Part shown: in pieces, positions 1 to 61,325 of the stretch | How positions within the stretch are numbered: position 1 is the first letter of the stretch | Layout of the letters: every line of letters starts with the position of its first letter | Origin: Lachnospiraceae bacterium | GTDB taxonomy: Bacteria > Bacillota > Clostridia > Lachnospirales > Lachnospiraceae | Reading direction: 5' to 3' | Assembly: GCA_017476665.1 (NCBI GenBank) | Contig: JAFUZJ010000006.1 | Location: 1-61,325 of the forward strand | DNA: 61,325 nt | The notes under the pieces: model-generated | The model's database searches: none | What the model was told of the DNA's origin: nothing | The model's input: the letters and a program-made list of their open reading frames with translations, nothing else | Position numbers and translations under genes: made by a program

Positions 1-30
1 GATAACGTCGTACTTCATCTGTTCATTCAT
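1..30 (-). CDS. 5' end of an unidentified gene, cut by window edge
   Basis: Only the first ten codons are visible, reading leftward out of the window (MNEQMKYDVI). An AGGAGG ribosome site lies about 12 bases upstream on the minus strand (around 43-48), which supports a real start here. The YDVI ending resembles the beginning of the dinucleotide-binding strand of many flavoproteins, but ten residues are not enough to assign a family. It is transcribed divergently from the amino-acid transporter operon. Confidence 0.45.
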   Translation of the reverse strand, partial: MNEQMKYDVI

Positions 31-168
31 GTTCAAGTCAATCCTCCTAATAATGTCCACCTCCATTTCCGGAGATGATTTTACCACATTTGAGACATTT
101 TCATTTGTGGTTTATTAAGACATTATCAAAAATGACTTATATAATTTTGAAATTTATTGATCTTATTA

Positions 169-197
169 TTGACAGGAAAGAAAAAGCATGATATAAA
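169..197 (+). promoter_or_regulatory. Sigma-A promoter of the amino-acid ABC operon
   Basis: TTGACA (169-174), a 17-base spacer and TATAAA (192-197) make a near-consensus housekeeping promoter about 50 bases before the first gene. The surrounding 1-248 stretch is AT-rich and otherwise holds only the start of the divergent gene. Confidence 0.75.
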
Positions 198-248
198 TAG
201 TTAATTCCTATTAAACACGTAGGAAAGATAAACAAGGAGGAGCATATT

Positions 249-1247
249 ATGAAAAAAGGATTTGTGACAAGATTACTTAGTCTGACAACGGTTGCGGCAT
301 TGTCCCTCTCGGTGTTGGCAGGCTGCGGTAACAGCAGCAATGGAAATGCGGTGAGCCAGGGTTCTCAGGCGGCACAGAGTTCTCAGGCTACGGACGCGTC
401 GCAGGCCGGTGAGACAACACCTACCGCCATTGATAAGGCAGCATTTGACGCACTGTTGGCTTCCGGTATTGTGGCGGATGATGCGGATATCGCAGCGAAC
501 AGTTGGGCTTCCAAGGTGAAGGCAGCAGGTGTGCTGCGTGTAGGCGGTACGAGAACCTCTTTCCTGTTCAGCCAGCTGGACGAGACAGATAACGGTCTGC
601 GTGGTTTTGACGCAGGGTTGTATCAGCTGTTGGCACGCTATATCTTTGGCGATGAGAGCAAGTTTGAGCTGACTCAGGTGGATTCCAGCACCCGTGAATC
701 CGTACTGCAGAGTGACCAGGTGGATGCGGTGTTTGCAACCTATTCCATCACGGATAAGCGCAAGGAACTGATCTCTTTTGCGGGACCTTACTACACTTCC
801 AAGCAGGCAGTGCTTGTAAAAGCAGGCAATACAGAGATCACGGGAGTGGACAGTCTGGCAGGAAAGACTGTGGCAACCCAGTCCGGTTCTACCGGTCCTT
901 CCATTCTGGCTGAGTTTGCGCCGAATGCTACCGTGCAGGAGTTCCAGAACGATCAGGAGGCCCGCACCGCTTTGGAGCAGGGACGTGTGGACGCTTATGT
1001 GACAGACTATACGTTGCTTCTGAATGCGATCGTTAAGAATCCCAACACATACCAGATCGCCGGTGATGTGTTCGGACCGGAGGACAATTACGGTATCGGC
1101 CTGCCTTTGGATTCCGACGGCGTAGCGTTTGTGAATGACTTTTTAAAGAAGATTGAAGCGGACGGCACTTGGGAAAAACTGTGGAAGATCAGTCTGGGAG
1201 ACCGCACCGGCATTGACACTGCACCGGCTGCCCCTGCGATTCAGTAA
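249..1247 (+). CDS. Amino-acid ABC transporter substrate-binding lipoprotein (glutamate type)
   Basis: A 332-residue lipoprotein that captures a polar amino acid outside the membrane and passes it to the two permeases encoded next. The N-terminus has a positively charged start, a hydrophobic segment and a lipobox ending in LAGC (Cys26), then a Ser/Gln/Ala-rich linker. The rest is a solute-binding family 3 fold, with the typical stretch beginning near residue 95 (VLRVG) and a GKTVATQSGST segment in the second lobe. The closest described relatives are GluB-like glutamate binding proteins; glutamate is inferred, and fits the downstream proA. Ribosome site AAGGAGG precedes the ATG. Confidence 0.85.
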   Translation: MKKGFVTRLLSLTTVAALSLSVLAGCGNSSNGNAVSQGSQAAQSSQATDASQAGETTPTAIDKAAFDALLASGIVADDADIAANSWASKVKAAGVLRVGGTRTSFLFSQLDETDNGLRGFDAGLYQLLARYIFGDESKFELTQVDSSTRESVLQSDQVDAVFATYSITDKRKELISFAGPYYTSKQAVLVKAGNTEITGVDSLAGKTVATQSGSTGPSILAEFAPNATVQEFQNDQEARTALEQGRVDAYVTDYTLLLNAIVKNPNTYQIAGDVFGPEDNYGIGLPLDSDGVAFVNDFLKKIEADGTWEKLWKISLGDRTGIDTAPAAPAIQ

Positions 1248-1276
1248 TTGGGTAAAACAATAATGGAGAAAAATAT

Positions 1277-1936
1277 ATGAGTGTTCAGGAGCTTCTTGCG
1301 GAATATGGTGACAAATATGTATTGGCATTACTCACTACATGGAAGCTTACGGCACTGGCATTTTCAGCAGCGTTTGTCATCGGGATCGTGGTCACGGTCA
1401 TGCGCGTGAGTCCTGTCAAGCCGCTTCGCGTGGCGGGGGAACTCTATGTGCAGATCTTCCGCAATATTCCCGGAGCGGCGCTGCTGATCGTGCTTGTGTA
1501 CGCTTTGCCATACCTGAATGTGGTATTGTCGTATTTTACCTGTGTGCTCACGGCGACAGCTCTGATCCCTGCCGCCTTCTGTTCGGAGTATCTGATGGCG
1601 GGCATGAATACCATTGCGTTGGGACAGATTGAGGCGGCAAGAGCGCTGGGTATGAATTTTTCCAAAATGATCCGGCTGATCGTGATCCCTCAGGCACTGC
1701 GATCCAGTGTACTGCCCATGACAAATCTGCTGGTGGCGACCATGCTGACGACCGCATTGGCATCTCAGGTGCCATTGAATCCTACGGATCTGACGGGAAT
1801 TGTGGCACATATCAATACCCATGCCGTAGGCGGTGTGACTGCGTTCCTGATCTCGGCAATGCTATACTGCGCGACGGCGGTGGTGATCGGACAGATCGGA
1901 AATCTGATAGACAGGAAAGTGAGGATCTTGCGATGA
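1277..1936 (+). CDS. Amino-acid ABC transporter permease 1
   Basis: A 219-residue inner-membrane permease of the His/Glu/Gln/Arg/opine ABC family. It has a hydrophobic segment near 25-45 and further segments to the C-terminus, with the EAA loop around residues 115-135 (EAARALGMN) that docks on the ATPase. It starts 29 bases after the binding-protein gene and its stop overlaps the start of the next permease by four bases, so the pair is translationally coupled. It forms the heterodimeric channel with the 1933-2808 product. Confidence 0.85.
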   Translation: MSVQELLAEYGDKYVLALLTTWKLTALAFSAAFVIGIVVTVMRVSPVKPLRVAGELYVQIFRNIPGAALLIVLVYALPYLNVVLSYFTCVLTATALIPAAFCSEYLMAGMNTIALGQIEAARALGMNFSKMIRLIVIPQALRSSVLPMTNLLVATMLTTALASQVPLNPTDLTGIVAHINTHAVGGVTAFLISAMLYCATAVVIGQIGNLIDRKVRILR

Positions 1937-2808
1937 GTACAGCACGGGTTTCTATCAAAGACGCATTGTATGAACCGCCGGGACCCAAGAGCCGGAAGGT
2001 GATCGGGATTGCCACGGCAATCTCTCTGGCAGTACTGGCAGTATTGGTGGTATTGATCATCAGACAATTTTATATTACGGGGCAGTTGAATGCCCGATAT
2101 TGGTCTTTCTTTGGCAGAGCTACCACATGGAAGTTTCTGGGGAAAGGTCTTTTGGGAACTTTGGAAGCTGCGGCTCTGGCAGGGATAGTCACCTTTGCGG
2201 CAGGATTTTGCATGATGTTAGGCAGGATCAGTAAATATAAAGCGGTGCGCGGGATCAGCACGGCACTGATAGAGTTTACGAGAGGTGTACCTACGCTGCT
2301 GTTTATTTATTTCTTTTTTCTGGTGGCGCCCCAGCTTGGATGGAAGCTGTCCCCTTTGTGGAAGATTGCCGCTCCGGTGGCAATATCAGCGTCCGGCGTG
2401 GTGGCGGAGGTGCTGCGCTCTGGCGTGAATGCAGTGCCGAAGGGGCAGAGGGAGGCCGCTTTATCGCTTGGAATGCGGGACGGTACCGTGTTTTTTAAGA
2501 TTGTATTTCCGCAGGCACTCCGGTATGTGGTTCCGGCCCTGATCGCGGAGCTGGTCATTGTGGTGAAAGACACCACCTTTGCCTATGTGGTGAATTTTCC
2601 GGATCTGATGCAGAATGCAAAGGTTTTGATCTCCAACTATGATGCGATGCTTTCGGTCTATTTATTGGTGGCATGCATTTATATATTGATCAATTATCTG
2701 ATCAATAAAATTTCCGATTTGACAGCGGGGCTTCAGAATATTACAATAGGGACGTCGAGAGACGGCAGGAGAGCAGGTGGCAGATATGGCGCAGACAGAG
2801 GAGAATAA
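1933..2808 (+). CDS. Amino-acid ABC transporter permease 2
   Basis: A 291-residue second permease of the same polar amino-acid ABC family, longer than the first because of an N-terminal cytoplasmic extension and extra first membrane segment (about 25-45). The EAA loop (REAALSLGM, about residue 170) is intact, followed by the [10 protein letters not shown] segment typical of this family. It overlaps the upstream permease by four bases and the downstream ATPase gene by about 23 bases, so all four genes form one transcription unit. Confidence 0.85.
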
Positions 2809-3562
2809 AGAAGTTTTGACGGAGCAGTCCCCCATCATTGAACTGAGGAATATTGATAAATATTTCGGGGAGCACCATGTCTTAAAGGGAATCAGTCTCA
2901 CAGTAAAAAAGGGAGAGGTGGTCGTGGTCATCGGACCTTCCGGTTCAGGGAAGTCCACGCTGTGCCGAACGATCAACAGACTGGAGACGATCGATTCCGG
3001 AGAGATCATCATCGACGGGATACCGATGCCGGAGGAAGGCAGGAAACTGGCAGAATTACGGGCGCAGATCGGTATGGTGTTCCAGTCTTTCAATTTATTT
3101 GCACATAAAAATATTTTGGACAATGTGATCATGGCGCCGGTGGAGGTGTTACATACGCCGAGACAACAGGCAAAGGAGGAGGCGCTGCAGCTTTTAAAGA
3201 GAGTGGGTGTGGAGTCCCAGGCGGCAAAGGTACCGGCACAGCTCTCCGGTGGACAGCAGCAGCGGGTGGCGATCGCCAGAGCGCTGGCCATGCATCCGAA
3301 GGCGATTTTATTTGACGAGCCTACCAGCGCTTTGGATCCGGAGATGATCAATGAGGTGCTGGATGTGATGACCGAATTGGCAGCGGAAGGGATGACCATG
3401 GTGGTCGTGACACACGAGATGAATTTTGCCAGACGGGTGGCGGATCGCATTATCTTTATGGATGATGGAAGCATTCTGGAGGAGAATACGCCGGAAGAAT
3501 TTTTTGCGCATCCGAAGACACAGCGGGCGCAGGATTTTTTGAATTCGATCAAGGAGCATTGA
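2786..3562 (+). CDS. Amino-acid ABC transporter ATP-binding protein
   Basis: ATPase that powers the glutamate-type importer. Walker A is GPSGSGKST, the Q-loop follows (MVFQSFNLF), the signature is LSGGQQQR, Walker B is AILFDEP and the switch histidine lies in VVTHEM. The set is complete and the length is normal for GlnQ/GluA proteins. The ATG at 2786 is preferred because AGGTGG lies five bases upstream; a GTG at 2777 in the same frame would add three residues but sits too close to its AGGAG. The gene begins inside the end of the permease gene. Confidence 0.88.
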
Positions 3563-3568
3563 GGGGAA

Positions 3569-4231
3569 ATGAAACAGGTTGCGATTGTAGGCAGGCGGGA
3601 AGCCGCGAGGAATGAAAATTACTACGCTGCGGTGGAGGCATGCGGTGTACAGGCGGTGACATTGATCACGCCGGAGGATATCAGTTTGATAGAAAATGTG
3701 GACGGAATTGTCCTTCCGGGCGGGGTTGATCTGAACCCCGCTCTTTATCATGAGAAAAATACGGATTCCAGAGATGTGGATGATCCGCTCGATAATCTGG
3801 AATTTAGGGTGATCCAAGAAGCTCTGGTGCGAAAGGTGCCGATTCTGGGAATCTGCAGGGGACATCAGATTCTGAACGTTTATTTTGGCGGTAGTCTGAT
3901 CCAGAATGTAGCACATACCGATATTCATACATGGACAGGAAAGGAAGACAGGGTGCATGGCACAAGAGTGAAAAAGGACTCCTTTCTGTATGAGATTTAC
4001 GGAGCGGAGGAGATCGCTGTCAACAGCGCCCACCATCAGGCAGTGAAAGAACTTGGGAAAGGACTGGAGGCTGTGCAGTTCAGCACGGACGGCCTCATTG
4101 AGGCAATTCATCATGTGGAATTTCCCGTTTATGCTGTGCAGTGGCATCCGGAGCGCATGTGCCTGAACAATGCCAGAACGGACACAGTGGACGGGCTTCG
4201 GTTGTTTGCATATTTTATGAGTAAGATCTGA
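3569..4231 (+). CDS. Gamma-glutamyl-gamma-aminobutyrate hydrolase family protein (peptidase C26)
   Basis: A 220-residue class-I glutamine-amidotransferase-like hydrolase. The nucleophile elbow GICRGHQ gives Cys96, and the QWHPE motif supplies His193 and Glu195, so the catalytic triad is complete. Relatives (PuuD type) cleave gamma-glutamyl bonds such as gamma-glutamyl-GABA. It lies six bases after the ABC ATPase gene and ahead of proA, so an intracellular role in releasing or recycling glutamate from an imported or conjugated substrate is a reasonable inference. The exact substrate is unknown. Confidence 0.82.
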   Translation: MKQVAIVGRREAARNENYYAAVEACGVQAVTLITPEDISLIENVDGIVLPGGVDLNPALYHEKNTDSRDVDDPLDNLEFRVIQEALVRKVPILGICRGHQILNVYFGGSLIQNVAHTDIHTWTGKEDRVHGTRVKKDSFLYEIYGAEEIAVNSAHHQAVKELGKGLEAVQFSTDGLIEAIHHVEFPVYAVQWHPERMCLNNARTDTVDGLRLFAYFMSKI

Positions 4232-4295
4232 CTTGCATTTCCTGCCGGTTTGTGGAACAATAAGAACGACAGATATACTGGAGGGAGCGAAAAGG

Positions 4296-5573
4296 ATGGA
4301 TGTCAGAGCACAGGCACGTAAGATGAAAATGACAGCGCCCCATATGGCGGCGATGAGTCTGGAGCAGCGGAATGCGGCGCTGCAGAAGATCATAGATGCA
4401 TTGACCAAGAAGCAGGATGAAATCTTCCGGGAGAATGCGGCGGATGTGAAAGCTGCAGAGGAGAGCGGAGTGGCGCAGGCGGTGATCAAAAGGCTGCGTT
4501 TCAATGAGGGGAAGCTGAAGGATGCCATCTCGGGCATCCGGCAGATGATCGAACTGCCGGATCCGGTGGGAAAGGTGACATTAAACAGAGAACTGGATGA
4601 AGGGCTTGTGTTACAGCGGGTGACGGTGCCCATCGGCGTCATCGGTGTGATCTTTGAGGCGCGGCCGGATGCTTTGATCCAGATCTCGGCATTGTGCATC
4701 AAGAGCGGGAACTGCGCCATCTTAAAGGGTGGGAAAGAAACTGCGCGGACGAATAAACTTCTGTTTGAGGTGATTCATGCGGCGGTGATGGCGGCAGGGC
4801 TGCCGGAGGGCTGTCTGCTGCAGGTGGAACTGCACAATGAGATCGATGAACTGTTACAGTGTCAGGGGGATGTGGATCTGTTGATCCCCAGAGGATCCAA
4901 TACCTTTGTGCAGTATATCATGGATCATACCAATATCCCTGTGATGGGGCATTCCAGCGGCGTATGTCACATTTATGTGGATGAGAAGGCGGATGAGGCG
5001 AAGATTGTGCCCATCGTGGTGGATGCGAAGACCCAATATCCGGCAGCCTGCAATACGGTGGAGACGCTTCTGGTAAACCGGAAAATTGCCGAAAAGGTGC
5101 TGCCAATGTTGCAGGAGGAGCTCAGGCAGGCAGGGGTGAAGGTAAGAGGAACGAAGGAAGTGGCGGAATACATCCCGGTTGAACTGATGGAGGATACGGA
5201 GTTTGACACGGAGTATTCGGATCTGGTTCTCTCCGTGAAGCTGGTGGCAGATGTGTGCGAGGCCGCAGAACATATCAATCAATTCGGCTCTCATCATACG
5301 GACTGTATCATCACGGAGGCGGATGATACGGCGGAATATTTCATGCAGATGGTGGATTCAGCGGGCGTATACCGCAATTGTTCCACCAGGTTTGCAGACG
5401 GTTTCCGGTATGGATTCGGGGCAGAAGTGGGAATCAGCACCGGCAAGCTGCATGCCAGGGGACCGGTGGGCCTGGAGGGGCTGGTGACCTATAAGTATCG
5501 TCTGAACGGCGAAGGACAGATCGTGGGGGAATATGCGGAGGGACGCAGGGAGTTTCAACACAGAGATATCTGA
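4296..5573 (+). CDS. proA: Glutamate-5-semialdehyde dehydrogenase
   Basis: A 425-residue NADPH-dependent enzyme of the second step of proline synthesis, reducing gamma-glutamyl phosphate to glutamate semialdehyde. The aldehyde-dehydrogenase catalytic Cys252 sits in AACNTVETLL, and the IFEARPDAL and GKETARTN motifs are typical of ProA. The reading frame is open from 4233, but the ATG at 4296 has a GGAGGG ribosome site and gives the normal family N-terminus. No proB (glutamate 5-kinase) is present here; it must be elsewhere. Position after a glutamate-type importer suggests linked glutamate use. Confidence 0.93.
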   Translation: MDVRAQARKMKMTAPHMAAMSLEQRNAALQKIIDALTKKQDEIFRENAADVKAAEESGVAQAVIKRLRFNEGKLKDAISGIRQMIELPDPVGKVTLNRELDEGLVLQRVTVPIGVIGVIFEARPDALIQISALCIKSGNCAILKGGKETARTNKLLFEVIHAAVMAAGLPEGCLLQVELHNEIDELLQCQGDVDLLIPRGSNTFVQYIMDHTNIPVMGHSSGVCHIYVDEKADEAKIVPIVVDAKTQYPAACNTVETLLVNRKIAEKVLPMLQEELRQAGVKVRGTKEVAEYIPVELMEDTEFDTEYSDLVLSVKLVADVCEAAEHINQFGSHHTDCIITEADDTAEYFMQMVDSAGVYRNCSTRFADGFRYGFGAEVGISTGKLHARGPVGLEGLVTYKYRLNGEGQIVGEYAEGRREFQHRDI

Positions 5574-5614
5574 TCATGCGGAAGTTGAAAGAAAACGGTT
5601 TTGGGATGTGAAAT

Positions 5615-7156
5615 ATGAAGTTAAGTAAGAAGTTATATCAGACGGCATGGAAAAATTTCCGTGCGCGATATTTTATGAATATCGCGGTGGCGTTTGTTGT
5701 CTGGTTTTTTGTCAAGGATGGGTACCAGTACACCGCAGACTGGATGGCGGCAGGTGTGAGCACGAGAGTGACGCATGTGCAGACCGAAGACAAAAAAAGT
5801 AATTTTGAGATTATACAGGAATTTATAAACGGACAGGATATTGTCGCGGTCGACACGCCAAAAGCGGAAACGGTGGCGGAGAAATATTATATGGGATATT
5901 TTTCCGTGTTTGTCAATGAAGTGACGAACTCCGGCTCTCTGGGCTTCGGTATTCTGAACGGAATCAACAAGATTCTGTTTCGCGGCAGGATCAGGGAATC
6001 CATCGTGATCTTTGTCATGGTGATCGTATCGGCGCTCGGGTGGATCTTTTGGAAAAATCTGTTGCTGATCGGGAGGTGTCGGTATTTCCTGGAGGAAAGG
6101 CTTTATCCGTACACAAAGGCCGACAGACTTTTATTTGTATACCGCACAAGACATATCGGCAATACGGCAAAGATCATGTTGATCCGGTCTGTGCGTCAGG
6201 CGCTCTGGAATATCACGATCGTGGGGGGCGTGATCAAGTACTATGAATATTTGATGATCCCGTATGTGTTGGCGGAGAATCCTACGATCACGACCAAAGA
6301 AGCATTTGCGCTGTCAAAGCAGTTGATGCGGGGAGATAAGAGGAATGCATTTTTGCTGGATGCGTCCATGCTGCCGATCACGCTGCTGGATTATGCAGTG
6401 TCTCATCTGATCTCCTTTTTCTTTTTAAATGCATACAGGGAATGTATTTACAGTGAGTTTTATATCGGGCTGCGCCAGGCGAAGCGGGAAACGATGGAGA
6501 AGGCGGAACTTCTTTACGATACGTATCTGGTGCAGGGGGCGAAGGCTTCCGTGTATCCGGATGAACATTGCCCTACGCCTTATCTGAAGCACAGAGAATG
6601 GCTGAAGACGGATTTTGACAGGGATTACGGTGGAAATACACCGATCCTGCTATTTTTCTTTTTGGCAATCTTCGGCTGGAGTTGGGAAGTGTTCTTTTAT
6701 CTGATCAATGACGGCTCGTTTATCAACAGGGGGACGATGGCCGGGCCGTGGCTGCCGATCTATGGTCTGGGCGGCTGGCTGGTGATCTATGGGCTGAAGC
6801 CGCTGCGGAAGAAGCCTGCGGTGATGTTCTTAGGGTCCTGCGCTGTGTGTGGGCTGCTGGAGTATTTTGCGTCCTGGCTGTTGGAGTTCATCATGCATAA
6901 GAGATGGTGGGATTACACGGGCTATTTCATGAATATCAACGGAAGAGTCTGTCTCGAGGGGCTGCTGCTGTTTGGAAGCATCGGAATCAGTGTGACTTAC
7001 CTGGCGGCGCCGATCCTGGATAATCTGTTTCAAAAGATCCCGACCAGAGTGCGCAAGGTACTGTGTATCGTACTGATCACGCTGTTTGCCATTGATTTTA
7101 TATGGTCTGTGGGGCATCCGAATGTGGGAAACGGGATTACAGAAGGGTTTTATTAA
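5615..7156 (+). CDS. DUF975-like / CmpB-type putative ABC-transporter permease fusion
   Basis: A 513-residue polytopic membrane protein. The N-terminal half (about 1-300) resembles DUF975 integral membrane proteins: a short basic start, segments near 15-35 and 130-150, a cytoplasmic loop with YRTRHIGNTAKI, then helices near 195-215 and 245-275. The C-terminal part (about 340-500) matches the putative ABC-transporter type IV/CmpB family, with GWSWEV, the GPWLPIYGLGG motif and WDYTGYFMNINGR. No ATPase is adjacent. Function is not known; both parts are annotated in the literature only by family name. Confidence 0.7.
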   Translation: MKLSKKLYQTAWKNFRARYFMNIAVAFVVWFFVKDGYQYTADWMAAGVSTRVTHVQTEDKKSNFEIIQEFINGQDIVAVDTPKAETVAEKYYMGYFSVFVNEVTNSGSLGFGILNGINKILFRGRIRESIVIFVMVIVSALGWIFWKNLLLIGRCRYFLEERLYPYTKADRLLFVYRTRHIGNTAKIMLIRSVRQALWNITIVGGVIKYYEYLMIPYVLAENPTITTKEAFALSKQLMRGDKRNAFLLDASMLPITLLDYAVSHLISFFFLNAYRECIYSEFYIGLRQAKRETMEKAELLYDTYLVQGAKASVYPDEHCPTPYLKHREWLKTDFDRDYGGNTPILLFFFLAIFGWSWEVFFYLINDGSFINRGTMAGPWLPIYGLGGWLVIYGLKPLRKKPAVMFLGSCAVCGLLEYFASWLLEFIMHKRWWDYTGYFMNINGRVCLEGLLLFGSIGISVTYLAAPILDNLFQKIPTRVRKVLCIVLITLFAIDFIWSVGHPNVGNGITEGFY

Positions 7157-7198
7157 AACTTTTCTATAAAGTTTATTGAAAAGGCTTACAATGAAGTA

Positions 7199-7227
7199 TT
7201 GCTTTTTTTATCATTATATAGTATACT
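7199..7227 (+). promoter_or_regulatory. Candidate promoter of HU gene
   Basis: TTGCTT (7199-7204), 17-base spacer, TATACT (7222-7227), followed by a leader of about 60 bases to the HU start. Confidence 0.55.
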
Positions 7228-7295
7228 GATTATGGTCATGCGATACATGCGTATGGCACACAACATTGTACAGTGTAGGAGAAAGGAGTTTCATT

Positions 7296-7598
7296 ATGAA
7301 CAAGACAGAACTTGTAGCTGCAGTAGCAGAGAAAGCTGCTATCACAAAGAAAGATGCAGCAGCAGCAGTAGACGCAGTATTTGAGGCAATTGGCGACGAG
7401 TTGCAGAAGAAAGAGAAAGTACAACTGATCGGCTTCGGTACTTTCCAGACCAGCGAGAGAAAGGCTCGTACCGGACGTAATCCTCAGACCGGTGAGGCTG
7501 TTAAGATCGCAGCTGCTACAGTTCCTGCATTCAAGGCTGGTAAGGCTCTGAAGGAGAAGGTTAACACCAAGCCCGCTAAGAAGGCAAAGAAGAAATAA
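7296..7598 (+). CDS. hup: HU-family DNA-binding protein
   Basis: A 100-residue histone-like protein that bends and compacts DNA as a dimer. The start [14 protein letters not shown], the GFGTF segment and the [13 protein letters not shown]-contacting arm are all diagnostic. The tail is extended and lysine-rich (KPAKKAKKK), longer than the usual 90-residue HU. The ATG at 7296 has AGGAG seven bases upstream; the frame is open from a TTG at 7266, which lacks a ribosome site. Codon use is strongly biased compared with neighbours, as expected for an abundant protein. It stands alone between its own promoter and terminator. Confidence 0.95.
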
Positions 7599-7623
7599 TG
7601 AATTGAAGCTTAGATAGTAAGAG

Positions 7624-7666
7624 AACCGGATTGTTGGTATGATTCCAGCAATCCGGTTTTTATTTT
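7624..7666 (+). terminator. Intrinsic terminator of HU gene
   Basis: A 14-base-pair stem (7624-7637 with 7645-7658, one G-U pair), seven-base loop, then a run of T. Confidence 0.9.
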
Positions 7667-7669
7667 TAC

Positions 7670-7720
7670 TTGACATATTCCACTTGTGGAATTAATATAT
7701 TATTCAACAAGTGGAATATT
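7670..7720 (+). promoter_or_regulatory. padR promoter with two palindromic operators
   Basis: TTGACA (7670-7675) and TAATAT (7693-7698) are exactly 17 bases apart. The spacer contains a perfect inverted repeat TTCCAC-TT-GTGGAA (7678-7691). A second, one-mismatch copy TTCAAC-AA-GTGGAA (7703-7716) sits just after the -10. Centres are 25 bases apart. This is the arrangement expected for autorepression by the PadR protein encoded immediately downstream. Confidence 0.75.
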
Positions 7721-7742
7721 AGAGACGCGGAGGGAGAAGGAC

Positions 7743-8285
7743 ATGTTAAAGCACGGAATATTGGGGCTGTTAAATTACGGGAACATGACCGGATATGAGA
7801 TCATGGGGGTATTCAGGGATTCGCTCAGTCATTTCTGGGCGGCACAGACCAGTCAGATCTACAGAGAATTGCAGAATCTGGAGAAACAGGGATTTGTGTC
7901 AGAGGAACATGTGCCGCAGAAGGGGAAGCCGGACAAGAATATCTTTGCCATTACGGAGAGCGGCAGAGAGGAGCTGCTCAGGTGGTTGCGGGAGGACGGC
8001 GGAATAGCCGGGGTCAGGAGTCCTTTGCTGATGAAGACCTTTTTCAGGGGGGAGTGTTCGAAGGAGGAGAATATCCGGTTCTTTCAGGAAATCGCAGCGG
8101 GGGCGGATGTGTTTCCCAGGGGAAAAGGCGCGGCGGATCAGGCGAAGTTACAGTATGAGAACGTGATCGCCGATCCGAGAAAGGCGTTATTTTGGAAGTT
8201 TACCATAGAGTACGGCGTGATGTATGAAAAGATGCTGCGGGAGTGGTGTGCACACTGTATCAAAGAGTTGGAGGAGCAGTTATGA
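7743..8285 (+). CDS. PadR-family transcriptional repressor
   Basis: A 180-residue PadR regulator. Residues 1-75 form the winged helix (GILGLLNYGNMTGYEI, then QIYRELQNLEKQGFV and the KNIFAITESGREEL wing), and the remainder is the helical Vir-type dimerisation domain. The ATG at 7743 follows GGAGAAGG; the upstream open frame contains promoter and operators and is not coding. Its stop overlaps the start of the next gene by four bases (ATGA), so the regulator and the flavodoxin fusion are co-translated. The ligand is unknown; PadR proteins usually respond to phenolics, drugs or other small molecules. Confidence 0.88.
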   Translation: MLKHGILGLLNYGNMTGYEIMGVFRDSLSHFWAAQTSQIYRELQNLEKQGFVSEEHVPQKGKPDKNIFAITESGREELLRWLREDGGIAGVRSPLLMKTFFRGECSKEENIRFFQEIAAGADVFPRGKGAADQAKLQYENVIADPRKALFWKFTIEYGVMYEKMLREWCAHCIKELEEQL

Positions 8286-9928
8286 AAATATTGCTGATCA
8301 ACGGAAGTCCGAAAGGAAAGAGAAGTAATTCCCTGAAGCTGGCGCTGCAGTTTATGGAAGGCGTGCAGGCAGCGAAGGAGGCAGAGGGAAGTGCCGTAGA
8401 GATAAGGGAACTGGATGTGGCGGCGATGAAGATCGGGGCATGCAGGGGATGCTTTGCCTGCTGGCAGAGCACACCCGGGGAGTGCTGTATCAAGGACGAC
8501 ATGAGGATGGTACTTGAGGAGCAGATTGCGGCGGATCTGATTGTGTGGAGTTTTCCGCTGTATTATTTTAATGTGCCCGGGATATTGAAAAATCTGATCG
8601 ACAGGCAGCTTCCCATGAATCTGCCCTTTATGAGCAGCCGGGATGACGGCTACGGCAGTGGGAGTCATGATACACGGTATGATATGTCGGGAAAGCGGCA
8701 TGTGTTGATCTCCACCTGCGGGTTTTATTCCGCAAAGGGAAATTATGACAGTGTGTTAAAAATGTTTGACCATTTTCTCGGAAAAGGAAATTACAGTACG
8801 ATCTTCTGCGGGCAGGGAGAGCTGTTCCGCATAAAGGAATTGTCGGCGCGGACGGATGCATATCTGGAGATCGTGCAAAGGGCCGGGAGGGAGTTTGCTG
8901 CGGGCAGCATCTCGGAAGGAACAGCAGCAGAACTGCAGCAGCTTTTGTATCCCAAAGAAGTGTTCGAGGAGATGGCGGATGCAAGCTGGGGCGTGAGTAG
9001 GGAGTCCGGAGAGAAGGAGGCGAAGGATCTGTCTTTCACCAGACAGATGGCGGCGCTGTATCGGAAAGAGGCATGGGACGGCAAGGATCGGGTGCTGGAG
9101 ATGCACTACACGGATTTGGACCATTCCTATCAGATTCTGCTGGGTAAGGACGGCAGCAAGGTGTATACGGACGGCAGCCTGAAAACCACCACACGGATCG
9201 ACACATCGTTTGAGGTGTGGTCCGCAGTGGCCAGAGGCGAGATGGGCGGCGCTGAGGCACTGGGAAAAAAGTTGTACAAAGTAACAGGAGATTTTTCTCT
9301 GATGATCAAGTGGGATGATTTTTTCGGAAGCCCACAGGCGGGCGCGGCGAAAAACAGTGCCGGAAAGCAGGGCGGCGAGGAGTGTCTGCCGCCGTCCATG
9401 ACGACCATGCTGATTCCCTGGATCACATTCTGGATTGCAGTTTCGATCAATGTGGGGATCGGAGCGGTGATCACCCTCGGGGTGCTGGCGCTCATTCCGC
9501 TCATCCTGCGGAAACATGAGTTTGTGATCTGGGATCGGTTGTCCATGGCAGCTGTGGCGGTATTGTCTGTATTGGCTTATATGACGGGAAACGGGAATCT
9601 GGCAACAAATCTGGGTTATCTGGTGTTCGGGTTGATGTGGCTTTTGTCCTGTCCGGCGAAGGAACCGCTCTGTGCCACTTATGTGAAGCACAATTACGGC
9701 GGCGAGATGGCATACAAAAACCCGCTTTTCATGAAGACAAATTATATTCTGGCGGCCTGTTGGGGCGTGCTGTATCTTCTGACCGCGGTGTGGACTTATT
9801 TCCTGCGGCAGGCGGGATTCGGCACGGTGCTGATCGTTGTGAATAATCTGGTTCCGGTTGTCATGGGGGTGTTTACCGCATGGTTTCAGACGTGGTATCC
9901 GGCGTGGCTTGCAGGAGGTGGAAAATAA
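8282..9928 (+). CDS. Flavodoxin-fold NAD(P)H oxidoreductase fused to SCP2-like and membrane domains
   Basis: A 548-residue three-part protein. Residues 1-190 are an NADPH-dependent FMN reductase/flavodoxin_2 domain: LLINGSPKGKRSNS binds flavin phosphate, and the GACRGCFACW segment carries conserved cysteines. Residues about 250-345 look like an SCP2 sterol-carrier-type domain (GKDGSKVYTDGS; ARGEMGGAEALGKKLYKVTGD). From about 375 to the end there are five or six hydrophobic helices. The membrane part is not recognised. It is coupled to padR by a four-base overlap, so a redox or detoxification role on a hydrophobic substrate at the membrane is inferred, not shown. Confidence 0.75.
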   Translation: MKILLINGSPKGKRSNSLKLALQFMEGVQAAKEAEGSAVEIRELDVAAMKIGACRGCFACWQSTPGECCIKDDMRMVLEEQIAADLIVWSFPLYYFNVPGILKNLIDRQLPMNLPFMSSRDDGYGSGSHDTRYDMSGKRHVLISTCGFYSAKGNYDSVLKMFDHFLGKGNYSTIFCGQGELFRIKELSARTDAYLEIVQRAGREFAAGSISEGTAAELQQLLYPKEVFEEMADASWGVSRESGEKEAKDLSFTRQMAALYRKEAWDGKDRVLEMHYTDLDHSYQILLGKDGSKVYTDGSLKTTTRIDTSFEVWSAVARGEMGGAEALGKKLYKVTGDFSLMIKWDDFFGSPQAGAAKNSAGKQGGEECLPPSMTTMLIPWITFWIAVSINVGIGAVITLGVLALIPLILRKHEFVIWDRLSMAAVAVLSVLAYMTGNGNLATNLGYLVFGLMWLLSCPAKEPLCATYVKHNYGGEMAYKNPLFMKTNYILAACWGVLYLLTAVWTYFLRQAGFGTVLIVVNNLVPVVMGVFTAWFQTWYPAWLAGGGK

Positions 9929-9949
9929 GGATTGTATGCAATAAAAAAC

Positions 9950-9977
9950 TTGCATAAACTGATTCCTATGGTACAAT
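9950..9977 (+). promoter_or_regulatory. Candidate promoter of peptide ABC operon
   Basis: TTGCAT (9950-9955), 16-base spacer, TACAAT (9972-9977), about 50 bases before the binding-protein gene. Confidence 0.5.
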
Positions 9978-10030
9978 GATGGTGACAATTAAATAATGAG
10001 AGATTTATCTAAGAAGAGGAGAAGAAGATT

Positions 10031-11623
10031 ATGAAAAGACGAATCAGCGTTTACTTCATGACAGCACTTCTGTTGATGACTGCACTGGGCGGATGCGCAG
10101 GCGGTACACAAAAGCCTTCGGAGGATAAGTCCTCTCTGGAATCCACAGTAGCAGAGAGTTCGCAGAGCACAAATACTGCGACGGAACCTGTCTACGGGGG
10201 AAAAGTTGTTGTAGGTATACAGCAGGATATGGATAGTCTTGACCCACACAAAGCAACTGCGGCAGGAACTAAGGAAATTCTGTTCAACATTTTCGAGGGA
10301 CTGGTAAAACCGGACCCCAATGGAAATCTGATCAATGCAGTAGCCAGTGATTACAGCATTTCCGAGGATGGCTTGACTTACACATTCACTTTGCGTGAGG
10401 GTGTTAAGTTCCATAACGGAAACAATGTAACAACGGAAGACATCAAATATTCTCTGGAAAGAGCTTCGGGACTTCTGGATGGCACAGCGCTGATTTCCAG
10501 CTTGAGCGCCGATAAGGGCGGTATCACAAAGGTAGATATTCTGAATGACAATACGGTTCAGGTATCCGTGAGCAGTGCAAATCTGGAGTTGATCTATAGC
10601 TTTACCGCAGCAATTATCCCTGCGGGGAGCGGAGAGGATCCGGAGGCACAGCCGGTGGGTACGGGACCGTTTTCTTTTGTTTCGTACAAACCTCAGGAGA
10701 GTGTTGTACTGAAAAAGAATGCGGACTATTGGCAGAAAGGTCTGCCCTATCTGGACGAGGTGGATTTTAAGATCGTCAACAGTGCGGACACAGCACTGCT
10801 GGAGCTGCAGGGCGGTTCCATTGACGTTTATCCCTACCTGACAGATTCCCAGGCCACAGAGCTGCAGGGCAAGCTTCAGGTGCTTGCGGCGCCTTCTAAT
10901 GTGGTGCAGGCTCTGTTTTTGAACAATGCGGATGAGACTCTGCAGGATGTGAGGGTGCGTCAGGCCATCTGCTATGCGCTGGACAGAGATTCCATCAATG
11001 ACTTTGTATTCGGCGGAAATGCTGCAGTTGTGAGCTGCGCAATGCTTCCCACCATGCAGAGTTATTATGAGGATCTGAATTCTGTTTACGGTACAAGCGG
11101 CAATGCGGAGAAAGCCAAGGAGCTGCTTACAGAGGCGGGATACCCCGACGGAATCGATTTTACGATCCAGGTGCCTTCCAACTATGAAGTGCATATGCAG
11201 ACCGCAGAGGTTGTGGCAGAGCATCTGAATGCGGCAAACATTCACACCACCGTCGTACCGGTAGAGTGGGAGACCTGGCTGAGCGATGTTTACACCGGAC
11301 GGAAATATCAGGGCACCATCAGCGGCATCACCACGGATATGACCCCCGGATATTTGTTGAACCGTTTCCAGACCGAGTCTTCCAAGAACTTCATCAATTA
11401 TTCGAATGCAGACTTTGACGCGACTTACGCGAAGGCAGCAGCGAGTCTTGATCTGGCAGAAAAAGCAGGATATTATAAAGAACTGCAGAAGCTGATGGCA
11501 GAGGATGCGGGAACGGCATTTCTTTCCGTACCGCCCATCACAGTGGCCATCAAGCCGGAACTGGAGGGATATACCTTCTATCCTGTGTATGTGCAGGATA
11601 TGAGTGTGGTAAGATATAAATAA
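10031..11623 (+). CDS. Oligopeptide/nickel-type ABC transporter substrate-binding lipoprotein
   Basis: A 530-residue solute-binding family 5 lipoprotein. The signal peptide ends at a lipobox (LGGC, Cys21), followed by a Ser/Thr-rich linker. The mature part shows the family hallmark around residue 75 (QQDMDSLDPHKA), the GLTYTFTLREGVKFHNG motif, and a YALDRDSIN segment. Family members bind peptides, glutathione, opines, heme or nickel; nothing visible here decides among them. First gene of a four-gene operon with both permeases and a fused ATPase. Confidence 0.87.
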   Translation: MKRRISVYFMTALLLMTALGGCAGGTQKPSEDKSSLESTVAESSQSTNTATEPVYGGKVVVGIQQDMDSLDPHKATAAGTKEILFNIFEGLVKPDPNGNLINAVASDYSISEDGLTYTFTLREGVKFHNGNNVTTEDIKYSLERASGLLDGTALISSLSADKGGITKVDILNDNTVQVSVSSANLELIYSFTAAIIPAGSGEDPEAQPVGTGPFSFVSYKPQESVVLKKNADYWQKGLPYLDEVDFKIVNSADTALLELQGGSIDVYPYLTDSQATELQGKLQVLAAPSNVVQALFLNNADETLQDVRVRQAICYALDRDSINDFVFGGNAAVVSCAMLPTMQSYYEDLNSVYGTSGNAEKAKELLTEAGYPDGIDFTIQVPSNYEVHMQTAEVVAEHLNAANIHTTVVPVEWETWLSDVYTGRKYQGTISGITTDMTPGYLLNRFQTESSKNFINYSNADFDATYAKAAASLDLAEKAGYYKELQKLMAEDAGTAFLSVPPITVAIKPELEGYTFYPVYVQDMSVVRYK

Positions 11624-11644
11624 AAAAGAATAGGAGAAGCAGCC

Positions 11645-12619
11645 ATGCAATACCGGATGACCAAATTAATTGGCAAGAAACTCATAACTCTCATTATGAC
11701 ATTGTTTCTGGTATCTGTGGCTGCTTTTCTTGCGTTTCAGATTATTCCCGGTGATGTGGTGAATGCCATTCTGGGGACGGAGGCGACGCCGGAGCGGGAG
11801 GCCAAACTGCGGGAGGAACTGGGGCTGAACGATCCCCCGGTGGTGCGGTATCTGCACTGGATCGGGGGCGTGTTAAAAGGGGATCTGGGGCGGAGTTACC
11901 GTTACTCCAAATCAATGAACGAGATGATGCCGGTGGCGGAGCTGATCGGCGATAAGCTGCCTGTGACGCTCTGGCTGGCGGCTTTGGCTGTTTTGATCAT
12001 CATTGTGGTGTCGATTCCGCTGGGCGTGCTCTGGGCACAGGGGAAAAGCCGCTTTCTGGACGTACTTTTCAATGTGCTGACACAGACGGTGATGGCGATT
12101 CCATCGTTTTTTCTGGGAATTCTGGTGACTTATCTTTTCGGTATGGTGCTGCACTGGTTTCAACCTGGCGGCTATGTGAGCTATCAGACTGACTTTTGGG
12201 GATTTCTGGGTTATCTGGTTTTCCCTGCTATTTCTGTGGCAATTCCGAAGATTGCCATGACGGCGCGTTTCCTGCGCAATTCCATGTTGACGGAAAAATC
12301 AGCGGACTATGTGCGCACAGCCAAGAGCAAGGGCTGTACGGACAGACAGGTGATGTACGGGCATGTGCTGCGCAATGCGATGATGCCGGTAGTTACGTTT
12401 CTGGGCATGATCATTGCCGAGATCGTGGCGGGCAGTATCGTTGTGGAGCAGGTGTTCGGACTTCCCGGGGTGGGAAGATTACTGATCAGTTCCATCTCCA
12501 ACCGGGATTTCCCGGTGGTGGAGATTCTGATCCTGTATATTACGGCGGTGGTGATCATCGTTTACTTTCTGGTGGATCTGCTGTACCGGGTGATCGATCC
12601 GAGGATCCGGGAGATGTAG
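11645..12619 (+). CDS. Peptide-type ABC transporter permease (DppB-like)
   Basis: A 324-residue permease with an N-terminal membrane segment (about 10-30), a large extracytoplasmic loop containing ELGLNDPPVVRYLHW and GDLGRSYRYS, and a five-helix BPD transport domain. The EAA-type loop carries DYVRTAKSKGC near residue 220. The protein ends in VIDPRIRE, typical of DppB/OppB. It starts 21 bases after the binding-protein gene. It pairs with the 12624 product to form the import channel. Confidence 0.87.
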   Translation: MQYRMTKLIGKKLITLIMTLFLVSVAAFLAFQIIPGDVVNAILGTEATPEREAKLREELGLNDPPVVRYLHWIGGVLKGDLGRSYRYSKSMNEMMPVAELIGDKLPVTLWLAALAVLIIIVVSIPLGVLWAQGKSRFLDVLFNVLTQTVMAIPSFFLGILVTYLFGMVLHWFQPGGYVSYQTDFWGFLGYLVFPAISVAIPKIAMTARFLRNSMLTEKSADYVRTAKSKGCTDRQVMYGHVLRNAMMPVVTFLGMIIAEIVAGSIVVEQVFGLPGVGRLLISSISNRDFPVVEILILYITAVVIIVYFLVDLLYRVIDPRIREM

Positions 12620-12623
12620 GAAA

Positions 12624-13454
12624 ATGGGGAAAGGTGCAATGGGCAAGTTTAAGAATCTTTATTTCTGGATCGGACTGTTTATGACGGTGATCGCGCTGGT
12701 CTGGGCGGTGCTTGGGTTTTTCTGGACGCCGTACAGCACCACGGCCATGTCGGCGGCGGAGAAGTTTCAGGCGCCGTCCCTGCGGCATCTGTTTGGAACC
12801 GATAATTTCGGCAGGGATATTTTTTCCCGCGTGATGAAGGGGGCCGGGACGACGGTTCTGGTCGGAACATTGGTGGTGTTGATCTCCGGCGGGCTGGGAA
12901 TTCTGATCGGCGCACTGACCGGATATTTCGGCGGAATCCTGGACGAGTTTGTCATGCGGTTCGTGGATGCTGTCAATGGGTTTCCCAGCATTCTGCTGGC
13001 GTTAGTAATGATCAGCATATTGGAAAGCGGCAGACACAATCTGATCCTGTCGTTGGGGATTGTGTTTACGCCCAGCTTTATCCGGATCGTGCGCAGTGAA
13101 TTTATCCGGCTGCGAGACGCGGATTATATCAGCCGGGCAAGGCTGATGGGGGTGGGAAAACTGCGCATCTTGTTCGTACACATCCTGCCGAATATTTTTT
13201 CCACATTCTGGGTATCGGTGATGATCGGATTTAACAATGCGATCCTGGCGGAGTCCGGCATGAGTTATTTAGGGATCGGTGTGCTGCCGCCGAATGCCAG
13301 TCTGGGGAACATGTTGTCGGATGCACAGGGATATCTGATGCGGGCGCCCTGGTATGCATTGGCGCCGGGACTGACCATTGTGTGGATCGTGTTGGGCTTT
13401 TCCCTTTTGAGTGAAGGCATCCGCAGAAATGCAGGGGAGGTGAGCGGGCTATGA
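12624..13454 (+). CDS. Peptide-type ABC transporter permease (DppC-like)
   Basis: A 276-residue permease of the DppC/OppC class. An N-terminal helix (about 12-32) is followed by the FGTDNFGRDIFSRVM segment that marks this class, then five helices with the DYISRARLMGVG coupling loop near residue 170. A second in-frame ATG at 12639 is closer to an AGGTGC stretch, so the true start could be five codons later. Its end overlaps the ATPase gene by four bases. Confidence 0.87.
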   Translation: MGKGAMGKFKNLYFWIGLFMTVIALVWAVLGFFWTPYSTTAMSAAEKFQAPSLRHLFGTDNFGRDIFSRVMKGAGTTVLVGTLVVLISGGLGILIGALTGYFGGILDEFVMRFVDAVNGFPSILLALVMISILESGRHNLILSLGIVFTPSFIRIVRSEFIRLRDADYISRARLMGVGKLRILFVHILPNIFSTFWVSVMIGFNNAILAESGMSYLGIGVLPPNASLGNMLSDAQGYLMRAPWYALAPGLTIVWIVLGFSLLSEGIRRNAGEVSGL

Positions 13455-15082
13455 GTAAGGCGACAGCCGAGACAATCGTCAGGATAGAAGACCTCTCCGT
13501 AAACTTTGATGCGACACAGGCTGTGGAGCATGTGAATCTGGAAGTGGCTGCGGGAGAAATCGTAGGTATCGTGGGAGAATCCGGTTCCGGAAAATCCGTG
13601 ACGGCGCTGACGCTGATGGGGCTTGTGGCGGACAGTGCGACCATGGGAACCGGTCGGATCCTGTTTGGTGATACGGTGCTGCAGGAGGCGGGGAAGCCGC
13701 GGGATAAGGCTTTGTACAGACGGTTTCAGGGCGAGCAGATGACCATGGTGTTTCAGGAGCCGATGACTTCCCTGAATCCTACGAAAAAAGTGGGTGTGCA
13801 GGTGGAGGAGATGCTCCTGCTGCACACAGAACTGTCGAAAGAAGAACGGCATCAAAGGGTATGTGACAGTTTCTTGAGCGTGGGCTTAAAGGAGCCGGAG
13901 AAGGTTTTTGCTTCCTATCCGCACCAGCTTTCCGGCGGAATGCGGCAGCGGGCGATGATCGCCATGGCGACGATTCTGCATCCTAAGCTGATCGTGGCGG
14001 ACGAGCCCACCACAGCATTGGATGTGACGATACAAAACCAGATCATAGAGTTGCTGCGTGAGATCAATCAAAAAGAGAAAAATGCCATGATCTTTATCAC
14101 CCATGATCTGAATCTGGCGAGGCGGTTATGCCATAGGATTGCTGTGATGAAAGACGGGCAGGTGGTGGAGTGCGGTGCGACGGAAGATGTGTTTGCAGAT
14201 CCGAAAGCAGATTATACAAAGCGGCTGATCGAGGCCGTGCCGTCGCGGATGAAACCTAAGGTGCAGGTGACGGTGCCGGAGGGCGTGGAAACTGGAAGTG
14301 CGGCAGCAGGCGATACAGAGCATCGTGCAGAGCGGCAGAAGCCGGTTGCCGTGGTGGAACATTTGAATGTCTATTACCGTGACGGCGGAGGCTTCTTTTC
14401 CCGCAAAGGGAAGCAGAAGGTTGTCAAGGATGCCGATTTTACCATCTATCGCGGAGAGGTATTGGGATTGGTGGGCGAGAGCGGCTGCGGAAAAAGCACG
14501 CTTTCCAAGGCAATCCTGGGAATGAATAAAGAGATCGAGGGAGAGATCAAACACTTTTCCACGAGGCCGCAGATGATCTTCCAGGATCCTTACAGCAGCT
14601 TAAATCCCTGCAAGACAGTGGAGTGGCTGCTCACAGAACCGCTCAGGGCAGCGGGGGAACTGGATGCGGCCTATAAGATGTCGGCGGCGGACAGAAAAGC
14701 GCAGGCATACGATATGCTGCGCAAGATCGGAATGGACGAAAAATATTTGGATCGCAAGCCGTCTCAATTATCCGGGGGACAGCGTCAGCGCATCAGCATC
14801 GGACAGGCGCTGATCACAAGACCGGGGCTGGTGATTGCGGATGAGCCGGTTTCTGCCCTGGATGTGACCTTGCAGGCGCAGATCATGGAGCTGATGCGAA
14901 AACTGCAGGACGAGATGCACATGGCGTATTTATTCATTTCCCATGATATTAATGTGGTGTATCAGATGAGCGACCGGATCATGGTCATGAAGGACGGACA
15001 GATTGTGGAGCAGGGGAAGACGGAGGAAATCTTTCGGTCGCCCAAGGATCCTTATACGCAGATGCTTTTGCGGGAGAGCTGA
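13451..15082 (+). CDS. Fused double ATP-binding protein of peptide ABC transporter (DppD-DppF)
   Basis: A 543-residue protein in which the two ATPases of a Dpp/Opp transporter are joined. The first half (about 10-265) has Walker A GESGSGKSV, LSGGMRQR and LIVADEPTTALD; the second half (about 300-540) has GESGCGKST, LSGGQRQR and LVIADEPVSALD. Both halves keep a FISHD or FITHD switch. A variable linker around 265-300 replaces the usual oligopeptide-transporter C-terminal tail of DppD. The fusion fixes a one-to-one heterodimer for the permease pair encoded just upstream. The Cys cluster seen in some DppF proteins is absent. Confidence 0.88.
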   Translation: MSKATAETIVRIEDLSVNFDATQAVEHVNLEVAAGEIVGIVGESGSGKSVTALTLMGLVADSATMGTGRILFGDTVLQEAGKPRDKALYRRFQGEQMTMVFQEPMTSLNPTKKVGVQVEEMLLLHTELSKEERHQRVCDSFLSVGLKEPEKVFASYPHQLSGGMRQRAMIAMATILHPKLIVADEPTTALDVTIQNQIIELLREINQKEKNAMIFITHDLNLARRLCHRIAVMKDGQVVECGATEDVFADPKADYTKRLIEAVPSRMKPKVQVTVPEGVETGSAAAGDTEHRAERQKPVAVVEHLNVYYRDGGGFFSRKGKQKVVKDADFTIYRGEVLGLVGESGCGKSTLSKAILGMNKEIEGEIKHFSTRPQMIFQDPYSSLNPCKTVEWLLTEPLRAAGELDAAYKMSAADRKAQAYDMLRKIGMDEKYLDRKPSQLSGGQRQRISIGQALITRPGLVIADEPVSALDVTLQAQIMELMRKLQDEMHMAYLFISHDINVVYQMSDRIMVMKDGQIVEQGKTEEIFRSPKDPYTQMLLRES

Positions 15083-15097
15083 AGAACCAAATTTTTT

Positions 15098-15143
15098 ACA
15101 ACAGCCCCCACCTTTTCATGAATGAAGGGGTGGGGGCTGTTGT
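15098..15143 (+). terminator. Long perfect hairpin after peptide ABC operon
   Basis: A 22-base arm (15098-15119) pairs with 15122-15143 throughout, counting two G-U pairs, with almost no loop. The core is GC-rich (CCCCCACC/GGTGGGGG). No long T run follows on either strand, so termination is likely but could be factor-assisted; the hairpin may also serve as an RNA 3' end stabiliser. Confidence 0.65.
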
Positions 15144-15175
15144 GCTGAAGTTACAAAAAAACTTTATGGAAACTA

Positions 15176-15230
15176 TTGACAAAAGAGACTACAATGAGTA
15201 GACTTGGCAATATAAACTACAAGCAGTAGT
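15176..15230 (+). promoter_or_regulatory. blaI promoter with two dyad operators
   Basis: TTGACA (15176-15181) and TAGACT (15199-15204) have a 17-base spacer. An imperfect dyad ACTAC-N5-GTAGA (15188-15202) lies between them and a perfect dyad ACTAC-N5-GTAGT (15216-15230) follows, centres 28 bases apart. TACA/TGTA-like half-sites of this kind are used by BlaI/MecI repressors. Confidence 0.65.
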
Positions 15231-15247
15231 CTGAAAGGAGAGCGTTT

Positions 15248-15610
15248 ATGTCTGACATTCAATTAGGTGTGATAGAAAGCCGATTTGCGGATATGATTTG
15301 GGCGCATGAGCCTGTATCCTCCACGGAGCTTGTCAAGTTGGCAGAGAAGGAATTTGGCTGGAAGCGGACAACCACACACACGGTCATCAAACGGCTTTGT
15401 GAAAAAGGGCTGTTTGTAAACAATAAAGGGAGCGTCACTTCTATCCTGTCGAGAGAACAATTTTATTCCAGACAGTCACAGAAGTTTGTGGAGGATTCCT
15501 TTGATGGGTCGCTTCCGGCCTTCATTGCTGCGTTTACAAAAGGAGGCAGTCTCTCGCCGGAGGAAGCTGCCGCCATCCGAAAAATGATTGATGAAGCGGA
15601 GGATAAGTAA
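15248..15610 (+). CDS. BlaI/MecI/CopY-family transcriptional repressor
   Basis: A 120-residue winged-helix repressor. Residues 1-75 include the WAHEPVSSTELVKLAEKEFGWKRTTTHTVIKRL helix-turn-helix in two parts and a short wing; the C-terminal helices mediate dimerisation. In characterised relatives the paired membrane protease triggers cleavage of this repressor. Its stop overlaps the start of the BlaR1-like gene by one base (TAATG), giving tight coupling. It most likely represses its own operon through the two dyads upstream. No beta-lactamase gene follows, so its inducer and wider regulon are open. Confidence 0.88.
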   Translation: MSDIQLGVIESRFADMIWAHEPVSSTELVKLAEKEFGWKRTTTHTVIKRLCEKGLFVNNKGSVTSILSREQFYSRQSQKFVEDSFDGSLPAFIAAFTKGGSLSPEEAAAIRKMIDEAEDK

Positions 15611-16950
15611 TGGCACAGACACTTTTTTGGTCGGTAGGCAAACTGTTTTTGCGTGCTGTCAACATAAGCATTACCACAAGCTGGATGATTCTTGCAGTAC
15701 TTTTTATCCGGTTTGTTTTGAAAAAAGGACCAAAGTGGATATCTGTATTGCTGTGGGGCACGGTAGCGCTGCGGCTCATAATGCCCTTTTCGATCGAATC
15801 TGTATTTAGTCTCGTTCCAAGTACGCAGACGTTCCCGGTGAGCTCCATATATAGCAGTGACCCATTGATTGCAAATAATACCTATTACTTTCAGATTAAC
15901 AGCGGTATTTCTGTAATCGACCAAAACAGCTATGTTCTTCAGGATATCAGCACTGGTGCGACGATTAGAAGCAATCTGAGTATTCTGGGGGGCATCTGGT
16001 TGATCGGTTCTGCATTCTTGCTGATATATGCTTTTATCAGTTATCTCAAAATCCGCAGAAAGCTCGGAGAGGCCATTCCTTATCAGGATAACATATGGCT
16101 TTGCGATCAGGTGGAATCACCCTTTATTTTCGGTATTTTCCGCCCACGGATTTATCTCCCATCAAGCCTTGATGAGACAGAGAGAGAATATGTTCTCGCG
16201 CATGAACGCGCGCATCTGAAACGGAAAGATCAGCTCTGGAAACCTTTTGGTTTTCTGCTCCTTGCGTTATACTGGTTTCATCCGCTCATGTGGATTGCCT
16301 ATATCCTGCTATGCCGGGATATCGAGATGGCTTGTGATGAGAAAGTAATCGCCGATATGGAAATGTCAGAAAAGAAAGCCTACGCAAATGCACTTGTTTC
16401 CTGCAGTTTGCAGCGACGGTTGGCACTTGCATGCCCACTGGCCTTTGGCGAGATTGGTGTCAAGGAGCGCGTGAAAGGCGTGTTAAATTATAGGAAGCCT
16501 GCATTATGGGTTATTTTCGCTGCCGGAGTTGTCTGTGTAGTAGTGGCAGTATGCTTTCTGACAAGTCCAAAGTATGAGGAACAGGATTTGTCATTCCTTA
16601 ACTATAAGAGCGCAGTATCTCTGATAGCGCAAAACGGCGTGGATTATGTTATCAATTGTCCTGCTGTGGTAAGTGTAATACAGGTTGGAGGTGCTGATGA
16701 CAGAGAAGTGGCGCAGTATTTGGAAGCATGCGATTGGAGACAAAAAAGATTTCCGCCCCAGAGCCTTTCTTCTCCCGGTTCCGTAACTTTTGTAATTGAA
16801 GAGCACTATCGCATTACGGTATATCAGAAGCCGCGCATCGCATGTGTCCACTTTGAAGGCCAGAACCGATATTACAACATCGGTTCCGAAGATTATAAAT
16901 CAGCACTTGTTCTGTTCCATGCAATGAATCCGAGTGATTTCCATGGCTAG
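15610..16950 (+). CDS. BlaR1-like membrane metalloprotease (peptidase M56)
   Basis: A 446-residue sensor protease with four predicted membrane segments (about 20-38, 48-62, 125-145, 210-232) and a further one near 325. The zinc site HERAH is at 198-202 and the third ligand lies in IEMACDE (Glu239). The extracellular C-terminal region (about 330-446) is only about 115 residues and shows none of the SxxK/SxN/KTG motifs of the penicillin-binding sensor of true BlaR1. It therefore probably senses something other than beta-lactam acylation. It is the last gene of the operon; a strong terminator follows. Confidence 0.85.
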   Translation: MAQTLFWSVGKLFLRAVNISITTSWMILAVLFIRFVLKKGPKWISVLLWGTVALRLIMPFSIESVFSLVPSTQTFPVSSIYSSDPLIANNTYYFQINSGISVIDQNSYVLQDISTGATIRSNLSILGGIWLIGSAFLLIYAFISYLKIRRKLGEAIPYQDNIWLCDQVESPFIFGIFRPRIYLPSSLDETEREYVLAHERAHLKRKDQLWKPFGFLLLALYWFHPLMWIAYILLCRDIEMACDEKVIADMEMSEKKAYANALVSCSLQRRLALACPLAFGEIGVKERVKGVLNYRKPALWVIFAAGVVCVVVAVCFLTSPKYEEQDLSFLNYKSAVSLIAQNGVDYVINCPAVVSVIQVGGADDREVAQYLEACDWRQKRFPPQSLSSPGSVTFVIEEHYRITVYQKPRIACVHFEGQNRYYNIGSEDYKSALVLFHAMNPSDFHG

Positions 16951-17046
16951 GAGATATATGGGGATGCGCATGTAATGGCGGAGGCATTGGATGTTATAAA
17001 GAGAGGCGGTGATAACAGGCAATAGGAAACTTAACCAGTATATAGG

Positions 17047-17103
17047 AAAACACACATGATATCCAAAAACGAGATATAATCAGAATCATGTGTGTTTTTT
17101 ATA
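17047..17103. terminator. Bidirectional terminator between blaR1-like and chemoreceptor genes
   Basis: A perfect 14-base stem (17047-17060 with 17085-17098) is flanked by T on the plus strand and by A on the other side, so it can end both converging units. The rest of 16951-17131 holds no credible gene. Confidence 0.85.
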
Positions 17104-17131
17104 TAATTGTTTATTCTGATCAGAGCAGTGC

Positions 17132-18532
17132 CTAAATCGCCTCAATCTTGGAAACTCTGGTGTCACCGGTGGAGGCAATCACACGGCGGATATCTTTCAG
17201 CGCCGCCACAAACTTGGGATACACGGCATAGGCCAGCTGGAAGTGGCGGAATGCCTCGGCGCGGTCGCCTTCATGCTTGGCATTCCAGGAATCCACAGCA
17301 TGCTCATGAAGTTCATTGTGGTACTTAACCGCCTGCTTGAAGGCGGAAGAATTCGTAATGCGGGGGTCGGTCTGGGCAGCCACCCATTTACCGAATTTAC
17401 AACCCTTGGGATTGTTCACCTGTTCAATCTTCAGCTTCTCAAAGTCAGCCAGATTGTTGTAAATACGCCAGGTGAAGATCAAATGGTCAATCTCGTATAC
17501 GGTGATCCAGTCCTGAGGATACAGGATCGCACGTCGTCTTGCCACGTCGGAACGCAGATTGTCGATCAGACGGGAGATCTTGTACATATGAGCACCTGTG
17601 CTGACACAACCGTTGGACAGATCTTCGTAGCTGGATGCCATGGATTTAATGGAATCCAGGAAGGAATCGGTCAGGGAAGACTGGGTATCAATCTCATTAT
17701 AAATATGATCCACCTCGGAGCTCACAAGCTTCATATTGCCGTCCATGCTCTGAATCTTCTCCAGAGATTCATGGATACTCTCATTTCCGGAGGTAAGCTG
17801 GGAAACCGTACGGCTGACAGACTCCTCCAGGCTGTTGATACCGGAGAGCAGGTCGTCCACATAGACCATGGCATCTTCTGCGGATTTCATGGAGCTGGCG
17901 GAAAGTTCTTTGACCTGGTTGGCAACCACTGCAAAGCCTTTTCCGACTTCACCGGCTCTGGCAGCCTCAATGGAAGCATTCAAAGCGAGCAGATTACTCT
18001 TGCTTGCAATCTTTTTCACCATATCAATGATCTCGTTGATCTTAGCGGCTTTCGCCTGAAAATCAGCAACCTGCTGCGTGATCTGCAGCACATGTTCCAC
18101 AGAGTCGTCCACGATATTAATACTGGTATTCATGGCTTCCACACAGGCGTCCGCATCTTCTTTGACGGTATGTGTTTTCTCCTGGATCGTATATACGGCC
18201 TGTTTAATATTCTGGATGGAGGTGCCAAGTTCCTGGCTGGAGTTGTTCAGGCTGTTGATCGCAGCCGTCTGGGTGTTCACCTCTTCAATCATATCCTTTA
18301 CGCAGCTGCTGTCTCCGATCAATGTCATGGAGTCATTCAACCGCATAACAAAATTGTTATTTAACTGGATAAAGGTGGAGAGCACTTCATTATATTTTTT
18401 TGCCACCGCTTTATCCTGAAATTGTTCCAAATCAAGAAGTGCAAAGTTACCTGCGATTGCCTGATCCATCAATTCGATCAGCAGATCATTGTCTGATTTT
18501 GTAGCAACAACTTCTTTCTTTTTGCCAAACAT
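17132..18532 (-). CDS. Soluble methyl-accepting chemotaxis protein with C-terminal zinc-binding (CZB) domain
   Basis: A 466-residue chemoreceptor without any membrane segment. The N-terminal 70 residues are helical and carry no recognised ligand domain. The signalling coiled coil occupies about 90-340 with the conserved hairpin tip around [29 protein letters not shown]. The C-terminal CZB domain (about 345-460) keeps the expected ligands in [16 protein letters not shown] and HNELHEHAV (three His, one Cys). CZB domains bind zinc with high affinity and respond to zinc or oxidants such as hypochlorite. No che genes are adjacent. Ribosome site GGGGGTGA precedes the ATG. Confidence 0.9.
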
Positions 18533-18668
18533 TGCGTCACCCCCGTACTTCTTTCTGAAAATTCAATTATATCATAGCACAAAAAAGTACTTTTGGCTAC
18601 ATTTATTTTATTGGTATACTTGTCCACCGAGTCACATATAGTTATCAAGAAAAGGAGTGGATGAGCAA

Positions 18669-21404
18669 ATGGTGGAGAGCAGACAAAATTTATTGCAGGG
18701 CCTGACAGGGCAGGAGGCGGAGGAGCTTCTTGTCCGGGATGGCAGAAATGAACTGGCATCGGCAAAAGAAAAAAACGGAATTCGGGTGTTTTTTTCGCAA
18801 TTGAACGATCCCTTGATCTATGTACTGCTGGCGGCCGGCGGGGTGTCCTGCTGGCTGGGGGAGTATGCGGATGCTGCCATTATATGTGTGGTTGTCCTGA
18901 TGAATGCCATTGTGGGGACGGTTCAGGAGGGAAAGGCAAAAAAGGCATTAGATGCGCTGAAACAGCTTGCCGCTCCTCATGCGGTGGTCATTCGGGACGG
19001 CGCGAGAAGAGTGGTTCCGGCAGCAGAACTCGTGAAAGGGGATCTGGTATGTCTGGAGGCAGGGGGCCAGGTGCCGGCGGATCTGAAACTGGTAAAGACC
19101 GTGCAGCTGAAGATAGAGGAGTCTGCCCTTACCGGGGAATCCATGGCCGTGGAAAAGGATGCGGATTTTACGGCTGAGGGTGAAGGGGAGATTCCGCTGG
19201 GGGACAGGAAAAATATGGCGTTTATGACCACCACTGTCACGGGGGGCAATGGGATCGGGATTGTCGCAGCGACCGGAATGGAGACACAGATCGGCCGGAT
19301 CGCAGCCATGATCTCTGACGTGGAGGAAGAGGACACGCCGTTACAAAAAAGGCTGGGATATCTGGGAAAGGTGCTGAGTATTTTTTCCCTGATCTTATGC
19401 GGGCTGCTCTTTGTACTGGCGATGTATCAGCACAGGGACGTGATGGACATGTTTTTAGTGGCTATTTCGCTGGCAGTGGCAGCGGTGCCGGAAGGTCTTC
19501 CTGCGGTGGTGACGATCTGCCTGGCGTTGTCCGTGACACGGATGGTGCGGGAAAATACAATCATCCGCAGACTGCCCGCGGTGGAGACACTGGGATCGGT
19601 GACAGTGGTCTGCTCCGATAAGACGGGGACGTTGACGCAAAATAAGATGACAGTGGAGAAATGTCTCGGCTTTGACAGAACCGGAAACGGTGACACGGCA
19701 CTGGCGGAGGAGTATCTGACAGAGGATCTTCTGCGGGGGATGGTGCTCTGTAATGACGCTGAACTGCAGGGAAGGCTGGGGGATCCCACCGAGCTTGCCT
19801 TGCTGGATCAGGGGGAGAAATACGGATTCGGGAAAAAGGAACAGGAAGAGTTTCTGCCCCGGGTGCAGGAGATCCCATTTGATTCTGAACGCAAAATGAT
19901 GACCACATTTCACAGGGGAATGCAGGGAAAGACATTCAGTTTCACCAAAGGTGCGCCGGATGTGGTATTGGAGCATTGTGCCTATATCCGCACCAGATCC
20001 GGGGAGGAACGGATCACAGATCTGCATCGGAAAGCGATTGAGGATGCAATTCGGGATATGTCTTCGGAAGCGTTGCGCACAATGGCAGTGGCTATGTATA
20101 AAGGGACGGAGGAGCCGGTGGAGGAGGAACTTACCTTTCTGGGGCTTGTAGGAATGCGGGATCCGGTGCGGCCGGAGGCAGTCTCCTCGGTAAAAAAATT
20201 CAAAGAGGCCGGTGTAAAAACCGTGATGATCACGGGGGATCATGTGCAGACGGCGTTTGCCATTGCAAAAGAGCTGGGGATCGCGGAGACAATTTCCCAG
20301 TGCATGACGGGGGAGGAGCTGCAACGGCTCACAGGCGACAGGGATGCGGATGATCTGGCGCAGGAGATCAGCGCCAGAAATGTCACTGTGTTTGCAAGGG
20401 TATCGCCGGCCCAGAAGATGCAGATCGTCCGTTGTTTTCAGGCACTGGGTGAAGTTGTGGCGATGACGGGCGACGGGGTGAACGATGCGCCTTCGCTGAA
20501 AAATGCTGACATCGGGATTGCCATGGGGAAGAACGGGACGGACGTGGCGAGACAGGCATCGGATATGATCCTGGTGGATGACAATTTTGCCACGATTGAA
20601 ACGGCTATGGAAGAGGGGCGGAATGTTTATGAAAATATCCGGAAATCCGTGATCTTTTTGCTTTCTTCCAATTTCGGCGAGATCCTGACCATGTTTGCAG
20701 CGGTGCTTATGGGAATGGCTTCTCCGCTAAAGTCCAGTCATATTCTGTGGATCAATCTGATCACGGATTCGCTGCCCGCACTGGCGCTGGGGGTGGACGG
20801 AAACGACAGGGAGTCCTTGATGAAAAACAGTCCCAGAAAAGCGACAGAGAGTCTGTTTGCGAGGGGCGGACTTCTGTGTACCGCTTTCTACGGCATACTG
20901 ATCGGTGGAATCAGCCTGGCTGCATTTCTGATTCTTCCGTGTGCAGCGCTGGCATCAGAGGGAGGGCAGCTTACGGTTGCCGGTATTCGGAGAATGCTGG
21001 AGCAACCGGGTATCTTGACAAGGGCACAAACCTATGCATTTACCGTGCTCGGCATGTCGCAGCTGTTTCACGCTGTCGGGATGCGGGACACCACACGCTC
21101 TGTCCTTCGAATGAAGCATGGAGAGAACAAGCTGATGCTGGCTGCGATCGGGGCAGGATTGCTGTTGCAGTTTGCCGTAACCAAGGTTCCGTTTTTGGTT
21201 GGGGCATTCGCAACCGCATGGCTCTCGGCGGGGGAGTGGCTTATGTTACTGGGACTTGCAAGCTTCCCCATGATTGCCCATGAAGGCTTGGTGCTGCTGG
21301 ATCTGTTGCAGGATAGGCTCAGTAAAAGAAAGAGTGATTTCGGAACGGCTCAAATGTCCGGGGCTCGGGAGAGGGACGGCCGGATGGATTCCTATCTCCC
21401 ATAA
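18669..21404 (+). CDS. Calcium-transporting-type P-type ATPase
   Basis: A P2-type cation pump of about 911 residues. Order: cation-ATPase N-terminal domain (about 1-60), first helices, actuator domain with LTGES near 155, helix M4 with VPEGLPA, phosphorylation site SDKTGTLTQ (Asp317), nucleotide-binding domain with KGAPD, hinge TGDGVNDAPSLKNADIG, and C-terminal transport helices. M4 VAAVPEGLP and M6 NLITDSLPALALG are typical of bacterial SERCA/PMCA-like Ca2+ exporters. A GTG at 18657 in the same frame would add four residues but lies inside the ribosome site; ATG 18669 is preferred. It is a single-gene unit. Confidence 0.88.
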   Translation: MVESRQNLLQGLTGQEAEELLVRDGRNELASAKEKNGIRVFFSQLNDPLIYVLLAAGGVSCWLGEYADAAIICVVVLMNAIVGTVQEGKAKKALDALKQLAAPHAVVIRDGARRVVPAAELVKGDLVCLEAGGQVPADLKLVKTVQLKIEESALTGESMAVEKDADFTAEGEGEIPLGDRKNMAFMTTTVTGGNGIGIVAATGMETQIGRIAAMISDVEEEDTPLQKRLGYLGKVLSIFSLILCGLLFVLAMYQHRDVMDMFLVAISLAVAAVPEGLPAVVTICLALSVTRMVRENTIIRRLPAVETLGSVTVVCSDKTGTLTQNKMTVEKCLGFDRTGNGDTALAEEYLTEDLLRGMVLCNDAELQGRLGDPTELALLDQGEKYGFGKKEQEEFLPRVQEIPFDSERKMMTTFHRGMQGKTFSFTKGAPDVVLEHCAYIRTRSGEERITDLHRKAIEDAIRDMSSEALRTMAVAMYKGTEEPVEEELTFLGLVGMRDPVRPEAVSSVKKFKEAGVKTVMITGDHVQTAFAIAKELGIAETISQCMTGEELQRLTGDRDADDLAQEISARNVTVFARVSPAQKMQIVRCFQALGEVVAMTGDGVNDAPSLKNADIGIAMGKNGTDVARQASDMILVDDNFATIETAMEEGRNVYENIRKSVIFLLSSNFGEILTMFAAVLMGMASPLKSSHILWINLITDSLPALALGVDGNDRESLMKNSPRKATESLFARGGLLCTAFYGILIGGISLAAFLILPCAALASEGGQLTVAGIRRMLEQPGILTRAQTYAFTVLGMSQLFHAVGMRDTTRSVLRMKHGENKLMLAAIGAGLLLQFAVTKVPFLVGAFATAWLSAGEWLMLLGLASFPMIAHEGLVLLDLLQDRLSKRKSDFGTAQMSGARERDGRMDSYLP

Positions 21405-21613
21405 GGTTATGAAAAGTCTCCGGCCAACTGTCTGGCGGCTGCGAAACGAATTCTCGCGGCGGGATGCTGGAAGGCGTACCTTGAGCGCTGTGAGAAGGAT
21501 CAAAAAGTGTTTTCGGCGTGTTTTTCATATGGGAAATCCTTTCTGCGATGGATTTATTGCTTTATTTTCAAAATCTAAATTTATTCTGCCCAATCTGCGG
21601 CACGGTATACAAA
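21405..21613. other. Intergenic stretch without supported gene
   Basis: Short open frames here are continuations of shadows from the P-ATPase gene. Only weak local inverted repeats were seen; no clear terminator for the P-ATPase gene was found. Confidence 0.5.
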
Positions 21614-21642
21614 GCATAATCTTTCCGCATTTGCACATACTA
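21614..21642 (+). promoter_or_regulatory. Candidate sigma-G promoter of spoVAD operon
   Basis: GCATA (21614-21618), 17-base spacer and CATACTA (21636-21642) match the forespore sigma-G consensus (G-A/C/T-ATR, 17-18 bases, CATNNTA). It lies about 55 bases before spoVAD. In Bacillus the spoVA operon is sigma-G dependent, so position and sequence agree. Confidence 0.6.
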
Positions 21643-21697
21643 GCTGTTAATAGCAATCAATGATCAATAATGATCAATAAAGAAAAGGAGCTGTCAT

Positions 21698-22789
21698 ATG
21701 AGTGAATGTTTGGGAAGAGCCAGTATCCGGTTTGAACAGCCGGTCTATATTATAGAAAGTGCCAGCGTGGTCGGCAAAAAGGAAGGAGAAGGCCCGCTGG
21801 GACTTCTGTTTGATCTGGCGGGAGAAGATGATATGTTTGGGTGTGAGACCTGGGAGGAGGCGGAAAGCAGCCTCCAGAAGCAGGCAGTGGGACTGGTATT
21901 GGAGAAAGCCGGCGTAAGTGCAGAGAAGATAAATCTGATGTTTGCCGGGGATCTGCTGGGGCAGTCCATTGCTACATCCTTTGGGCTTGCAAGCTATGGA
22001 ATACCGCTGATGGGTGTCTACGGGGCGTGCTCCACCTGCGGAGAATCGCTTGCGCTGGGAGCAATGACAATTGCAGGAAATTATGCAAAAAATGTCATAT
22101 GTGTGACGTCCAGTCATTTTGCCAGTGCAGAGAAGGAGTTTCGGTTTCCGCTGGATTACGGCAATCAGAGACCGTTATCCGCCACCTGGACCGTCACCGG
22201 AAGCGGTGCATTCTTATTGAGCGGGAATTTGAATAACGGTTGTTATTTAAGCTATTCGACACATATGTCAGAAAATGAAAAATCAAAAATGTCGAAAAAG
22301 CCACGCGCTAAAATTTCGGGAATAACTGTTGGAAAGATCACAGATTATGGGATGAAAGACTCAATGAATATGGGGGCATGTATGGCACCTGCGTCAGCTT
22401 CAACTTTGGAGAGACACTTTATTGACTTTAAAAGTCAACCAAATGATTACGATAAGATCATCACAGGGGATCTGGGCAGTGTCGGACAGAAGATATTGAT
22501 CGACCTGCTGAAAGAAAAAGGGTATGATATATCCGATCAGCATATGGACTGCGGAATTGAAATTTTTGATGCAAATTCACAGGATACCCATTCCGGCGGC
22601 AGCGGCTGCGGATGCAGTGCGGTGACTTTATCTGCCTATATTTTGAAGCAGTTGGAAGAGCAGAACTGGAAGAAGGTCCTTTTCATGCCGACAGGGGCAC
22701 TTTTGTCCAAAACCAGTTTTAATGAAGGAAAGAGTGTGCCGGGGATTGCGCATGCGCTGGTTTTAGAGAGCTGTCAGGCGGGGGCTTGA
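21698..22789 (+). CDS. spoVAD: Stage V sporulation protein AD
   Basis: A 363-residue soluble thiolase-fold protein of the SpoVA channel that moves dipicolinic acid into the forespore and out at germination. The ASVVGKKEGEGPLG start, GVYGACSTCGESLALGA and the late SGCGCSA segment are characteristic. SpoVAD binds dipicolinate directly in Bacillus. The gene starts after AAGGAG and a promoter resembling the sigma-G consensus. Usually it sits between spoVAC and spoVAE; spoVAC is not present upstream here, and spoVAE is separated by two other genes. Confidence 0.93.
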   Translation: MSECLGRASIRFEQPVYIIESASVVGKKEGEGPLGLLFDLAGEDDMFGCETWEEAESSLQKQAVGLVLEKAGVSAEKINLMFAGDLLGQSIATSFGLASYGIPLMGVYGACSTCGESLALGAMTIAGNYAKNVICVTSSHFASAEKEFRFPLDYGNQRPLSATWTVTGSGAFLLSGNLNNGCYLSYSTHMSENEKSKMSKKPRAKISGITVGKITDYGMKDSMNMGACMAPASASTLERHFIDFKSQPNDYDKIITGDLGSVGQKILIDLLKEKGYDISDQHMDCGIEIFDANSQDTHSGGSGCGCSAVTLSAYILKQLEEQNWKKVLFMPTGALLSKTSFNEGKSVPGIAHALVLESCQAGA

Positions 22790-22874
22790 AATCAAAACCG
22801 AATACTGCTACAATAAGTCATGTGACAAAAAGGCCGCTGTTCAGATGGAAGCTCACAGCGAAGCAGGAGGCAGT

Positions 22875-23117
22875 ATGCGGAAAATGGAATTTAAAATGGA
22901 ACGCCCCGGTCTTTTGGAGGTGGGGCAGGAAATTACGGTTACGGAAGGACTGCTTCCCAGCAATTACTATTATACGATCGATCCTTCCCTTGCCATGTCA
23001 GCGAACATTCCCTTTAATAAGCGTCTGGTAAGCAAACAGGGCAGGGTGGCGGATATCATTGAAAATGCGAGAGGATTCTATGTGACGGCAGAATTTGACG
23101 AGCCTGAAGTCGAATAA
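22875..23117 (+). CDS. Conserved-looking 80-residue protein of unknown function
   Basis: An 80-residue acidic, soluble protein with no signal, membrane segment or family I recognise. It begins MRKMEFKMERPG and ends EFDEPEVE, with a beta-rich middle. AGGAGG lies five bases before the ATG at 22875, and the frame shows normal local codon use. It sits between spoVAD and ridA, 85 bases after the former and 41 before the latter, all on one strand, so forespore expression from the spoVAD promoter is plausible. A longer start at 22845 has no good ribosome site. Confidence 0.65.
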   Translation: MRKMEFKMERPGLLEVGQEITVTEGLLPSNYYYTIDPSLAMSANIPFNKRLVSKQGRVADIIENARGFYVTAEFDEPEVE

Positions 23118-23158
23118 GATTCAATTTCAGAAAGAATACTTTTAGGAGGACACGCATT

Positions 23159-23533
23159 ATGTTGAAAAAAGTGGCGACAGATAAGGCTCCGGCAGCAATC
23201 GGACCGTATTCTCAGGGAATCATTACAGGAAATCTTTTGTTTGCATCCGGACAGATTGCAATCAATCCTGCAAACGGCGCGATTGAAGCGGAAGGGATCG
23301 TGGCGCAGACAGAGCAGGTGATGAAGAACATCGGGGCAATTCTTGAGGCGGCAGGAACCGATTACAGCCGGGTGGTGAAGACAACCTGTTTTCTTGCTGA
23401 TATGAACGATTTTGGGACATTCAATGAGATTTACGGCAAATATTTTACGGAGAAGCCGGCGAGAAGCTGTGTGGCAGTCAAGACCCTTCCCAAGAATGTG
23501 CTTTGTGAGGTTGAGGTAATCGCGGAAGTATAA
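23159..23533 (+). CDS. ridA: RidA-family enamine/imine deaminase
   Basis: A 124-residue YjgF/YER057c/UK114 protein. RidA trimers hydrolyse reactive enamine and imine intermediates released by PLP enzymes. The IGPYSQGI start, the FASGQIAINP segment, and the C-terminal PARSCVAVKTLPKN containing the key arginine are all present, as is the terminal Glu in EVEVIAEV. Length is normal. AGGAGG precedes the start. It is unusual to find it inside a spoVA gene group; this may be incidental or indicate protection of forespore metabolism. Confidence 0.92.
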   Translation: MLKKVATDKAPAAIGPYSQGIITGNLLFASGQIAINPANGAIEAEGIVAQTEQVMKNIGAILEAAGTDYSRVVKTTCFLADMNDFGTFNEIYGKYFTEKPARSCVAVKTLPKNVLCEVEVIAEV

Positions 23534-23605
23534 TTTGGGGCATTTCGGTCCATACTCTCTGGTAAGAAGTTTTGATAAGAAGTTTTCAGAAAAGGGAGTA
23601 GAAAA

Positions 23606-23962
23606 ATGGATTATGTAAATGCTTTCTGGGTTGGCGGGCTGATCTGCCTGCTGGTACAGATTCTGATGGAAAAGACGAAGCTTATGCCGGGGCGCATCAT
23701 GGTGCTGCTGGTGGTGACAGGGGCGGTGATCAGTGCGTTCGGATTGTATGCACCCTTTCAGGAATATGCCGGAGCCGGGGCCAGTGTGCCGCTTCTCGGG
23801 TTTGGAAATGTGTTGATGAAAGGCGTGAAAGAGGCTGTCAATGAGCAGGGACTCCTGGGCGTATTTACGGGAGGACTGAAAGCCGGAGCGGCGGGGACCA
23901 GTGCGGCATTGATCTTCGGCTATCTGGCAAGCTTCTTTTTTAAACCGAAAATGAGACAGTGA
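23606..23962 (+). CDS. spoVAE: Stage V sporulation protein AE
   Basis: A 118-residue membrane protein of the SpoVAC/SpoVAE family. It has hydrophobic helices at about 5-22, 32-52 and 90-112, and the conserved segment PLLGFGNVLMKGVKEAV followed by GVFTGGLKAGAAGTSAAL. It is a membrane component of the dipicolinate channel and partners SpoVAD. It lies 72 bases after ridA on the same strand. A bidirectional hairpin shortly after its stop ends the operon. Confidence 0.9.
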   Translation: MDYVNAFWVGGLICLLVQILMEKTKLMPGRIMVLLVVTGAVISAFGLYAPFQEYAGAGASVPLLGFGNVLMKGVKEAVNEQGLLGVFTGGLKAGAAGTSAALIFGYLASFFFKPKMRQ

Positions 23963-23980
23963 TCATGATCACAAATAAGG

Positions 23981-24016
23981 TCGGGTATGAGAAAACTCAG
24001 AGTTTTTCATACCCGA
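23981..24016. terminator. Bidirectional terminator between spoVAE and DUF5721-like gene
   Basis: TCGGGTATGA (23981-23990) pairs with TCATACCCGA (24007-24016); the inner GAAAACTC/GAGTTTTT continues the stem with one bulge. The stop codon of the minus-strand gene lies in its loop region. Confidence 0.75.
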
Positions 24017-24488
24017 TTCCCTTTTCTTCTAAATAGCGGCAGAGGTACTGATCCCAACGCAGATCAATCTCCTTGCTCATAACGAAGGTGGTATAGGAGG
24101 TGCCGGTTGTCAGGAGAACTTTGTTGCCGTCATACCGGATGTTCAGGACCAGGGCCTTCATTCGGCCGGCATCCTCGGCATTTTGTGTCAGTTCGGCGGC
24201 TTTTTCCGGCTTTAATTGCAATACAAATTTAAAAAACAGCGGCGTATATTTTCCCTTGATCAGATCAAAACACAGCCCCTTCAGTTCGCTCCATGGGCGA
24301 AAAGCATAGGGGAGCTGATCCGGCGTGCGCTCCTCGGGCGGAAAGAAATCTGAATTCATATGCCCGTCAATGGTATAAGTATTACTTGTACTGATGGTGC
24401 ATTCCTCCAACAGAAAATCGTCGAAGGTTTCTGCGGAGAGCAGATGCTTCATGAAATTTTTCACAGATATTATTTCCAGTGCGATCAT
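23997..24488 (-). CDS. DUF5721-like protein
   Basis: A 163-residue soluble protein resembling the DUF5721 family seen in Lachnospiraceae. Recognisable segments are FMKHLLSAETFDDFLLEE at the start, the TYTIDGHMNSDFF motif, and PYAFRPWSELKGLCFDLIKGKYTP in the middle. No catalytic motif or membrane segment is visible. GGAGG lies upstream of its ATG. It is a single gene converging on spoVAE. Function is unknown; the family call rests on memory of the pattern and is moderate. Confidence 0.65.
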   Translation of the reverse strand: MIALEIISVKNFMKHLLSAETFDDFLLEECTISTSNTYTIDGHMNSDFFPPEERTPDQLPYAFRPWSELKGLCFDLIKGKYTPLFFKFVLQLKPEKAAELTQNAEDAGRMKALVLNIRYDGNKVLLTTGTSYTTFVMSKEIDLRWDQYLCRYLEEKGIGYEKL

Positions 24489-24624
24489 AGAAACCTCCGG
24501 TCAATTGACATTTCGCTTTTAAGTATACACGAAAAGAGAAAAAAAGAAAATAACTACTTTACGCACGGGATAATGTGTGCTAGTATAAGTAGTATCCAAA
24601 ACTACATCAAGGGGTTTGATAGAC

Positions 24625-25461
24625 ATGAGCTATAAGATCATTATGGACAGTTGCGGGGAACTGCCGGAACAATATAAAGAGGATGAGAGGTTTGAGATCG
24701 TACCGCTTACGCTGGAGGTAGGGGACGATGTGATCGTCGATGACGAGACCTTTGATCAGGCGGATTTTCTGGCCAAGGTTGCAGCATGTCCGCTCTGTCC
24801 CAGATCGGCGTGTCCTTCTCCCGAACGCTATATGCAGTCTTATCAGGCGAAGGTGGATCATATTTACGTGATCACTTTGTCCTCCCATCTGAGCGGCAGT
24901 CATAACAGTGCCTGTCTTGCCAAAAATCTTTACTGCGAGAAGTATGGGGAAAAGGAGATTCATGTGGTGGATTCCGAGTCCGCCAGCGGCGGGGAAACAC
25001 AGATGATGTTGAAGCTGATTGAACTGGAAGAACAGGGACTTCCTTTTGCGGAGATCGTGGAACAGATTGAACGGTTTCGGAGTACAGTTCATACGTACTT
25101 TGTTCTGGACAGCCTGGAAGCATTGCGCAAAAACGGACGCTTGTCCCGTGTGAAAGCGCTGGTGGCTACAACTCTGAATATCAAACCTATCATGGCAGGG
25201 GACCGCGGCACGATCGTGCAGCGCGGTCAGACGATGGGGATCAAGAAAGCGCTCGGAAAGATGGCGGATCTGACGATACAGGAGATGCCGGATCCGGCGG
25301 ACAGAAGACTGATCATCACGCACTGCAATGCACCGGAGAGAGCCGAACTTGTACGGGATATCGTTCTGGCAAAAATTCCCGTGAAAGAGTGCATCATTAT
25401 GGATACCAGGGGTGTGAGCAGTCTTTACGCCAGCGACGGCGGCGTGATCGTCACCATCTGA
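24625..25461 (+). CDS. DegV-family fatty-acid-binding protein
   Basis: A 278-residue DegV/FakB-type protein. These proteins bind a fatty acid and, when partnered with the kinase FakA, present it for phosphorylation. Visible marks: IIMDSCGELP at the start, the VITLSSHLSGSHNSA motif whose Ser residues bind the carboxylate, VVDSESASGG, and the LDSLEALRKNGRLSRVKAL segment. A TTG at 24616 would add three residues, but ATG 24625 is spaced correctly from AAGGGG. No fakA is nearby. It converges on the diguanylate cyclase gene. Confidence 0.87.
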   Translation: MSYKIIMDSCGELPEQYKEDERFEIVPLTLEVGDDVIVDDETFDQADFLAKVAACPLCPRSACPSPERYMQSYQAKVDHIYVITLSSHLSGSHNSACLAKNLYCEKYGEKEIHVVDSESASGGETQMMLKLIELEEQGLPFAEIVEQIERFRSTVHTYFVLDSLEALRKNGRLSRVKALVATTLNIKPIMAGDRGTIVQRGQTMGIKKALGKMADLTIQEMPDPADRRLIITHCNAPERAELVRDIVLAKIPVKECIIMDTRGVSSLYASDGGVIVTI

Positions 25462-25468
25462 TCCGGAT

Positions 25469-26836
25469 TTATCTGTCTGAACTTGTAATCTCGATCATGC
25501 GTCCTATGTAGATCAGATCCAGAATATCTGACTCGGAGAGTCTTCTTGAATTTTCACGCTCATTGGTAAACACCACATAGCCGGTTTTGCGTCCCTCCGT
25601 CATGTGATAGACCACCATAAAGCGTCTTCCGTTCTGTTCCATATATTCCATGATCTCTTTGTGCTTTTCCTTATTCAGGTTAAACAGATTGAGGATTGCA
25701 ATTCCGTTTTCGTCAAACAATTGCTGGAACTCCGGCGTTTCCAGTATGGTCATGCTGCCTTGGCGGTCTTCCACTTCGAAGTTATCGCCTTCCAGATCCA
25801 CCCGGCCGATGCCGTAGCGGCATTTATTCAGCCCATTGTAAAAGATAAAGGCTTCATCCAGATCGTAAGCGATCAGAACATCTTCCAACGCTACCCGGAT
25901 CGGAATATCCGTCATGTGCAGAAAATGGGACATCAGCCGTAACATCAGCTTCAGTTTTACACTCTCTGACACCGACTGATGCTTGGGAGCGGCGACTTTG
26001 GCATCCTCATTGAGGTTGCCATGGATCTCCGGGGTGTAAATGATATAGCGGTTTCGCCCCTTTTGCTTGGCGAGATAAAGCATTTTATCCGTCAGCTTGA
26101 ACAGAGCGTCGTAATCATCCGCAAAATCAGGATAAAAAGCAGTACCGATGGAAACAGTGATATTCATGCCCTCCGGCATAACTTTATATTTCTCCTCCAC
26201 AGTCTCACGGACGGAAGAAAGCACCTCTCTGACCTTGGGCTTCGTGTCCACACGCTCCAAAACCAGCATAAACTCATCGCCGCCGATACGCCCCACAAGG
26301 CCGTTTGTTCCCACGCAATCCCGAATGATATGTGCCACATCGGTGATGACTTCGTCGCCCTTCATATGCCCGAAAGCATCATTCACATTTTTAAAGTGAT
26401 CGATATCCATCAGGCAGAAATAAAAACTCTTCTTGGGGTTCACCTGGGTGAGGCTGATGGCATAATCCGTGATGGTCTGCTTATTCAAAAGGCCGGTCAT
26501 GGGATCAATGCGCGAAGTGGTGTCATCCTCCTTTAACGTCTGGATGTCACTTAACTCCATACTGATCATGTCTTCCTGTTCTTCATCTTTCTTTACATTT
26601 GCCGCGATCCAGTTCAGTTTACCGTTGGAGGTGCGGATGCGAAAACAGGTCAGGCCCAAAGCGCCGGGATCTATGGCGAACACGGCGTTTTTCAATTGGA
26701 TCATGTCCTGCGGAGGGACAACCTGATCCAGATTGCTGAGCTTGGTTTTGCCGATATAATTTAAAAATAACTCTCCGGCACTGATGACAGACATATTTTT
26801 ATCTACAATAAGCGAATATTTCTGAAATTGTTCCAT
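25469..26836 (-). CDS. Diguanylate cyclase with N-terminal PAS-like and C-terminal unknown domain
   Basis: A 455-residue cytosolic GGDEF protein that should make c-di-GMP. Residues about 5-85 are PAS-like; 108-270 form the GGDEF domain with DPMTGLLN, the DIDHFKNVND metal site, and GGDEF at 185-189. The RxxD inhibitory site normally five residues upstream is absent, so feedback control by product is unlikely. The C-terminal 165 residues (about 290-455) are an extra domain I cannot name; a DEAFIFYNGL segment and a mixed alpha/beta pattern suggest GAF-like structure. It lies 7 bases from the convergent degV gene, and about 6 kb from the HD-GYP phosphorelay island. Confidence 0.87.
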   Translation of the reverse strand: MEQFQKYSLIVDKNMSVISAGELFLNYIGKTKLSNLDQVVPPQDMIQLKNAVFAIDPGALGLTCFRIRTSNGKLNWIAANVKKDEEQEDMISMELSDIQTLKEDDTTSRIDPMTGLLNKQTITDYAISLTQVNPKKSFYFCLMDIDHFKNVNDAFGHMKGDEVITDVAHIIRDCVGTNGLVGRIGGDEFMLVLERVDTKPKVREVLSSVRETVEEKYKVMPEGMNITVSIGTAFYPDFADDYDALFKLTDKMLYLAKQKGRNRYIIYTPEIHGNLNEDAKVAAPKHQSVSESVKLKLMLRLMSHFLHMTDIPIRVALEDVLIAYDLDEAFIFYNGLNKCRYGIGRVDLEGDNFEVEDRQGSMTILETPEFQQLFDENGIAILNLFNLNKEKHKEIMEYMEQNGRRFMVVYHMTEGRKTGYVVFTNERENSRRLSESDILDLIYIGRMIEITSSDR

Positions 26837-27005
26837 AGCAGTTCCCCACTAAAAATAAACAATATTAACAGTATGATCATATCATAAATTGTGAAAAAAT
26901 TCTACTGTTTTTATGAAAATGACAGAAAAAACGCCGAAGGTATCTTCTCATTTGCCACATGATGAGGTAAAATAAACTGGAAAAGAGAGAACGGAGGACG
27001 CGGAT

Positions 27006-28262
27006 GTGATCAAAGAGGTGAAGAGTTGTATCTATTATTCCGCCGTAGACGGTACGGAGTGGAAGATAACAGAGGAAAAAGAGAATGCGGTGCTTTCTCT
27101 CGATGGTGAGAAAAAAACAGTGGCGCTGGATGCACTTCGGAGTCTGGATATTTTTATGGAACCGTATGAAGCGGAAGCATGGGCGGAACTTCCCGGAAAA
27201 GAAACGGCAGATGCTGCCTGTGAGGCGGATGCGGTAACTGTTGCATACGGGGAGGAGACCTATCGTGTCTCAAGTGACAGGGAGCTGCCGGAGAAAGAGA
27301 AGACGCTGTTTGCCGATCTGAAGCGATATCTCGCGGCTTATTGGGAAGGAACGGCACAGACAGGGGCTGTGTCGGTGCATTCCTTTGACGGCGGCGGACC
27401 GACCTGGCAGCTGCATATGGAGTGCAAGGGAGTCTTTACCTGGTTCAGCAGGAGACATTATTATCGGGCGGATCATGAGCAGTTGTGCGGTGCAGGATAT
27501 GACGTTGCCTATGAGCTATGTCCGCTGAGACCGGGAAAAGGAACGGCGCTGCTTACGGGGGATTCGCCCATCTGTCCGGAGCCGATGCGGCGGATCTGCG
27601 TGGAAGTAGATGAGCAGCTAAAGCTGAGTTATCACATGGAAGAGGTCAAGGATCTGGACGGAAACTGGGAAGTGCAGGGCGTGATCGGCACCCGCATCGA
27701 GATCGAAGATCCGTGTATCACGGTGCTCTGGAGGAACGAGCCCGTTTTGCAGACTTATTTTCGCAAAGAATTCCGAAACGGCGGCATCCGGCTCGCATTG
27801 GAGGATCGGGGCATGCGCTATCAGAGGGCGGATTCGGATTACGCTGAGTTGACGGAGCTGTTTTATCATGACGGAAAACTGGAGATGACAAAAGTCTTTC
27901 CGATTACCGGCGAGAGCACGGAAACCCTGGAGCAGACGGAGAATTCCCGTTATGGAAATTACGATATTGTGGATGAAATCCTGGCGGAACTGGAGGGCAC
28001 CTGGGAGGATGAGAACGGATATCTCAGACTGATCTTTGACGGGGATACGCTGGATATCAACGACTGTGTGACGGAGGTGCATGTGCTGTGTTCCAAAGAG
28101 GATTCTGCTCCAAAGAATCATTACAGGATTGTGGATCAGGACCCTGCGGTCTATGAATTGCAGGCATTCAGCAGTCTGGAGTATGTGGACGGTGAGCTGG
28201 TGGGGCGTGACAGGATCCTCGATGCGCCGTCGGCTGTAATCAGGTTTCACAAAAAGGCTTGA
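27006..28262 (+). CDS. Uncharacterised 418-residue protein
   Basis: I do not recognise this protein. It is acidic, lacks a signal peptide or membrane helix, and appears rich in beta strands. Notable segments are HSFDGGGPTWQLHMECKG around residue 120, a WFSRRHYYR basic patch, and a C-terminal region from about 335 (LAELEGTWEDENGYLRLIFDGD) that could be a separate lipocalin-like module. The GTG at 27006 follows GGAGG with seven bases between. Single gene, ending eight bases before the promoter of the valS leader. Confidence 0.7.
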   Translation: MIKEVKSCIYYSAVDGTEWKITEEKENAVLSLDGEKKTVALDALRSLDIFMEPYEAEAWAELPGKETADAACEADAVTVAYGEETYRVSSDRELPEKEKTLFADLKRYLAAYWEGTAQTGAVSVHSFDGGGPTWQLHMECKGVFTWFSRRHYYRADHEQLCGAGYDVAYELCPLRPGKGTALLTGDSPICPEPMRRICVEVDEQLKLSYHMEEVKDLDGNWEVQGVIGTRIEIEDPCITVLWRNEPVLQTYFRKEFRNGGIRLALEDRGMRYQRADSDYAELTELFYHDGKLEMTKVFPITGESTETLEQTENSRYGNYDIVDEILAELEGTWEDENGYLRLIFDGDTLDINDCVTEVHVLCSKEDSAPKNHYRIVDQDPAVYELQAFSSLEYVDGELVGRDRILDAPSAVIRFHKKA

Positions 28263-28269
28263 CGACCAC

Positions 28270-28298
28270 TTGACAAACTCGGGATCATCCCCTATTAT
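28270..28298 (+). promoter_or_regulatory. valS promoter
   Basis: TTGACA (28270-28275), 17-base spacer, TATTAT (28293-28298); a strong sigma-A promoter starting the T-box leader. Confidence 0.8.
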
Positions 28299-28318
28299 AA
28301 ACTATATTGTTGAAAAAC

Positions 28319-28625
28319 AAAGGCGATGACCAGGAGGAGTACGCATGACCCCTTGCCAGAGAGAGCGGTTGCCGCAGGGCGGAGCTGAGAGACTGCTTGA
28401 AGGGACAGGATGCGGAAGGTAGCTTGCGAGCCGGAATGCCCAACGGAGAATGTGACGTATGTCTGGAGGATGCAGACAGCGGACGAAACGCCAAGTAAGT
28501 GTTCCCGATCTGTCCCCGTTACAGGACAACATTTGAGGCAGGCAAAGTGCCTGTGAACAAAGGTGGTACCGCGTTACTGACGCCCTTTGCGGATCTGTGT
28601 CCGCAGAGGGCTGTTTTATTTTGAG
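28319..28625 (+). promoter_or_regulatory. Valine T-box riboswitch
   Basis: Leader that senses uncharged tRNA-Val and lets transcription pass into valS. The T-box antiterminator sequence AAGGTGGTACCGCG is at 28560-28573. In Stem I the AGTA bulge (28338-28341) is followed by CGCAT (28342-28346), which pairs with ATGCG (28410-28414); the opposite loop reads GAAGGTAG, so GTA at 28419-28421 is the best specifier codon and encodes valine, followed by the usual purine. The lower stem pairs CAGG with CTTG and GGC with GCC around a GATGA K-turn. A terminator hairpin (28583-28610) with T-rich tail ends the element. Confidence 0.93.
28582..28621 (+). terminator. T-box-controlled terminator
   Basis: CCCTTTGCGGA pairs with TCCGCAGAGGG and is followed by TGTTTTATTTT; mutually exclusive with the antiterminator that uses the T-box sequence just upstream. 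Confidence 0.85.
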
Positions 28626-28647
28626 AGGATTCAGGAAGGAGAACCCA

Positions 28648-31314
28648 ATGAGCAAAGAACTTGCAAAGACCTATGATCCCAAAGGGATTGAGGACAGACT
28701 TTACGAGAAATGGATGAACAACAAATATTTTCATGCCAAGGTGGATCACTCGAAGACCCCTTTCACCATCGTGATCCCGCCCCCAAATATTACGGGACAG
28801 CTGCATATGGGACATGCGCTGGACAATACCATGCAGGATATCCTGATCCGCTTTAAGCGTATGCAGGGTTATAACGCATTGTGGCAGCCCGGCACGGATC
28901 ACGCTTCCATCGCAACGGAAGTCAAGATCATTGAGAAACTGAAGGAAGAGGGCATCGACAAGCATGACCTGGGCCGTGAGAAATTTTTGGAGCGCGCCTG
29001 GGACTGGAAGAAAGAGTACGGCGGACGCATTATCTCACAGCTGAAAAAGCTGGGATCTTCCTGTGACTGGGACAGAGAGCGTTTCACTATGGACGAGGGC
29101 TGCAACAAGGCAGTTACCGAAGTGTTCGTAAAGATGCATGAGAAGGGATACATCTACAAAGGCTCCCGCATCATCAACTGGTGTCCGGTATGTAACACAT
29201 CCATTTCCGATGCGGAGGTGGAGTATCAGGAGCAGGCGGGACATTTCTGGCATATCAAATATCCTCTGATGAATGAGGACGGCACCGTCAGCGATACGGA
29301 GTTTCTGACCTTTGCCACCACCCGTCCGGAGACCATGCTGGGCGATACCGCCGTGGCGATCCATCCCGAGGATGAGCGCTATCAGCATCTGATCGGCAGA
29401 AAGGTGATGCTGCCCATTGTGAATCGCGTGATCCCAATCGTTACGGACACTTATGTGGACAGAGAGTTCGGTACCGGCGTGGTAAAGATTACCCCGGCTC
29501 ATGACCCCAACGACTTTGAGGTCGGAAAGCGCCACAATCTGCCTATCATCAACGTGATGAACGACGATGCCACCATCAATGAGAACGGCGGCAAGTATGC
29601 AGGCATGGATCGCTATGAGGCGAGAAAAGCCATTGTGGAGGAGCTGGAAAAAGAAGGGCTTTTAGTAAAGATTGAAGATTATAGTCACAATGTAGGTACT
29701 CATGATCGCTGCAAAACCACGATTGAGCCTTTGGTAAAAGAGCAGTGGTTCGTGAAGATGGACGAACTCATCAAGCCCGCAGTGGAGGCAGTGAAATCCG
29801 GCGACATCAAACTGATCCCGGAGCGCATGGAGAAGACTTATTACAACTGGACAGACAACATCCGCGACTGGTGTATCAGCCGTCAGCTCTGGTGGGGACA
29901 CAGGATTCCCGCATATTACTGTGACGATTGCAAGGAAGTGGTTGTGGCAAAGGAGATGCCGGGGGTTTGCCCTAAGTGTGGCTGCAAACATTTCACGCAG
30001 GATCCGGATACGCTGGATACCTGGTTTTCCTCGGCGCTGTGGCCTTTTGAAACCCTGGGTTGGCCCGAGCAGACAGAGGATCTGAAGTATTTCTATCCCA
30101 CGGATGTGCTGGTGACGGGCTATGACATTATCTTCTTCTGGGTGATCCGTATGATCTTCTCCGGATTTGAGCAGATGGGGGAGAAGCCGTTTAAGACCGT
30201 ATTGTTCCATGGTCTGATGCGCGACAGTCAGGGACGTAAGATGTCCAAGTCTCTGGGCAACGGCATCGATCCGCTGGAGATCATCGACCAGTACGGCGCG
30301 GACGCACTGCGTCTGACGCTGATCACCGGCAATGCGCCCGGTAACGATATGCGTTTCTATTACGAGAGAGTGGAGAATTCCAGAAACTTTGCCAACAAGG
30401 TCTGGAATGCATCCCGCTTTATCCTGATGAACATGGACGGCAAGGAAGTGACGAAACCTGTGGACAGCGATCTGCAGCCTGTAGACAAGTGGATCCTATC
30501 CAAGCTGAATACGTTGGTAAAAGATGTCACTGACAATATGGAACACTTTGAGCTGGGTATCGCGGTACAGAAGGTGTACGACTTCATCTGGGATGAATTC
30601 TGCGACTGGTACATTGAGATGGTGAAGCCCAGACTTTACAATACCGATGACGCAGCCAGCCAGAACGCGGCTTTGTGGACGTTGAAGAATGTGCTGATCG
30701 ACGCGTTGAAGCTGCTGCATCCGTATATGCCTTTCATCACGGAGGAGATCTTCTGCACACTGCAGAACGAGGAGGAGACCATCATGCTCAGCGCATGGCC
30801 CACCTACGACGAGGCGTGGAACTTCGCGAAGGAGGAGAAGGATATCGAGACCATAAAAGAAGCTGTCCGCGGTATCCGGAATGTCCGCAGCGAGATGAAC
30901 GTGGCTCCTTCCAGGAAGGCGCATGTATTTGTGGTCAGCGAGGACGACGGTATTCTGAATACCTTTACCGAGGGCAAATTATTCTTTGCATCTTTGGCTT
31001 ATGCAAGCGATGTGACCATGCAGAAAGATAAGTCAGGTATCGCCCAGGATGCGGTGTCCGTAGTGATCCCCGGCGCAACCCTCTACATTCCCTTTGCGGA
31101 GCTGGTGGACATTGGGCAGGAGATCGAGCGTCTGCAGAAAGAGCAGAAGCGCCTGGAGGGTGAACTGGCCCGTGTGAACGGCATGCTTTCCAATGAGAAG
31201 TTTATCTCCAAGGCTCCCGAGGCGAAGATCGCGGAGGAGAAGGAGAAGCTGCAGAAGTACACGCAGATGATGGAGCAGGTAAAAGAGAGACTGGCACAGC
31301 TGAAGAATGTTTAA
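28648..31314 (+). CDS. valS: Valyl-tRNA synthetase
   Basis: An 888-residue class-I synthetase charging tRNA-Val. The HIGH-type motif is QLHMGH near residue 50, the editing (CP1) domain spans about 200-360 with [15 protein letters not shown] is present near residue 535 ([10 protein letters not shown]), followed by the anticodon-binding helical domain and a C-terminal coiled coil ([19 protein letters not shown]). Length is normal. The frame is open from 28597, but that lies inside the T-box terminator; ATG 28648 has AAGGAGA upstream. It is controlled by the T-box. Confidence 0.96.
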
Positions 31315-31343
31315 TTAGGAAAACGGAGTGAAGTCATAGTAAA

Positions 31344-32981
31344 ATGGAGAGCAAAACATCACGTGTACTTATTGTTGACGATATGGCGATAAACAGAATG
31401 GTAATATCGTCTATGCTGGCTACACATGGGGTCATGTCAGATCAGGCAGAGAGTGGAAGGGAATGTCTTGCACTCTGTGAAAAGAGGGATTACGATCTGA
31501 TACTTTTGGATCATCGTATGCCGGATCTTGACGGGGTGGACACCCTGATAAGATTAAAGGAGATATTTAAAAGCCGCGGCAGGGAAGTTCCTATTGTTTG
31601 CCATACCACTGAAGATGGCGGAAAAAATATCAATCTGTATAAAGCTGCCGGTTTTGCGGAAGTATTGTTAAAGCCCATTGAACCGAAGGAATTACTCGAA
31701 GTACTTATGACGTATCTTCCTGACAGGAAAAATTCCGGGGACACTGACAGAGAATCCGCAAAGAGTGAACTTGAAAAGCTTCCTATGTGGCTTAAGCTCG
31801 TTCCTCATATTGATCTTGTTGCGGGGACTGCAAATTGCGGTTCGGCGGATGATTATATGGAAGCCCTGTACATGTTTTATTCGTCTATAGAGGAAAAGTC
31901 CAATGACATAGAGGACTTTCTGAATAAGAAAGACTGGAATATGTATGCGCTTCGTGTTCACTCGCTGAAAAGTATGGCAAGACTCATAGGCGCCAGAAAA
32001 CTCGGAGATGTGGCTGCCAGGCTTGAGAAAGATGCACGAGAGGGTGATTTGGAAACGGTTCGCAAGGATACGTCGGCCTTTTTGAAATCATACAGGGATT
32101 TTTCCGGTCTGCTCTCGCCATTTGAGGAAGATAATGAAATACAGCGGATGATCCGCGCCATGCGAACATCAAAAGGAGATGCTTTCAACGAACCGGATGA
32201 TCCGGATTACAGTCATTCTATCCTTTTCATACAAAGCGGGCAGGGAATCGTGAAAAAGGGGATTGAAACAAATCTTACCGCTGCCGGATTTACGGTTATT
32301 TCCATACCGGATGAGCCGGACAGAATTATCGGACACAGAGAAGATGCGGATATTATCATCTATTATCCGCGCGAGAGTGACGATGCGCATATCGGAATCA
32401 CAGTGAATCTTCTCGGAGAGATATGCCGGGATGATGCAAAGATACTATGCGTGATCGGAGATCAGGCAGATATCAAAGCAGCAATGCTCTCGGATGGTGC
32501 ATATCGTGTTTCGCGCAGTTATTTGAGACCGATAAATATCGAGCACTTTGTGAAAGATATGGAATATTTTGCCCGGTTGGAACAGGATTATCACCGGAGG
32601 AAAACAGTATTCGTTGTGGATGACGATGGGAGTTATCTGGCTGTGATCGAGCGATGGCTCTCTGCCGATTACGATGTGCTGTGTTTTAAAAGCGGAGAAG
32701 ATGTCCTGAAAGGACTGGAAGCTACGATGCCTGATCTGATCCTGCTTGACTATGAGATGCCGGAAATGAACGGATGCGAACTGATGAAGAGTATACGTAC
32801 GTCGTTTCCTTCACAAAAAATCCCCATCATTTTTTTGACAGGAAAAAATGACAGGGAGCATGTATTTCATGTTTTGGAATATAGACCGGACGGGTATCTT
32901 TTAAAGACATCACAGAAGGAAAATCTTCTGGATGTCATACAGAGATTCTTTGCCGAAACAATGTTTCGAATGTCTCTTTAA
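31344..32981 (+). CDS. Multidomain phosphorelay protein: REC-HPt-degenerate REC-REC
   Basis: A 545-residue cytosolic relay protein with no output domain. REC1 (about 5-126) keeps the DD pair, phospho-acceptor Asp56 in LILLDHRMP and Lys110. The HPt domain (about 165-255) has VHSLKSMARLIG with His206. Residues about 290-412 look like a receiver whose acceptor site is replaced (IIIYYPRES), so it is probably inactive. REC3 (about 420-540) keeps Asp469 in LILLDYEMP, but the usual late lysine context is altered. It can accept, shuttle and store phosphate. It begins 29 bases after valS without a clear terminator between, and converges on the lone receiver gene three bases away. Confidence 0.85.
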   Translation: MESKTSRVLIVDDMAINRMVISSMLATHGVMSDQAESGRECLALCEKRDYDLILLDHRMPDLDGVDTLIRLKEIFKSRGREVPIVCHTTEDGGKNINLYKAAGFAEVLLKPIEPKELLEVLMTYLPDRKNSGDTDRESAKSELEKLPMWLKLVPHIDLVAGTANCGSADDYMEALYMFYSSIEEKSNDIEDFLNKKDWNMYALRVHSLKSMARLIGARKLGDVAARLEKDAREGDLETVRKDTSAFLKSYRDFSGLLSPFEEDNEIQRMIRAMRTSKGDAFNEPDDPDYSHSILFIQSGQGIVKKGIETNLTAAGFTVISIPDEPDRIIGHREDADIIIYYPRESDDAHIGITVNLLGEICRDDAKILCVIGDQADIKAAMLSDGAYRVSRSYLRPINIEHFVKDMEYFARLEQDYHRRKTVFVVDDDGSYLAVIERWLSADYDVLCFKSGEDVLKGLEATMPDLILLDYEMPEMNGCELMKSIRTSFPSQKIPIIFLTGKNDREHVFHVLEYRPDGYLLKTSQKENLLDVIQRFFAETMFRMSL

Positions 32982-32984
32982 GCA

Positions 32985-33347
32985 TTAGACAAGAGCTCTT
33001 TCAATGGCTTTCAGCAGGGAAGGTTTGCCTTCCGATTTGGGCACGACACCGTCGGCTTTTATCTGATCACTGCCATCGCCGAAAACGGTGTCGTCCATTC
33101 CTGTCCGGTACAGAACAGGAATATTTTTTAATGTATCATTTGCGCGTATTTGGCGCAAGACGGTGGGACCGTCCATCTCAGGCATGGCATAATCGAGCAG
33201 GATAAGATCAGGTTTTCTGTCCGAGAGAAATGAAAGTGCATCTTTTCCTGATGCAGTCTTCGATACCTCATATCCGGCTTTTTCAAGCCAGCGACCTGTA
33301 ATCGCCAGCATATCTTCGTCATCGTCGATCAATAAAATAAGGCTCAT
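32985..33347 (-). CDS. Stand-alone response-regulator receiver domain
   Basis: A 120-residue CheY-sized receiver. The acidic pair IDDDED, acceptor Asp52 in LILLDYAMPEMDG and a late PKSE lysine are visible. It lies 22 bases after the giant hybrid kinase on the same strand, with its own AGGAGG, so it is most likely its cognate phosphate acceptor or sink. No output domain. The loop GMDDTVFGDGS replaces the usual Thr/Ser-Ala region, so conformational coupling may differ from CheY. Confidence 0.88.
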   Translation of the reverse strand: MSLILLIDDDEDMLAITGRWLEKAGYEVSKTASGKDALSFLSDRKPDLILLDYAMPEMDGPTVLRQIRANDTLKNIPVLYRTGMDDTVFGDGSDQIKADGVVPKSEGKPSLLKAIERALV

Positions 33348-33369
33348 TTGTGTCCTCCTGTTTCATTTT

Positions 33370-36300
33370 CTAATTTGCATGATTATCTAATATTAGTCGT
33401 GTCAATACCGAGAATAGTGCATCGGGCTCTACAGGCTTGGAGAGGTGGGCATTCATTCCGGCTTCAAGCGAAAGTCGTATATCCTCTTCAAATGCATTTG
33501 CCGTGAGAGCAATAATAGGAATGGAAGCAGCATCGGCACGATCTATTCCACGGATTTGACGGGTAGCTTCCAATCCGTTCATTTTGGGCATTCTGATATC
33601 CATCAGGATTGCATCATAGTACCCTATACCATGTTTTTCGAAGATTTCAAGCGCTTCCTCTCCGTTTGAGACAAGATCTGCTTTGATGCCATTGAGACCG
33701 AGAATCTGCTTGGTAATCTGTCCGTTGATCTCCACATCCTCAGCGATCAGAATCCTGCGTCCGCTTAAATGTCTTTTATGCCCCGACTTTTGCGAACTCC
33801 TATTTCGTTCGGCAAGTATCTTGCTGAGTTCTTCGCGAATGTTTCCTGCAAACATAGGCTTGGACAGAAAGGCATCCACACCTGCGGTAATGGCATCCTC
33901 CATTACTTCATACCAGTTATAGGTAGTGAGGATGATGGTTATATCTTCGTATTTGGTGATCCGGCGGATGCGTCTTGTAAGTTCTATGCCGTCTATTCCG
34001 GGCATTTTCCAATCTGCCAGCACCAGATTAAAAGGCGATGTCGGATGACTGAAGTTCCGGAACATGGAGAGCGCTTCCTCGCCGTTCAGGACATATTCGG
34101 ATTCCACTCCGATGCGGTTCAGGATCATCTTTGCATGTTCGCAGGCAGTGACATCGTCATCAACGATAAGCGCGCGTATACTGGAGGGGGCAAAGGTATA
34201 TCTGTCGTTTCCTTTTTCATCGCATAAATCTAAAGGTATCATCACAGTAAAAGTGGAACCTTTTCCTACTTCAGAAACCACATCTATCGTTCCGTTCATC
34301 ATATTGACAATGTTTTTTGTTATCGCCAGTCCAAGGCCGGTACTTCCGAAACGATTGCTGGTTCCCTCCGTTTCTTTTGAGAACGGCTCAAACAGATGGG
34401 GAAGATAATCCTTATGAATTCCCACACCGGTGTCCTGGATCACAAATCTTATAAAGGCCTTTCCGCTGCTTCGGCTGATTTCATCAACCGTGAAGAGTAC
34501 CTTTCCCGGAGCCGGGGTATATCGCACGGCATTTCCAAGAATGTTGAAGATAACCTGCTTGAGTTTCATATCGTCACCGATATAATAATCGTTCATTTGA
34601 CCTAGAACACTGCAGTCAAAAATGAGACCTTTGTCATTACATTGCGATTCAATCGTGGAATTGATCTGCTCAATCATATTCCCAAAAGAAAATTCTTCCT
34701 GTTTCAGCTTCATATTACCCGACTCGATCAGGCTCATATCAAGGATGTCATTTATCAGGGAGATGAGGTGCCGTGCACTCGTTCCGATCTGTGTGATGAG
34801 TTCTCTGGTCTCGTCATCCAGATTCTGATTGCGCAGAGCGATATTATAAAGACCAATAATAGAATTCATTGGTGTGCGTATTTCGTGGCTCATGTTTGAA
34901 AGAAAAGCGGTCTTTGCAAAATTGGCCCGTTCCGCCTCCTCCAGTGCCCTTGCCAACATTCGGCTCCGTTCTTCCTCGACTACGGCAAGGGATATATGCG
35001 AGGATTCGTCGGTGGGTTCAGAATGTCTCAATATAGTATTGAGAATATCCTTCAGTTGCCGATACTCATCAAGCAGAGCGGGAGTGTCACGACGCAGTGT
35101 CTCCAAGTCATGGCTTTTCGCGGCCATTTCCATCTCCTTTGCCTTCTCAGAGAGACGAAGTGCTCCAATCGCTCCCGAAGTACTTTTTAAAGAATGGACA
35201 TTGATGGCAAGCGAATCATAATCCTTGTTTTGAAAATCGGTTTCAAGCTGAGCCGCCTTGGTATCTATTGATATCACAAAAGTTTCAATCGCAAAGAGAT
35301 AATCTTCCGCATCTCCGCAGTATTCGATTCCTCTTTCGGGATCAAGCTGGGGATAATTAAAAATGATTTTGGGAAGCTTTGAAAGTTCATCATCCTCCTC
35401 GTAAGGGGTACTCCCATCATTTAAAATGACGGAATCAGGTGGAAGATACTTGACCATCATTCGTTCCATTTCATCAATATTTACGGGCTTTGAGAGATAA
35501 TCCGTAAATCCCGCGTGAATCATCTTTTCCTTATCACCGGAGACTGCACTTGCCGTAAGGGATATAATGGGTGTTTTTTCAAACTTTTCGGGACACTTAT
35601 GGCGAATGGTAAGAAGCGTTTCGATTCCGTTCATCTGAGGCATCCTGTAATCCAGAAAAACGAGATCGTAATGTTCCTTCTCGAATTTTTCAATACATTC
35701 CGCACCACTTGTAGCTACGTCGATATGCATTTTGGTTCGTTTGAGCAGCCCGGCGATGACCTGCAGATTCATCGGCGTATCGTCAACAACGAGAAGTCTC
35801 ATTCCCGGTGCCGTAAAAAGTGCCTGTTTCCGTCTGGAGTCGGGAGCTTCGTGAATATGAACATCAGGATTAAATTGTCCCACGGGAATCCAGTCTGATA
35901 CCTGCTGTGTCAGGACAAAAGAAAATCTGGATCCCGCCTCATATTGGCTTTCCACTCTCAGTTCGCTGTCCATCAGGGAGAGCAGTTGTCTGGTTATGGA
36001 AAGACCGAGACCGGTTCCCTCAATACTTCTCGTTTTCTTCAGGTCAATGCGGTCAAACGGTTCATAAAGCCGATCCATATCTTCTGCGCGGATTCCGATA
36101 CCTGTGTCGGCCACGGAAACAGTAAAAGTGACGGAATCCGGGTGCTTCTCCTTAAGGCAGATCTCAAAGTCAACTCTACCCTCTTCGGTATATTTTACGG
36201 CATTGGTAAGCAGATTTGTGATAATTTGTTTCACACGAATCTCATCGCCCCAAAGATGGGAAGGCAGATCGGGATCTATCAGAAAATTGAGTTCGAGTCC

Positions 36301-37095
36301 CTTGGTCTCTGCACGAAACTGAACCAGATTATACAGATCTGCTAAAACGGATCTGAGAGAATATTTTTCATGGACGAGCGTCATTTTCCCCGTCTCTATC
36401 TTGGAGAAATCCAGGATATCACTTATGATTCCCAGCAGGCTTATTCCTGCCTTGCGGATATTTTCAGAATAATCCAGTATAACGGAATTGTCTGTTTCAC
36501 GCTGTATCATCTCATTCATACCGAGAATGGCTGTGATCGGCGTACGGATTTCATGACTCATATTGGAAAGAAATGCAGTTTTAGACAGATTGGCATGCTC
36601 TGCCTGCTCCAGCGCAAATGCAAGATTTTGCGCACGCTCTTTTTCCGCTGCGGCAACGCGGTTCTCCGTTATATCCTCAATGAACACATAATAGACCTCA
36701 CCGTAACCCGGAAGCGTTGCAAAGTGCCCATAGTCATCGACCCAGCGGATGGAACCATCTTTGCGGATGATACGATACACCACATAGTCGATGCTCCGGC
36801 TGTTGGACGGGCGCGCAATTTGTTCCTCTATGGAATTCTGGATACTGTCATAATCCTCCGGATGAACCATGCCCTGAAAATTATTTCCCGTGAGTTCCCG
36901 GAATTCATCGACGGTTGTACAGCCGAAGATTTCACAGGTAGACTGGTTCACATACAAAAGCTCCATACTCTCGTCGGCGCGGTAGATAAAAAAGCCGCCG
37001 GGCATCTGCTCTGCCAGCCATTCCACTGCGGACATACCCTGTTCAAAAGGGATGGACGTCATAATATCGTCGCTGATCACTCTGTTTCTCTGCAT
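33370..37095 (-). CDS. Giant hybrid histidine kinase with two kinase cores (PAS-HK-REC-HPt-HK-REC-REC)
   Basis: A 1241-residue soluble kinase. Order: PAS (about 25-150), HisKA 1 (His181), ATPase 1 (NLLTNAVKYTEEG, DTGIGI, GTGLGL), REC (Asp482), HPt (His634 in VHSLKSTSGAIG), HisKA 2 (His737), ATPase 2 (NILGNAVRYT, DTGVGI, STGLGL), REC (Asp1028), REC (Asp1166). Every catalytic motif is intact, so both cores may work. No membrane helix was seen; input is through the PAS domain. The ATG at 37095 has AGGAGG seven bases upstream; the frame is open to 37173 without a ribosome site. It is divergent from the HD-GYP gene and co-directional with the lone receiver. Confidence 0.9.
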   Translation of the reverse strand: MQRNRVISDDIMTSIPFEQGMSAVEWLAEQMPGGFFIYRADESMELLYVNQSTCEIFGCTTVDEFRELTGNNFQGMVHPEDYDSIQNSIEEQIARPSNSRSIDYVVYRIIRKDGSIRWVDDYGHFATLPGYGEVYYVFIEDITENRVAAAEKERAQNLAFALEQAEHANLSKTAFLSNMSHEIRTPITAILGMNEMIQRETDNSVILDYSENIRKAGISLLGIISDILDFSKIETGKMTLVHEKYSLRSVLADLYNLVQFRAETKGLELNFLIDPDLPSHLWGDEIRVKQIITNLLTNAVKYTEEGRVDFEICLKEKHPDSVTFTVSVADTGIGIRAEDMDRLYEPFDRIDLKKTRSIEGTGLGLSITRQLLSLMDSELRVESQYEAGSRFSFVLTQQVSDWIPVGQFNPDVHIHEAPDSRRKQALFTAPGMRLLVVDDTPMNLQVIAGLLKRTKMHIDVATSGAECIEKFEKEHYDLVFLDYRMPQMNGIETLLTIRHKCPEKFEKTPIISLTASAVSGDKEKMIHAGFTDYLSKPVNIDEMERMMVKYLPPDSVILNDGSTPYEEDDELSKLPKIIFNYPQLDPERGIEYCGDAEDYLFAIETFVISIDTKAAQLETDFQNKDYDSLAINVHSLKSTSGAIGALRLSEKAKEMEMAAKSHDLETLRRDTPALLDEYRQLKDILNTILRHSEPTDESSHISLAVVEEERSRMLARALEEAERANFAKTAFLSNMSHEIRTPMNSIIGLYNIALRNQNLDDETRELITQIGTSARHLISLINDILDMSLIESGNMKLKQEEFSFGNMIEQINSTIESQCNDKGLIFDCSVLGQMNDYYIGDDMKLKQVIFNILGNAVRYTPAPGKVLFTVDEISRSSGKAFIRFVIQDTGVGIHKDYLPHLFEPFSKETEGTSNRFGSTGLGLAITKNIVNMMNGTIDVVSEVGKGSTFTVMIPLDLCDEKGNDRYTFAPSSIRALIVDDDVTACEHAKMILNRIGVESEYVLNGEEALSMFRNFSHPTSPFNLVLADWKMPGIDGIELTRRIRRITKYEDITIILTTYNWYEVMEDAITAGVDAFLSKPMFAGNIREELSKILAERNRSSQKSGHKRHLSGRRILIAEDVEINGQITKQILGLNGIKADLVSNGEEALEIFEKHGIGYYDAILMDIRMPKMNGLEATRQIRGIDRADAASIPIIALTANAFEEDIRLSLEAGMNAHLSKPVEPDALFSVLTRLILDNHAN

Positions 37096-37190
37096 CAGGA
37101 ATCCTCCTGTTATGTATGAATTTATATTCGTTATTTTACCACAGTATCCGACAGAATAAAAGTTTTTTTGCAATCAGCCAAATTTCATGA

Positions 37191-37219
37191 TTGCGAATCC
37201 TTTAGATGATTATTATAAT
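37191..37219 (+). promoter_or_regulatory. Promoter of the HD-GYP gene
   Basis: TTGCGA (37191-37196), 17-base spacer, TATAAT (37214-37219), about 48 bases before the start codon in the divergent intergenic region. Confidence 0.65.
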
Positions 37220-37266
37220 AGACGCAAGAGCAGTCAAATCTTAAACAGACACAGGAGGCAATAAAA

Positions 37267-38703
37267 ATGGATTGGGTTGTTGTCGTGGATGATGATGCGG
37301 AAAACAGACAGCGCGTGGCATCCATCCTTCGTAGGGAGAACATAAAAGTTACTGAAATTTCCTCAGGAGAAGAACTTTTTAACTATGTGGAAGGAATGGT
37401 TCCACTGCCTGACCTGATCCTGCTGGATGTTCTCATGCCCGGCATGAGTGGCTTTGAAACACTTAAAAATCTGCGCAAAAAGACCGGGAATGAAAGTAAA
37501 ATACCGGTCATTTTTCTCACTGGAAACGAGGATCTTGAGTCGGAGATGGAAGGACTGTCCCTCGGTGCGGTGGATTTTATCCGCAAGCCCTTTTTCGCGG
37601 AAATATTGATTCTGCGGGTAAAACATACGATCGAATTTATGCGTCTTAAGAATGATCTTGCCAGAGAAGTCGACAAAAAGGCAAAGGAAAACAACCGCCT
37701 CACGCTCCATGTGGTTCAGACGCTTGCCGAGGCAATTGACGCAAAAGATACCTATACCAACGGTCATTCCGGGCGTGTCGCGGCATATTCGAGAGAGATT
37801 GCCAAAAGACTCGGCTATGAGGAGAGCAAGCAAGATGAAATATATATGATGGGTTTACTTCATGATGTGGGAAAGATCGGGGTACCGGATTGGATCATTA
37901 ACAAGACGGACAGGCTCACAGATGAAGAATTCGCAGAGATCAAAAAGCATCCTTCCGTTGGAAACAGAATTCTCAAGAAAATAAAGGAAATGCCGAAGCT
38001 TGCCTATGGTGCAAGATGGCATCACGAGAGGATTGACGGACGCGGTTATCCTGACGGGCTTAAGGGCAATGAGATTCCAGAAGAGGCAAGGATCATTGCC
38101 GTAGCAGATGCCTATGACGCTATGACAAGTAACCGCAGCTACCGCAATGTAATGCCGCAGGCTGCCGTCAGGTCGGAAATCGAAAAAGGAAAGGGAAGCC
38201 AGTTTGACGAGCGTATCGCTGATATTATGATTGGCATGATAGATGAAGATACGGAATATATCATGCGGGAGGGGGAGGCTGAAAAGAACGGCTTGCGCGA
38301 GCGCTCCTCCGAGGAAACGATAAAGCATATGGATGAACAGCATGTACTCCCTGAGCAGCTCACAGCGTTTTCAGAGCTGGATACTGATCTGGGGCTCTTT
38401 TTGTGCGGAGAAGTCGAGGATTATCTGGATGCCCTTGCTATCTTTGCGGGATCGATTCGATCAAAAGCCGAAAAAATTGAAAGCGCTCTCGAAAGTGGGG
38501 ACTTCGAGACTTATGCCATATTGGTTCACTCACTGAAAAGTTCTGCCCGGACAATCGGGGCTACGACCGTTTCTGATCTTGCAAGGCAGATGGAAACAGC
38601 TTGCAAGGAGGGAGATCTTGATCGGGTGCGAAGAGAGACGGGGATGCTTCTTTCCGGCTATAAGGACATGGAAATACCGCTTAAATCCATACTGGAATTG
38701 TGA
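37267..38703 (+). CDS. REC-HD-GYP-HPt c-di-GMP phosphodiesterase
   Basis: A 478-residue protein joining signalling to second-messenger turnover. The receiver (1-125) has Asp54 in LILLDVLMP. The HD-GYP domain (about 145-325) has NGHSGRV, HD at 199-200 in LLHDVGKIG, HHERIDGRGYP (GYP at 260-262) and the DAYDAMTSNR motif, so hydrolysis of c-di-GMP is expected. A C-terminal HPt domain (about 375-475) carries His421 in VHSLKSSARTIG. This addition is uncommon: most REC-HD-GYP proteins stop after the catalytic domain. Its own promoter lies in the gap shared with the giant kinase. A transposase remnant begins right at its stop codon. Confidence 0.9.
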   Translation: MDWVVVVDDDAENRQRVASILRRENIKVTEISSGEELFNYVEGMVPLPDLILLDVLMPGMSGFETLKNLRKKTGNESKIPVIFLTGNEDLESEMEGLSLGAVDFIRKPFFAEILILRVKHTIEFMRLKNDLAREVDKKAKENNRLTLHVVQTLAEAIDAKDTYTNGHSGRVAAYSREIAKRLGYEESKQDEIYMMGLLHDVGKIGVPDWIINKTDRLTDEEFAEIKKHPSVGNRILKKIKEMPKLAYGARWHHERIDGRGYPDGLKGNEIPEEARIIAVADAYDAMTSNRSYRNVMPQAAVRSEIEKGKGSQFDERIADIMIGMIDEDTEYIMREGEAEKNGLRERSSEETIKHMDEQHVLPEQLTAFSELDTDLGLFLCGEVEDYLDALAIFAGSIRSKAEKIESALESGDFETYAILVHSLKSSARTIGATTVSDLARQMETACKEGDLDRVRRETGMLLSGYKDMEIPLKSILEL

Positions 38704-39592
38704 GGTCGAACGACAAGCATGACAGGAACAGCTGCCTGATTGTTCCGGGCAAAGGAAAAAATGCTGTTGTAGAACTTTCAAAAATTCAGCGGAAATATAT
38801 TCCAGGACTCTTCAAGTATTTTGGGGCGACGGCAGATCCGCGGGATCCCAGGTATATTACTTATTCCAACACAACTATGTTAGGACAGATGTATTTTAAG
38901 GGGATAGCCGGGATTGTCAGTATGCAGGGGATGACAGAGGCATTCAAACGGCTGGCAGAAAAGATCAAGAAAAGGTTTCCAAGACTTCCGATCCTGTTGA
39001 TGGGAGACAGCCTGTATGCCTGTGAGCCTGTGATGGAGATATGCCGCAGGAATGGCTGGGATTACCTGCTGAGATTCAAAGATGGAAGGATTCCGAGTGT
39101 TGCAGAAGAATATAATGCAATCACAGAAAAAGGGAGATCAGGAAATGCGGAGTTTGTGAATGCAATCGATCATGAAGGACACGTTTTGAATGTACTGCGG
39201 TATGAGGAAAAAACAGTGACTAATAACACTGTCCAGACAACAAAGTTCCAATGGATCACGAACCTGCGTATCACTGAAAAGAATGCGGAAAAGATAGCAG
39301 CGACAGGACGGTTGAGATGGAAGATAGAAAACGAAGGATTCAACCGCCAAAAAAGTGGCAGTACGATATCACGCACGCCTGCAGCTTTAACGCAACAGCT
39401 CTTAAGAATCATTATCTGATCTACCAGATATCAGATATTGTCCTGCAGTTGTATGAATATTTTTCGTTGGAAAAGAAAGGGATCAAGCGAACAAAAAAGA
39501 ATATGTCTTCCATACTGTTAGCTAGCTTTGGACGGCGGTTAACAGAGAAAGACATATCCAGAGAACGACTGGGTAAGCCAACCTTCGAATAA
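38700..39592 (+). pseudogene. Decayed transposase (internally deleted and frameshifted)
   Basis: Remnant of a DDE-type transposase of a kind common in Lachnospiraceae. The N-terminal part (KYIPGLFKYFGATADPRDPRY) is recognisable, but at about residue 78 the sequence jumps from MQGMTEAF to a late segment (KRLAEKIKKRFPRLP, then MGDSLYACEPVMEICR), so roughly the middle third, with the first catalytic residues, is missing. At about 39345-39352 a run of six A breaks the frame; the C-terminus (KKWQYDITHACSFNATALKNHYL) continues in the next frame to 39592. The first start codon overlaps the HD-GYP stop, so there is no own expression signal. No clear terminal inverted repeats were found. Confidence 0.8.
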
Positions 39593-39721
39593 GGTAATTA
39601 TAGCAGAGGGGGTGACACCTGCCAAGAGGAAAATGCAAAATGCAAAAAAAACTATACACATAAGGATTCATTATATATAAAGCGTAGTTCACCTTTTAGA
39701 ACTGCATTCATGCATACTTGA

Positions 39722-39815
39722 TTGACAAAACAAAAATAAAATTGTACTATGTAATTATAAATATAATATAAAGATTCTAAAGTGCATATCCGGCAGATCG
39801 CCACATTTCACTTTG
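39722..39815 (+). promoter_or_regulatory. Promoter and conserved leader of first Uma2 gene
   Basis: TTGACA (39722-39727), 17-base spacer, TACTAT (39745-39750). About 30 bases after the expected start lies AGTGCATATC (39781-39790) followed by a segment alike in about 26 of 32 positions to 41689-41720 upstream of the second Uma2 gene. The remaining bases from 39593 show no gene. Confidence 0.65.
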
Positions 39816-39874
39816 AATGATATGAAACCCATTTCACAATGATTTAAAGAAGTTCAAATTAAAGGAGGATTTTT

Positions 39875-40552
39875 ATGGGAAAAGACTATACTGATATGCC
39901 CGATGGAGTTGGAAAGATCCAGGGTGTCGGGGAAGGAGCGCCTGCTTATCAGGCAGAGAGATTTTTACAGCTTGTGCCGGAACCGGAGAAAATGACGCTG
40001 GAGGATTATCTGGCGCTGCCGGATGACCGGAGGGTGGAAATGATCGACGGCGTGTTTTACGATATGGCTGCGCCGACGTTGGTACACCAATTGATTTCCA
40101 TGGAGATCTGGAAATCAATGAAAGAATATGTTGAGAAAAATGGCGGAGATTGTGTTCCTTTTGCAGCACCTGTAGATGTACAGCTGTTCCACGATGACAA
40201 GACGATTGTACAGCCGGATGTGTTTGTGGTGTGTGACAGAGATAAACTCATCAAGCAGAGAGTACTGGATGTGCCGGATCTGATCGTGGAGGTGGTATCT
40301 CCGGGCAGTCTTAAGATGGACACGCGGCTGAAGCTGGAAAAATATAAACAGGCGGGCGTGCGCGAATACTGGATTGTGTTCCCCGAGGAAAAGAAAGTGC
40401 TGGTCTATCTTTTTGAGAAGGCAAAAGAAGCGGCGGATATCGTACCAAAAGAGTATACTTTTGCGAACAGAGTGCCGGTCGGTATCTGGGATGACATATG
40501 TGAGGTGGACTTTGGGGAGATTTATGAGCAGTGCAGTTTTTTGTATGAGTAA
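39875..40552 (+). CDS. Uma2-family endonuclease (paralogue 1)
   Basis: A 225-residue PD-(D/E)XK-fold protein of the Uma2/DUF820 family. An N-terminal extension (about 1-45) contains GAPAYQA. The family core begins EDYLALPDDRRVEMIDGVFYD and carries the active-site line QPDVFVVC ... IVEVVSPGS ... REYWIVFPEE. The acidic residues expected to bind metal (PD, VEV) are intact. Function is unproven for the family; a DNase role is inferred from the fold. It has its own promoter, AAAGGAGG ribosome site and ATG, and is followed by an HD-domain gene. Confidence 0.85.
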   Translation: MGKDYTDMPDGVGKIQGVGEGAPAYQAERFLQLVPEPEKMTLEDYLALPDDRRVEMIDGVFYDMAAPTLVHQLISMEIWKSMKEYVEKNGGDCVPFAAPVDVQLFHDDKTIVQPDVFVVCDRDKLIKQRVLDVPDLIVEVVSPGSLKMDTRLKLEKYKQAGVREYWIVFPEEKKVLVYLFEKAKEAADIVPKEYTFANRVPVGIWDDICEVDFGEIYEQCSFLYE

Positions 40553-40563
40553 TTTCGAAGATA

Positions 40564-40572
40564 TGGTATAAT
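40564..40572 (+). promoter_or_regulatory. Extended -10 promoter of HD-domain gene
   Basis: TGGTATAAT matches the extended -10 consensus; no good -35 is present. It lies 34 bases before the start codon. Confidence 0.45.
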
Positions 40573-40605
40573 CAGATCATATTATATCTTTGGAGGAAGA
40601 TTGCC

Positions 40606-41403
40606 ATGCAAAGACAGCAGGTTGAGGAGGTATTCAGGCAGTACACGTCGGCATATAACGCAAATGATCCCAAAATTAAGCTGAAAATAGATCATACATT
40701 CCGGGTGGCAATGCTGGCGGAAACCATTGCAAAGTCCCTGGGGGGAGCAGATGAGGATCTGGCATGGCTGTGCGGTATGCTCCATGACATTGGACGATTT
40801 GAGCAAGTGCGGAGATTCCATACTTTTTTTGACGCGGAATCTGTGGACCATGCCAGGTTTGGCGCGGATCTGCTGTTTCAGGAAGGGCTGCTTGAACGTT
40901 TTGCATTGGATCTGTCAGAGAAAGAAAAGCGGATATTGGAAGTGAGCATCCGAAATCATAATGCTTACAGGGTGCAGGAAGGGCTGACAGAGGAAGAGTA
41001 CACATATTGCAATATTTTGCGGGATGCGGACAAGATCGACATTTTCCGCGTGAACTGCGATACGCCGTTGGAGGAAATTTATAATGTGACAACGGAGGAA
41101 TTGCGGAATGCAGGGGTCAGCAAAGCGGTAAAGCAGTGTTATTTTGACCGGACGGCTGTACGGCGTGACTGCCGCCAAACTGCTGCAGACTATGTGGTAG
41201 CGCATATTTGTCTCGTGTTTGAACTGGTATATCCGATCAGCAGGAAGATTGCGAAAGAGCAGGGATATGTTGACCGATTGCTTGATTTCCCTTCCTGGAA
41301 TGAGACGACACAGGAATGGTTCTCGTATATGAGGAATACGATATGGAAAGAGAAAAAAGAATATCAGGAATATGAGAACGAAAAAAATACATCGGTTACT
41401 TGA
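40606..41403 (+). CDS. HD-domain metal-dependent phosphohydrolase
   Basis: A 265-residue HD-superfamily protein. The metal-binding signature is complete: the first His in IDHTFRVAMLAE, HD in GMLHDIGRFEQ, the late His in RNHNAY and Asp in RDADKIDIFR. Such proteins hydrolyse phosphate esters of nucleotides or related molecules; the substrate is not predictable. The C-terminus (about 215-265) is helical and charged. Its position between Uma2 paralogues is notable. GGAGG precedes the ATG. Confidence 0.85.
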   Translation: MQRQQVEEVFRQYTSAYNANDPKIKLKIDHTFRVAMLAETIAKSLGGADEDLAWLCGMLHDIGRFEQVRRFHTFFDAESVDHARFGADLLFQEGLLERFALDLSEKEKRILEVSIRNHNAYRVQEGLTEEEYTYCNILRDADKIDIFRVNCDTPLEEIYNVTTEELRNAGVSKAVKQCYFDRTAVRRDCRQTAADYVVAHICLVFELVYPISRKIAKEQGYVDRLLDFPSWNETTQEWFSYMRNTIWKEKKEYQEYENEKNTSVT

Positions 41404-41558
41404 TCCGGCAGGCAAAGCTGACAACCTATGCGAAGACCGCGGTACAGCGGGGTATCAGGGAGGAGGCAGTCTTCCAATATTGCGGAAAACAAGATGAAAA
41501 CTTATCTCGGGGAACGGTGATGATTGGCGGAGCAGCGCTGCAATTATATTTTGCATAA
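41376..41558 (+). pseudogene. Open fragment without start, possible gene remnant
   Basis: After a stop at 41373-41375 a frame stays open for 60 codons to TAA at 41556. Its reading (for example YLIRQAKLTTYAKTAVQRGI, then EEAVFQYCGKQDE) looks protein-like and runs past the stop of the overlapping HD gene, but it lacks a ribosome site. A 42-codon ATG frame also overlaps. I cannot assign either; a degraded gene end is one explanation. Confidence 0.3.
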
Positions 41559-41625
41559 AAAAATTTTTGCGGTAAGATTTTCAACTACAGGGAGGGATGG
41601 ACATCGACTCGACTGAATAAAGTGC

Positions 41626-41720
41626 TTGACATGACAGAAATAAAATCGTATTATATAAACATAAAAGATTAATGCTTTAATTCTTTTAAGTGCATATCAG
41701 GTAGATCACCGCAATTCACC
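41626..41720 (+). promoter_or_regulatory. Promoter and conserved leader of Uma2 genes 2-3
   Basis: TTGACA (41626-41631), 17-base spacer, TATTAT (41649-41654), then AGTGCATATC at 41689 and the same downstream block as in the leader of Uma2 paralogue 1. Spacing from the -10 to the block differs by only about four bases between the two copies. Confidence 0.65.
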
Positions 41721-41772
41721 ATGTAAATAAAACTATAACAGAACAGGGAACAAAAAGGGAGGAGTGTTTGTA

Positions 41773-42507
41773 TTGGGAAAAGACGATAATGATAACAGTG
41801 ATGAGAACAACAAAATAAAGGGGGTCATGGATGGCGCACCTGCTTATCAGGCTGACACATATCTTTGTGTTGTGCCGGATGCCGTAAAGAAAGATAATAT
41901 TGGGGAAGAAGACAGTGCGCGGATGATCTGGGAGACAGGTGACAAAACGATCGAGGATTATCTGGCGCTCCCGGAGGAAAGAAGAGTGGAACTGATTGAT
42001 GGCGTGTTCTACGATATGGCGGCGCCGTCCTATGTACATCAGATCATAGCTCTAAAAATTCATCAAATTCTATTAAATCATGTGGAGAAAAACGGTGGTT
42101 CCTGTATGCCGTTTGCGGCACCGGCAGATGTACAGCTCTTTTGTGACAGCGATAAGACGATGGTTCAGCCGGATGTATTTGTGGTGTGCAACAGAGATCA
42201 ACTCACCATGAACAGATTGCTTGGTGCGCCGGATCTGGTCATGGAGGTGATATCGCCGTGGAGCAGGTGGCGGGATGCTGATCTGAAATTACGTAAATAC
42301 CGGGAGGCGGGCGTGCGAGAATACTGGATTATATTTCCGAAAGAGAAGAAAGTGCTGGTCTATCTTTTTGAAAAGTCGGACGCAACAGGAGATATTGTGC
42401 CGACAGAATATACTTTCACAGATAGAGTGCCCGTAGGAATCTGGGATGGAAAGTGTGAGGTGGACTTCGCGGAAATCTATGAGAGGTGTAAATTCTTATA
42501 TGACTGA
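41773..42507 (+). CDS. Uma2-family endonuclease (paralogue 2)
   Basis: A 244-residue Uma2 protein. It shares the GAPAYQA N-terminal extension of paralogue 1, then the core TIEDYLALPEERRVELIDGV, QPDVFVVC, VMEVISP and REYWIIFPKEK. After the key Glu the usual SPS block reads SPWSRWRD, a divergence. The TTG at 41773 is chosen because it lines up with the MGKD start of paralogue 1 and has GGGAGGAG eight bases upstream; a GTG at 41764 lies within that ribosome site. It is followed 45 bases later by paralogue 3 without a promoter. Confidence 0.83.
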   Translation: MGKDDNDNSDENNKIKGVMDGAPAYQADTYLCVVPDAVKKDNIGEEDSARMIWETGDKTIEDYLALPEERRVELIDGVFYDMAAPSYVHQIIALKIHQILLNHVEKNGGSCMPFAAPADVQLFCDSDKTMVQPDVFVVCNRDQLTMNRLLGAPDLVMEVISPWSRWRDADLKLRKYREAGVREYWIIFPKEKKVLVYLFEKSDATGDIVPTEYTFTDRVPVGIWDGKCEVDFAEIYERCKFLYD

Positions 42508-42552
42508 ATTTAGGAAACTAAAGTGTTTGAAATAGAGGAAGGAGAGTTTGTA

Positions 42553-43164
42553 TTGGGAAAAGAGCATAAAGACAGTGAACAAATAATCTGGGAGACAGGC
42601 AATAAAACGATAGAGGATTACCATGCTCTACCGGACGAAAGGCGGGTCGAGCTGATCGACGGCGTGTTTTATGACATGGCGGCGCCGTCCTATGTGCATC
42701 AGAATATATCCGGTATGATATATCATATCCTTATGCGTCATGTGGAGAAAAATAAGGGTTCCTGTATGCCGTTTATTTCGCCGGCGGATGTACAGCTTTT
42801 CGGTGATGATAAGACGATGGTGCAGCCGGATGTATTTGTGGTATGTAATCGGGATCGGATCACATATGCACGGCTGGTCAATGCGCCGGATCTGGTCATT
42901 GAGGTGATATCTCCCAGTACCAGAAGAAAGGATATGGATTTGAAATTACGTAGATATCGGGAAGCGGGGGTCAGAGAATACTGGATTGTATTTCCTGAGG
43001 AGAAACAGCTGTGGGTTTATCTTTTTGGAGAGAAGGACACTGGATCAGAGGCGCACCAGGTTTATACCTTTGCTGATAAAGTCCCGGTTGGAATTTGGGG
43101 CGGCGCATGTGAGGTGGACTTTGTGGAGATTGATGAGCGGTGTGAATTTTTGTATCAGGTGTAG
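42553..43164 (+). CDS. Uma2-family endonuclease (paralogue 3)
   Basis: A 203-residue Uma2 protein lacking the N-terminal GAPAYQA extension. The core TIEDYHALPDERRVELIDG, QPDVFVVC, VIEVISPSTRRKD and REYWIVFPEE is fully canonical, so of the three it best fits an active nuclease. The TTG at 42553 matches the start context of paralogue 2 (AAGGAGAGTTTGTA then TTGGGAAAAG). Co-transcribed with paralogue 2; terminator at 43188. Confidence 0.83.
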   Translation: MGKEHKDSEQIIWETGNKTIEDYHALPDERRVELIDGVFYDMAAPSYVHQNISGMIYHILMRHVEKNKGSCMPFISPADVQLFGDDKTMVQPDVFVVCNRDRITYARLVNAPDLVIEVISPSTRRKDMDLKLRRYREAGVREYWIVFPEEKQLWVYLFGEKDTGSEAHQVYTFADKVPVGIWGGACEVDFVEIDERCEFLYQV

Positions 43165-43187
43165 CAGTGGACGTTTTATAATAAAAG

Positions 43188-43227
43188 AATGCAGTCACTT
43201 TTTTCAATTCGTGAGTGGCTGCATTTC
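43188..43227. terminator. Terminator between Uma2 gene 3 and putP
   Basis: AATGCAGTCACT (43188-43199) pairs with AGTGGCTGCATT (43214-43225) with one G-U pair. T runs lie in the loop and just after. A small palindrome GGGAAATTTATTTCCC (43274-43289) overlaps the putP stop codon. Confidence 0.7.
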
Positions 43228-43280
43228 TAATATCTTATTTTGTATCAGTTACTTTCTGAGAATTTTATTTCCTGGGAAAT

Positions 43281-44813
43281 TTATTTCCCATTTACGCTTT
43301 CAAACTCTTTGCAGATCGCTTCTTCCGGCTCCTTGGTGGCCAGGGATACGACCAGGATCACGATCGTAGATACGATGAAGGCAGGCAGCAGTTCATAGAT
43401 ATTCCAGGCACCGCCCAGGGGACGGATCAGGAATTTCCACACGAAGATGCACACGCCGCCGGATACCATACCGGCCAGGGCGCCTGCCTTGGTGGTGCGC
43501 TTCCAGAACAGGGAGAAGAGCATCAGCGGGCCGAAAGCCGCGCCGAAGCCTGCCCAGGCAAAGGAAACGATGGTGAATACGGAGCTGTCGGGATTCCAGG
43601 CCAGCGCGACACCGATGAGTGCGATCACAGCCACGGTACCCCGGGCAAAGCGCATCGCTTTTTTCTCATCCATCTCGATGTGCAGGAAATCCTGAAGGAT
43701 GTTCTGCGAGAAGCTGGAGGATGCCTGCAGCAGCTGGGAGTCCGCGGTGGACATAGTACATGCCAGAATGCCGGCCATGACCAATCCGGCGATCAGAGCA
43801 AAGAACACGCCTCTCTGACTCAGAATATTTGCCAACTCAATCACGACGGTCTCGGATTCGGAGCTGGTGTTCAGGAAAGGAATCAATCCGTTTTTGGATA
43901 CTGCGTTGCCCACAACGCCGATCAGGATTGCCACGCTCATGGAGATGACTACCCAGATGCTTGCAATTCTTCTGGACAGGGTCAGTTCTTTTTCATCACG
44001 GATCGCCATGAAACGGAGCAGGATATGGGGCATGCCGAAATAGCCAAGTCCCCATGCCAGCGTAGAGCATACGGTGAGGAAACCGTAGGGAACTGCGTTG
44101 CCGGTAGCCGGATCATAGGTGGCGTTCATCGCCAGATATCCGCTCATGGACTGTGCGTTTGCGACTACATTATCCCAGCCGCCTGCGTATTCGATGCCGA
44201 AGATCACAATGGCGATCAGCGCGAAGGTCATCACGATACTCTGCATCAGGTCGGTGGTGGATACAGCCAGGAAGCCGCCGATCACAGTGTAGGCTACGAC
44301 CACGGCGCCGCCCACGATCATGGCAACGTGATAATCCACTCCGAACAGGGAATTAAACAGGGTTCCGATGGCCTTAAATCCTGATGCGGTATAAGGGATA
44401 AAGAAGATCAGGATCACCAACGCCGCAATGCAGGAGAGAATGTTTTTCTCATCGTGATAGCGCTTGGAGAAAAAGTCCGGGATGGTGATGGCACCGATCT
44501 TGGCGGAATATCTTCGAAGGCGCTTAGACACCAGCAGCCAGTTTAAGTAGGTTCCGGCAGCCAGGCCGATGATGGTCCAGCCCACGTCGCAGATACCGGT
44601 CAGATATGCCAGACCGGGCAGTCCCATCAGCAGGTAGCTGCTCATGTCGGAGGCTTCTGCGCTCATGGCGGTGACAAGGGGTCCGATCTTTCGGTTTCCC
44701 AGATAGAACTCATCTACGGATTTGCCGCTTCCCTTTTTGTTGGAAGCAAAACCGATATAGAGCATCAGGGCAAGATACAGAACCATGACGATAATAATAC
44801 AGATTTGGCTCAT
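43281..44813 (-). CDS. putP: Sodium/proline symporter
   Basis: A 510-residue sodium:solute symporter with about 13 membrane helices. The start CIIIVMVLYLALMLYIG, the GKSVDEFYLGNRKIGP loop, MSAEASDMSSYLLMGLPG (helix 2, with the Na+/proline-site residues) and the STADSQLLQASS segment are PutP hallmarks. It imports proline with Na+. Ribosome site AAGGAGAAG lies upstream. It stands alone on the minus strand. proA elsewhere in the window makes proline, so uptake and synthesis are both covered. Confidence 0.92.
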   Translation of the reverse strand: MSQICIIIVMVLYLALMLYIGFASNKKGSGKSVDEFYLGNRKIGPLVTAMSAEASDMSSYLLMGLPGLAYLTGICDVGWTIIGLAAGTYLNWLLVSKRLRRYSAKIGAITIPDFFSKRYHDEKNILSCIAALVILIFFIPYTASGFKAIGTLFNSLFGVDYHVAMIVGGAVVVAYTVIGGFLAVSTTDLMQSIVMTFALIAIVIFGIEYAGGWDNVVANAQSMSGYLAMNATYDPATGNAVPYGFLTVCSTLAWGLGYFGMPHILLRFMAIRDEKELTLSRRIASIWVVISMSVAILIGVVGNAVSKNGLIPFLNTSSESETVVIELANILSQRGVFFALIAGLVMAGILACTMSTADSQLLQASSSFSQNILQDFLHIEMDEKKAMRFARGTVAVIALIGVALAWNPDSSVFTIVSFAWAGFGAAFGPLMLFSLFWKRTTKAGALAGMVSGGVCIFVWKFLIRPLGGAWNIYELLPAFIVSTIVILVVSLATKEPEEAICKEFESVNGK

Positions 44814-44938
44814 TTTACTTCTCCTTTTTCTATTTTTTCCTGTTTTTCATGAAAACTCATACTGTTCTACAATACCATATCTTCCGCGATTAGAAAAGAA
44901 AAACTTTCAAATAATTGTCGCATTTTGTGCTGGGGGGT

Positions 44939-44947
44939 GTTATAATT
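44939..44947 (+). promoter_or_regulatory. Extended -10 promoter of lipase-folC operon
   Basis: TGTTATAAT fits an extended -10; -35 is weak. About 65 bases precede the lipase start. Confidence 0.4.
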
Positions 44948-45013
44948 CTGTTTTGAAATGCGTGGGTAAATGCGAAGCATGACAAAAACAAAGGCGGAGG
45001 CGGACGGATTATC

Positions 45014-46195
45014 ATGGCGAGACTCAGATGGTGCCGTGCAGGCTGTATTATATTGATGCTTTTTTGTATCACGGTGATCCCGGCGGGACTTTATCTGATA
45101 TTGGGATTCTGCGGATTTTTCTCCGGACTGGGGAGCGTGCTGGACAATACCTCTTACTGGCTTTTAAAGCTTCTGGGGGTACTGATTATTGAAAATATTA
45201 TTTTCTGGAGCGGAATGCTGATCGTATATGCCACATCAAAACAGCTGGGAGTGCGTTGGCGGGTGCTGGGGCTTTTGTGCGGCATGATCCCGATCGCACA
45301 TCTGGTCATGTTATATGTGATCCTGAAGACGGCCTGGCTGGAAGTCAATACGGAGACCGCCAGGATCAGGCGAAACCGGGCGAGAGAGGGCGTGCAGATC
45401 TGTAAGACGAAGTATCCGATCCTGCTGGTGCATGGCGTGTTTTTCCGGGATTTCGAACATCTGAATTACTGGGGGAGAGTACCGGAGGAGCTGGAGGCGA
45501 ACGGTGCCACGCTCTATTACGGCAATCACAACAGCGCCTCGGCGGTGGACGACAGCGCAAAGGAGCTGGAGAAGCGGGTGTTTCAGATCATAGAGGAGAG
45601 TGGCTGTGAAAAGCTGAATGTGATCGCCCATTCCAAGGGCGGGCTGGATATGCGCACGGCGCTTTCCAAGACGTCGATCGCACCCTATATCGCATCGCTC
45701 ACCACGATTAATACGCCGCACAGGGGATGTGAATTTGCAGATTATCTGCTGGGCAAGGTACCGGAGAAACAGAAGGAGACCGTGGCTGCTGCGTACAATG
45801 CGGGAGCGGCTGCGTTGGGAGATGTGAATCCGGATTTCCTGGCGGCGGTCTATGATCTGACCAGTGAAAACTGTACCAGGCGGAATGAAGAAGTAAAAGA
45901 TGTGCCGGGAGTCTATTATCAGTCGGTGGGATCGAAATTGAACAAGCCGGCCTCGGGGCGATTCCCGTTGAACCTGACTTATTATCTGGTGAAATATTTT
46001 GACGGCGCCAATGACGGACTGGTGGGAGAGAAATCCTTCCCCTGGGGAGAGCATTATGAGTTCCTGAAGGTGAAGGGAAAACGAGGAATCTCCCACGGAG
46101 ATATGATCGATCTGAACAGAGAAAATTTCCCCGGATTCGATGTGCGGGAATTTTACGTGCAGCTGGTGGCGGATTTGAAAAAGAAGGGATTTTAA
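45014..46195 (+). CDS. Membrane-anchored alpha/beta-hydrolase (triacylglycerol-lipase type)
   Basis: A 393-residue hydrolase. Three hydrophobic helices fill the first 105 residues, then a basic linker and a lipase fold from about 134 (YPILLVHGVFF). The nucleophile elbow is IAHSKGG with Ser207; likely acid and base are Asp in FDGANDGLVGE and His in ISHGDMIDL. The YYGNHNSASAVDDSAKEL segment resembles class I lipases that act on acylglycerols or polyesters. The N-terminal anchor is additional to the usual family. It overlaps nothing but is one base from folC, so they share a transcript. Confidence 0.83.
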   Translation: MARLRWCRAGCIILMLFCITVIPAGLYLILGFCGFFSGLGSVLDNTSYWLLKLLGVLIIENIIFWSGMLIVYATSKQLGVRWRVLGLLCGMIPIAHLVMLYVILKTAWLEVNTETARIRRNRAREGVQICKTKYPILLVHGVFFRDFEHLNYWGRVPEELEANGATLYYGNHNSASAVDDSAKELEKRVFQIIEESGCEKLNVIAHSKGGLDMRTALSKTSIAPYIASLTTINTPHRGCEFADYLLGKVPEKQKETVAAAYNAGAAALGDVNPDFLAAVYDLTSENCTRRNEEVKDVPGVYYQSVGSKLNKPASGRFPLNLTYYLVKYFDGANDGLVGEKSFPWGEHYEFLKVKGKRGISHGDMIDLNRENFPGFDVREFYVQLVADLKKKGF

Positions 46196-46196
46196 A

Positions 46197-47558
46197 ATGA
46201 AAAAGTGTAACATAGACACTTTTGAAAAGGCAGTGGATTATCTTTATAATATGCCGCGCTTTACCGCGAAGCATTCCATGGAGGATACCCGCGCCCATCT
46301 GGAGCGCCTGGGGGCGCCGGACCGAAAGGTACATCATATCATTCATGTGGCGGGCACCAACGGAAAGGGATCGGTCTGCACGTATCTGCGCTATTGCCTG
46401 GAAGAAGCGGGGTATCGGGTGGGGGTGTTCACGTCCCCGCATCTTGTGGACATCAGAGAGCGGATCGTGACGGATGGAAAGATGATCTCCCGGGAAGTTT
46501 TTCTGCGGCTGTTTCTGCAGGTGTATGACAGCCTTGACTGGGAGATGCTGGAGCAGGGGGAGGGATATCACCCCACCTTTTTTGAGTATTTATTTTTTAT
46601 GTGCATGTTGTATTTTGCGGAGGAACAGCCGGATTTCTGTATTCTGGAAACAGGGCTGGGCGGAAGGCTGGATGCGACCAATGCCGTTTCCGAAAAGGCA
46701 TTGACGGTGATCACCAGGATCGGCTTGGATCATGTGGAATATCTGGGGAGCACCATCGGGGAGATTGCGGCGGAAAAAGCGGGAATCCTTTGCCGGGATG
46801 TGCCTTTGGTATATTGCGCAGAGGTGCCGGAGGCAACGGGAATTTTTGTTGAAAAAGCCCAAAAGTTGGGGATTGCCGCCTGGCCGGTGTCGAAAAAAGA
46901 CTACAGATTCCAGAAATTTCATAATAAAACCATTGATTTTTCGCTGCGGACTCGCTATTATGGTTATGTTGAAATTTTTTTGCACACGATCGCGTATTAT
47001 CAGATGGAGAATGCTGCACTTGCGGTGCGCGCAGTGGAGGCATTGGAGGAACGTCTGGCGCAGGGCGCAGAGGATTTCAAGAGGATTACAGAGGAACAGA
47101 TCAGAGGCGGCCTGGCAAAAGCATTCTGGCCGGGGCGTATGGAGGAGATCCTGCCGGATCTGTTTGTGGATGGTGCGCATAATGCGGACGGAATCCGCGC
47201 TTTTTTGGACACCGTGAGAGAAGACGGGTGTGACAGGGAAGCGCAGAAGCGGATCTTGATCTTCAGTGTTGTGCAGGATAAAGATTACAGAACGATGATA
47301 AAGCAGGTGCTTGCGGCGGATCTGTTCAGTCGGATCTACGTGCCGCACATGCATACGGCAAGGGCAGCAGAACTCACTGACCTGCAGAAATATTGGGAAG
47401 AGAATGCCGCGGAAGGGACGGAGGTTCTTTTTTGCGGAAATGTGCGAGAGGCACTGGATGGCGCGCTGGCATCCCGGGATGGTGCGCGGATCTATATTGC
47501 AGGCAGTCTGTATCTGGTCGGCGAGATAAAGGAGTTTTTTAAGGATGATCAATTTTGA
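46197..47558 (+). CDS. folC: Folylpolyglutamate synthase / dihydrofolate synthase
   Basis: A 453-residue Mur-ligase-family enzyme that adds glutamate to dihydropteroate and folates. The P-loop HVAGTNGKGSV is near residue 52, followed by the TSPHLVDIRERI and ETGLGGRLDATN motifs and the C-terminal domain with WPGRMEEI and DGAHNADGI. Length is normal. It starts one base after the lipase stop. Its last 14 bases overlap a small acidic gene in another frame. Confidence 0.94.
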   Translation: MKKCNIDTFEKAVDYLYNMPRFTAKHSMEDTRAHLERLGAPDRKVHHIIHVAGTNGKGSVCTYLRYCLEEAGYRVGVFTSPHLVDIRERIVTDGKMISREVFLRLFLQVYDSLDWEMLEQGEGYHPTFFEYLFFMCMLYFAEEQPDFCILETGLGGRLDATNAVSEKALTVITRIGLDHVEYLGSTIGEIAAEKAGILCRDVPLVYCAEVPEATGIFVEKAQKLGIAAWPVSKKDYRFQKFHNKTIDFSLRTRYYGYVEIFLHTIAYYQMENAALAVRAVEALEERLAQGAEDFKRITEEQIRGGLAKAFWPGRMEEILPDLFVDGAHNADGIRAFLDTVREDGCDREAQKRILIFSVVQDKDYRTMIKQVLAADLFSRIYVPHMHTARAAELTDLQKYWEENAAEGTEVLFCGNVREALDGALASRDGARIYIAGSLYLVGEIKEFFKDDQF

Positions 47559-47694
47559 GGAAGAACTAAAGAAGTTCCATCCCAGCCTGGAGGTTGAGGA
47601 TGCGGAGGAAGCGATATACAATCAGGATCTGACGGACATGGCGGATTTATTGGTAAAGATGATCAAGGAATCTGAGGAGAAGGAAGAGGCATAG
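47545..47694 (+). CDS. Small acidic protein overlapping folC end
   Basis: A 49-residue protein (starts MINFEEELKKFHPSLEVEDAE) that is highly acidic and predicted all-helical. The ATG at 47545 lies inside folC and has AAGGAG about 11 bases upstream; the stop is at 47692-47694, 13 bases before the zinc-ribbon gene start. The four-base-phase overlap and absence of any other gene in 47559-47707 support it being real. I do not recognise a family. Confidence 0.65.
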   Translation: MINFEEELKKFHPSLEVEDAEEAIYNQDLTDMADLLVKMIKESEEKEEA

Positions 47695-47707
47695 CGGAGG
47701 AAAAACC

Positions 47708-49114
47708 ATGTTTTGTTATCATTGCGGCGTACAGCTGTCTGAACAACATGATTTTTGCACGGCATGCGGAGCAGATGTAGGTCTTTACAAGAAAATCATG
47801 TATGTCTCCAACCGGTTTTACAATGACGGTCTGGAGAAGGCGAGTGTCCGGGATCTGACCGGAGCGATCACCAGTTTAAGACAGAGTTTGAAGTTTAATA
47901 AAAATAATGTGGAAGCCAGAAATCTCCTGGGACTTGTCTATTTTGAGACGGGTGAAGTGGTGGCTGCCATGAGTGAATGGGTCATCAGCAAGAACCTTCG
48001 TCCGGAGAAAAATATCGCGGACGATTACATAGGAATCCTGCAGTCCAACGCAAATCGGGTGGACGCACTCAATCAGACCATTAAGAAATATAATCAGGCG
48101 TATACCTACTGTGTGCAGGAGAGTAAGGATCTGGCTGTGATACAGTTGAAGAAGGTATTGTCCTTAAACCCGAAATTTATCCGGGCTCATCAGCTGCTGG
48201 CGCTGTTGTATATGGACAGCGAACAGTGGGAGAAGGCACAGCGTGAGCTGAAGAAATGTGCGGATATTGACCGGAATAATACCATGACACTTCGCTATAT
48301 GAAGGAAGTGGAGCGAATGCTGGAGCCGGATGACAATGTGAAGCAGCCGGTGAAGCGCAAGAAGCAGGAAGCGGTCCGGTATCAGAGCGACAATGAGATC
48401 ATCATTCAGCCCATGAATGTGAAGGAACCCAAATCCGGCAATGCGGCCACCTTGTTTAACGTGGCGGTCGGTTTGGTGATCGGACTGGCGGCATGCTATT
48501 TCCTGGTTGTGCCGGGCAAGGTCAGCGATGCGAAGAATCAGGCGCAGCAGTCAATCACGGAAATTGCCAACCAGTCGGATATAAAGACGAATCGGATCCA
48601 GGAGCTGGAGGCGAGCATTGCAAAGATGCAGTCGGAAAACGATACCCTGAATCAGGAATTGGAAGGTTACGTCGGAGATGACGGTACACTGAAGACGATT
48701 GATGAGCTGTTGACGGCATCTGCGGTCTATATGCAGACGCAGAATGCCCAGGATACCGCAGGGCATCTGGAAACCATCGCGGCCAGTGTGAATGTGGAGG
48801 AGACTTCCGAGGCCTTTCAGAATCTGTATCATATCCTGCGGGATACCATCGGTCCGGAGCTGGCCACAACCTACTACAGCGACGGACTTGCCTCTTATCA
48901 CAGCGAGGATTTTGCCACGGCAGTGGAATTGCTGACAAAGGCGGTATATTATGACAGCACCAACGCCGAATCCCTGTATTATCTGGGACAGGCGTACAGA
49001 CGTATGGATGACAGGGAAAATGCGATCATGATCTATGAGCGGGTGGTCGAGATGTTCCCAGGTACACAGAATGCTTTAAATGCACAGAGATATCTGGAGG
49101 AATTGAAACAGTAA
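47708..49114 (+). CDS. Zinc-ribbon, TPR and coiled-coil membrane protein
   Basis: A 468-residue protein with a clear architecture but no known function. A zinc ribbon (C3, C6, C17, C20) is followed by TPR helices (about 45-205, for example NNVEARNLLGLVYFETGE), a basic linker, one membrane helix (about 258-278), an extracytoplasmic coiled coil (about 283-325) and a second TPR region at the C-terminus (about 385-468, NAESLYYLGQAYRRMDD). It would place a TPR scaffold on both sides of the membrane. It follows folC and precedes the spoIIA operon, separated from the latter by a terminator. Confidence 0.8.
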   Translation: MFCYHCGVQLSEQHDFCTACGADVGLYKKIMYVSNRFYNDGLEKASVRDLTGAITSLRQSLKFNKNNVEARNLLGLVYFETGEVVAAMSEWVISKNLRPEKNIADDYIGILQSNANRVDALNQTIKKYNQAYTYCVQESKDLAVIQLKKVLSLNPKFIRAHQLLALLYMDSEQWEKAQRELKKCADIDRNNTMTLRYMKEVERMLEPDDNVKQPVKRKKQEAVRYQSDNEIIIQPMNVKEPKSGNAATLFNVAVGLVIGLAACYFLVVPGKVSDAKNQAQQSITEIANQSDIKTNRIQELEASIAKMQSENDTLNQELEGYVGDDGTLKTIDELLTASAVYMQTQNAQDTAGHLETIAASVNVEETSEAFQNLYHILRDTIGPELATTYYSDGLASYHSEDFATAVELLTKAVYYDSTNAESLYYLGQAYRRMDDRENAIMIYERVVEMFPGTQNALNAQRYLEELKQ

Positions 49115-49140
49115 TTCCGAGGCGATAATTTACGAAAGAG

Positions 49141-49180
49141 AAGAATCTGCAGCGAATGCTGCAGGTTCTTTTATTTTTTT
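49141..49180 (+). terminator. Intrinsic terminator before spoIIA
   Basis: AAGAATCTGCAGC (49141-49153) pairs with GCTGCAGGTTCTT (49158-49170); four-base loop and T-rich tail. It leaves only about 40 bases for a separate spoIIA promoter, so the sigma-H promoter would have to overlap the hairpin or lie within the upstream gene's end. Confidence 0.88.
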
Positions 49181-49222
49181 GCGAAGCGCCGGGACTGATT
49201 GGAAAGAAGGGGAGGAAGAGAT

Positions 49223-49528
49223 ATGGAGGAGTTTCAGGTGATCAATAATTATCTGATGATCAAACTTCCAGAGGAAGTAGATCACCATCAGGCAACGACA
49301 ATCTGCAAGAAAGCGGATCATTACATTTTGCAGCAGAATGTGAGCAATGTGGTCTTTGATTTTGAGGACACAAAGTTTATGGATTCTTCCGGGATCGGGA
49401 TCATTATGGGTAGATATCGAAAGATTTCCTGTTTTGGCGGAAAGGTCTATGCGATCCATATGGATAAAAAAATGGAGAGAATGTTTGATATGGCGGGACT
49501 GAACAAAATTGTGGAGGTATTGGAATGA
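49223..49528 (+). CDS. spoIIAA: Anti-sigma F factor antagonist
   Basis: A 101-residue STAS-domain protein that frees sigma F by binding the anti-sigma factor. The phosphorylation motif MDSSGIGIIMGRY places the regulatory serine at about Ser56, equal to Ser58 of Bacillus. The ATG at 49223 follows GGGGAGG; a start at 49199 would overlap that site. Stop and start of spoIIAB overlap by four bases. First gene of the forespore-commitment switch. Confidence 0.94.
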   Translation: MEEFQVINNYLMIKLPEEVDHHQATTICKKADHYILQQNVSNVVFDFEDTKFMDSSGIGIIMGRYRKISCFGGKVYAIHMDKKMERMFDMAGLNKIVEVLE

Positions 49529-49992
49529 TGACGCAGATGAATGAACAGAAGAATGAAATGGAGATTTCTTTTGATGCCGTATCCCAGAATGAAAGTTTTG
49601 CAAGGGTGGCCGTGGCGGCGTTCGTTACCCATCTGAATCCTACCATGGAGGAAATTGACGATGTGCGGACCGCCGTTTCGGAGGCGGTGACCAACGCGAT
49701 CATACACGGTTACGAAAAAAGGGACTGCGGCAAGGTGTATCTGCACTGCAGACTCAAGGGAGACGTGCTGCAGATCGAAGTGATGGATAAAGGAAAGGGA
49801 ATCGAGAACATAGAGCGCGCTATGGAACCGCTGTTCACCACAAGACCGGATCTGGACAGGTCGGGGATGGGGTTTGCATTTATGGAGGCCTTCATGGACG
49901 ACCTGGAGGTGGAGAGCGAAGTCGGCAAAGGGACGACGATACGGATGACAAAAAAACTGGGCAGCAGTGCATGGATCGATAGTGAGGATTAG
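49525..49992 (+). CDS. spoIIAB: Anti-sigma F factor / SpoIIAA kinase
   Basis: A 155-residue GHKL-type serine kinase. The N-box reads VSEAVTNAIIHGY, the G1 box MDKGKGIEN and the G2 box DRSGMGFAFME, so ATP binding is complete. It holds sigma F inactive and phosphorylates SpoIIAA. Start ATGATG overlaps the spoIIAA stop; the first or second ATG may be used, one codon apart. It is three bases from sigF. Confidence 0.94.
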   Translation: MMTQMNEQKNEMEISFDAVSQNESFARVAVAAFVTHLNPTMEEIDDVRTAVSEAVTNAIIHGYEKRDCGKVYLHCRLKGDVLQIEVMDKGKGIENIERAMEPLFTTRPDLDRSGMGFAFMEAFMDDLEVESEVGKGTTIRMTKKLGSSAWIDSED

Positions 49993-49995
49993 CCC

Positions 49996-50751
49996 ATGGA
50001 AGAAATGTCAGTACTGATTGAAAGATCACAGGGCGGGGATAAAAAAGCAAGAGAAGTACTGATAGAAAAAAATCTTGGTCTGGTCCATCATATTGTGAGG
50101 CGTTTTGCGGGGAGAGGTTATGAGACGGAAGACCTGTTTCAGATCGGCGTGATCGGGCTGATCAAGGCCATCGACAAATTTGATCTGAAACTCGGGCTGC
50201 AGTTTTCCACCTATGCGGTGCCAATGATCACCGGCGAGATCAAACGCTTTCTTCGGGACGACGGTCCCATCAAAGTATCGCGTTCCATCAAGGAAAACGC
50301 CATAAAGATCCGGACAATGCGGCAGCAGCTGCAGAGCAGTCTGGGAAGGGAGCCCACGATTCAGGAGATCGCGGAGAAAACCCAGCTGACGGAGGAGGAG
50401 ATTGTCATGGCAGCTACGGCTACGGCAGAGGTGGAGTCCATCTATTCGGCTGTTTACCAGGACGACGGAAGTGAACTGTATCTGGTGGACCGGATCGCGG
50501 ATGCCGGTCCCGGCAATCTGGGAAATCTGTGCGGAGATATGGTGGATCATGAGAAAGAGGCACTGTTAAACCATATGCTTTTAAAGCAATTATTAGATGA
50601 ATTGGAAGAGCGGGAACGTATCCTGATCCGCATGCGGTATTTTGACAACAGGACGCAGACGGAGGTGGCGGACAGACTTGGCATCAGCCAGGTTCAGGTC
50701 AGTCGGCTGGAAAAGAAGATACTGCTGCGTCTGCGCCGCAGGATTGCATAA
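49996..50751 (+). CDS. sigF: Sporulation sigma factor F
   Basis: A 251-residue sigma-70-family factor directing early forespore genes. Region 2 has EDLFQIGVIGLIKAIDKFD and FSTYAVPMITGEIKRFLRDD; region 3 runs from about 120; region 4 ends in the helix-turn-helix TEVADRLGISQVQVSRLEKK. Third gene of the spoIIA operon with normal spacing. The downstream spoVAD sigma-G-type promoter and this operon together indicate a full sporulation programme. Confidence 0.94.
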   Translation: MEEMSVLIERSQGGDKKAREVLIEKNLGLVHHIVRRFAGRGYETEDLFQIGVIGLIKAIDKFDLKLGLQFSTYAVPMITGEIKRFLRDDGPIKVSRSIKENAIKIRTMRQQLQSSLGREPTIQEIAEKTQLTEEEIVMAATATAEVESIYSAVYQDDGSELYLVDRIADAGPGNLGNLCGDMVDHEKEALLNHMLLKQLLDELEERERILIRMRYFDNRTQTEVADRLGISQVQVSRLEKKILLRLRRRIA

Positions 50752-50781
50752 ATCTTTCCTCTAGCTATTTGCGCTGTCTTT

Positions 50782-50790
50782 TGGTATAAT
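50782..50790 (+). promoter_or_regulatory. Extended -10 promoter of GH25 gene
   Basis: TGGTATAAT about 46 bases before the start; no convincing -35. Confidence 0.45.
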
Positions 50791-50835
50791 CAATAATGCG
50801 AAGTATTATTTTGAGCAGGGAGAGGAAAACGCAAT

Positions 50836-52071
50836 ATGAAATTGGGTCAAGATACAAATTACAGTGAAAATACAGAGCATGGGGATTATCGGTATACAGA
50901 GGACCGACTCAGCAAATCCGCCAGGAAAAAGAAGAGCGTATTCCGGTCGCTCCTTATTTTTTTGGGGTATCTCGGGGGACTGTTGCTGGTGATCCTGGTG
51001 GCCGGTATGCTCACTACCTGGATCAACGATAAGCTGGAAAAGAGTGCGAAGGATCTGGCTGTATCTGCGGGGGCAGAGCTGTTGCCCGAGGATCAGGAGG
51101 TGACGCTGACTCAGGCAGAACTGAACGCCAGGATTCAGGAAGCCCAAGATGAGGCAGTGGAGAATATTCAGCAGGAGAAAGCCGCAGAGATTGCTGCATT
51201 GCAGGCGGAGAAAGAGCAGGCGGCAGCAGAGGCGAGGGAGGATGTCCTTGGCGGGATCCGGGCCGGATTGGAAACGGGGGATCAGAGTATGGTGGAGGTG
51301 CTCAGACCCTTTTATCCGGATGAACTTGTGGTGGTGAGCAGCGGAAAGTTTCATTTTGTGCCCATCAACAGAGAACTGAAAATGAATGAGTATGATGTGG
51401 CAAATCTGAATATTCTGGAGAGCGGCGAATACCAGTATAGGAATGGGGAGGACGTCATTTCCCATAAGGGAATCGATGTGTCGAAATTTCAGGGAAAGAT
51501 CGACTGGAAGGCCGTGGCAGAGGACGGAGTGGAATTTGCTTTCATGCGAGTGGCATACAGAGGGTATGGCACAGGCAAAATGGTGGAGGACACCACGTTT
51601 GAGGATAATATGAAAGGGGCGGTTGCAGCGGGGATCCACGCGGGTGCTTATATCTATTCCCAGGCCATCAATGAGGATGAGATCAGAGAGGAAGCGGAGC
51701 TTGTCATCTCAAAGCTGGAGGATCTGGACGTCAAATGCCCGGTGGTGTTTGATGTGGAGAAAACGCTGGATTCCACGGGACGCATGAATCAGCTCTCTGT
51801 GGAGGAGCGTACGAACCTGACACTGCTGTTCTGTCAGATCGTAGAGCAGGCAGGATATAAGCCTATTGTCTATTACAATATGGAGATGGGCGCGCTGATG
51901 CTGGACATTGAGACGTTGGAGCCGTATGAAAAATGGTTTGCTTATTATAATGACGACATGTATTATCCCTATGCATACGGTATCTGGCAGTATTCGGACA
52001 AAGGAAGAGTGAACGGAATCAAGGGGAATGTGGATATGGATATCAGTTTTTACGCATTCTGGGAGGAATAG
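50836..52071 (+). CDS. Membrane-anchored GH25 lysozyme
   Basis: A 411-residue muramidase-type protein. A basic cytoplasmic N-terminus is followed by one membrane helix (about 38-62), a long Gln/Ala/Glu-rich coiled coil (about 90-145), a spacer, and the GH25 catalytic domain (about 212-411) starting KGIDVSKFQGKIDWK. The catalytic acids fall in DVEKT and the IWQYSDKGRV end; the FAFMRVAYRG strand is typical. It should cut peptidoglycan while tethered to the membrane, on a coiled-coil stalk. It follows sigF by 84 bases with its own promoter, so a sporulation role is possible but not shown. Confidence 0.87.
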   Translation: MKLGQDTNYSENTEHGDYRYTEDRLSKSARKKKSVFRSLLIFLGYLGGLLLVILVAGMLTTWINDKLEKSAKDLAVSAGAELLPEDQEVTLTQAELNARIQEAQDEAVENIQQEKAAEIAALQAEKEQAAAEAREDVLGGIRAGLETGDQSMVEVLRPFYPDELVVVSSGKFHFVPINRELKMNEYDVANLNILESGEYQYRNGEDVISHKGIDVSKFQGKIDWKAVAEDGVEFAFMRVAYRGYGTGKMVEDTTFEDNMKGAVAAGIHAGAYIYSQAINEDEIREEAELVISKLEDLDVKCPVVFDVEKTLDSTGRMNQLSVEERTNLTLLFCQIVEQAGYKPIVYYNMEMGALMLDIETLEPYEKWFAYYNDDMYYPYAYGIWQYSDKGRVNGIKGNVDMDISFYAFWEE

Positions 52072-52076
52072 AATGT

Positions 52077-52514
52077 ATGGTAGTTTTGGTGATAGACGCG
52101 CAGGGCGGCGGATTGGGGAAGCAGCTGATCGCCGGGATCAAAAAGGAGATACCCGATGCCACGGTATGGGCGGTGGGCACAAATGCGGTAGCGGCATCCA
52201 ATATGCTGAAGGCGGGAGCTGACCGGGGCGCTGCCGGAGAGAATGCCGTTGTGGTGGCGTGCAGGCAGGCGGATGTGATCGTAGGACCTGTGGGCATCTG
52301 TATCGCGGATGCAATGTTGGGGGAAATCACACCTGCGATGGCGGCGGCAGTGGGTTCCAGCACTGCGAGAAGGATCCTGATCCCGTATAATAATTGTGAG
52401 ACGACGATTGTGGGGGTTGGGGAGAACAGCGTAGGGAAGCTGGTGCAGGAGGTAATCCTGGAAATTCAGGGAGGAAGAAGGAGCGGTTTGCAGGAAAAAG
52501 GCGAAAAGTGTTGA
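52077..52514 (+). CDS. DUF3842-family protein
   Basis: A 145-residue protein of the DUF3842 family. It begins VLVIDAQGGGLGKQLI, continues with VWAVGTNAVAASNMLKAGA, then VGPVGICIADAMLGEITPAMA and ends with a helix and basic tail. It looks like a Rossmann-type alpha/beta fold with a glycine-rich nucleotide-like loop. Function is unknown. It starts five bases after the GH25 gene, so the two share a transcript, and its stop overlaps the promoter of the next gene. Confidence 0.85.
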   Translation: MVVLVIDAQGGGLGKQLIAGIKKEIPDATVWAVGTNAVAASNMLKAGADRGAAGENAVVVACRQADVIVGPVGICIADAMLGEITPAMAAAVGSSTARRILIPYNNCETTIVGVGENSVGKLVQEVILEIQGGRRSGLQEKGEKC

Positions 52515-52539
52515 ACGGACAGGCTTTTAATGATAAAAT
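52511..52539 (+). promoter_or_regulatory. Promoter of DctP-like gene
   Basis: TTGAAC (52511-52516), 17-base spacer, TAAAAT (52534-52539); 42 bases before the start codon. Confidence 0.65.
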
Positions 52540-52580
52540 GGAGTTAGTTGATTCCATAAATGTGAGGAGGATAGAGGGGT

Positions 52581-53585
52581 ATGAAAGCAAAGAAGGTGTT
52601 GGTCTTGTGCATGGCTGCCGTGATAGGCGTATTTGCGGGAGGCTGTAGTTCCGCTTCAGGCGGATCGGGGGAAGCGCTTGTTTTGAAAGCCGGATTTTCA
52701 ACGGGAGCGTCCGATCCGAGAGTGGTGGCAACGGAGCTGTTTAAGGAGGAAGTGGAAAAGGCTACAGACGGCAGGATCACCGTGGAGATTCATTCGGACG
52801 GAGAGATGGGTTCTGATTCCGAACTGATCAGCGGTGTAGCCAACGGAGAAGTGGATATCACCGCATCCAGCGCCGGGAATTTTGCAAGCTACGACCCCAA
52901 TGTGGGAATTTCCGCATTCCCGTTTTTGTTCGACGGATTCGAAGATGCATGGGAATTTGTGGACGGCAGCGTAGAGGTTCAGGCCGAGGAGGATCTGAAA
53001 GATAATAATATCAAGGTGTTGGGGCATTATGACAACGGATTCCGGTGTGTGACGACTTCTGAGAAGGTGGGACCGGTGAATTCCGTTTCGGATATGCAGG
53101 GGTTGGTGATCCGGACGCCGGAGAACCAGATTGTGATGCAGACCATGCTGCTTTTGGGAGCGGAGCCGAAGGTATTGGAGTTTACCAAGCTGAAGGATGC
53201 GCTGGCAAAGGGAGAGTTTGACGCGCAGGAGAATCCGATTCCTGTTATTTACAATAACGGGCTATACGAGGTACAGTCCAATCTGGCGATCACCAATCAC
53301 AGCTATGACGTTATGCTGTTTGTGATACGGCAGGATATCTGGAATAAATTGTCGAAGGCGGATCAGCAGATACTGCTGGATGCCGCTGCAAAAGCACAGG
53401 CGAAGGACAGGGAGCTGATCAAAAATCAGACAGAGGAATATATTCAGAAGCTTGAGGAAGCAGGAATGAAAGTTACCTACCCGGATCTGAATGAGTTCAA
53501 GGCTGCGACGGCTTCTGCCGTGGAATTGTTTGCGAATACATATGATGCAGATCTGTTAAAGCAGATCGGCGGAGGAAATAAATGA
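52581..53585 (+). CDS. TRAP-type DctP substrate-binding lipoprotein
   Basis: A 334-residue DctP-family binding protein with a lipobox (FAGGC, Cys about 22). The mature part has the family strand KAGFSTGASDPR, EIHSDGEMGSDSELISGV, and the carboxylate-binding region with GLVIRTPENQIVMQ (arginine conserved). Such proteins normally feed DctQM membrane subunits; none is present here. Instead it overlaps the start of a hybrid histidine kinase by four bases, so the more likely role is as a sensor for an organic acid, presenting it to the kinase. AGGAGG precedes the ATG. Confidence 0.88.
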   Translation: MKAKKVLVLCMAAVIGVFAGGCSSASGGSGEALVLKAGFSTGASDPRVVATELFKEEVEKATDGRITVEIHSDGEMGSDSELISGVANGEVDITASSAGNFASYDPNVGISAFPFLFDGFEDAWEFVDGSVEVQAEEDLKDNNIKVLGHYDNGFRCVTTSEKVGPVNSVSDMQGLVIRTPENQIVMQTMLLLGAEPKVLEFTKLKDALAKGEFDAQENPIPVIYNNGLYEVQSNLAITNHSYDVMLFVIRQDIWNKLSKADQQILLDAAAKAQAKDRELIKNQTEEYIQKLEEAGMKVTYPDLNEFKAATASAVELFANTYDADLLKQIGGGNK

Positions 53586-56500
53586 TTTTTCGAATTGTTT
53601 TCTTGATTTTTGCGCTTGTTTCGATTGGCTGTCTGGTGATGGCGGCAACGGCAAAGCGGCGTAATATCGGTTTTATGGTTACAGCCTTTTTGGTTGCAGC
53701 CTCTGATGTGGTCTGCTTTTTTCTGCTGGATACCAAAAGTATCGGAAGCGCGAGAACAATTCTGAGTATTTACTATATCTGTTATACATGGCTCTTTTGG
53801 GGGGTGCTGTGGACGTTATCCAAGATGGGAAAGCGCAGGCATTATTTTTTGTACAGCGTTCCCGTTTTGTTGGTCTGTGTCTACCAGACTGTGCTGATGG
53901 CCGGCAATTGGTTTGGAAAAAGGATCATAGCCCCTGCAAAGCATATCCTTTTAGGAAAAACATGGTGGCTGGCGCAGGGCTCACGCACCGCGTCGGTGCT
54001 GTTCAGTCTGAATGCTTACCGGGTTCTGCTCCTGGTCAATACATTGATCATTCTGGGTGTGATGGTTGCGTGTTTTATCCACACGACCAAAATTTTTCGC
54101 GGAAAGTTTATTGCGTTTATCGGGGTGCAGATTCTGCTCACCGGTACGGAGATCGCCACGGATATCTTTCAGTGGCCGCTCTGGATTCAATGTCTTGTGA
54201 TGAATCTTTGCTGCATCTTTTCTCTTTATTTCATCAAGTATTATTCCGATCAGAAGCTGAAGAACTGGTCCCTCATCAGTTTTGCGAATGAGATGAGTGA
54301 CGGTTTTGTGCTGTACAATGAATATGACGATTTGATCCATATGAATGACCTGCTGAAGAGGACGATTCCGGCTGACCTGCTGGACAGCTTTAAGGATAAG
54401 GGGCAGCTGGACACATGGATCTCCCATACCACCAACATTGACAATATCGAGGTATTGACGTGTGAGACCGGGGAGCGGGAGATTTATTTCAAGGTAAAGA
54501 AAACCGCTTTGGGAGCGGCGGACGCCTCTCTGGGGACAATCTATATTTTCCACGACACCACCGAATCTATCCTTCAGATGCGGGTGATGGAGAAGGCGAA
54601 CAGGGAGCTGGAACGTGCGGCGAAGATGAAGTCGGACTTTCTGGCGAATATGTCCCACGAACTCAGAACGCCCATGAATGCGGTGATCGGTATGGCGGAG
54701 ATTGCCATGAGAGAGAAATTACCGCCCCACGTGTTGGATTATCTGACGCAGATCCAGCATTCCGGACGGAATTTGTTGAACATTATCAATGATATTCTTG
54801 ACTTTTCAAAGATTGAGGCCGGAAAGATGGAGATTTTTCCGGAGAGATATGAGCCCCTGTCGGAGATCAACGATGTGGCCAATGTCCTGGTGACCCGGAT
54901 CGGCGATAAGAAGCTGGAGTTGTTTGTCACCAGCGACACAAATATTCCCCGGGCGTTGGAGGGGGATGCCATGCGCATCCGCCAGGTGTTGATCAATCTG
55001 GCAAACAATGCGATCAAATTTACCCAGGAGGGAACGGTACATATCCGGATCTTCTGTGAGAAGACCGCAGAGGATGAAGTGATGCTGACCTATCATGTGA
55101 TCGATACCGGCTCCGGCATCAAGCCGGAGGATATGGATAAGCTTTTTGTCAGCTTTCAGCAGGTGGATTCCAAGCGGAACCGGTCCGTGGAGGGAACCGG
55201 TCTGGGGCTTGCCATTTCCCAGAGGCTTTGCGAGGCCATGGGCGGCACTATCGGCGTGACCAGCGAGTACGGGAAAGGTTCGGACTTTTATTTCAGTATT
55301 CCGCAGAAAGTGTTGGATCCGGAGTCGGATATCGCGGTGGAAGATGCGGACAGAAAGCACGCATTCTGTCTGTGCGACAATGACAGGATGGTGGATATGT
55401 TTACCGCCGAGATGGACAAGCTGGGTGTGGATTCCCGCATCATTCATTCGCTGGAGGAATATCAGCCCACCGGTCAAAAAGATTATCTGTTCTTTGAGGA
55501 ACGGGATTACAGCGAGACGGTTGTCCGGCTGTTGGACAGCCATCCGGAATGTATGGGTGTCATTCTGGTCAATTTTGATTCCAATTTCGTGCCTAAACAG
55601 CCGAATCTGCATGTCATGCGGCGCCCGGAAACCACACTGTCCATGGTTGCGGTATTGAACGATAAGGATTTGGAACAGGTTGTGCAGGAAACGGGCGGTG
55701 CTTTTGTCATCGATTTCGTGGCACCGGATGCCCGAATTCTGATCGTGGATGACAACGCGATCAATATCACCATAGCGGAAGGACTGCTGCAGCCGCTGCA
55801 GGCTAAATGCGACAGCGCTCTGAGCGGCAAAGAAGCGATCGAGAAGATCAAAGAGAACGGGTATGATATTGTGCTGATGGATCACATGATGCCGGAGATG
55901 GACGGTATAGAGACGACAAAGGTGATCCGGGAGACCATTCCCTCTGCAGAGAAGCTGCCGATCCTGGCGGTTACAGCCAACGTGATGGAAGGCGTCAAAG
56001 ATATGTTCCTGAAAGCCGGCATGGATGATTTTGTGGCGAAGCCGATCGATGTCAGAGATCTGGTGGCAAAAGTGAAACAATGGCTGCCGGAAAGCAAAAT
56101 GATATCCGGGGAGGAAGCGCAGGCAGTGATTGATGCTGCGGTAAATGCGGCACCGAAGGACAAAGCTGCCGGGGACGCAGCGGAAATCGTTTATGAAGGA
56201 CTTGACTGTGAAAACGCAGTAAAATCACTGGGTTCACCTGCGCTGTTCCAGAAGATCGTACAGGAGTATTATCGGTCCGGTGAAGCAAAATATGCGGGGA
56301 TAAAGTCTGCATACGACAGCGAGGACTGGAAGGATTATACCATAAAGGTGCATGCGCTGAAGAGCAGCTCCAGGCAGATCGGTGCGCCTGCTCTTGGCGA
56401 TATGGCGGAGGAATTGGAAAAGGCAGGAAATGCCCTTGATCTGGATGCCATCCATGGTAAGACTGCGGATCTGCTGGAGGCTTATAGGGTACTGCTGGAT

Positions 56501-56761
56501 AAACTGTCCGGATATTTCGTGGAGGAGAGCGATGGACGTGATCTTCCGGAGATTGCACCGGAAGAACTGAGGCGCATCCTGCAGGAGCTGGAGACCGCAT
56601 GTGAGGACCTGGATATGGATGGAATGGAGTCAGCAAAGGAAGCACTGAAGCAGTACTCGTTCCCGGAGGCCATACAGGCAGCTATAAGTGAATTATATGA
56701 GGCAATTGATAATATCGACATAGATGCCTGCACGGAATTGATCGGTCAGATCAGTATATGA
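53582..56761 (+). CDS. 7TM hybrid histidine kinase with REC and HPt
   Basis: A 1059-residue membrane kinase. Residues 1-222 hold seven hydrophobic segments, matching the HisKA_7TM-type sensor module. A PAS-like region (about 235-330) precedes HisKA (His359 in NMSHELRTPMN) and the ATPase (NLANNAIKFTQEG, DTGSGI, GTGLGLAISQR). A degenerate receiver (about 608-715) is followed by a proper REC (Asp767 in IVLMDHMMPEMDG) and HPt (His924 in KVHALKSSSRQIG). The last 80 residues are acidic helices that may be a second, decayed HPt. Overlap with the DctP gene implies the binding protein is its input. Confidence 0.9.
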   Translation: MIFRIVFLIFALVSIGCLVMAATAKRRNIGFMVTAFLVAASDVVCFFLLDTKSIGSARTILSIYYICYTWLFWGVLWTLSKMGKRRHYFLYSVPVLLVCVYQTVLMAGNWFGKRIIAPAKHILLGKTWWLAQGSRTASVLFSLNAYRVLLLVNTLIILGVMVACFIHTTKIFRGKFIAFIGVQILLTGTEIATDIFQWPLWIQCLVMNLCCIFSLYFIKYYSDQKLKNWSLISFANEMSDGFVLYNEYDDLIHMNDLLKRTIPADLLDSFKDKGQLDTWISHTTNIDNIEVLTCETGEREIYFKVKKTALGAADASLGTIYIFHDTTESILQMRVMEKANRELERAAKMKSDFLANMSHELRTPMNAVIGMAEIAMREKLPPHVLDYLTQIQHSGRNLLNIINDILDFSKIEAGKMEIFPERYEPLSEINDVANVLVTRIGDKKLELFVTSDTNIPRALEGDAMRIRQVLINLANNAIKFTQEGTVHIRIFCEKTAEDEVMLTYHVIDTGSGIKPEDMDKLFVSFQQVDSKRNRSVEGTGLGLAISQRLCEAMGGTIGVTSEYGKGSDFYFSIPQKVLDPESDIAVEDADRKHAFCLCDNDRMVDMFTAEMDKLGVDSRIIHSLEEYQPTGQKDYLFFEERDYSETVVRLLDSHPECMGVILVNFDSNFVPKQPNLHVMRRPETTLSMVAVLNDKDLEQVVQETGGAFVIDFVAPDARILIVDDNAINITIAEGLLQPLQAKCDSALSGKEAIEKIKENGYDIVLMDHMMPEMDGIETTKVIRETIPSAEKLPILAVTANVMEGVKDMFLKAGMDDFVAKPIDVRDLVAKVKQWLPESKMISGEEAQAVIDAAVNAAPKDKAAGDAAEIVYEGLDCENAVKSLGSPALFQKIVQEYYRSGEAKYAGIKSAYDSEDWKDYTIKVHALKSSSRQIGAPALGDMAEELEKAGNALDLDAIHGKTADLLEAYRVLLDKLSGYFVEESDGRDLPEIAPEELRRILQELETACEDLDMDGMESAKEALKQYSFPEAIQAAISELYEAIDNIDIDACTELIGQISI

Positions 56762-56762
56762 T

Positions 56763-56791
56763 TTGACTGCAGGTGCTTTTTGTGGTACAAT
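56763..56791 (+). promoter_or_regulatory. Promoter of LarC operon leader
   Basis: TTGACT (56763-56768), 17-base spacer, TACAAT (56786-56791). The predicted transcript start near 56798 gives a leader of about 175 bases. Confidence 0.65.
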
Positions 56792-56797
56792 TTTATC

Positions 56798-56973
56798 GTT
56801 GGCAGGAAGTTGACGGGCTGCGCAGAAGCGCGGGAGAATAAAAGACAGGAATTTTGGATTTATGACTGTAAATGGCATATAAGACAGAATCGTGACAGGA
56901 AGGCACGGTGTTTCCAGAAGGAGATACTGTGCTTTTATTTAGGCTAAAATGAGGAAGGCAGGAGGAAAAAATT
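56798..56973 (+). promoter_or_regulatory. Structured leader with intrinsic hairpin (candidate attenuator)
   Basis: A hairpin of CTGCGC-AGAA-GCGCGG lies early in the leader, and a 13-base-pair stem (56903-56915 with 56920-56932, AGAA loop) followed by TTTTATTT lies 40 bases before the first gene. Between promoter and gene this is the layout of a terminator-controlled leader. No known riboswitch consensus could be matched. GACAGGAA occurs twice (about 56865 and 56894) and GGCAGGAA once. Ligand unknown. Confidence 0.45.
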
Positions 56974-57372
56974 ATGGCATGTTTTACGGCACCACTTGTG
57001 GAAGCGATGGTTGTGAAAGCAGTGGAGGTACATGAAGCAAAGAAGGAGAAAGAAGCGGAGAGTAAGCGCAGTGTGCTTGGAAAAGAGGAGCAGATCCCGT
57101 TCAGCAGAAAATTAAAATGGCTGAATGGTATGCTGGTAGGAGGTTCCGCTTTACTGGCATTTGAACATGTGTGGCATGGGGAAATTGTACCGTGGTTTCC
57201 CTTTCTCACGGCAATGGCAGACCCTGTTGATGCCGCGGCGATGCTGCAGGAGATCGCTGCGGTAGGCGTTTCCATGGCGGTACTGATCACAGGGGTATGG
57301 GGTATAATGTGCAAAACAGCGGATGCCATTGTGAAACGCCCCGATATTCAGACGGTAAAAAGGTCTGTGTAG
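56974..57372 (+). CDS. Uncharacterised membrane protein (132 residues)
   Basis: A 132-residue protein with a charged N-terminal third (KEKEAESKRSVLGKEEQIPFSRKLKW) and two hydrophobic helices (about 48-63 and 92-110). It begins MACFTAPLVEAMVVKAVEVHEAKK, whose N-terminus looks like part of an amphipathic helix. I recognise no family. AGGAGG precedes the ATG. It is the first gene of a run of five on the same strand ending with a Nudix hydrolase, and is followed after 13 bases by another small membrane protein. Confidence 0.7.
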   Translation: MACFTAPLVEAMVVKAVEVHEAKKEKEAESKRSVLGKEEQIPFSRKLKWLNGMLVGGSALLAFEHVWHGEIVPWFPFLTAMADPVDAAAMLQEIAAVGVSMAVLITGVWGIMCKTADAIVKRPDIQTVKRSV

Positions 57373-57385
57373 AGGAGGATATAAC

Positions 57386-57697
57386 ATGACATTATTGATA
57401 TCGACTACAGCAGCAGTGATCGCTACGATCTGCTGGTATAATCGCAAGGACGATTTAATGAACCTCGGAATGCTTTGCCTGATGTATTGGGGAGCATCCT
57501 TGATGTGGTTGGTGGATGCAGTCTTTGAGTATGTGGAGCTGCGAGAGATGTATTTTACACCGGCTCTGGAGGACATGGTAAATGACGCATTCCTCGGATT
57601 TGCAGTGGTTGTATTGGGACTGGTGATCTGGACGGTCGTTCTTCTGATCAAAGACCCGAAGGGGAGCGTGCGCACCGCACTGCGCAGGCAGAGCTGA
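57386..57697 (+). CDS. Uncharacterised membrane protein (103 residues)
   Basis: A 103-residue protein with three hydrophobic helices (about 2-17, 28-45 and 70-90) and a conserved-looking acidic patch WLVDAVFEYVELRE. Family unknown to me. GAGGAGG precedes the ATG. It is 13 bases after the previous small membrane protein and 36 before the ECF S-component, so the pair may form a complex that works with that transporter. Confidence 0.7.
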   Translation: MTLLISTTAAVIATICWYNRKDDLMNLGMLCLMYWGASLMWLVDAVFEYVELREMYFTPALEDMVNDAFLGFAVVVLGLVIWTVVLLIKDPKGSVRTALRRQS

Positions 57698-57733
57698 CAA
57701 GGCGGAGAATAGAGAGAAAGAGAGTAGAATTCT

Positions 57734-58294
57734 GTGAGAAATAAAAAGACGCGAAATATGGTTTTGGCTGGAATGTTTATGGCGCTTGGGCTGGTGTTGC
57801 CTTTTCTGACAGGACAGATACCGCAGATCGGCAAGATGTTGTCCCCGATGCATATACCGGTATTTTTGTGCGGATTTGTGTGCGGGTGGCCGTTTGGGCT
57901 GGCAGTGGGATTTATCACGCCATTGCTGCGATCTGTATTGTTCGGCATGCCCATCCTGTTTCCATCGGCAGTGGGTATGGCGTTTGAACTGGCGACCTAT
58001 GGTACGGTTTCGGGTATATTGTATGCCCTGTTTAAAAAGAAAAATCTGGTGTCTATCTATGTCACGCTGATTGTGGCAATGCTGTGCGGACGTGTTGTCT
58101 GGGGAATTGTGAGTATTGTCCTTTATGGGATACAGGGAAATCCATTTACGATGCAGATGTTTCTTGCGGGGGCATTTACCAAGGCGGTGCCGGGGATTAT
58201 TCTGCATCTGTTTCTGATCCCGGCAATCATGTTTGCGCTGGAGCGGTCAGGAGTGCTGCGGGATGGACAAAACGGCGAAAGGGGTACACTTTAA
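57734..58294 (+). CDS. ECF transporter S-component-like membrane protein
   Basis: A 186-residue protein with about six helices. The start NMVLAGMFMALGLVLPFL, the GFVCGWPFGLAVGFITPLL segment and the late FTKAVPGIILHLFLIPAI fit vitamin-type ECF S-components, which bind substrate and use a shared EcfAA'T energising module encoded elsewhere. The substrate cannot be read from sequence; the neighbour LarC suggests nickel, niacin or another lar-related need. GTG at 57734 is the start; it is adjacent to larC with no gap. Confidence 0.75.
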   Translation: MRNKKTRNMVLAGMFMALGLVLPFLTGQIPQIGKMLSPMHIPVFLCGFVCGWPFGLAVGFITPLLRSVLFGMPILFPSAVGMAFELATYGTVSGILYALFKKKNLVSIYVTLIVAMLCGRVVWGIVSIVLYGIQGNPFTMQMFLAGAFTKAVPGIILHLFLIPAIMFALERSGVLRDGQNGERGTL

Positions 58295-59506
58295 ATGAAA
58301 ACATTATATCTGGATTGCGGAATGGGGGCGGCAGGCGATATGCTTGCCGCTGCACTTTTAGAGCTGGTGCCGGACAGGGAGGCATTTGCAAAGAGATTTC
58401 GAGAAGCAGGAATCCCCGGAGTGGAGCTGCAGATTGAGAAGGCGGAGAAATGTGGGATTACAGGAACACATGTAAAGATGCTCGTACAGGGGGAGGAGGA
58501 AGTCTCTGAAGATGCGCATGGTGAGCACGATCATGAGCACGATCATGACCATGAACATGGGCATGACCATCATCATGTACATCGTTCCATGCGCGAGATT
58601 GAGCATATTGTGAATGAGCTTAAACTGGATACGCAGATAAAAAAAGATGTGATGGCGATCTATCGTCTGATCGCGGAGGCGGAGAGTAAGGTCCACGGAA
58701 AAGAAGTGACTGAAATCCATTTTCACGAGGTCGGCGCTATGGATGCCATTGCAGATATTACAGCGGTCTGTATGCTGATGTGTGAGATTGTACCGGATGA
58801 GGTCATTGCCTCACCTGTGGCAACCGGGTATGGTGCGGTACGCTGTGCGCATGGCGTGCTGTCTGTACCTGCTCCGGCGACGGCTCTTTTGTTGCAGGGA
58901 ATTCCGGTTTATGCAGGAAAGATTGAAGCGGAGCTGTGTACGCCCACAGGGGCAGCGCTGCTCAAGTATTTTGTGAAGCGATTTGAGCAGATGCCATTGC
59001 TCACCATAGAGAAGACAGGATACGGCATGGGAAAGAAGGATTTTGCGCGGGCCAATTGTGTGCGTGCGATCCTGGGGAAAACGGCAGATTCGGAGGATCA
59101 GGTAGTTGAACTTTCCTGTAACGTGGATGACATGACGGGGGAGGAGATCGGGTTTGCCATGGAGCGCCTGTTTGAAGCCGGTGCGTTGGAAGTATATACG
59201 GTGCCGGTTTACATGAAAAAGAATCGTCCGGGAACATTGATCCGGGTGCTCGTAAGCCCAGAGAAAAAGGAGCAGATTGTCAGAGCCATGTTTCAACATA
59301 CTTCCACCATTGGGATCAGGGAGAATAGATTGAATCGGTATGTTTTGGACCGGCACATCACCGAGGTGGAAACGGAGGATGGCATTATAAGGCGTAAGGA
59401 AGTCTCCGGCTATGGCGTGCGGAGAGCAAAATGGGAGTATGACGATATTGCGCGGATTGCGGCGGAGAAAGGGTGTTCTATTCGGGAGACAAAAAAGAGA
59501 TTATAG
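58295..59506 (+). CDS. larC: Nickel pincer cofactor biosynthesis protein LarC
   Basis: A 403-residue nickel-inserting enzyme (cyclometallase) that uses CTP to put Ni into the pyridinium dithiocarboxylate pincer nucleotide used by lactate racemase and relatives. LYLDCGMGAAGDMLAAALLE starts the protein; the HFHEVGAMDAIADI motif and CTPTGAALL follow. A His/Asp-rich tract of about 20 residues (near 72-92) probably binds nickel. It is one uninterrupted ORF, unlike the frameshifted larC1-larC2 of some lactobacilli. LarB, LarE and LarA are not in this window. It starts directly after the ECF S-component stop. Confidence 0.9.
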   Translation: MKTLYLDCGMGAAGDMLAAALLELVPDREAFAKRFREAGIPGVELQIEKAEKCGITGTHVKMLVQGEEEVSEDAHGEHDHEHDHDHEHGHDHHHVHRSMREIEHIVNELKLDTQIKKDVMAIYRLIAEAESKVHGKEVTEIHFHEVGAMDAIADITAVCMLMCEIVPDEVIASPVATGYGAVRCAHGVLSVPAPATALLLQGIPVYAGKIEAELCTPTGAALLKYFVKRFEQMPLLTIEKTGYGMGKKDFARANCVRAILGKTADSEDQVVELSCNVDDMTGEEIGFAMERLFEAGALEVYTVPVYMKKNRPGTLIRVLVSPEKKEQIVRAMFQHTSTIGIRENRLNRYVLDRHITEVETEDGIIRRKEVSGYGVRRAKWEYDDIARIAAEKGCSIRETKKRL

Positions 59507-59541
59507 CGGCATAATGGCAGAAAGAAAGGGGAGAAGAAGAA

Positions 59542-60138
59542 ATGGAGCAGGAACAGGAAAACAGAAATCTCGCGTGGGAAGAAATCCGCACGGAACATAT
59601 TGTGCAGGACGAGTGGATTGATTTCAGGCGTTCCGCCTTTCGGTTTCCGGACGGGAGCGAATTTGAACCGTATTATAGCTACAGCCGCAGAGACTATGTG
59701 GTGATCGTGGCGTCGGATGAGGAGGGAAAATATCTCTGTGTCCGACAGTACAGACAGGGCATCCGGGAGGTGACCACGGAATTCCCGGCAGGCGGCATTG
59801 AGCGCAGGGACGGGAAGGAATACGGCGGCAGAAAGGATCCTGCGGTGGCGGAAGAGGCGCTTCTGGCAGCGAAGCGGGAACTGAAAGAGGAGACCGGATA
59901 TGTCTCCGATGAATGGAAACATCTGATCACGGTGCCGTCCAATGCGACGATCGCGGATAATTACGGGCATATTTTTGTGGCCAGAAATTGCCGCAGGATC
60001 GGGGGACAGGAGCTGGACGACACGGAATTTCTGAATGTGAAGCGGCTGACAGCTTCGGAGATCGAGGAACTGATCGCGGCGGGAAAATTCCAGCAGGCGG
60101 TGCATATCATGGCCTGGCTGCTGGCGTTGAGAAGATAG
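59542..60138 (+). CDS. Nudix hydrolase (ADP-ribose pyrophosphatase type)
   Basis: A 198-residue Nudix protein. The Nudix box runs through GGRKDPAVAEEALLAAKRELKEETGY in two parts, and the FPAGGIE element before it is typical of ADP-ribose pyrophosphatases. It hydrolyses nucleoside diphosphates linked to another group, such as ADP-ribose. Start ATG 59542 has AGAAGGAAG-like ribosome site. It is 36 bases after larC. Whether it belongs functionally to that operon (nucleotide-cofactor turnover) is inference. Confidence 0.85.
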   Translation: MEQEQENRNLAWEEIRTEHIVQDEWIDFRRSAFRFPDGSEFEPYYSYSRRDYVVIVASDEEGKYLCVRQYRQGIREVTTEFPAGGIERRDGKEYGGRKDPAVAEEALLAAKRELKEETGYVSDEWKHLITVPSNATIADNYGHIFVARNCRRIGGQELDDTEFLNVKRLTASEIEELIAAGKFQQAVHIMAWLLALRR

Positions 60139-60160
60139 CGTACAAAGGATAAGGGGATTT

Positions 60161-60232
60161 ATGGCTCAGAGATTATATATTGAAACGGTGGTCATAATAG
60201 ACGGGACTAAGTATATAAAATATTTGAAATAA
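60161..60232 (+). pseudogene. Possible truncated PIN-type gene start
   Basis: A 23-codon frame, MAQRLYIETVVIIDGTKYIK..., has AAGGGG before its ATG. RLYIET is a common start of PIN-domain proteins, but the frame diverges after it and stops at 60230-60232. A remnant at the edge of inserted DNA is possible; a chance frame is also possible. Confidence 0.25.
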
Positions 60233-60246
60233 TAGTATAGTAAGTG

Positions 60247-60292
60247 AAAGCTTCTTACTACCAACAGCTAAATTGGTGGTGAGAAGCTTTTT
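60247..60292 (+). terminator. Intrinsic terminator
   Basis: AAAGCTTCTTACTACCAA (60247-60264) pairs with 60273-60290, two G-U pairs, then T. It follows the Nudix gene and the short frame. From here to 60388 the sequence is AT-rich without a gene. Confidence 0.85.
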
Positions 60293-60388
60293 AAGTTTGT
60301 TCGGTAATTAATATTATTACATAGATACAAAACAAAGCTTTGCTAATTAAAAAATCAATAAGTTAAAAATTAAGGAGTGTGAAGGACA

Positions 60389-61315
60389 ATGAATCATTTA
60401 AATGACCATATAAAAGAGTATACGGAATATTGTGAATACAGAAAGCGACTGAATCCAAAAACGTTGAAGGCATATAGTATTGACTTAAAGCAATACCGTA
60501 GTTTTACGTCAAATGCCCCAGAATGGTATTCTAAAAATATTTTGGATCAGTACATAACGAACCTGCATAAGCAGTATAAACCCAAGACAGTTAAGCGTAA
60601 AATCGCAAGTTTAAAAGCCTTTTTTCATTACATGGAGTATAAAGAGATTCTACAGGACAATCCATTTTCCAAGCTGGATGTCCGGTTCAGAGAGGCCAGG
60701 ATTTTACCCAAGACAATACCGTTTCATTCCATACAAGCGTTTTTATCTGTGCTATATAGCCAAAAGGATCTTGCATCGACAGAATACCGGAAACGCTGCT
60801 GTATCCGGGATATTGCGGTTATCGAATTATTGTTTGCAACAGGTATGCGCATATCGGAGCTGTGCTCTTTAAAACCGGCAGATATTGATCTGGTAAATAA
60901 TACAGTACTGATTTATGGAAAAGGAGCTAAGGAAAGAATACTGCAAATATGTAATCCGGAAGTCATTTCAGCACTGAATTTATATCAGGAGACTTTTAAA
61001 GAAGAAATAAGTCTTTGCGGATATTTTTTTGTAAACAGACTTCAAAGCAAATTATCAGATCAGTCAGTAAGATTTATGATCAATTATTATTCAGAGTTAG
61101 CAGGAATTGAACAGCATATTACGCCGCATATGTTTAGACATTCTTTTGCTACCTTGCTTCTGGAACAAGATGTTGATATAAGATATATTCAAAAAATGTT
61201 AGGGCATAGTTCGATTAGTACAACAGAGATATACACACATGTATCTAATGCAAAACAGAAAGATATACTTGTGCATAAGCATCCGAGGAATCTTATTAGT
61301 ATGAATAAAGGATAA
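60389..61315 (+). CDS. Tyrosine recombinase (XerC/XerD-like integrase)
   Basis: A 308-residue phage-integrase-family recombinase. The N-terminal core-binding domain (about 8-95) has RLNPKTLKAYSIDLKQY; the catalytic domain from about 110 has the complete set Arg154 (TGMRISEL), Lys178, His247, Arg250 (HMFRHSFATL), His273 (LGHSS) and Tyr282 (TEIYTHV), so it should be active. It is more AT-rich than the preceding genes, suggesting horizontal origin. XerC/D housekeeping enzymes are similar in length, but position at an AT-rich boundary favours an accessory integrase. Ribosome site AAGGAG lies upstream. Confidence 0.88.
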   Translation: MNHLNDHIKEYTEYCEYRKRLNPKTLKAYSIDLKQYRSFTSNAPEWYSKNILDQYITNLHKQYKPKTVKRKIASLKAFFHYMEYKEILQDNPFSKLDVRFREARILPKTIPFHSIQAFLSVLYSQKDLASTEYRKRCCIRDIAVIELLFATGMRISELCSLKPADIDLVNNTVLIYGKGAKERILQICNPEVISALNLYQETFKEEISLCGYFFVNRLQSKLSDQSVRFMINYYSELAGIEQHITPHMFRHSFATLLLEQDVDIRYIQKMLGHSSISTTEIYTHVSNAKQKDILVHKHPRNLISMNKG

Positions 61316-61325
61316 TTCCAAATTA

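Follow-up and report, generated by a model that had tools for sequence, protein, structure and literature searches.

Domain architecture of the four-gene island

The window analysed here, a stretch of 61,325 nucleotides from a Lachnospiraceae bacterium, carries an island of four genes, P1 to P4, delimited from the open reading frames at positions 31344-38703 (Table 1). Domains were assigned with Pfam at E-values up to 0.01. At this threshold the four proteins contain two kinase cores, three HPt domains and one HD-GYP domain, and no DNA-binding, PP2C or GGDEF domain; their receivers comprise seven intact copies and one degenerate copy, eight in total. The initial annotation of this DNA had listed at least two kinase cores and eight or nine receiver-like domains, one of them degenerate. 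Two cores are indeed present, both inside P3, and the receivers number eight rather than nine. Its three HPt histidines, His206 in P1, His634 in P3 (ATG numbering) and His421 in P4, were recovered, and it was right that DNA-binding, PP2C and cyclase domains are missing from the Pfam assignments and that the HD-GYP domain is the sole effector, P4 being the only recognisable enzyme.

Table 1. Coordinates of the island genes and of neighboring features in the window
Feature	Position	Strand	Remarks
GGDEF (diguanylate cyclase) gene	25469-26836		Ends 4.5 kb from P1, on the far side of valS
valS, left flank	28597..31314	+	86-93% to 8 relatives (7 of the same genus plus G279)
Inserted segment, 14.9 kb	31315..46196	.	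valS-folC interval; GC3
P1, relay protein	31344..32981	+	545 aa; Pfam
P2, stand-alone receiver (Asp52)	32985..33347	-	120 aa; Pfam
P3, double hybrid kinase	33370..37095	-	1241 aa from ATG; Pfam
P3/P4 divergent spacer, 171 bp	37096..37266	.	Promoter-like sites on both strands
P4, REC (Asp54) - HD-GYP - HPt (His421)	37267..38703	+	478 aa; Pfam
Partial DDE transposase frame	38700..39419	+	Pfam DDE_Tnp_1_4, DDE_Tnp_1; directly after P4
folC-like Mur ligase, right flank	46197..47558	+	Pfam Mur_ligase_M and _C

P1 is composed of a receiver (residues 5-122), an HPt domain (His206), a degenerate receiver (about 293-405) and a further receiver (420-536). His206, Asp56 and Asp469 are invariant in 10 of 10 rows, and the lysines of both intact receivers are likewise kept in all 10. 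Pfam assigns nothing to residues 293-405; the reading of this segment as a degenerate receiver is modestly supported by a weak hhalign match to the profile of the third P1 receiver (E 6e-4, probability 28%, 112 columns). P2, with key residues intact in 5 of 5 rows, is encoded convergently to P1 with 3 bp between the gene ends, and the two genes keep this orientation in all five loci where they lie side by side (the window and L154-L157).

The layout of P3 is PAS-HisKA-HATPase-REC-HPt(His634)-HisKA-HATPase-REC-REC. Its key residues are intact in 3 of 3 rows, as are the kinase residues of both cores. Translation may start from a TTG at 37173, giving 1267 amino acids, or from the ATG at 37095, which follows an AGGAGG and gives 1241. 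No membrane segment is evident in P3, the highest 19-residue hydropathy mean being 1.1.

P4 is a predicted HD-GYP phosphodiesterase: it matches Pfam HD_5 at 129.2 bits against a cut-off of 27.2, and its HD and GYP motif residues, like those of its receiver, are conserved in 7 of 7 rows. The best NCBIfam match is the NosR-family response regulator phosphodiesterase NF053512; its 179.5 bits fall well short of the curated 400-bit cut-off, which leaves P4 outside that family, and P4 differs from it by its C-terminal HPt domain.

The spacer between P3 and P4 contains promoter-like sites at 37191-37219 on the forward strand and 37237-37209 on the reverse strand. These are consensus matches only, and the region holds 19 such matches against a shuffle mean of 12.2. 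No riboswitch or other known RNA was found in the window at gathering scores. Long inverted repeats were considered as the basis of a block inversion and rejected: the pairs found in positions 30900-40700 are all short (16-24 nt) and imperfect. A defence function was also considered and rejected: PADLOC returned weak partial domain matches only and no convincing full-length match.

Conservation of the genomic neighborhood

All four genes are linked in three genomes: that of the window and, in rearranged order, XBB2008 and G451. Relative to the window, P3, P2, P1 and P4 are 75, 69, 68 and 72% identical in XBB2008 and 73, 62, 62 and 70% identical in G451. Between the window and XBB2008 dS is saturated, and third codon positions differ about 4-5 times more often than second positions. 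Both islands lie at other genomic places than that of the window, and no flank gene common to the window and the XBB2008 or G451 loci was found. Within the family samples, P1 (at least 53% identity) occurs in six genomes and P3 in six; five genomes have both, against an expectation of about 0.1 (6 x 6 / 378).

The genome is rich in domains of this kind (11 HPt, 13 HD-GYP and 28 GGDEF matches), an abundance that makes cross-talk possible and in which four unrelated two-component genes might have become neighbors by chance. The recurrence of the same four genes at other places without a detected common flank gene, the excess of genomes with both P1 and P3, and natural fusions that join the same parts all argue against this explanation, which is refuted as far as sequence can refute it and has a negligible probability in our view. 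The comparison of neighborhoods suggested in the initial annotation thus found homologues mostly clustered rather than scattered, and supports the view that the four genes belong together.

The association is not strict. P3 is unlinked to the rest of the island in two genomes, G377 and G223 (loci L183 and L184), while P1 and P2 are kept in L156 and L157, where P4 has no HPt domain and P3 is unlinked. Homologues of P1 adjoin an EAL-type relay in L158 and L159, and the P1 neighborhood of L195 is devoid of HD-GYP, GGDEF and EAL domains, as are those of the weaker P1 homologues (29-30%) in L160 and L161. A PAS input wired to c-di-GMP breakdown, as originally proposed, holds in outline, but calling the route dedicated was an over-claim, P3 being unlinked in those two genomes, and neither a strictly dedicated nor a strictly self-contained island is supported given the company P1 keeps in L158, L159 and L195 and the possible cross-talk.

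These observations bear on the possibility that the principal outputs are P1 and P2. Free receivers such as DivK and CheY act by binding partner proteins; if P1 and P2 did the same, P4 would be a side enzyme or feedback arm and c-di-GMP one branch of the response. The persistence of both genes in L156 and L157, and the EAL-type or absent effectors beside P1 homologues elsewhere, would fit such a role, as would the proteins that combine a degenerate receiver with another receiver, have no recognised output and lie near kinase-REC-HPt genes in L040, L072, L103 and L104. However, a receiver-linked HD-GYP or EAL-domain protein is found near P1 homologues of at least 45% identity in seven of eight testable loci (window included), and no partner protein can be named. 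We therefore consider this role for P1 and P2 unlikely and prefer P4 as the terminal enzyme, although a linear chain leaves the output-less receivers of P1 and P2 unaccounted for.

Association of HPt domains with REC-HD-GYP proteins

In order to place P4 among related effectors, we counted an HPt domain as associated when it was part of the HD-GYP protein itself or encoded no more than 300 bp away, related loci being counted. By this measure an HPt domain accompanies 32 of 43 REC-HD-GYP proteins, compared with 1 of 21 HD-GYP proteins without a receiver (Fisher p ~8e-8); after clustering of the HD-GYP domains at 75% identity the figures are 9/11 and 1/11. Eleven of the 43 have none within 300 bp, two of these having one within 3 kb, and some lie near contig ends. 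Among six further REC-HD-GYP proteins from later-fetched loci, only three have an HPt domain within 300 bp. In this family it is common to find a kinase-REC-HPt relay next to, or in one piece with, a REC-HD-GYP protein: whole chains are fused as HK-REC-HPt-REC-HDGYP in L067, L068 and L072 and as HK-REC-REC-HDGYP-HPt in L061, and the relay is encoded by separate genes in L054 and L106. Passages of the open-access paper retrieved for Lachnospiraceae and c-di-GMP do not treat such a relay.

In the tree, the first kinase core of P3 (core 1) clusters with single kinases adjoining REC-HD-GYP proteins in L156 and L157 (97), and core 2 sits in a deep separate clade (100). Judged by this placement, P3 is a fusion of two kinase families. 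A GGDEF-EAL protein is encoded in the same locus for 6 of the 23 other rows of the core 2 clade, as REC-GGDEF-EAL without a GGDEF motif in L128, L158 (two rows) and L159, and as PAS-GGDEF-EAL in L084 and L086, where our script did not find the EAL motif.

The P4-type HPt domains form one clade (96), nested together with the HPt domains of the island kinases in a larger clade of 10 rows (96). The P4 domain is closely related to these kinase domains and is probably a copy of a kinase HPt; by a fewest-changes count, effectors gained a C-terminal HPt twice, in the P4 lineage and in L061. We rejected an origin from the free-standing HPt proteins of EAL-type systems since the domain groups with kinase HPts instead. 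We also rejected the idea that it serves the HPt-less core 2: in G377 and G223 core 2 is present although P4 has no HPt, whereas G196 combines an HPt-bearing P4 with a P3 that lacks core 2.

Insertion between valS and folC

The island lies between valS and a Mur ligase gene which we take to be folC. In 10 of 14 relatives fetched, folC follows valS within 2.5 kb. GC3 is low in P1-P4, intermediate from the transposase frame to 43164, and host-like in the last two genes before folC. Given the valS-folC adjacency in relatives and the low GC3, the island was probably acquired horizontally as a cassette. No second copy of the transposase frame was found in the organism's own draft genome.

A diguanylate cyclase gene had been noted 6 kb away; the GGDEF gene is there, at 4.5 kb from P1. 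We rejected it as a member of the island, as it lies beyond valS and outside the insertion. In XBB2008 and G451, likewise, the 20-kb stretches surrounding the island yielded no GGDEF domain, and the cyclase is therefore probably incidental.

Comparison with known phosphorelays and proposed mechanism

In the RpfC/RpfG system of Xanthomonas, as described in passages of the cited source, a hybrid kinase with REC and HPt domains transfers phosphate to a REC-HD-GYP phosphodiesterase and both are encoded in one operon (PMC3749722). The N-terminal half of P3 likewise has HisKA, HATPase, REC and HPt domains with intact residues, P4 joins a receiver to an HD-GYP domain with intact catalytic residues, and kinase and effector are encoded together in the window, XBB2008 and G451, P3 being unlinked in G377 and G223. 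In contrast to RpfC, P3 lacks a recognisable membrane region for sensing the fatty-acid signal DSF and has a PAS domain with no strongly hydrophobic segment; the double kinase, the HPt domain on the effector and the extra receiver proteins P1 and P2 are further differences. By its domain composition the island is an RpfC/RpfG architecture, elaborated, and the cluster, in a gut-type bacterium, appears to be a cousin of that signalling pair of plant bacteria; many named relatives are rumen or gut records. New here, as read from the sequence, are the P3 fusion, the kinship of the P4 HPt to kinase HPts, the recurring four-gene set and the valS-folC insertion. ArrS/ArrR and RocS/RocR, in passages of a second source, also lead from kinase-REC-HPt to a c-di-GMP phosphodiesterase joined to a receiver (PMC11841396), but their effectors are EAL proteins, unlike P4.

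We consider it likely that the island encodes an elaborated RpfC/RpfG-type multistep phosphorelay, probably a horizontally acquired cassette, with the HD-GYP phosphodiesterase P4 as its terminal enzyme. A cytosolic PAS signal would act on P3 core 1 (His181), and the phosphoryl group would move within P3 to the receiver (Asp482) and on to the HPt (His634), and from there to the P4 receiver (Asp54), changing c-di-GMP hydrolysis by the HD-GYP domain. Core 2, followed by two receivers and no HPt, could provide a second input, added by fusion from a different kinase family. The P4 HPt may let P4 receive phosphoryl groups from the same receivers or return them, and P1 and P2, which have receivers and an HPt but no output, may serve as a branch, buffer or reset.

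Hydrolysis of c-di-GMP is the output we would predict, presumably switched on by phosphorylation. The substrate is not certain, because the best-scoring solved HD-GYP chain for P4 (5z7c) is a 3'3'-cGAMP-specific phosphodiesterase, and the sign of regulation could be reversed, because phosphorylation inhibits the phosphodiesterase in ArrS/ArrR, according to passages of the source (PMC11841396). That precedent would also suit a reverse mode in which P3 is chiefly a phosphatase, the additional HPts and receivers serve as a phosphate drain, and P4 is held off (or on) unless the PAS signal arrives; the ratio of eight receiver-like domains to two kinase cores and the HPt on the effector could be read the same way. 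However, kinase residues are intact in both P3 cores and the RpfC/RpfG chain, in the passages cited, runs forward and activates (PMC3749722), so we regard a reverse mode as very improbable and favor the forward relay.

A tentative extension of the forward relay, which we find rather doubtful, is that P4, having taken a copy of a kinase HPt, became a relay node that accepts phosphate on its receiver and hands it on to P1, P2 or back to the kinase receivers; the cassette would then merge two inputs on one HD-GYP protein and travel among Lachnospiraceae as a plug-in c-di-GMP controller.

If our interpretation is correct, the family would show the stepwise rebuilding of an RpfC/RpfG-type two-gene relay by fusion and domain duplication, with stages represented by separate genes (L054, L106), one-piece fusions (L067, L072), an HPt-gaining effector and a double kinase. 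The island would also offer a compact, transferable system for testing how signals are tied to c-di-GMP breakdown in Lachnospiraceae.

Domain composition and conservation of the phosphorelay island

The window spans the whole of contig C30 in a draft genome of 3.64 Mb and 72 contigs, and four genes, P1 to P4, fill positions 31344-38703 (the island). Pfam recognises no output domain in the island beyond the HD-GYP domain of P4, as the initial annotation had held. Its domain counts needed small corrections: two kinase cores are present, but both lie in P3, and the "eight or nine" receiver-like domains number eight, one of them degenerate as stated; the three HPt domains stand with the histidines named for them. 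AGGAGG-like ribosome-binding sites precede P2, P3 and P4, and the start of P3 is most likely the ATG at 37095. Elsewhere in the window, positions 17132-18532 encode a chemoreceptor whose only sensor domain at E 0.001 is a zinc-binding CZB domain.

Genes of the island and their domain composition
Gene	Position	Strand	Domains	Basis
P1	31344-32981	+	REC-HPt-degenerate receiver-REC	Pfam; degenerate receiver by profile comparison
P2	32985-33347	-	single receiver	Pfam
P3	33370-37095	-	PAS-HisKA-HATPase-REC-HPt-HisKA-HATPase-REC-REC	Pfam
P4	37267-38703	+	REC-HD-GYP-HPt	Pfam

All 10 aligned rows of P1 keep the HPt His and, in each of the two intact receivers, the phosphoacceptor Asp and the Lys, while Thr of the first receiver varies (Thr in 6/10, Ala or Gly in the rest). 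In the other alignments, key residues are kept in 5/5 for P2, all 22 positions checked in 3/3 for P3, and the receiver and HD-GYP residues in 7/7 for P4, two of which (L156, L157) have no HPt. In the degenerate segment of P1 the position aligned to the Asp is occupied by Tyr in nine rows and Phe in one; the segment matches a receiver profile with E 6e-4 and a probability of 28%, where the first and last P1 receivers matched each other at 99% and none of six unrelated profiles did better than E 0.06. That this segment is a receiver is thus a weakly supported, putative assignment. Proteins of about 250-280 amino acids in which a degenerate receiver-like half accompanies an intact receiver are encoded at L040 (4487-5251), L072 (8421-9197), L103 (3022-3792) and L104 (6314-7111); they have no recognised output domain, kinase-REC-HPt genes are adjacent, and P1 resembles them by descent in its C-terminal half.

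Recurrence of the island in other genomes

The initial annotation treated the four genes as a self-contained unit; they lie together in two other genomes but not in two more, where P3 lies apart. Lachnospiraceae bacterium XBB2008 (L105) has all four at 68-75% identity, arranged P3, P2, P1 (opposite), P4, the P1-P3 block being inverted relative to the window; G451 (L155) has them at 62-73%, and there P4 is also turned. G377 and G223 carry a convergent P2/P1 pair and an HPt-less P4 beside a single HK-REC-HPt kinase, with the double kinase P3 (73 and 72%) at a separate genomic place. In G196, P3 has only its first kinase core, and an HPt-bearing P4 is on a different contig.

First searches of 146 relatives returned full-length P1 or P3, at the thresholds used, from the window's own genome only. 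Full-length P1 at 45% identity or above occurs in 8/397 genomes of the family, and P3 in 6/378, including the G196 form without core 2. Weaker P1 matches include one at 31% in G495, full-length matches of 30-31% in G495, G368 and G178 that contain stops, and adjacent frames in G022 that represent the two halves with a stop between. At full length and 45% or above, P1 is also found in G782, from a 373-genome sample of the order, in which all 18 matches fall in the same family. P1 (at least 53%, a line chosen after the list was seen; 6 genomes) and P3 (6 genomes) co-occur in five (hypergeometric p ~6e-10).

Nine genomes, counting the window's, have P1 at 45% or above: a REC-HD-GYP gene is adjacent in five, and two have a kinase and a free HPt along with a REC-GGDEF-EAL protein that lacks the GGDEF motif. 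In G782 (L195) no HD-GYP, GGDEF or EAL gene was found within 20 kb, and in G475 P1 is on a 3-kb contig uninformative on neighbours. Two loci with P1 homologues of 29-30% (L160, L161) have no HD-GYP, GGDEF or EAL gene either.

Association of HPt domains with receiver-linked HD-GYP proteins

In the window's own genome an HPt adjoins or shares the gene with 4/13 HD-GYP matches, compared with 0/28 GGDEF matches (Fisher p 0.007). Across loci picked non-randomly (by similarity to P4, P1 or P3, or as own-genome HD-GYP or HPt genes), and with relatives among them that are not independent, an HPt accompanies 32/43 REC-HD-GYP proteins (9 in the same protein, 23 within 300 bp) and 1/21 HD-GYP proteins without a receiver, though one of the 21, an HD hydrolase of 265 aa, probably does not belong to the HD-GYP type. 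After clustering of the HD-GYP domains the proportions are 26/35 versus 1/19 at 85% identity and 9/11 versus 1/11 at 75%. Six later REC-HD-GYP genes outside this count divide evenly, with HPt adjacent in L186, L187 and L190 and none in L184, L188 and L189.

Some loci carry the chain within one protein: HK-REC-HPt-REC-HDGYP in L067 and L068 (a near-identical pair) and L072, HPt-REC-HDGYP in L071, and HK-REC-REC-HDGYP-HPt in L061. A relay of the same kind has another output in L129 (10001-16790), where HK-REC-HPt and HK-REC genes occur with a REC-SpoIIE phosphatase in place of the REC-HD-GYP protein; L130-L132 and L134 match it in gene order.

Two further relays were observed. At L041 (G000:C2:1-19000, 5878-16638) a gene whose 2009-aa product has an HPt and two kinase cores adjoins a REC-REC-HD-GYP gene, with a further HK-REC-HPt gene close by; the window's own genome therefore has two double-kinase/HD-GYP clusters, this one being different from the island. 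In the window itself (52581-56761), a gene for DctP, a TRAP-type solute-binding protein, overlaps a HisKA-HATPase-REC-HPt hybrid kinase gene; no HD-GYP gene is adjacent.

Assembly history of the components

In a kinase tree of 98 rows (FastTree, local supports), the single kinases of L156 and L157 are the sister group of the N-terminal core 1 of P3 (97), and the C-terminal core 2 falls in a distinct 26-row clade (100) of HK-REC and HK-REC-REC kinases. A GGDEF-EAL protein is encoded in the locus for 6/23 other rows of this clade (L084, L086, L128, L159 and both L158 kinases) and a GGDEF protein for two (L089). This amounts to no more than a tendency of the clade to occur with EAL enzymes, because the remaining rows (e.g. 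L085, L091-L101) have no GGDEF-EAL or GGDEF protein in the fetched stretches.

The HPt tree, which has 82 rows but only 103 columns, unites the four P4-type HPts (96) and nests them in a ten-row clade (96) with the island-kinase HPts. The P1 HPts of five HD-GYP-linked loci form their own clade (97); all nine P1-type HPts do not. In the REC-HD-GYP tree (43 rows) a C-terminal HPt requires at least two changes, in the P4 lineage (99) and in L061, which has a long branch. Most likely, therefore, the HPt of P4 was copied from that of its kinase.

Origin of the genomic segment

The island lies between valS and a Mur ligase gene that we take to be folC. We searched 18 chosen genomes for valS, found it in 15 and fetched the surroundings for 14. 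folC follows within 2.5 kb in 10/14 stretches, within 800 bp in 8, the same TPR gene coming next in 9 and then spoIIAB-sigF in 5; it was not found in the remaining four stretches, one of which lies at a contig end. In the window the two genes are 14.9 kb apart. In XBB2008 and G451 they are adjacent, with gaps of roughly 20 bp and only a few bp respectively, and the island sits elsewhere, and the window shares no flank genes with other island loci, bar a 32% GGDEF match (L157) and shadow frames in island genes. GC3 is 0.45-0.50 in P1-P4 and 0.49-0.55 in the genes after P4 to 43164; most of the measured backbone genes fall at 0.54-0.69 (two exceptions, 0.46 and 0.50). In front of folC, a transporter gene and a hydrolase gene have host-like values (0.69, 0.64). 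A partial transposase frame abuts P4. Between the window and G451, P3 (73%) and P4 (70%) are at least as similar as valS (70%), with P1 and P2 lower (~62-64%); relative to XBB2008, valS (81%) exceeds all four island proteins. Taken together, these observations favour, but do not prove, horizontal acquisition of the island.

Three Uma2-family (putative endonuclease) genes also lie close together between valS and folC (39875-40552, 41764-42507, 42523-43164).

Proposed working of the island

The chain is of the same kind as that of RpfC/RpfG, whose mechanism, as set out in excerpts of PMC3749722, serves as our model. The island combines a double kinase drawn from two families, an HPt on the HD-GYP effector, and a receiver-HPt-degenerate receiver-receiver protein. 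This combination is not described in the available portions of the open-access papers PMC3749722, PMC11841396, PMC10333796, PMC9756655, PMC9540692 and PMC8534201, which is no proof of novelty; PMC9756655 reports that in Caulobacterales the domains fused to EAL include HPt.

By analogy with RpfC/RpfG, a signal at the PAS domain would most likely act on core 1 of P3, from which phosphoryl groups would pass to the P3 receiver, the P3 HPt and the P4 receiver, altering HD-GYP activity. P1 and P2, together with kinase core 2 and the P4 HPt, may supply a second input as well as routes for branching or reset. The effect of phosphorylation on P4 could have either sign, since phosphorylation inhibits the phosphodiesterase in ArrS/ArrR, according to extracts of PMC11841396. 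The best-scoring solved chain for the P4 HD-GYP domain is a 3'3'-cGAMP-specific enzyme; given the 28 GGDEF matches in the genome, c-di-GMP is nevertheless the likelier substrate.
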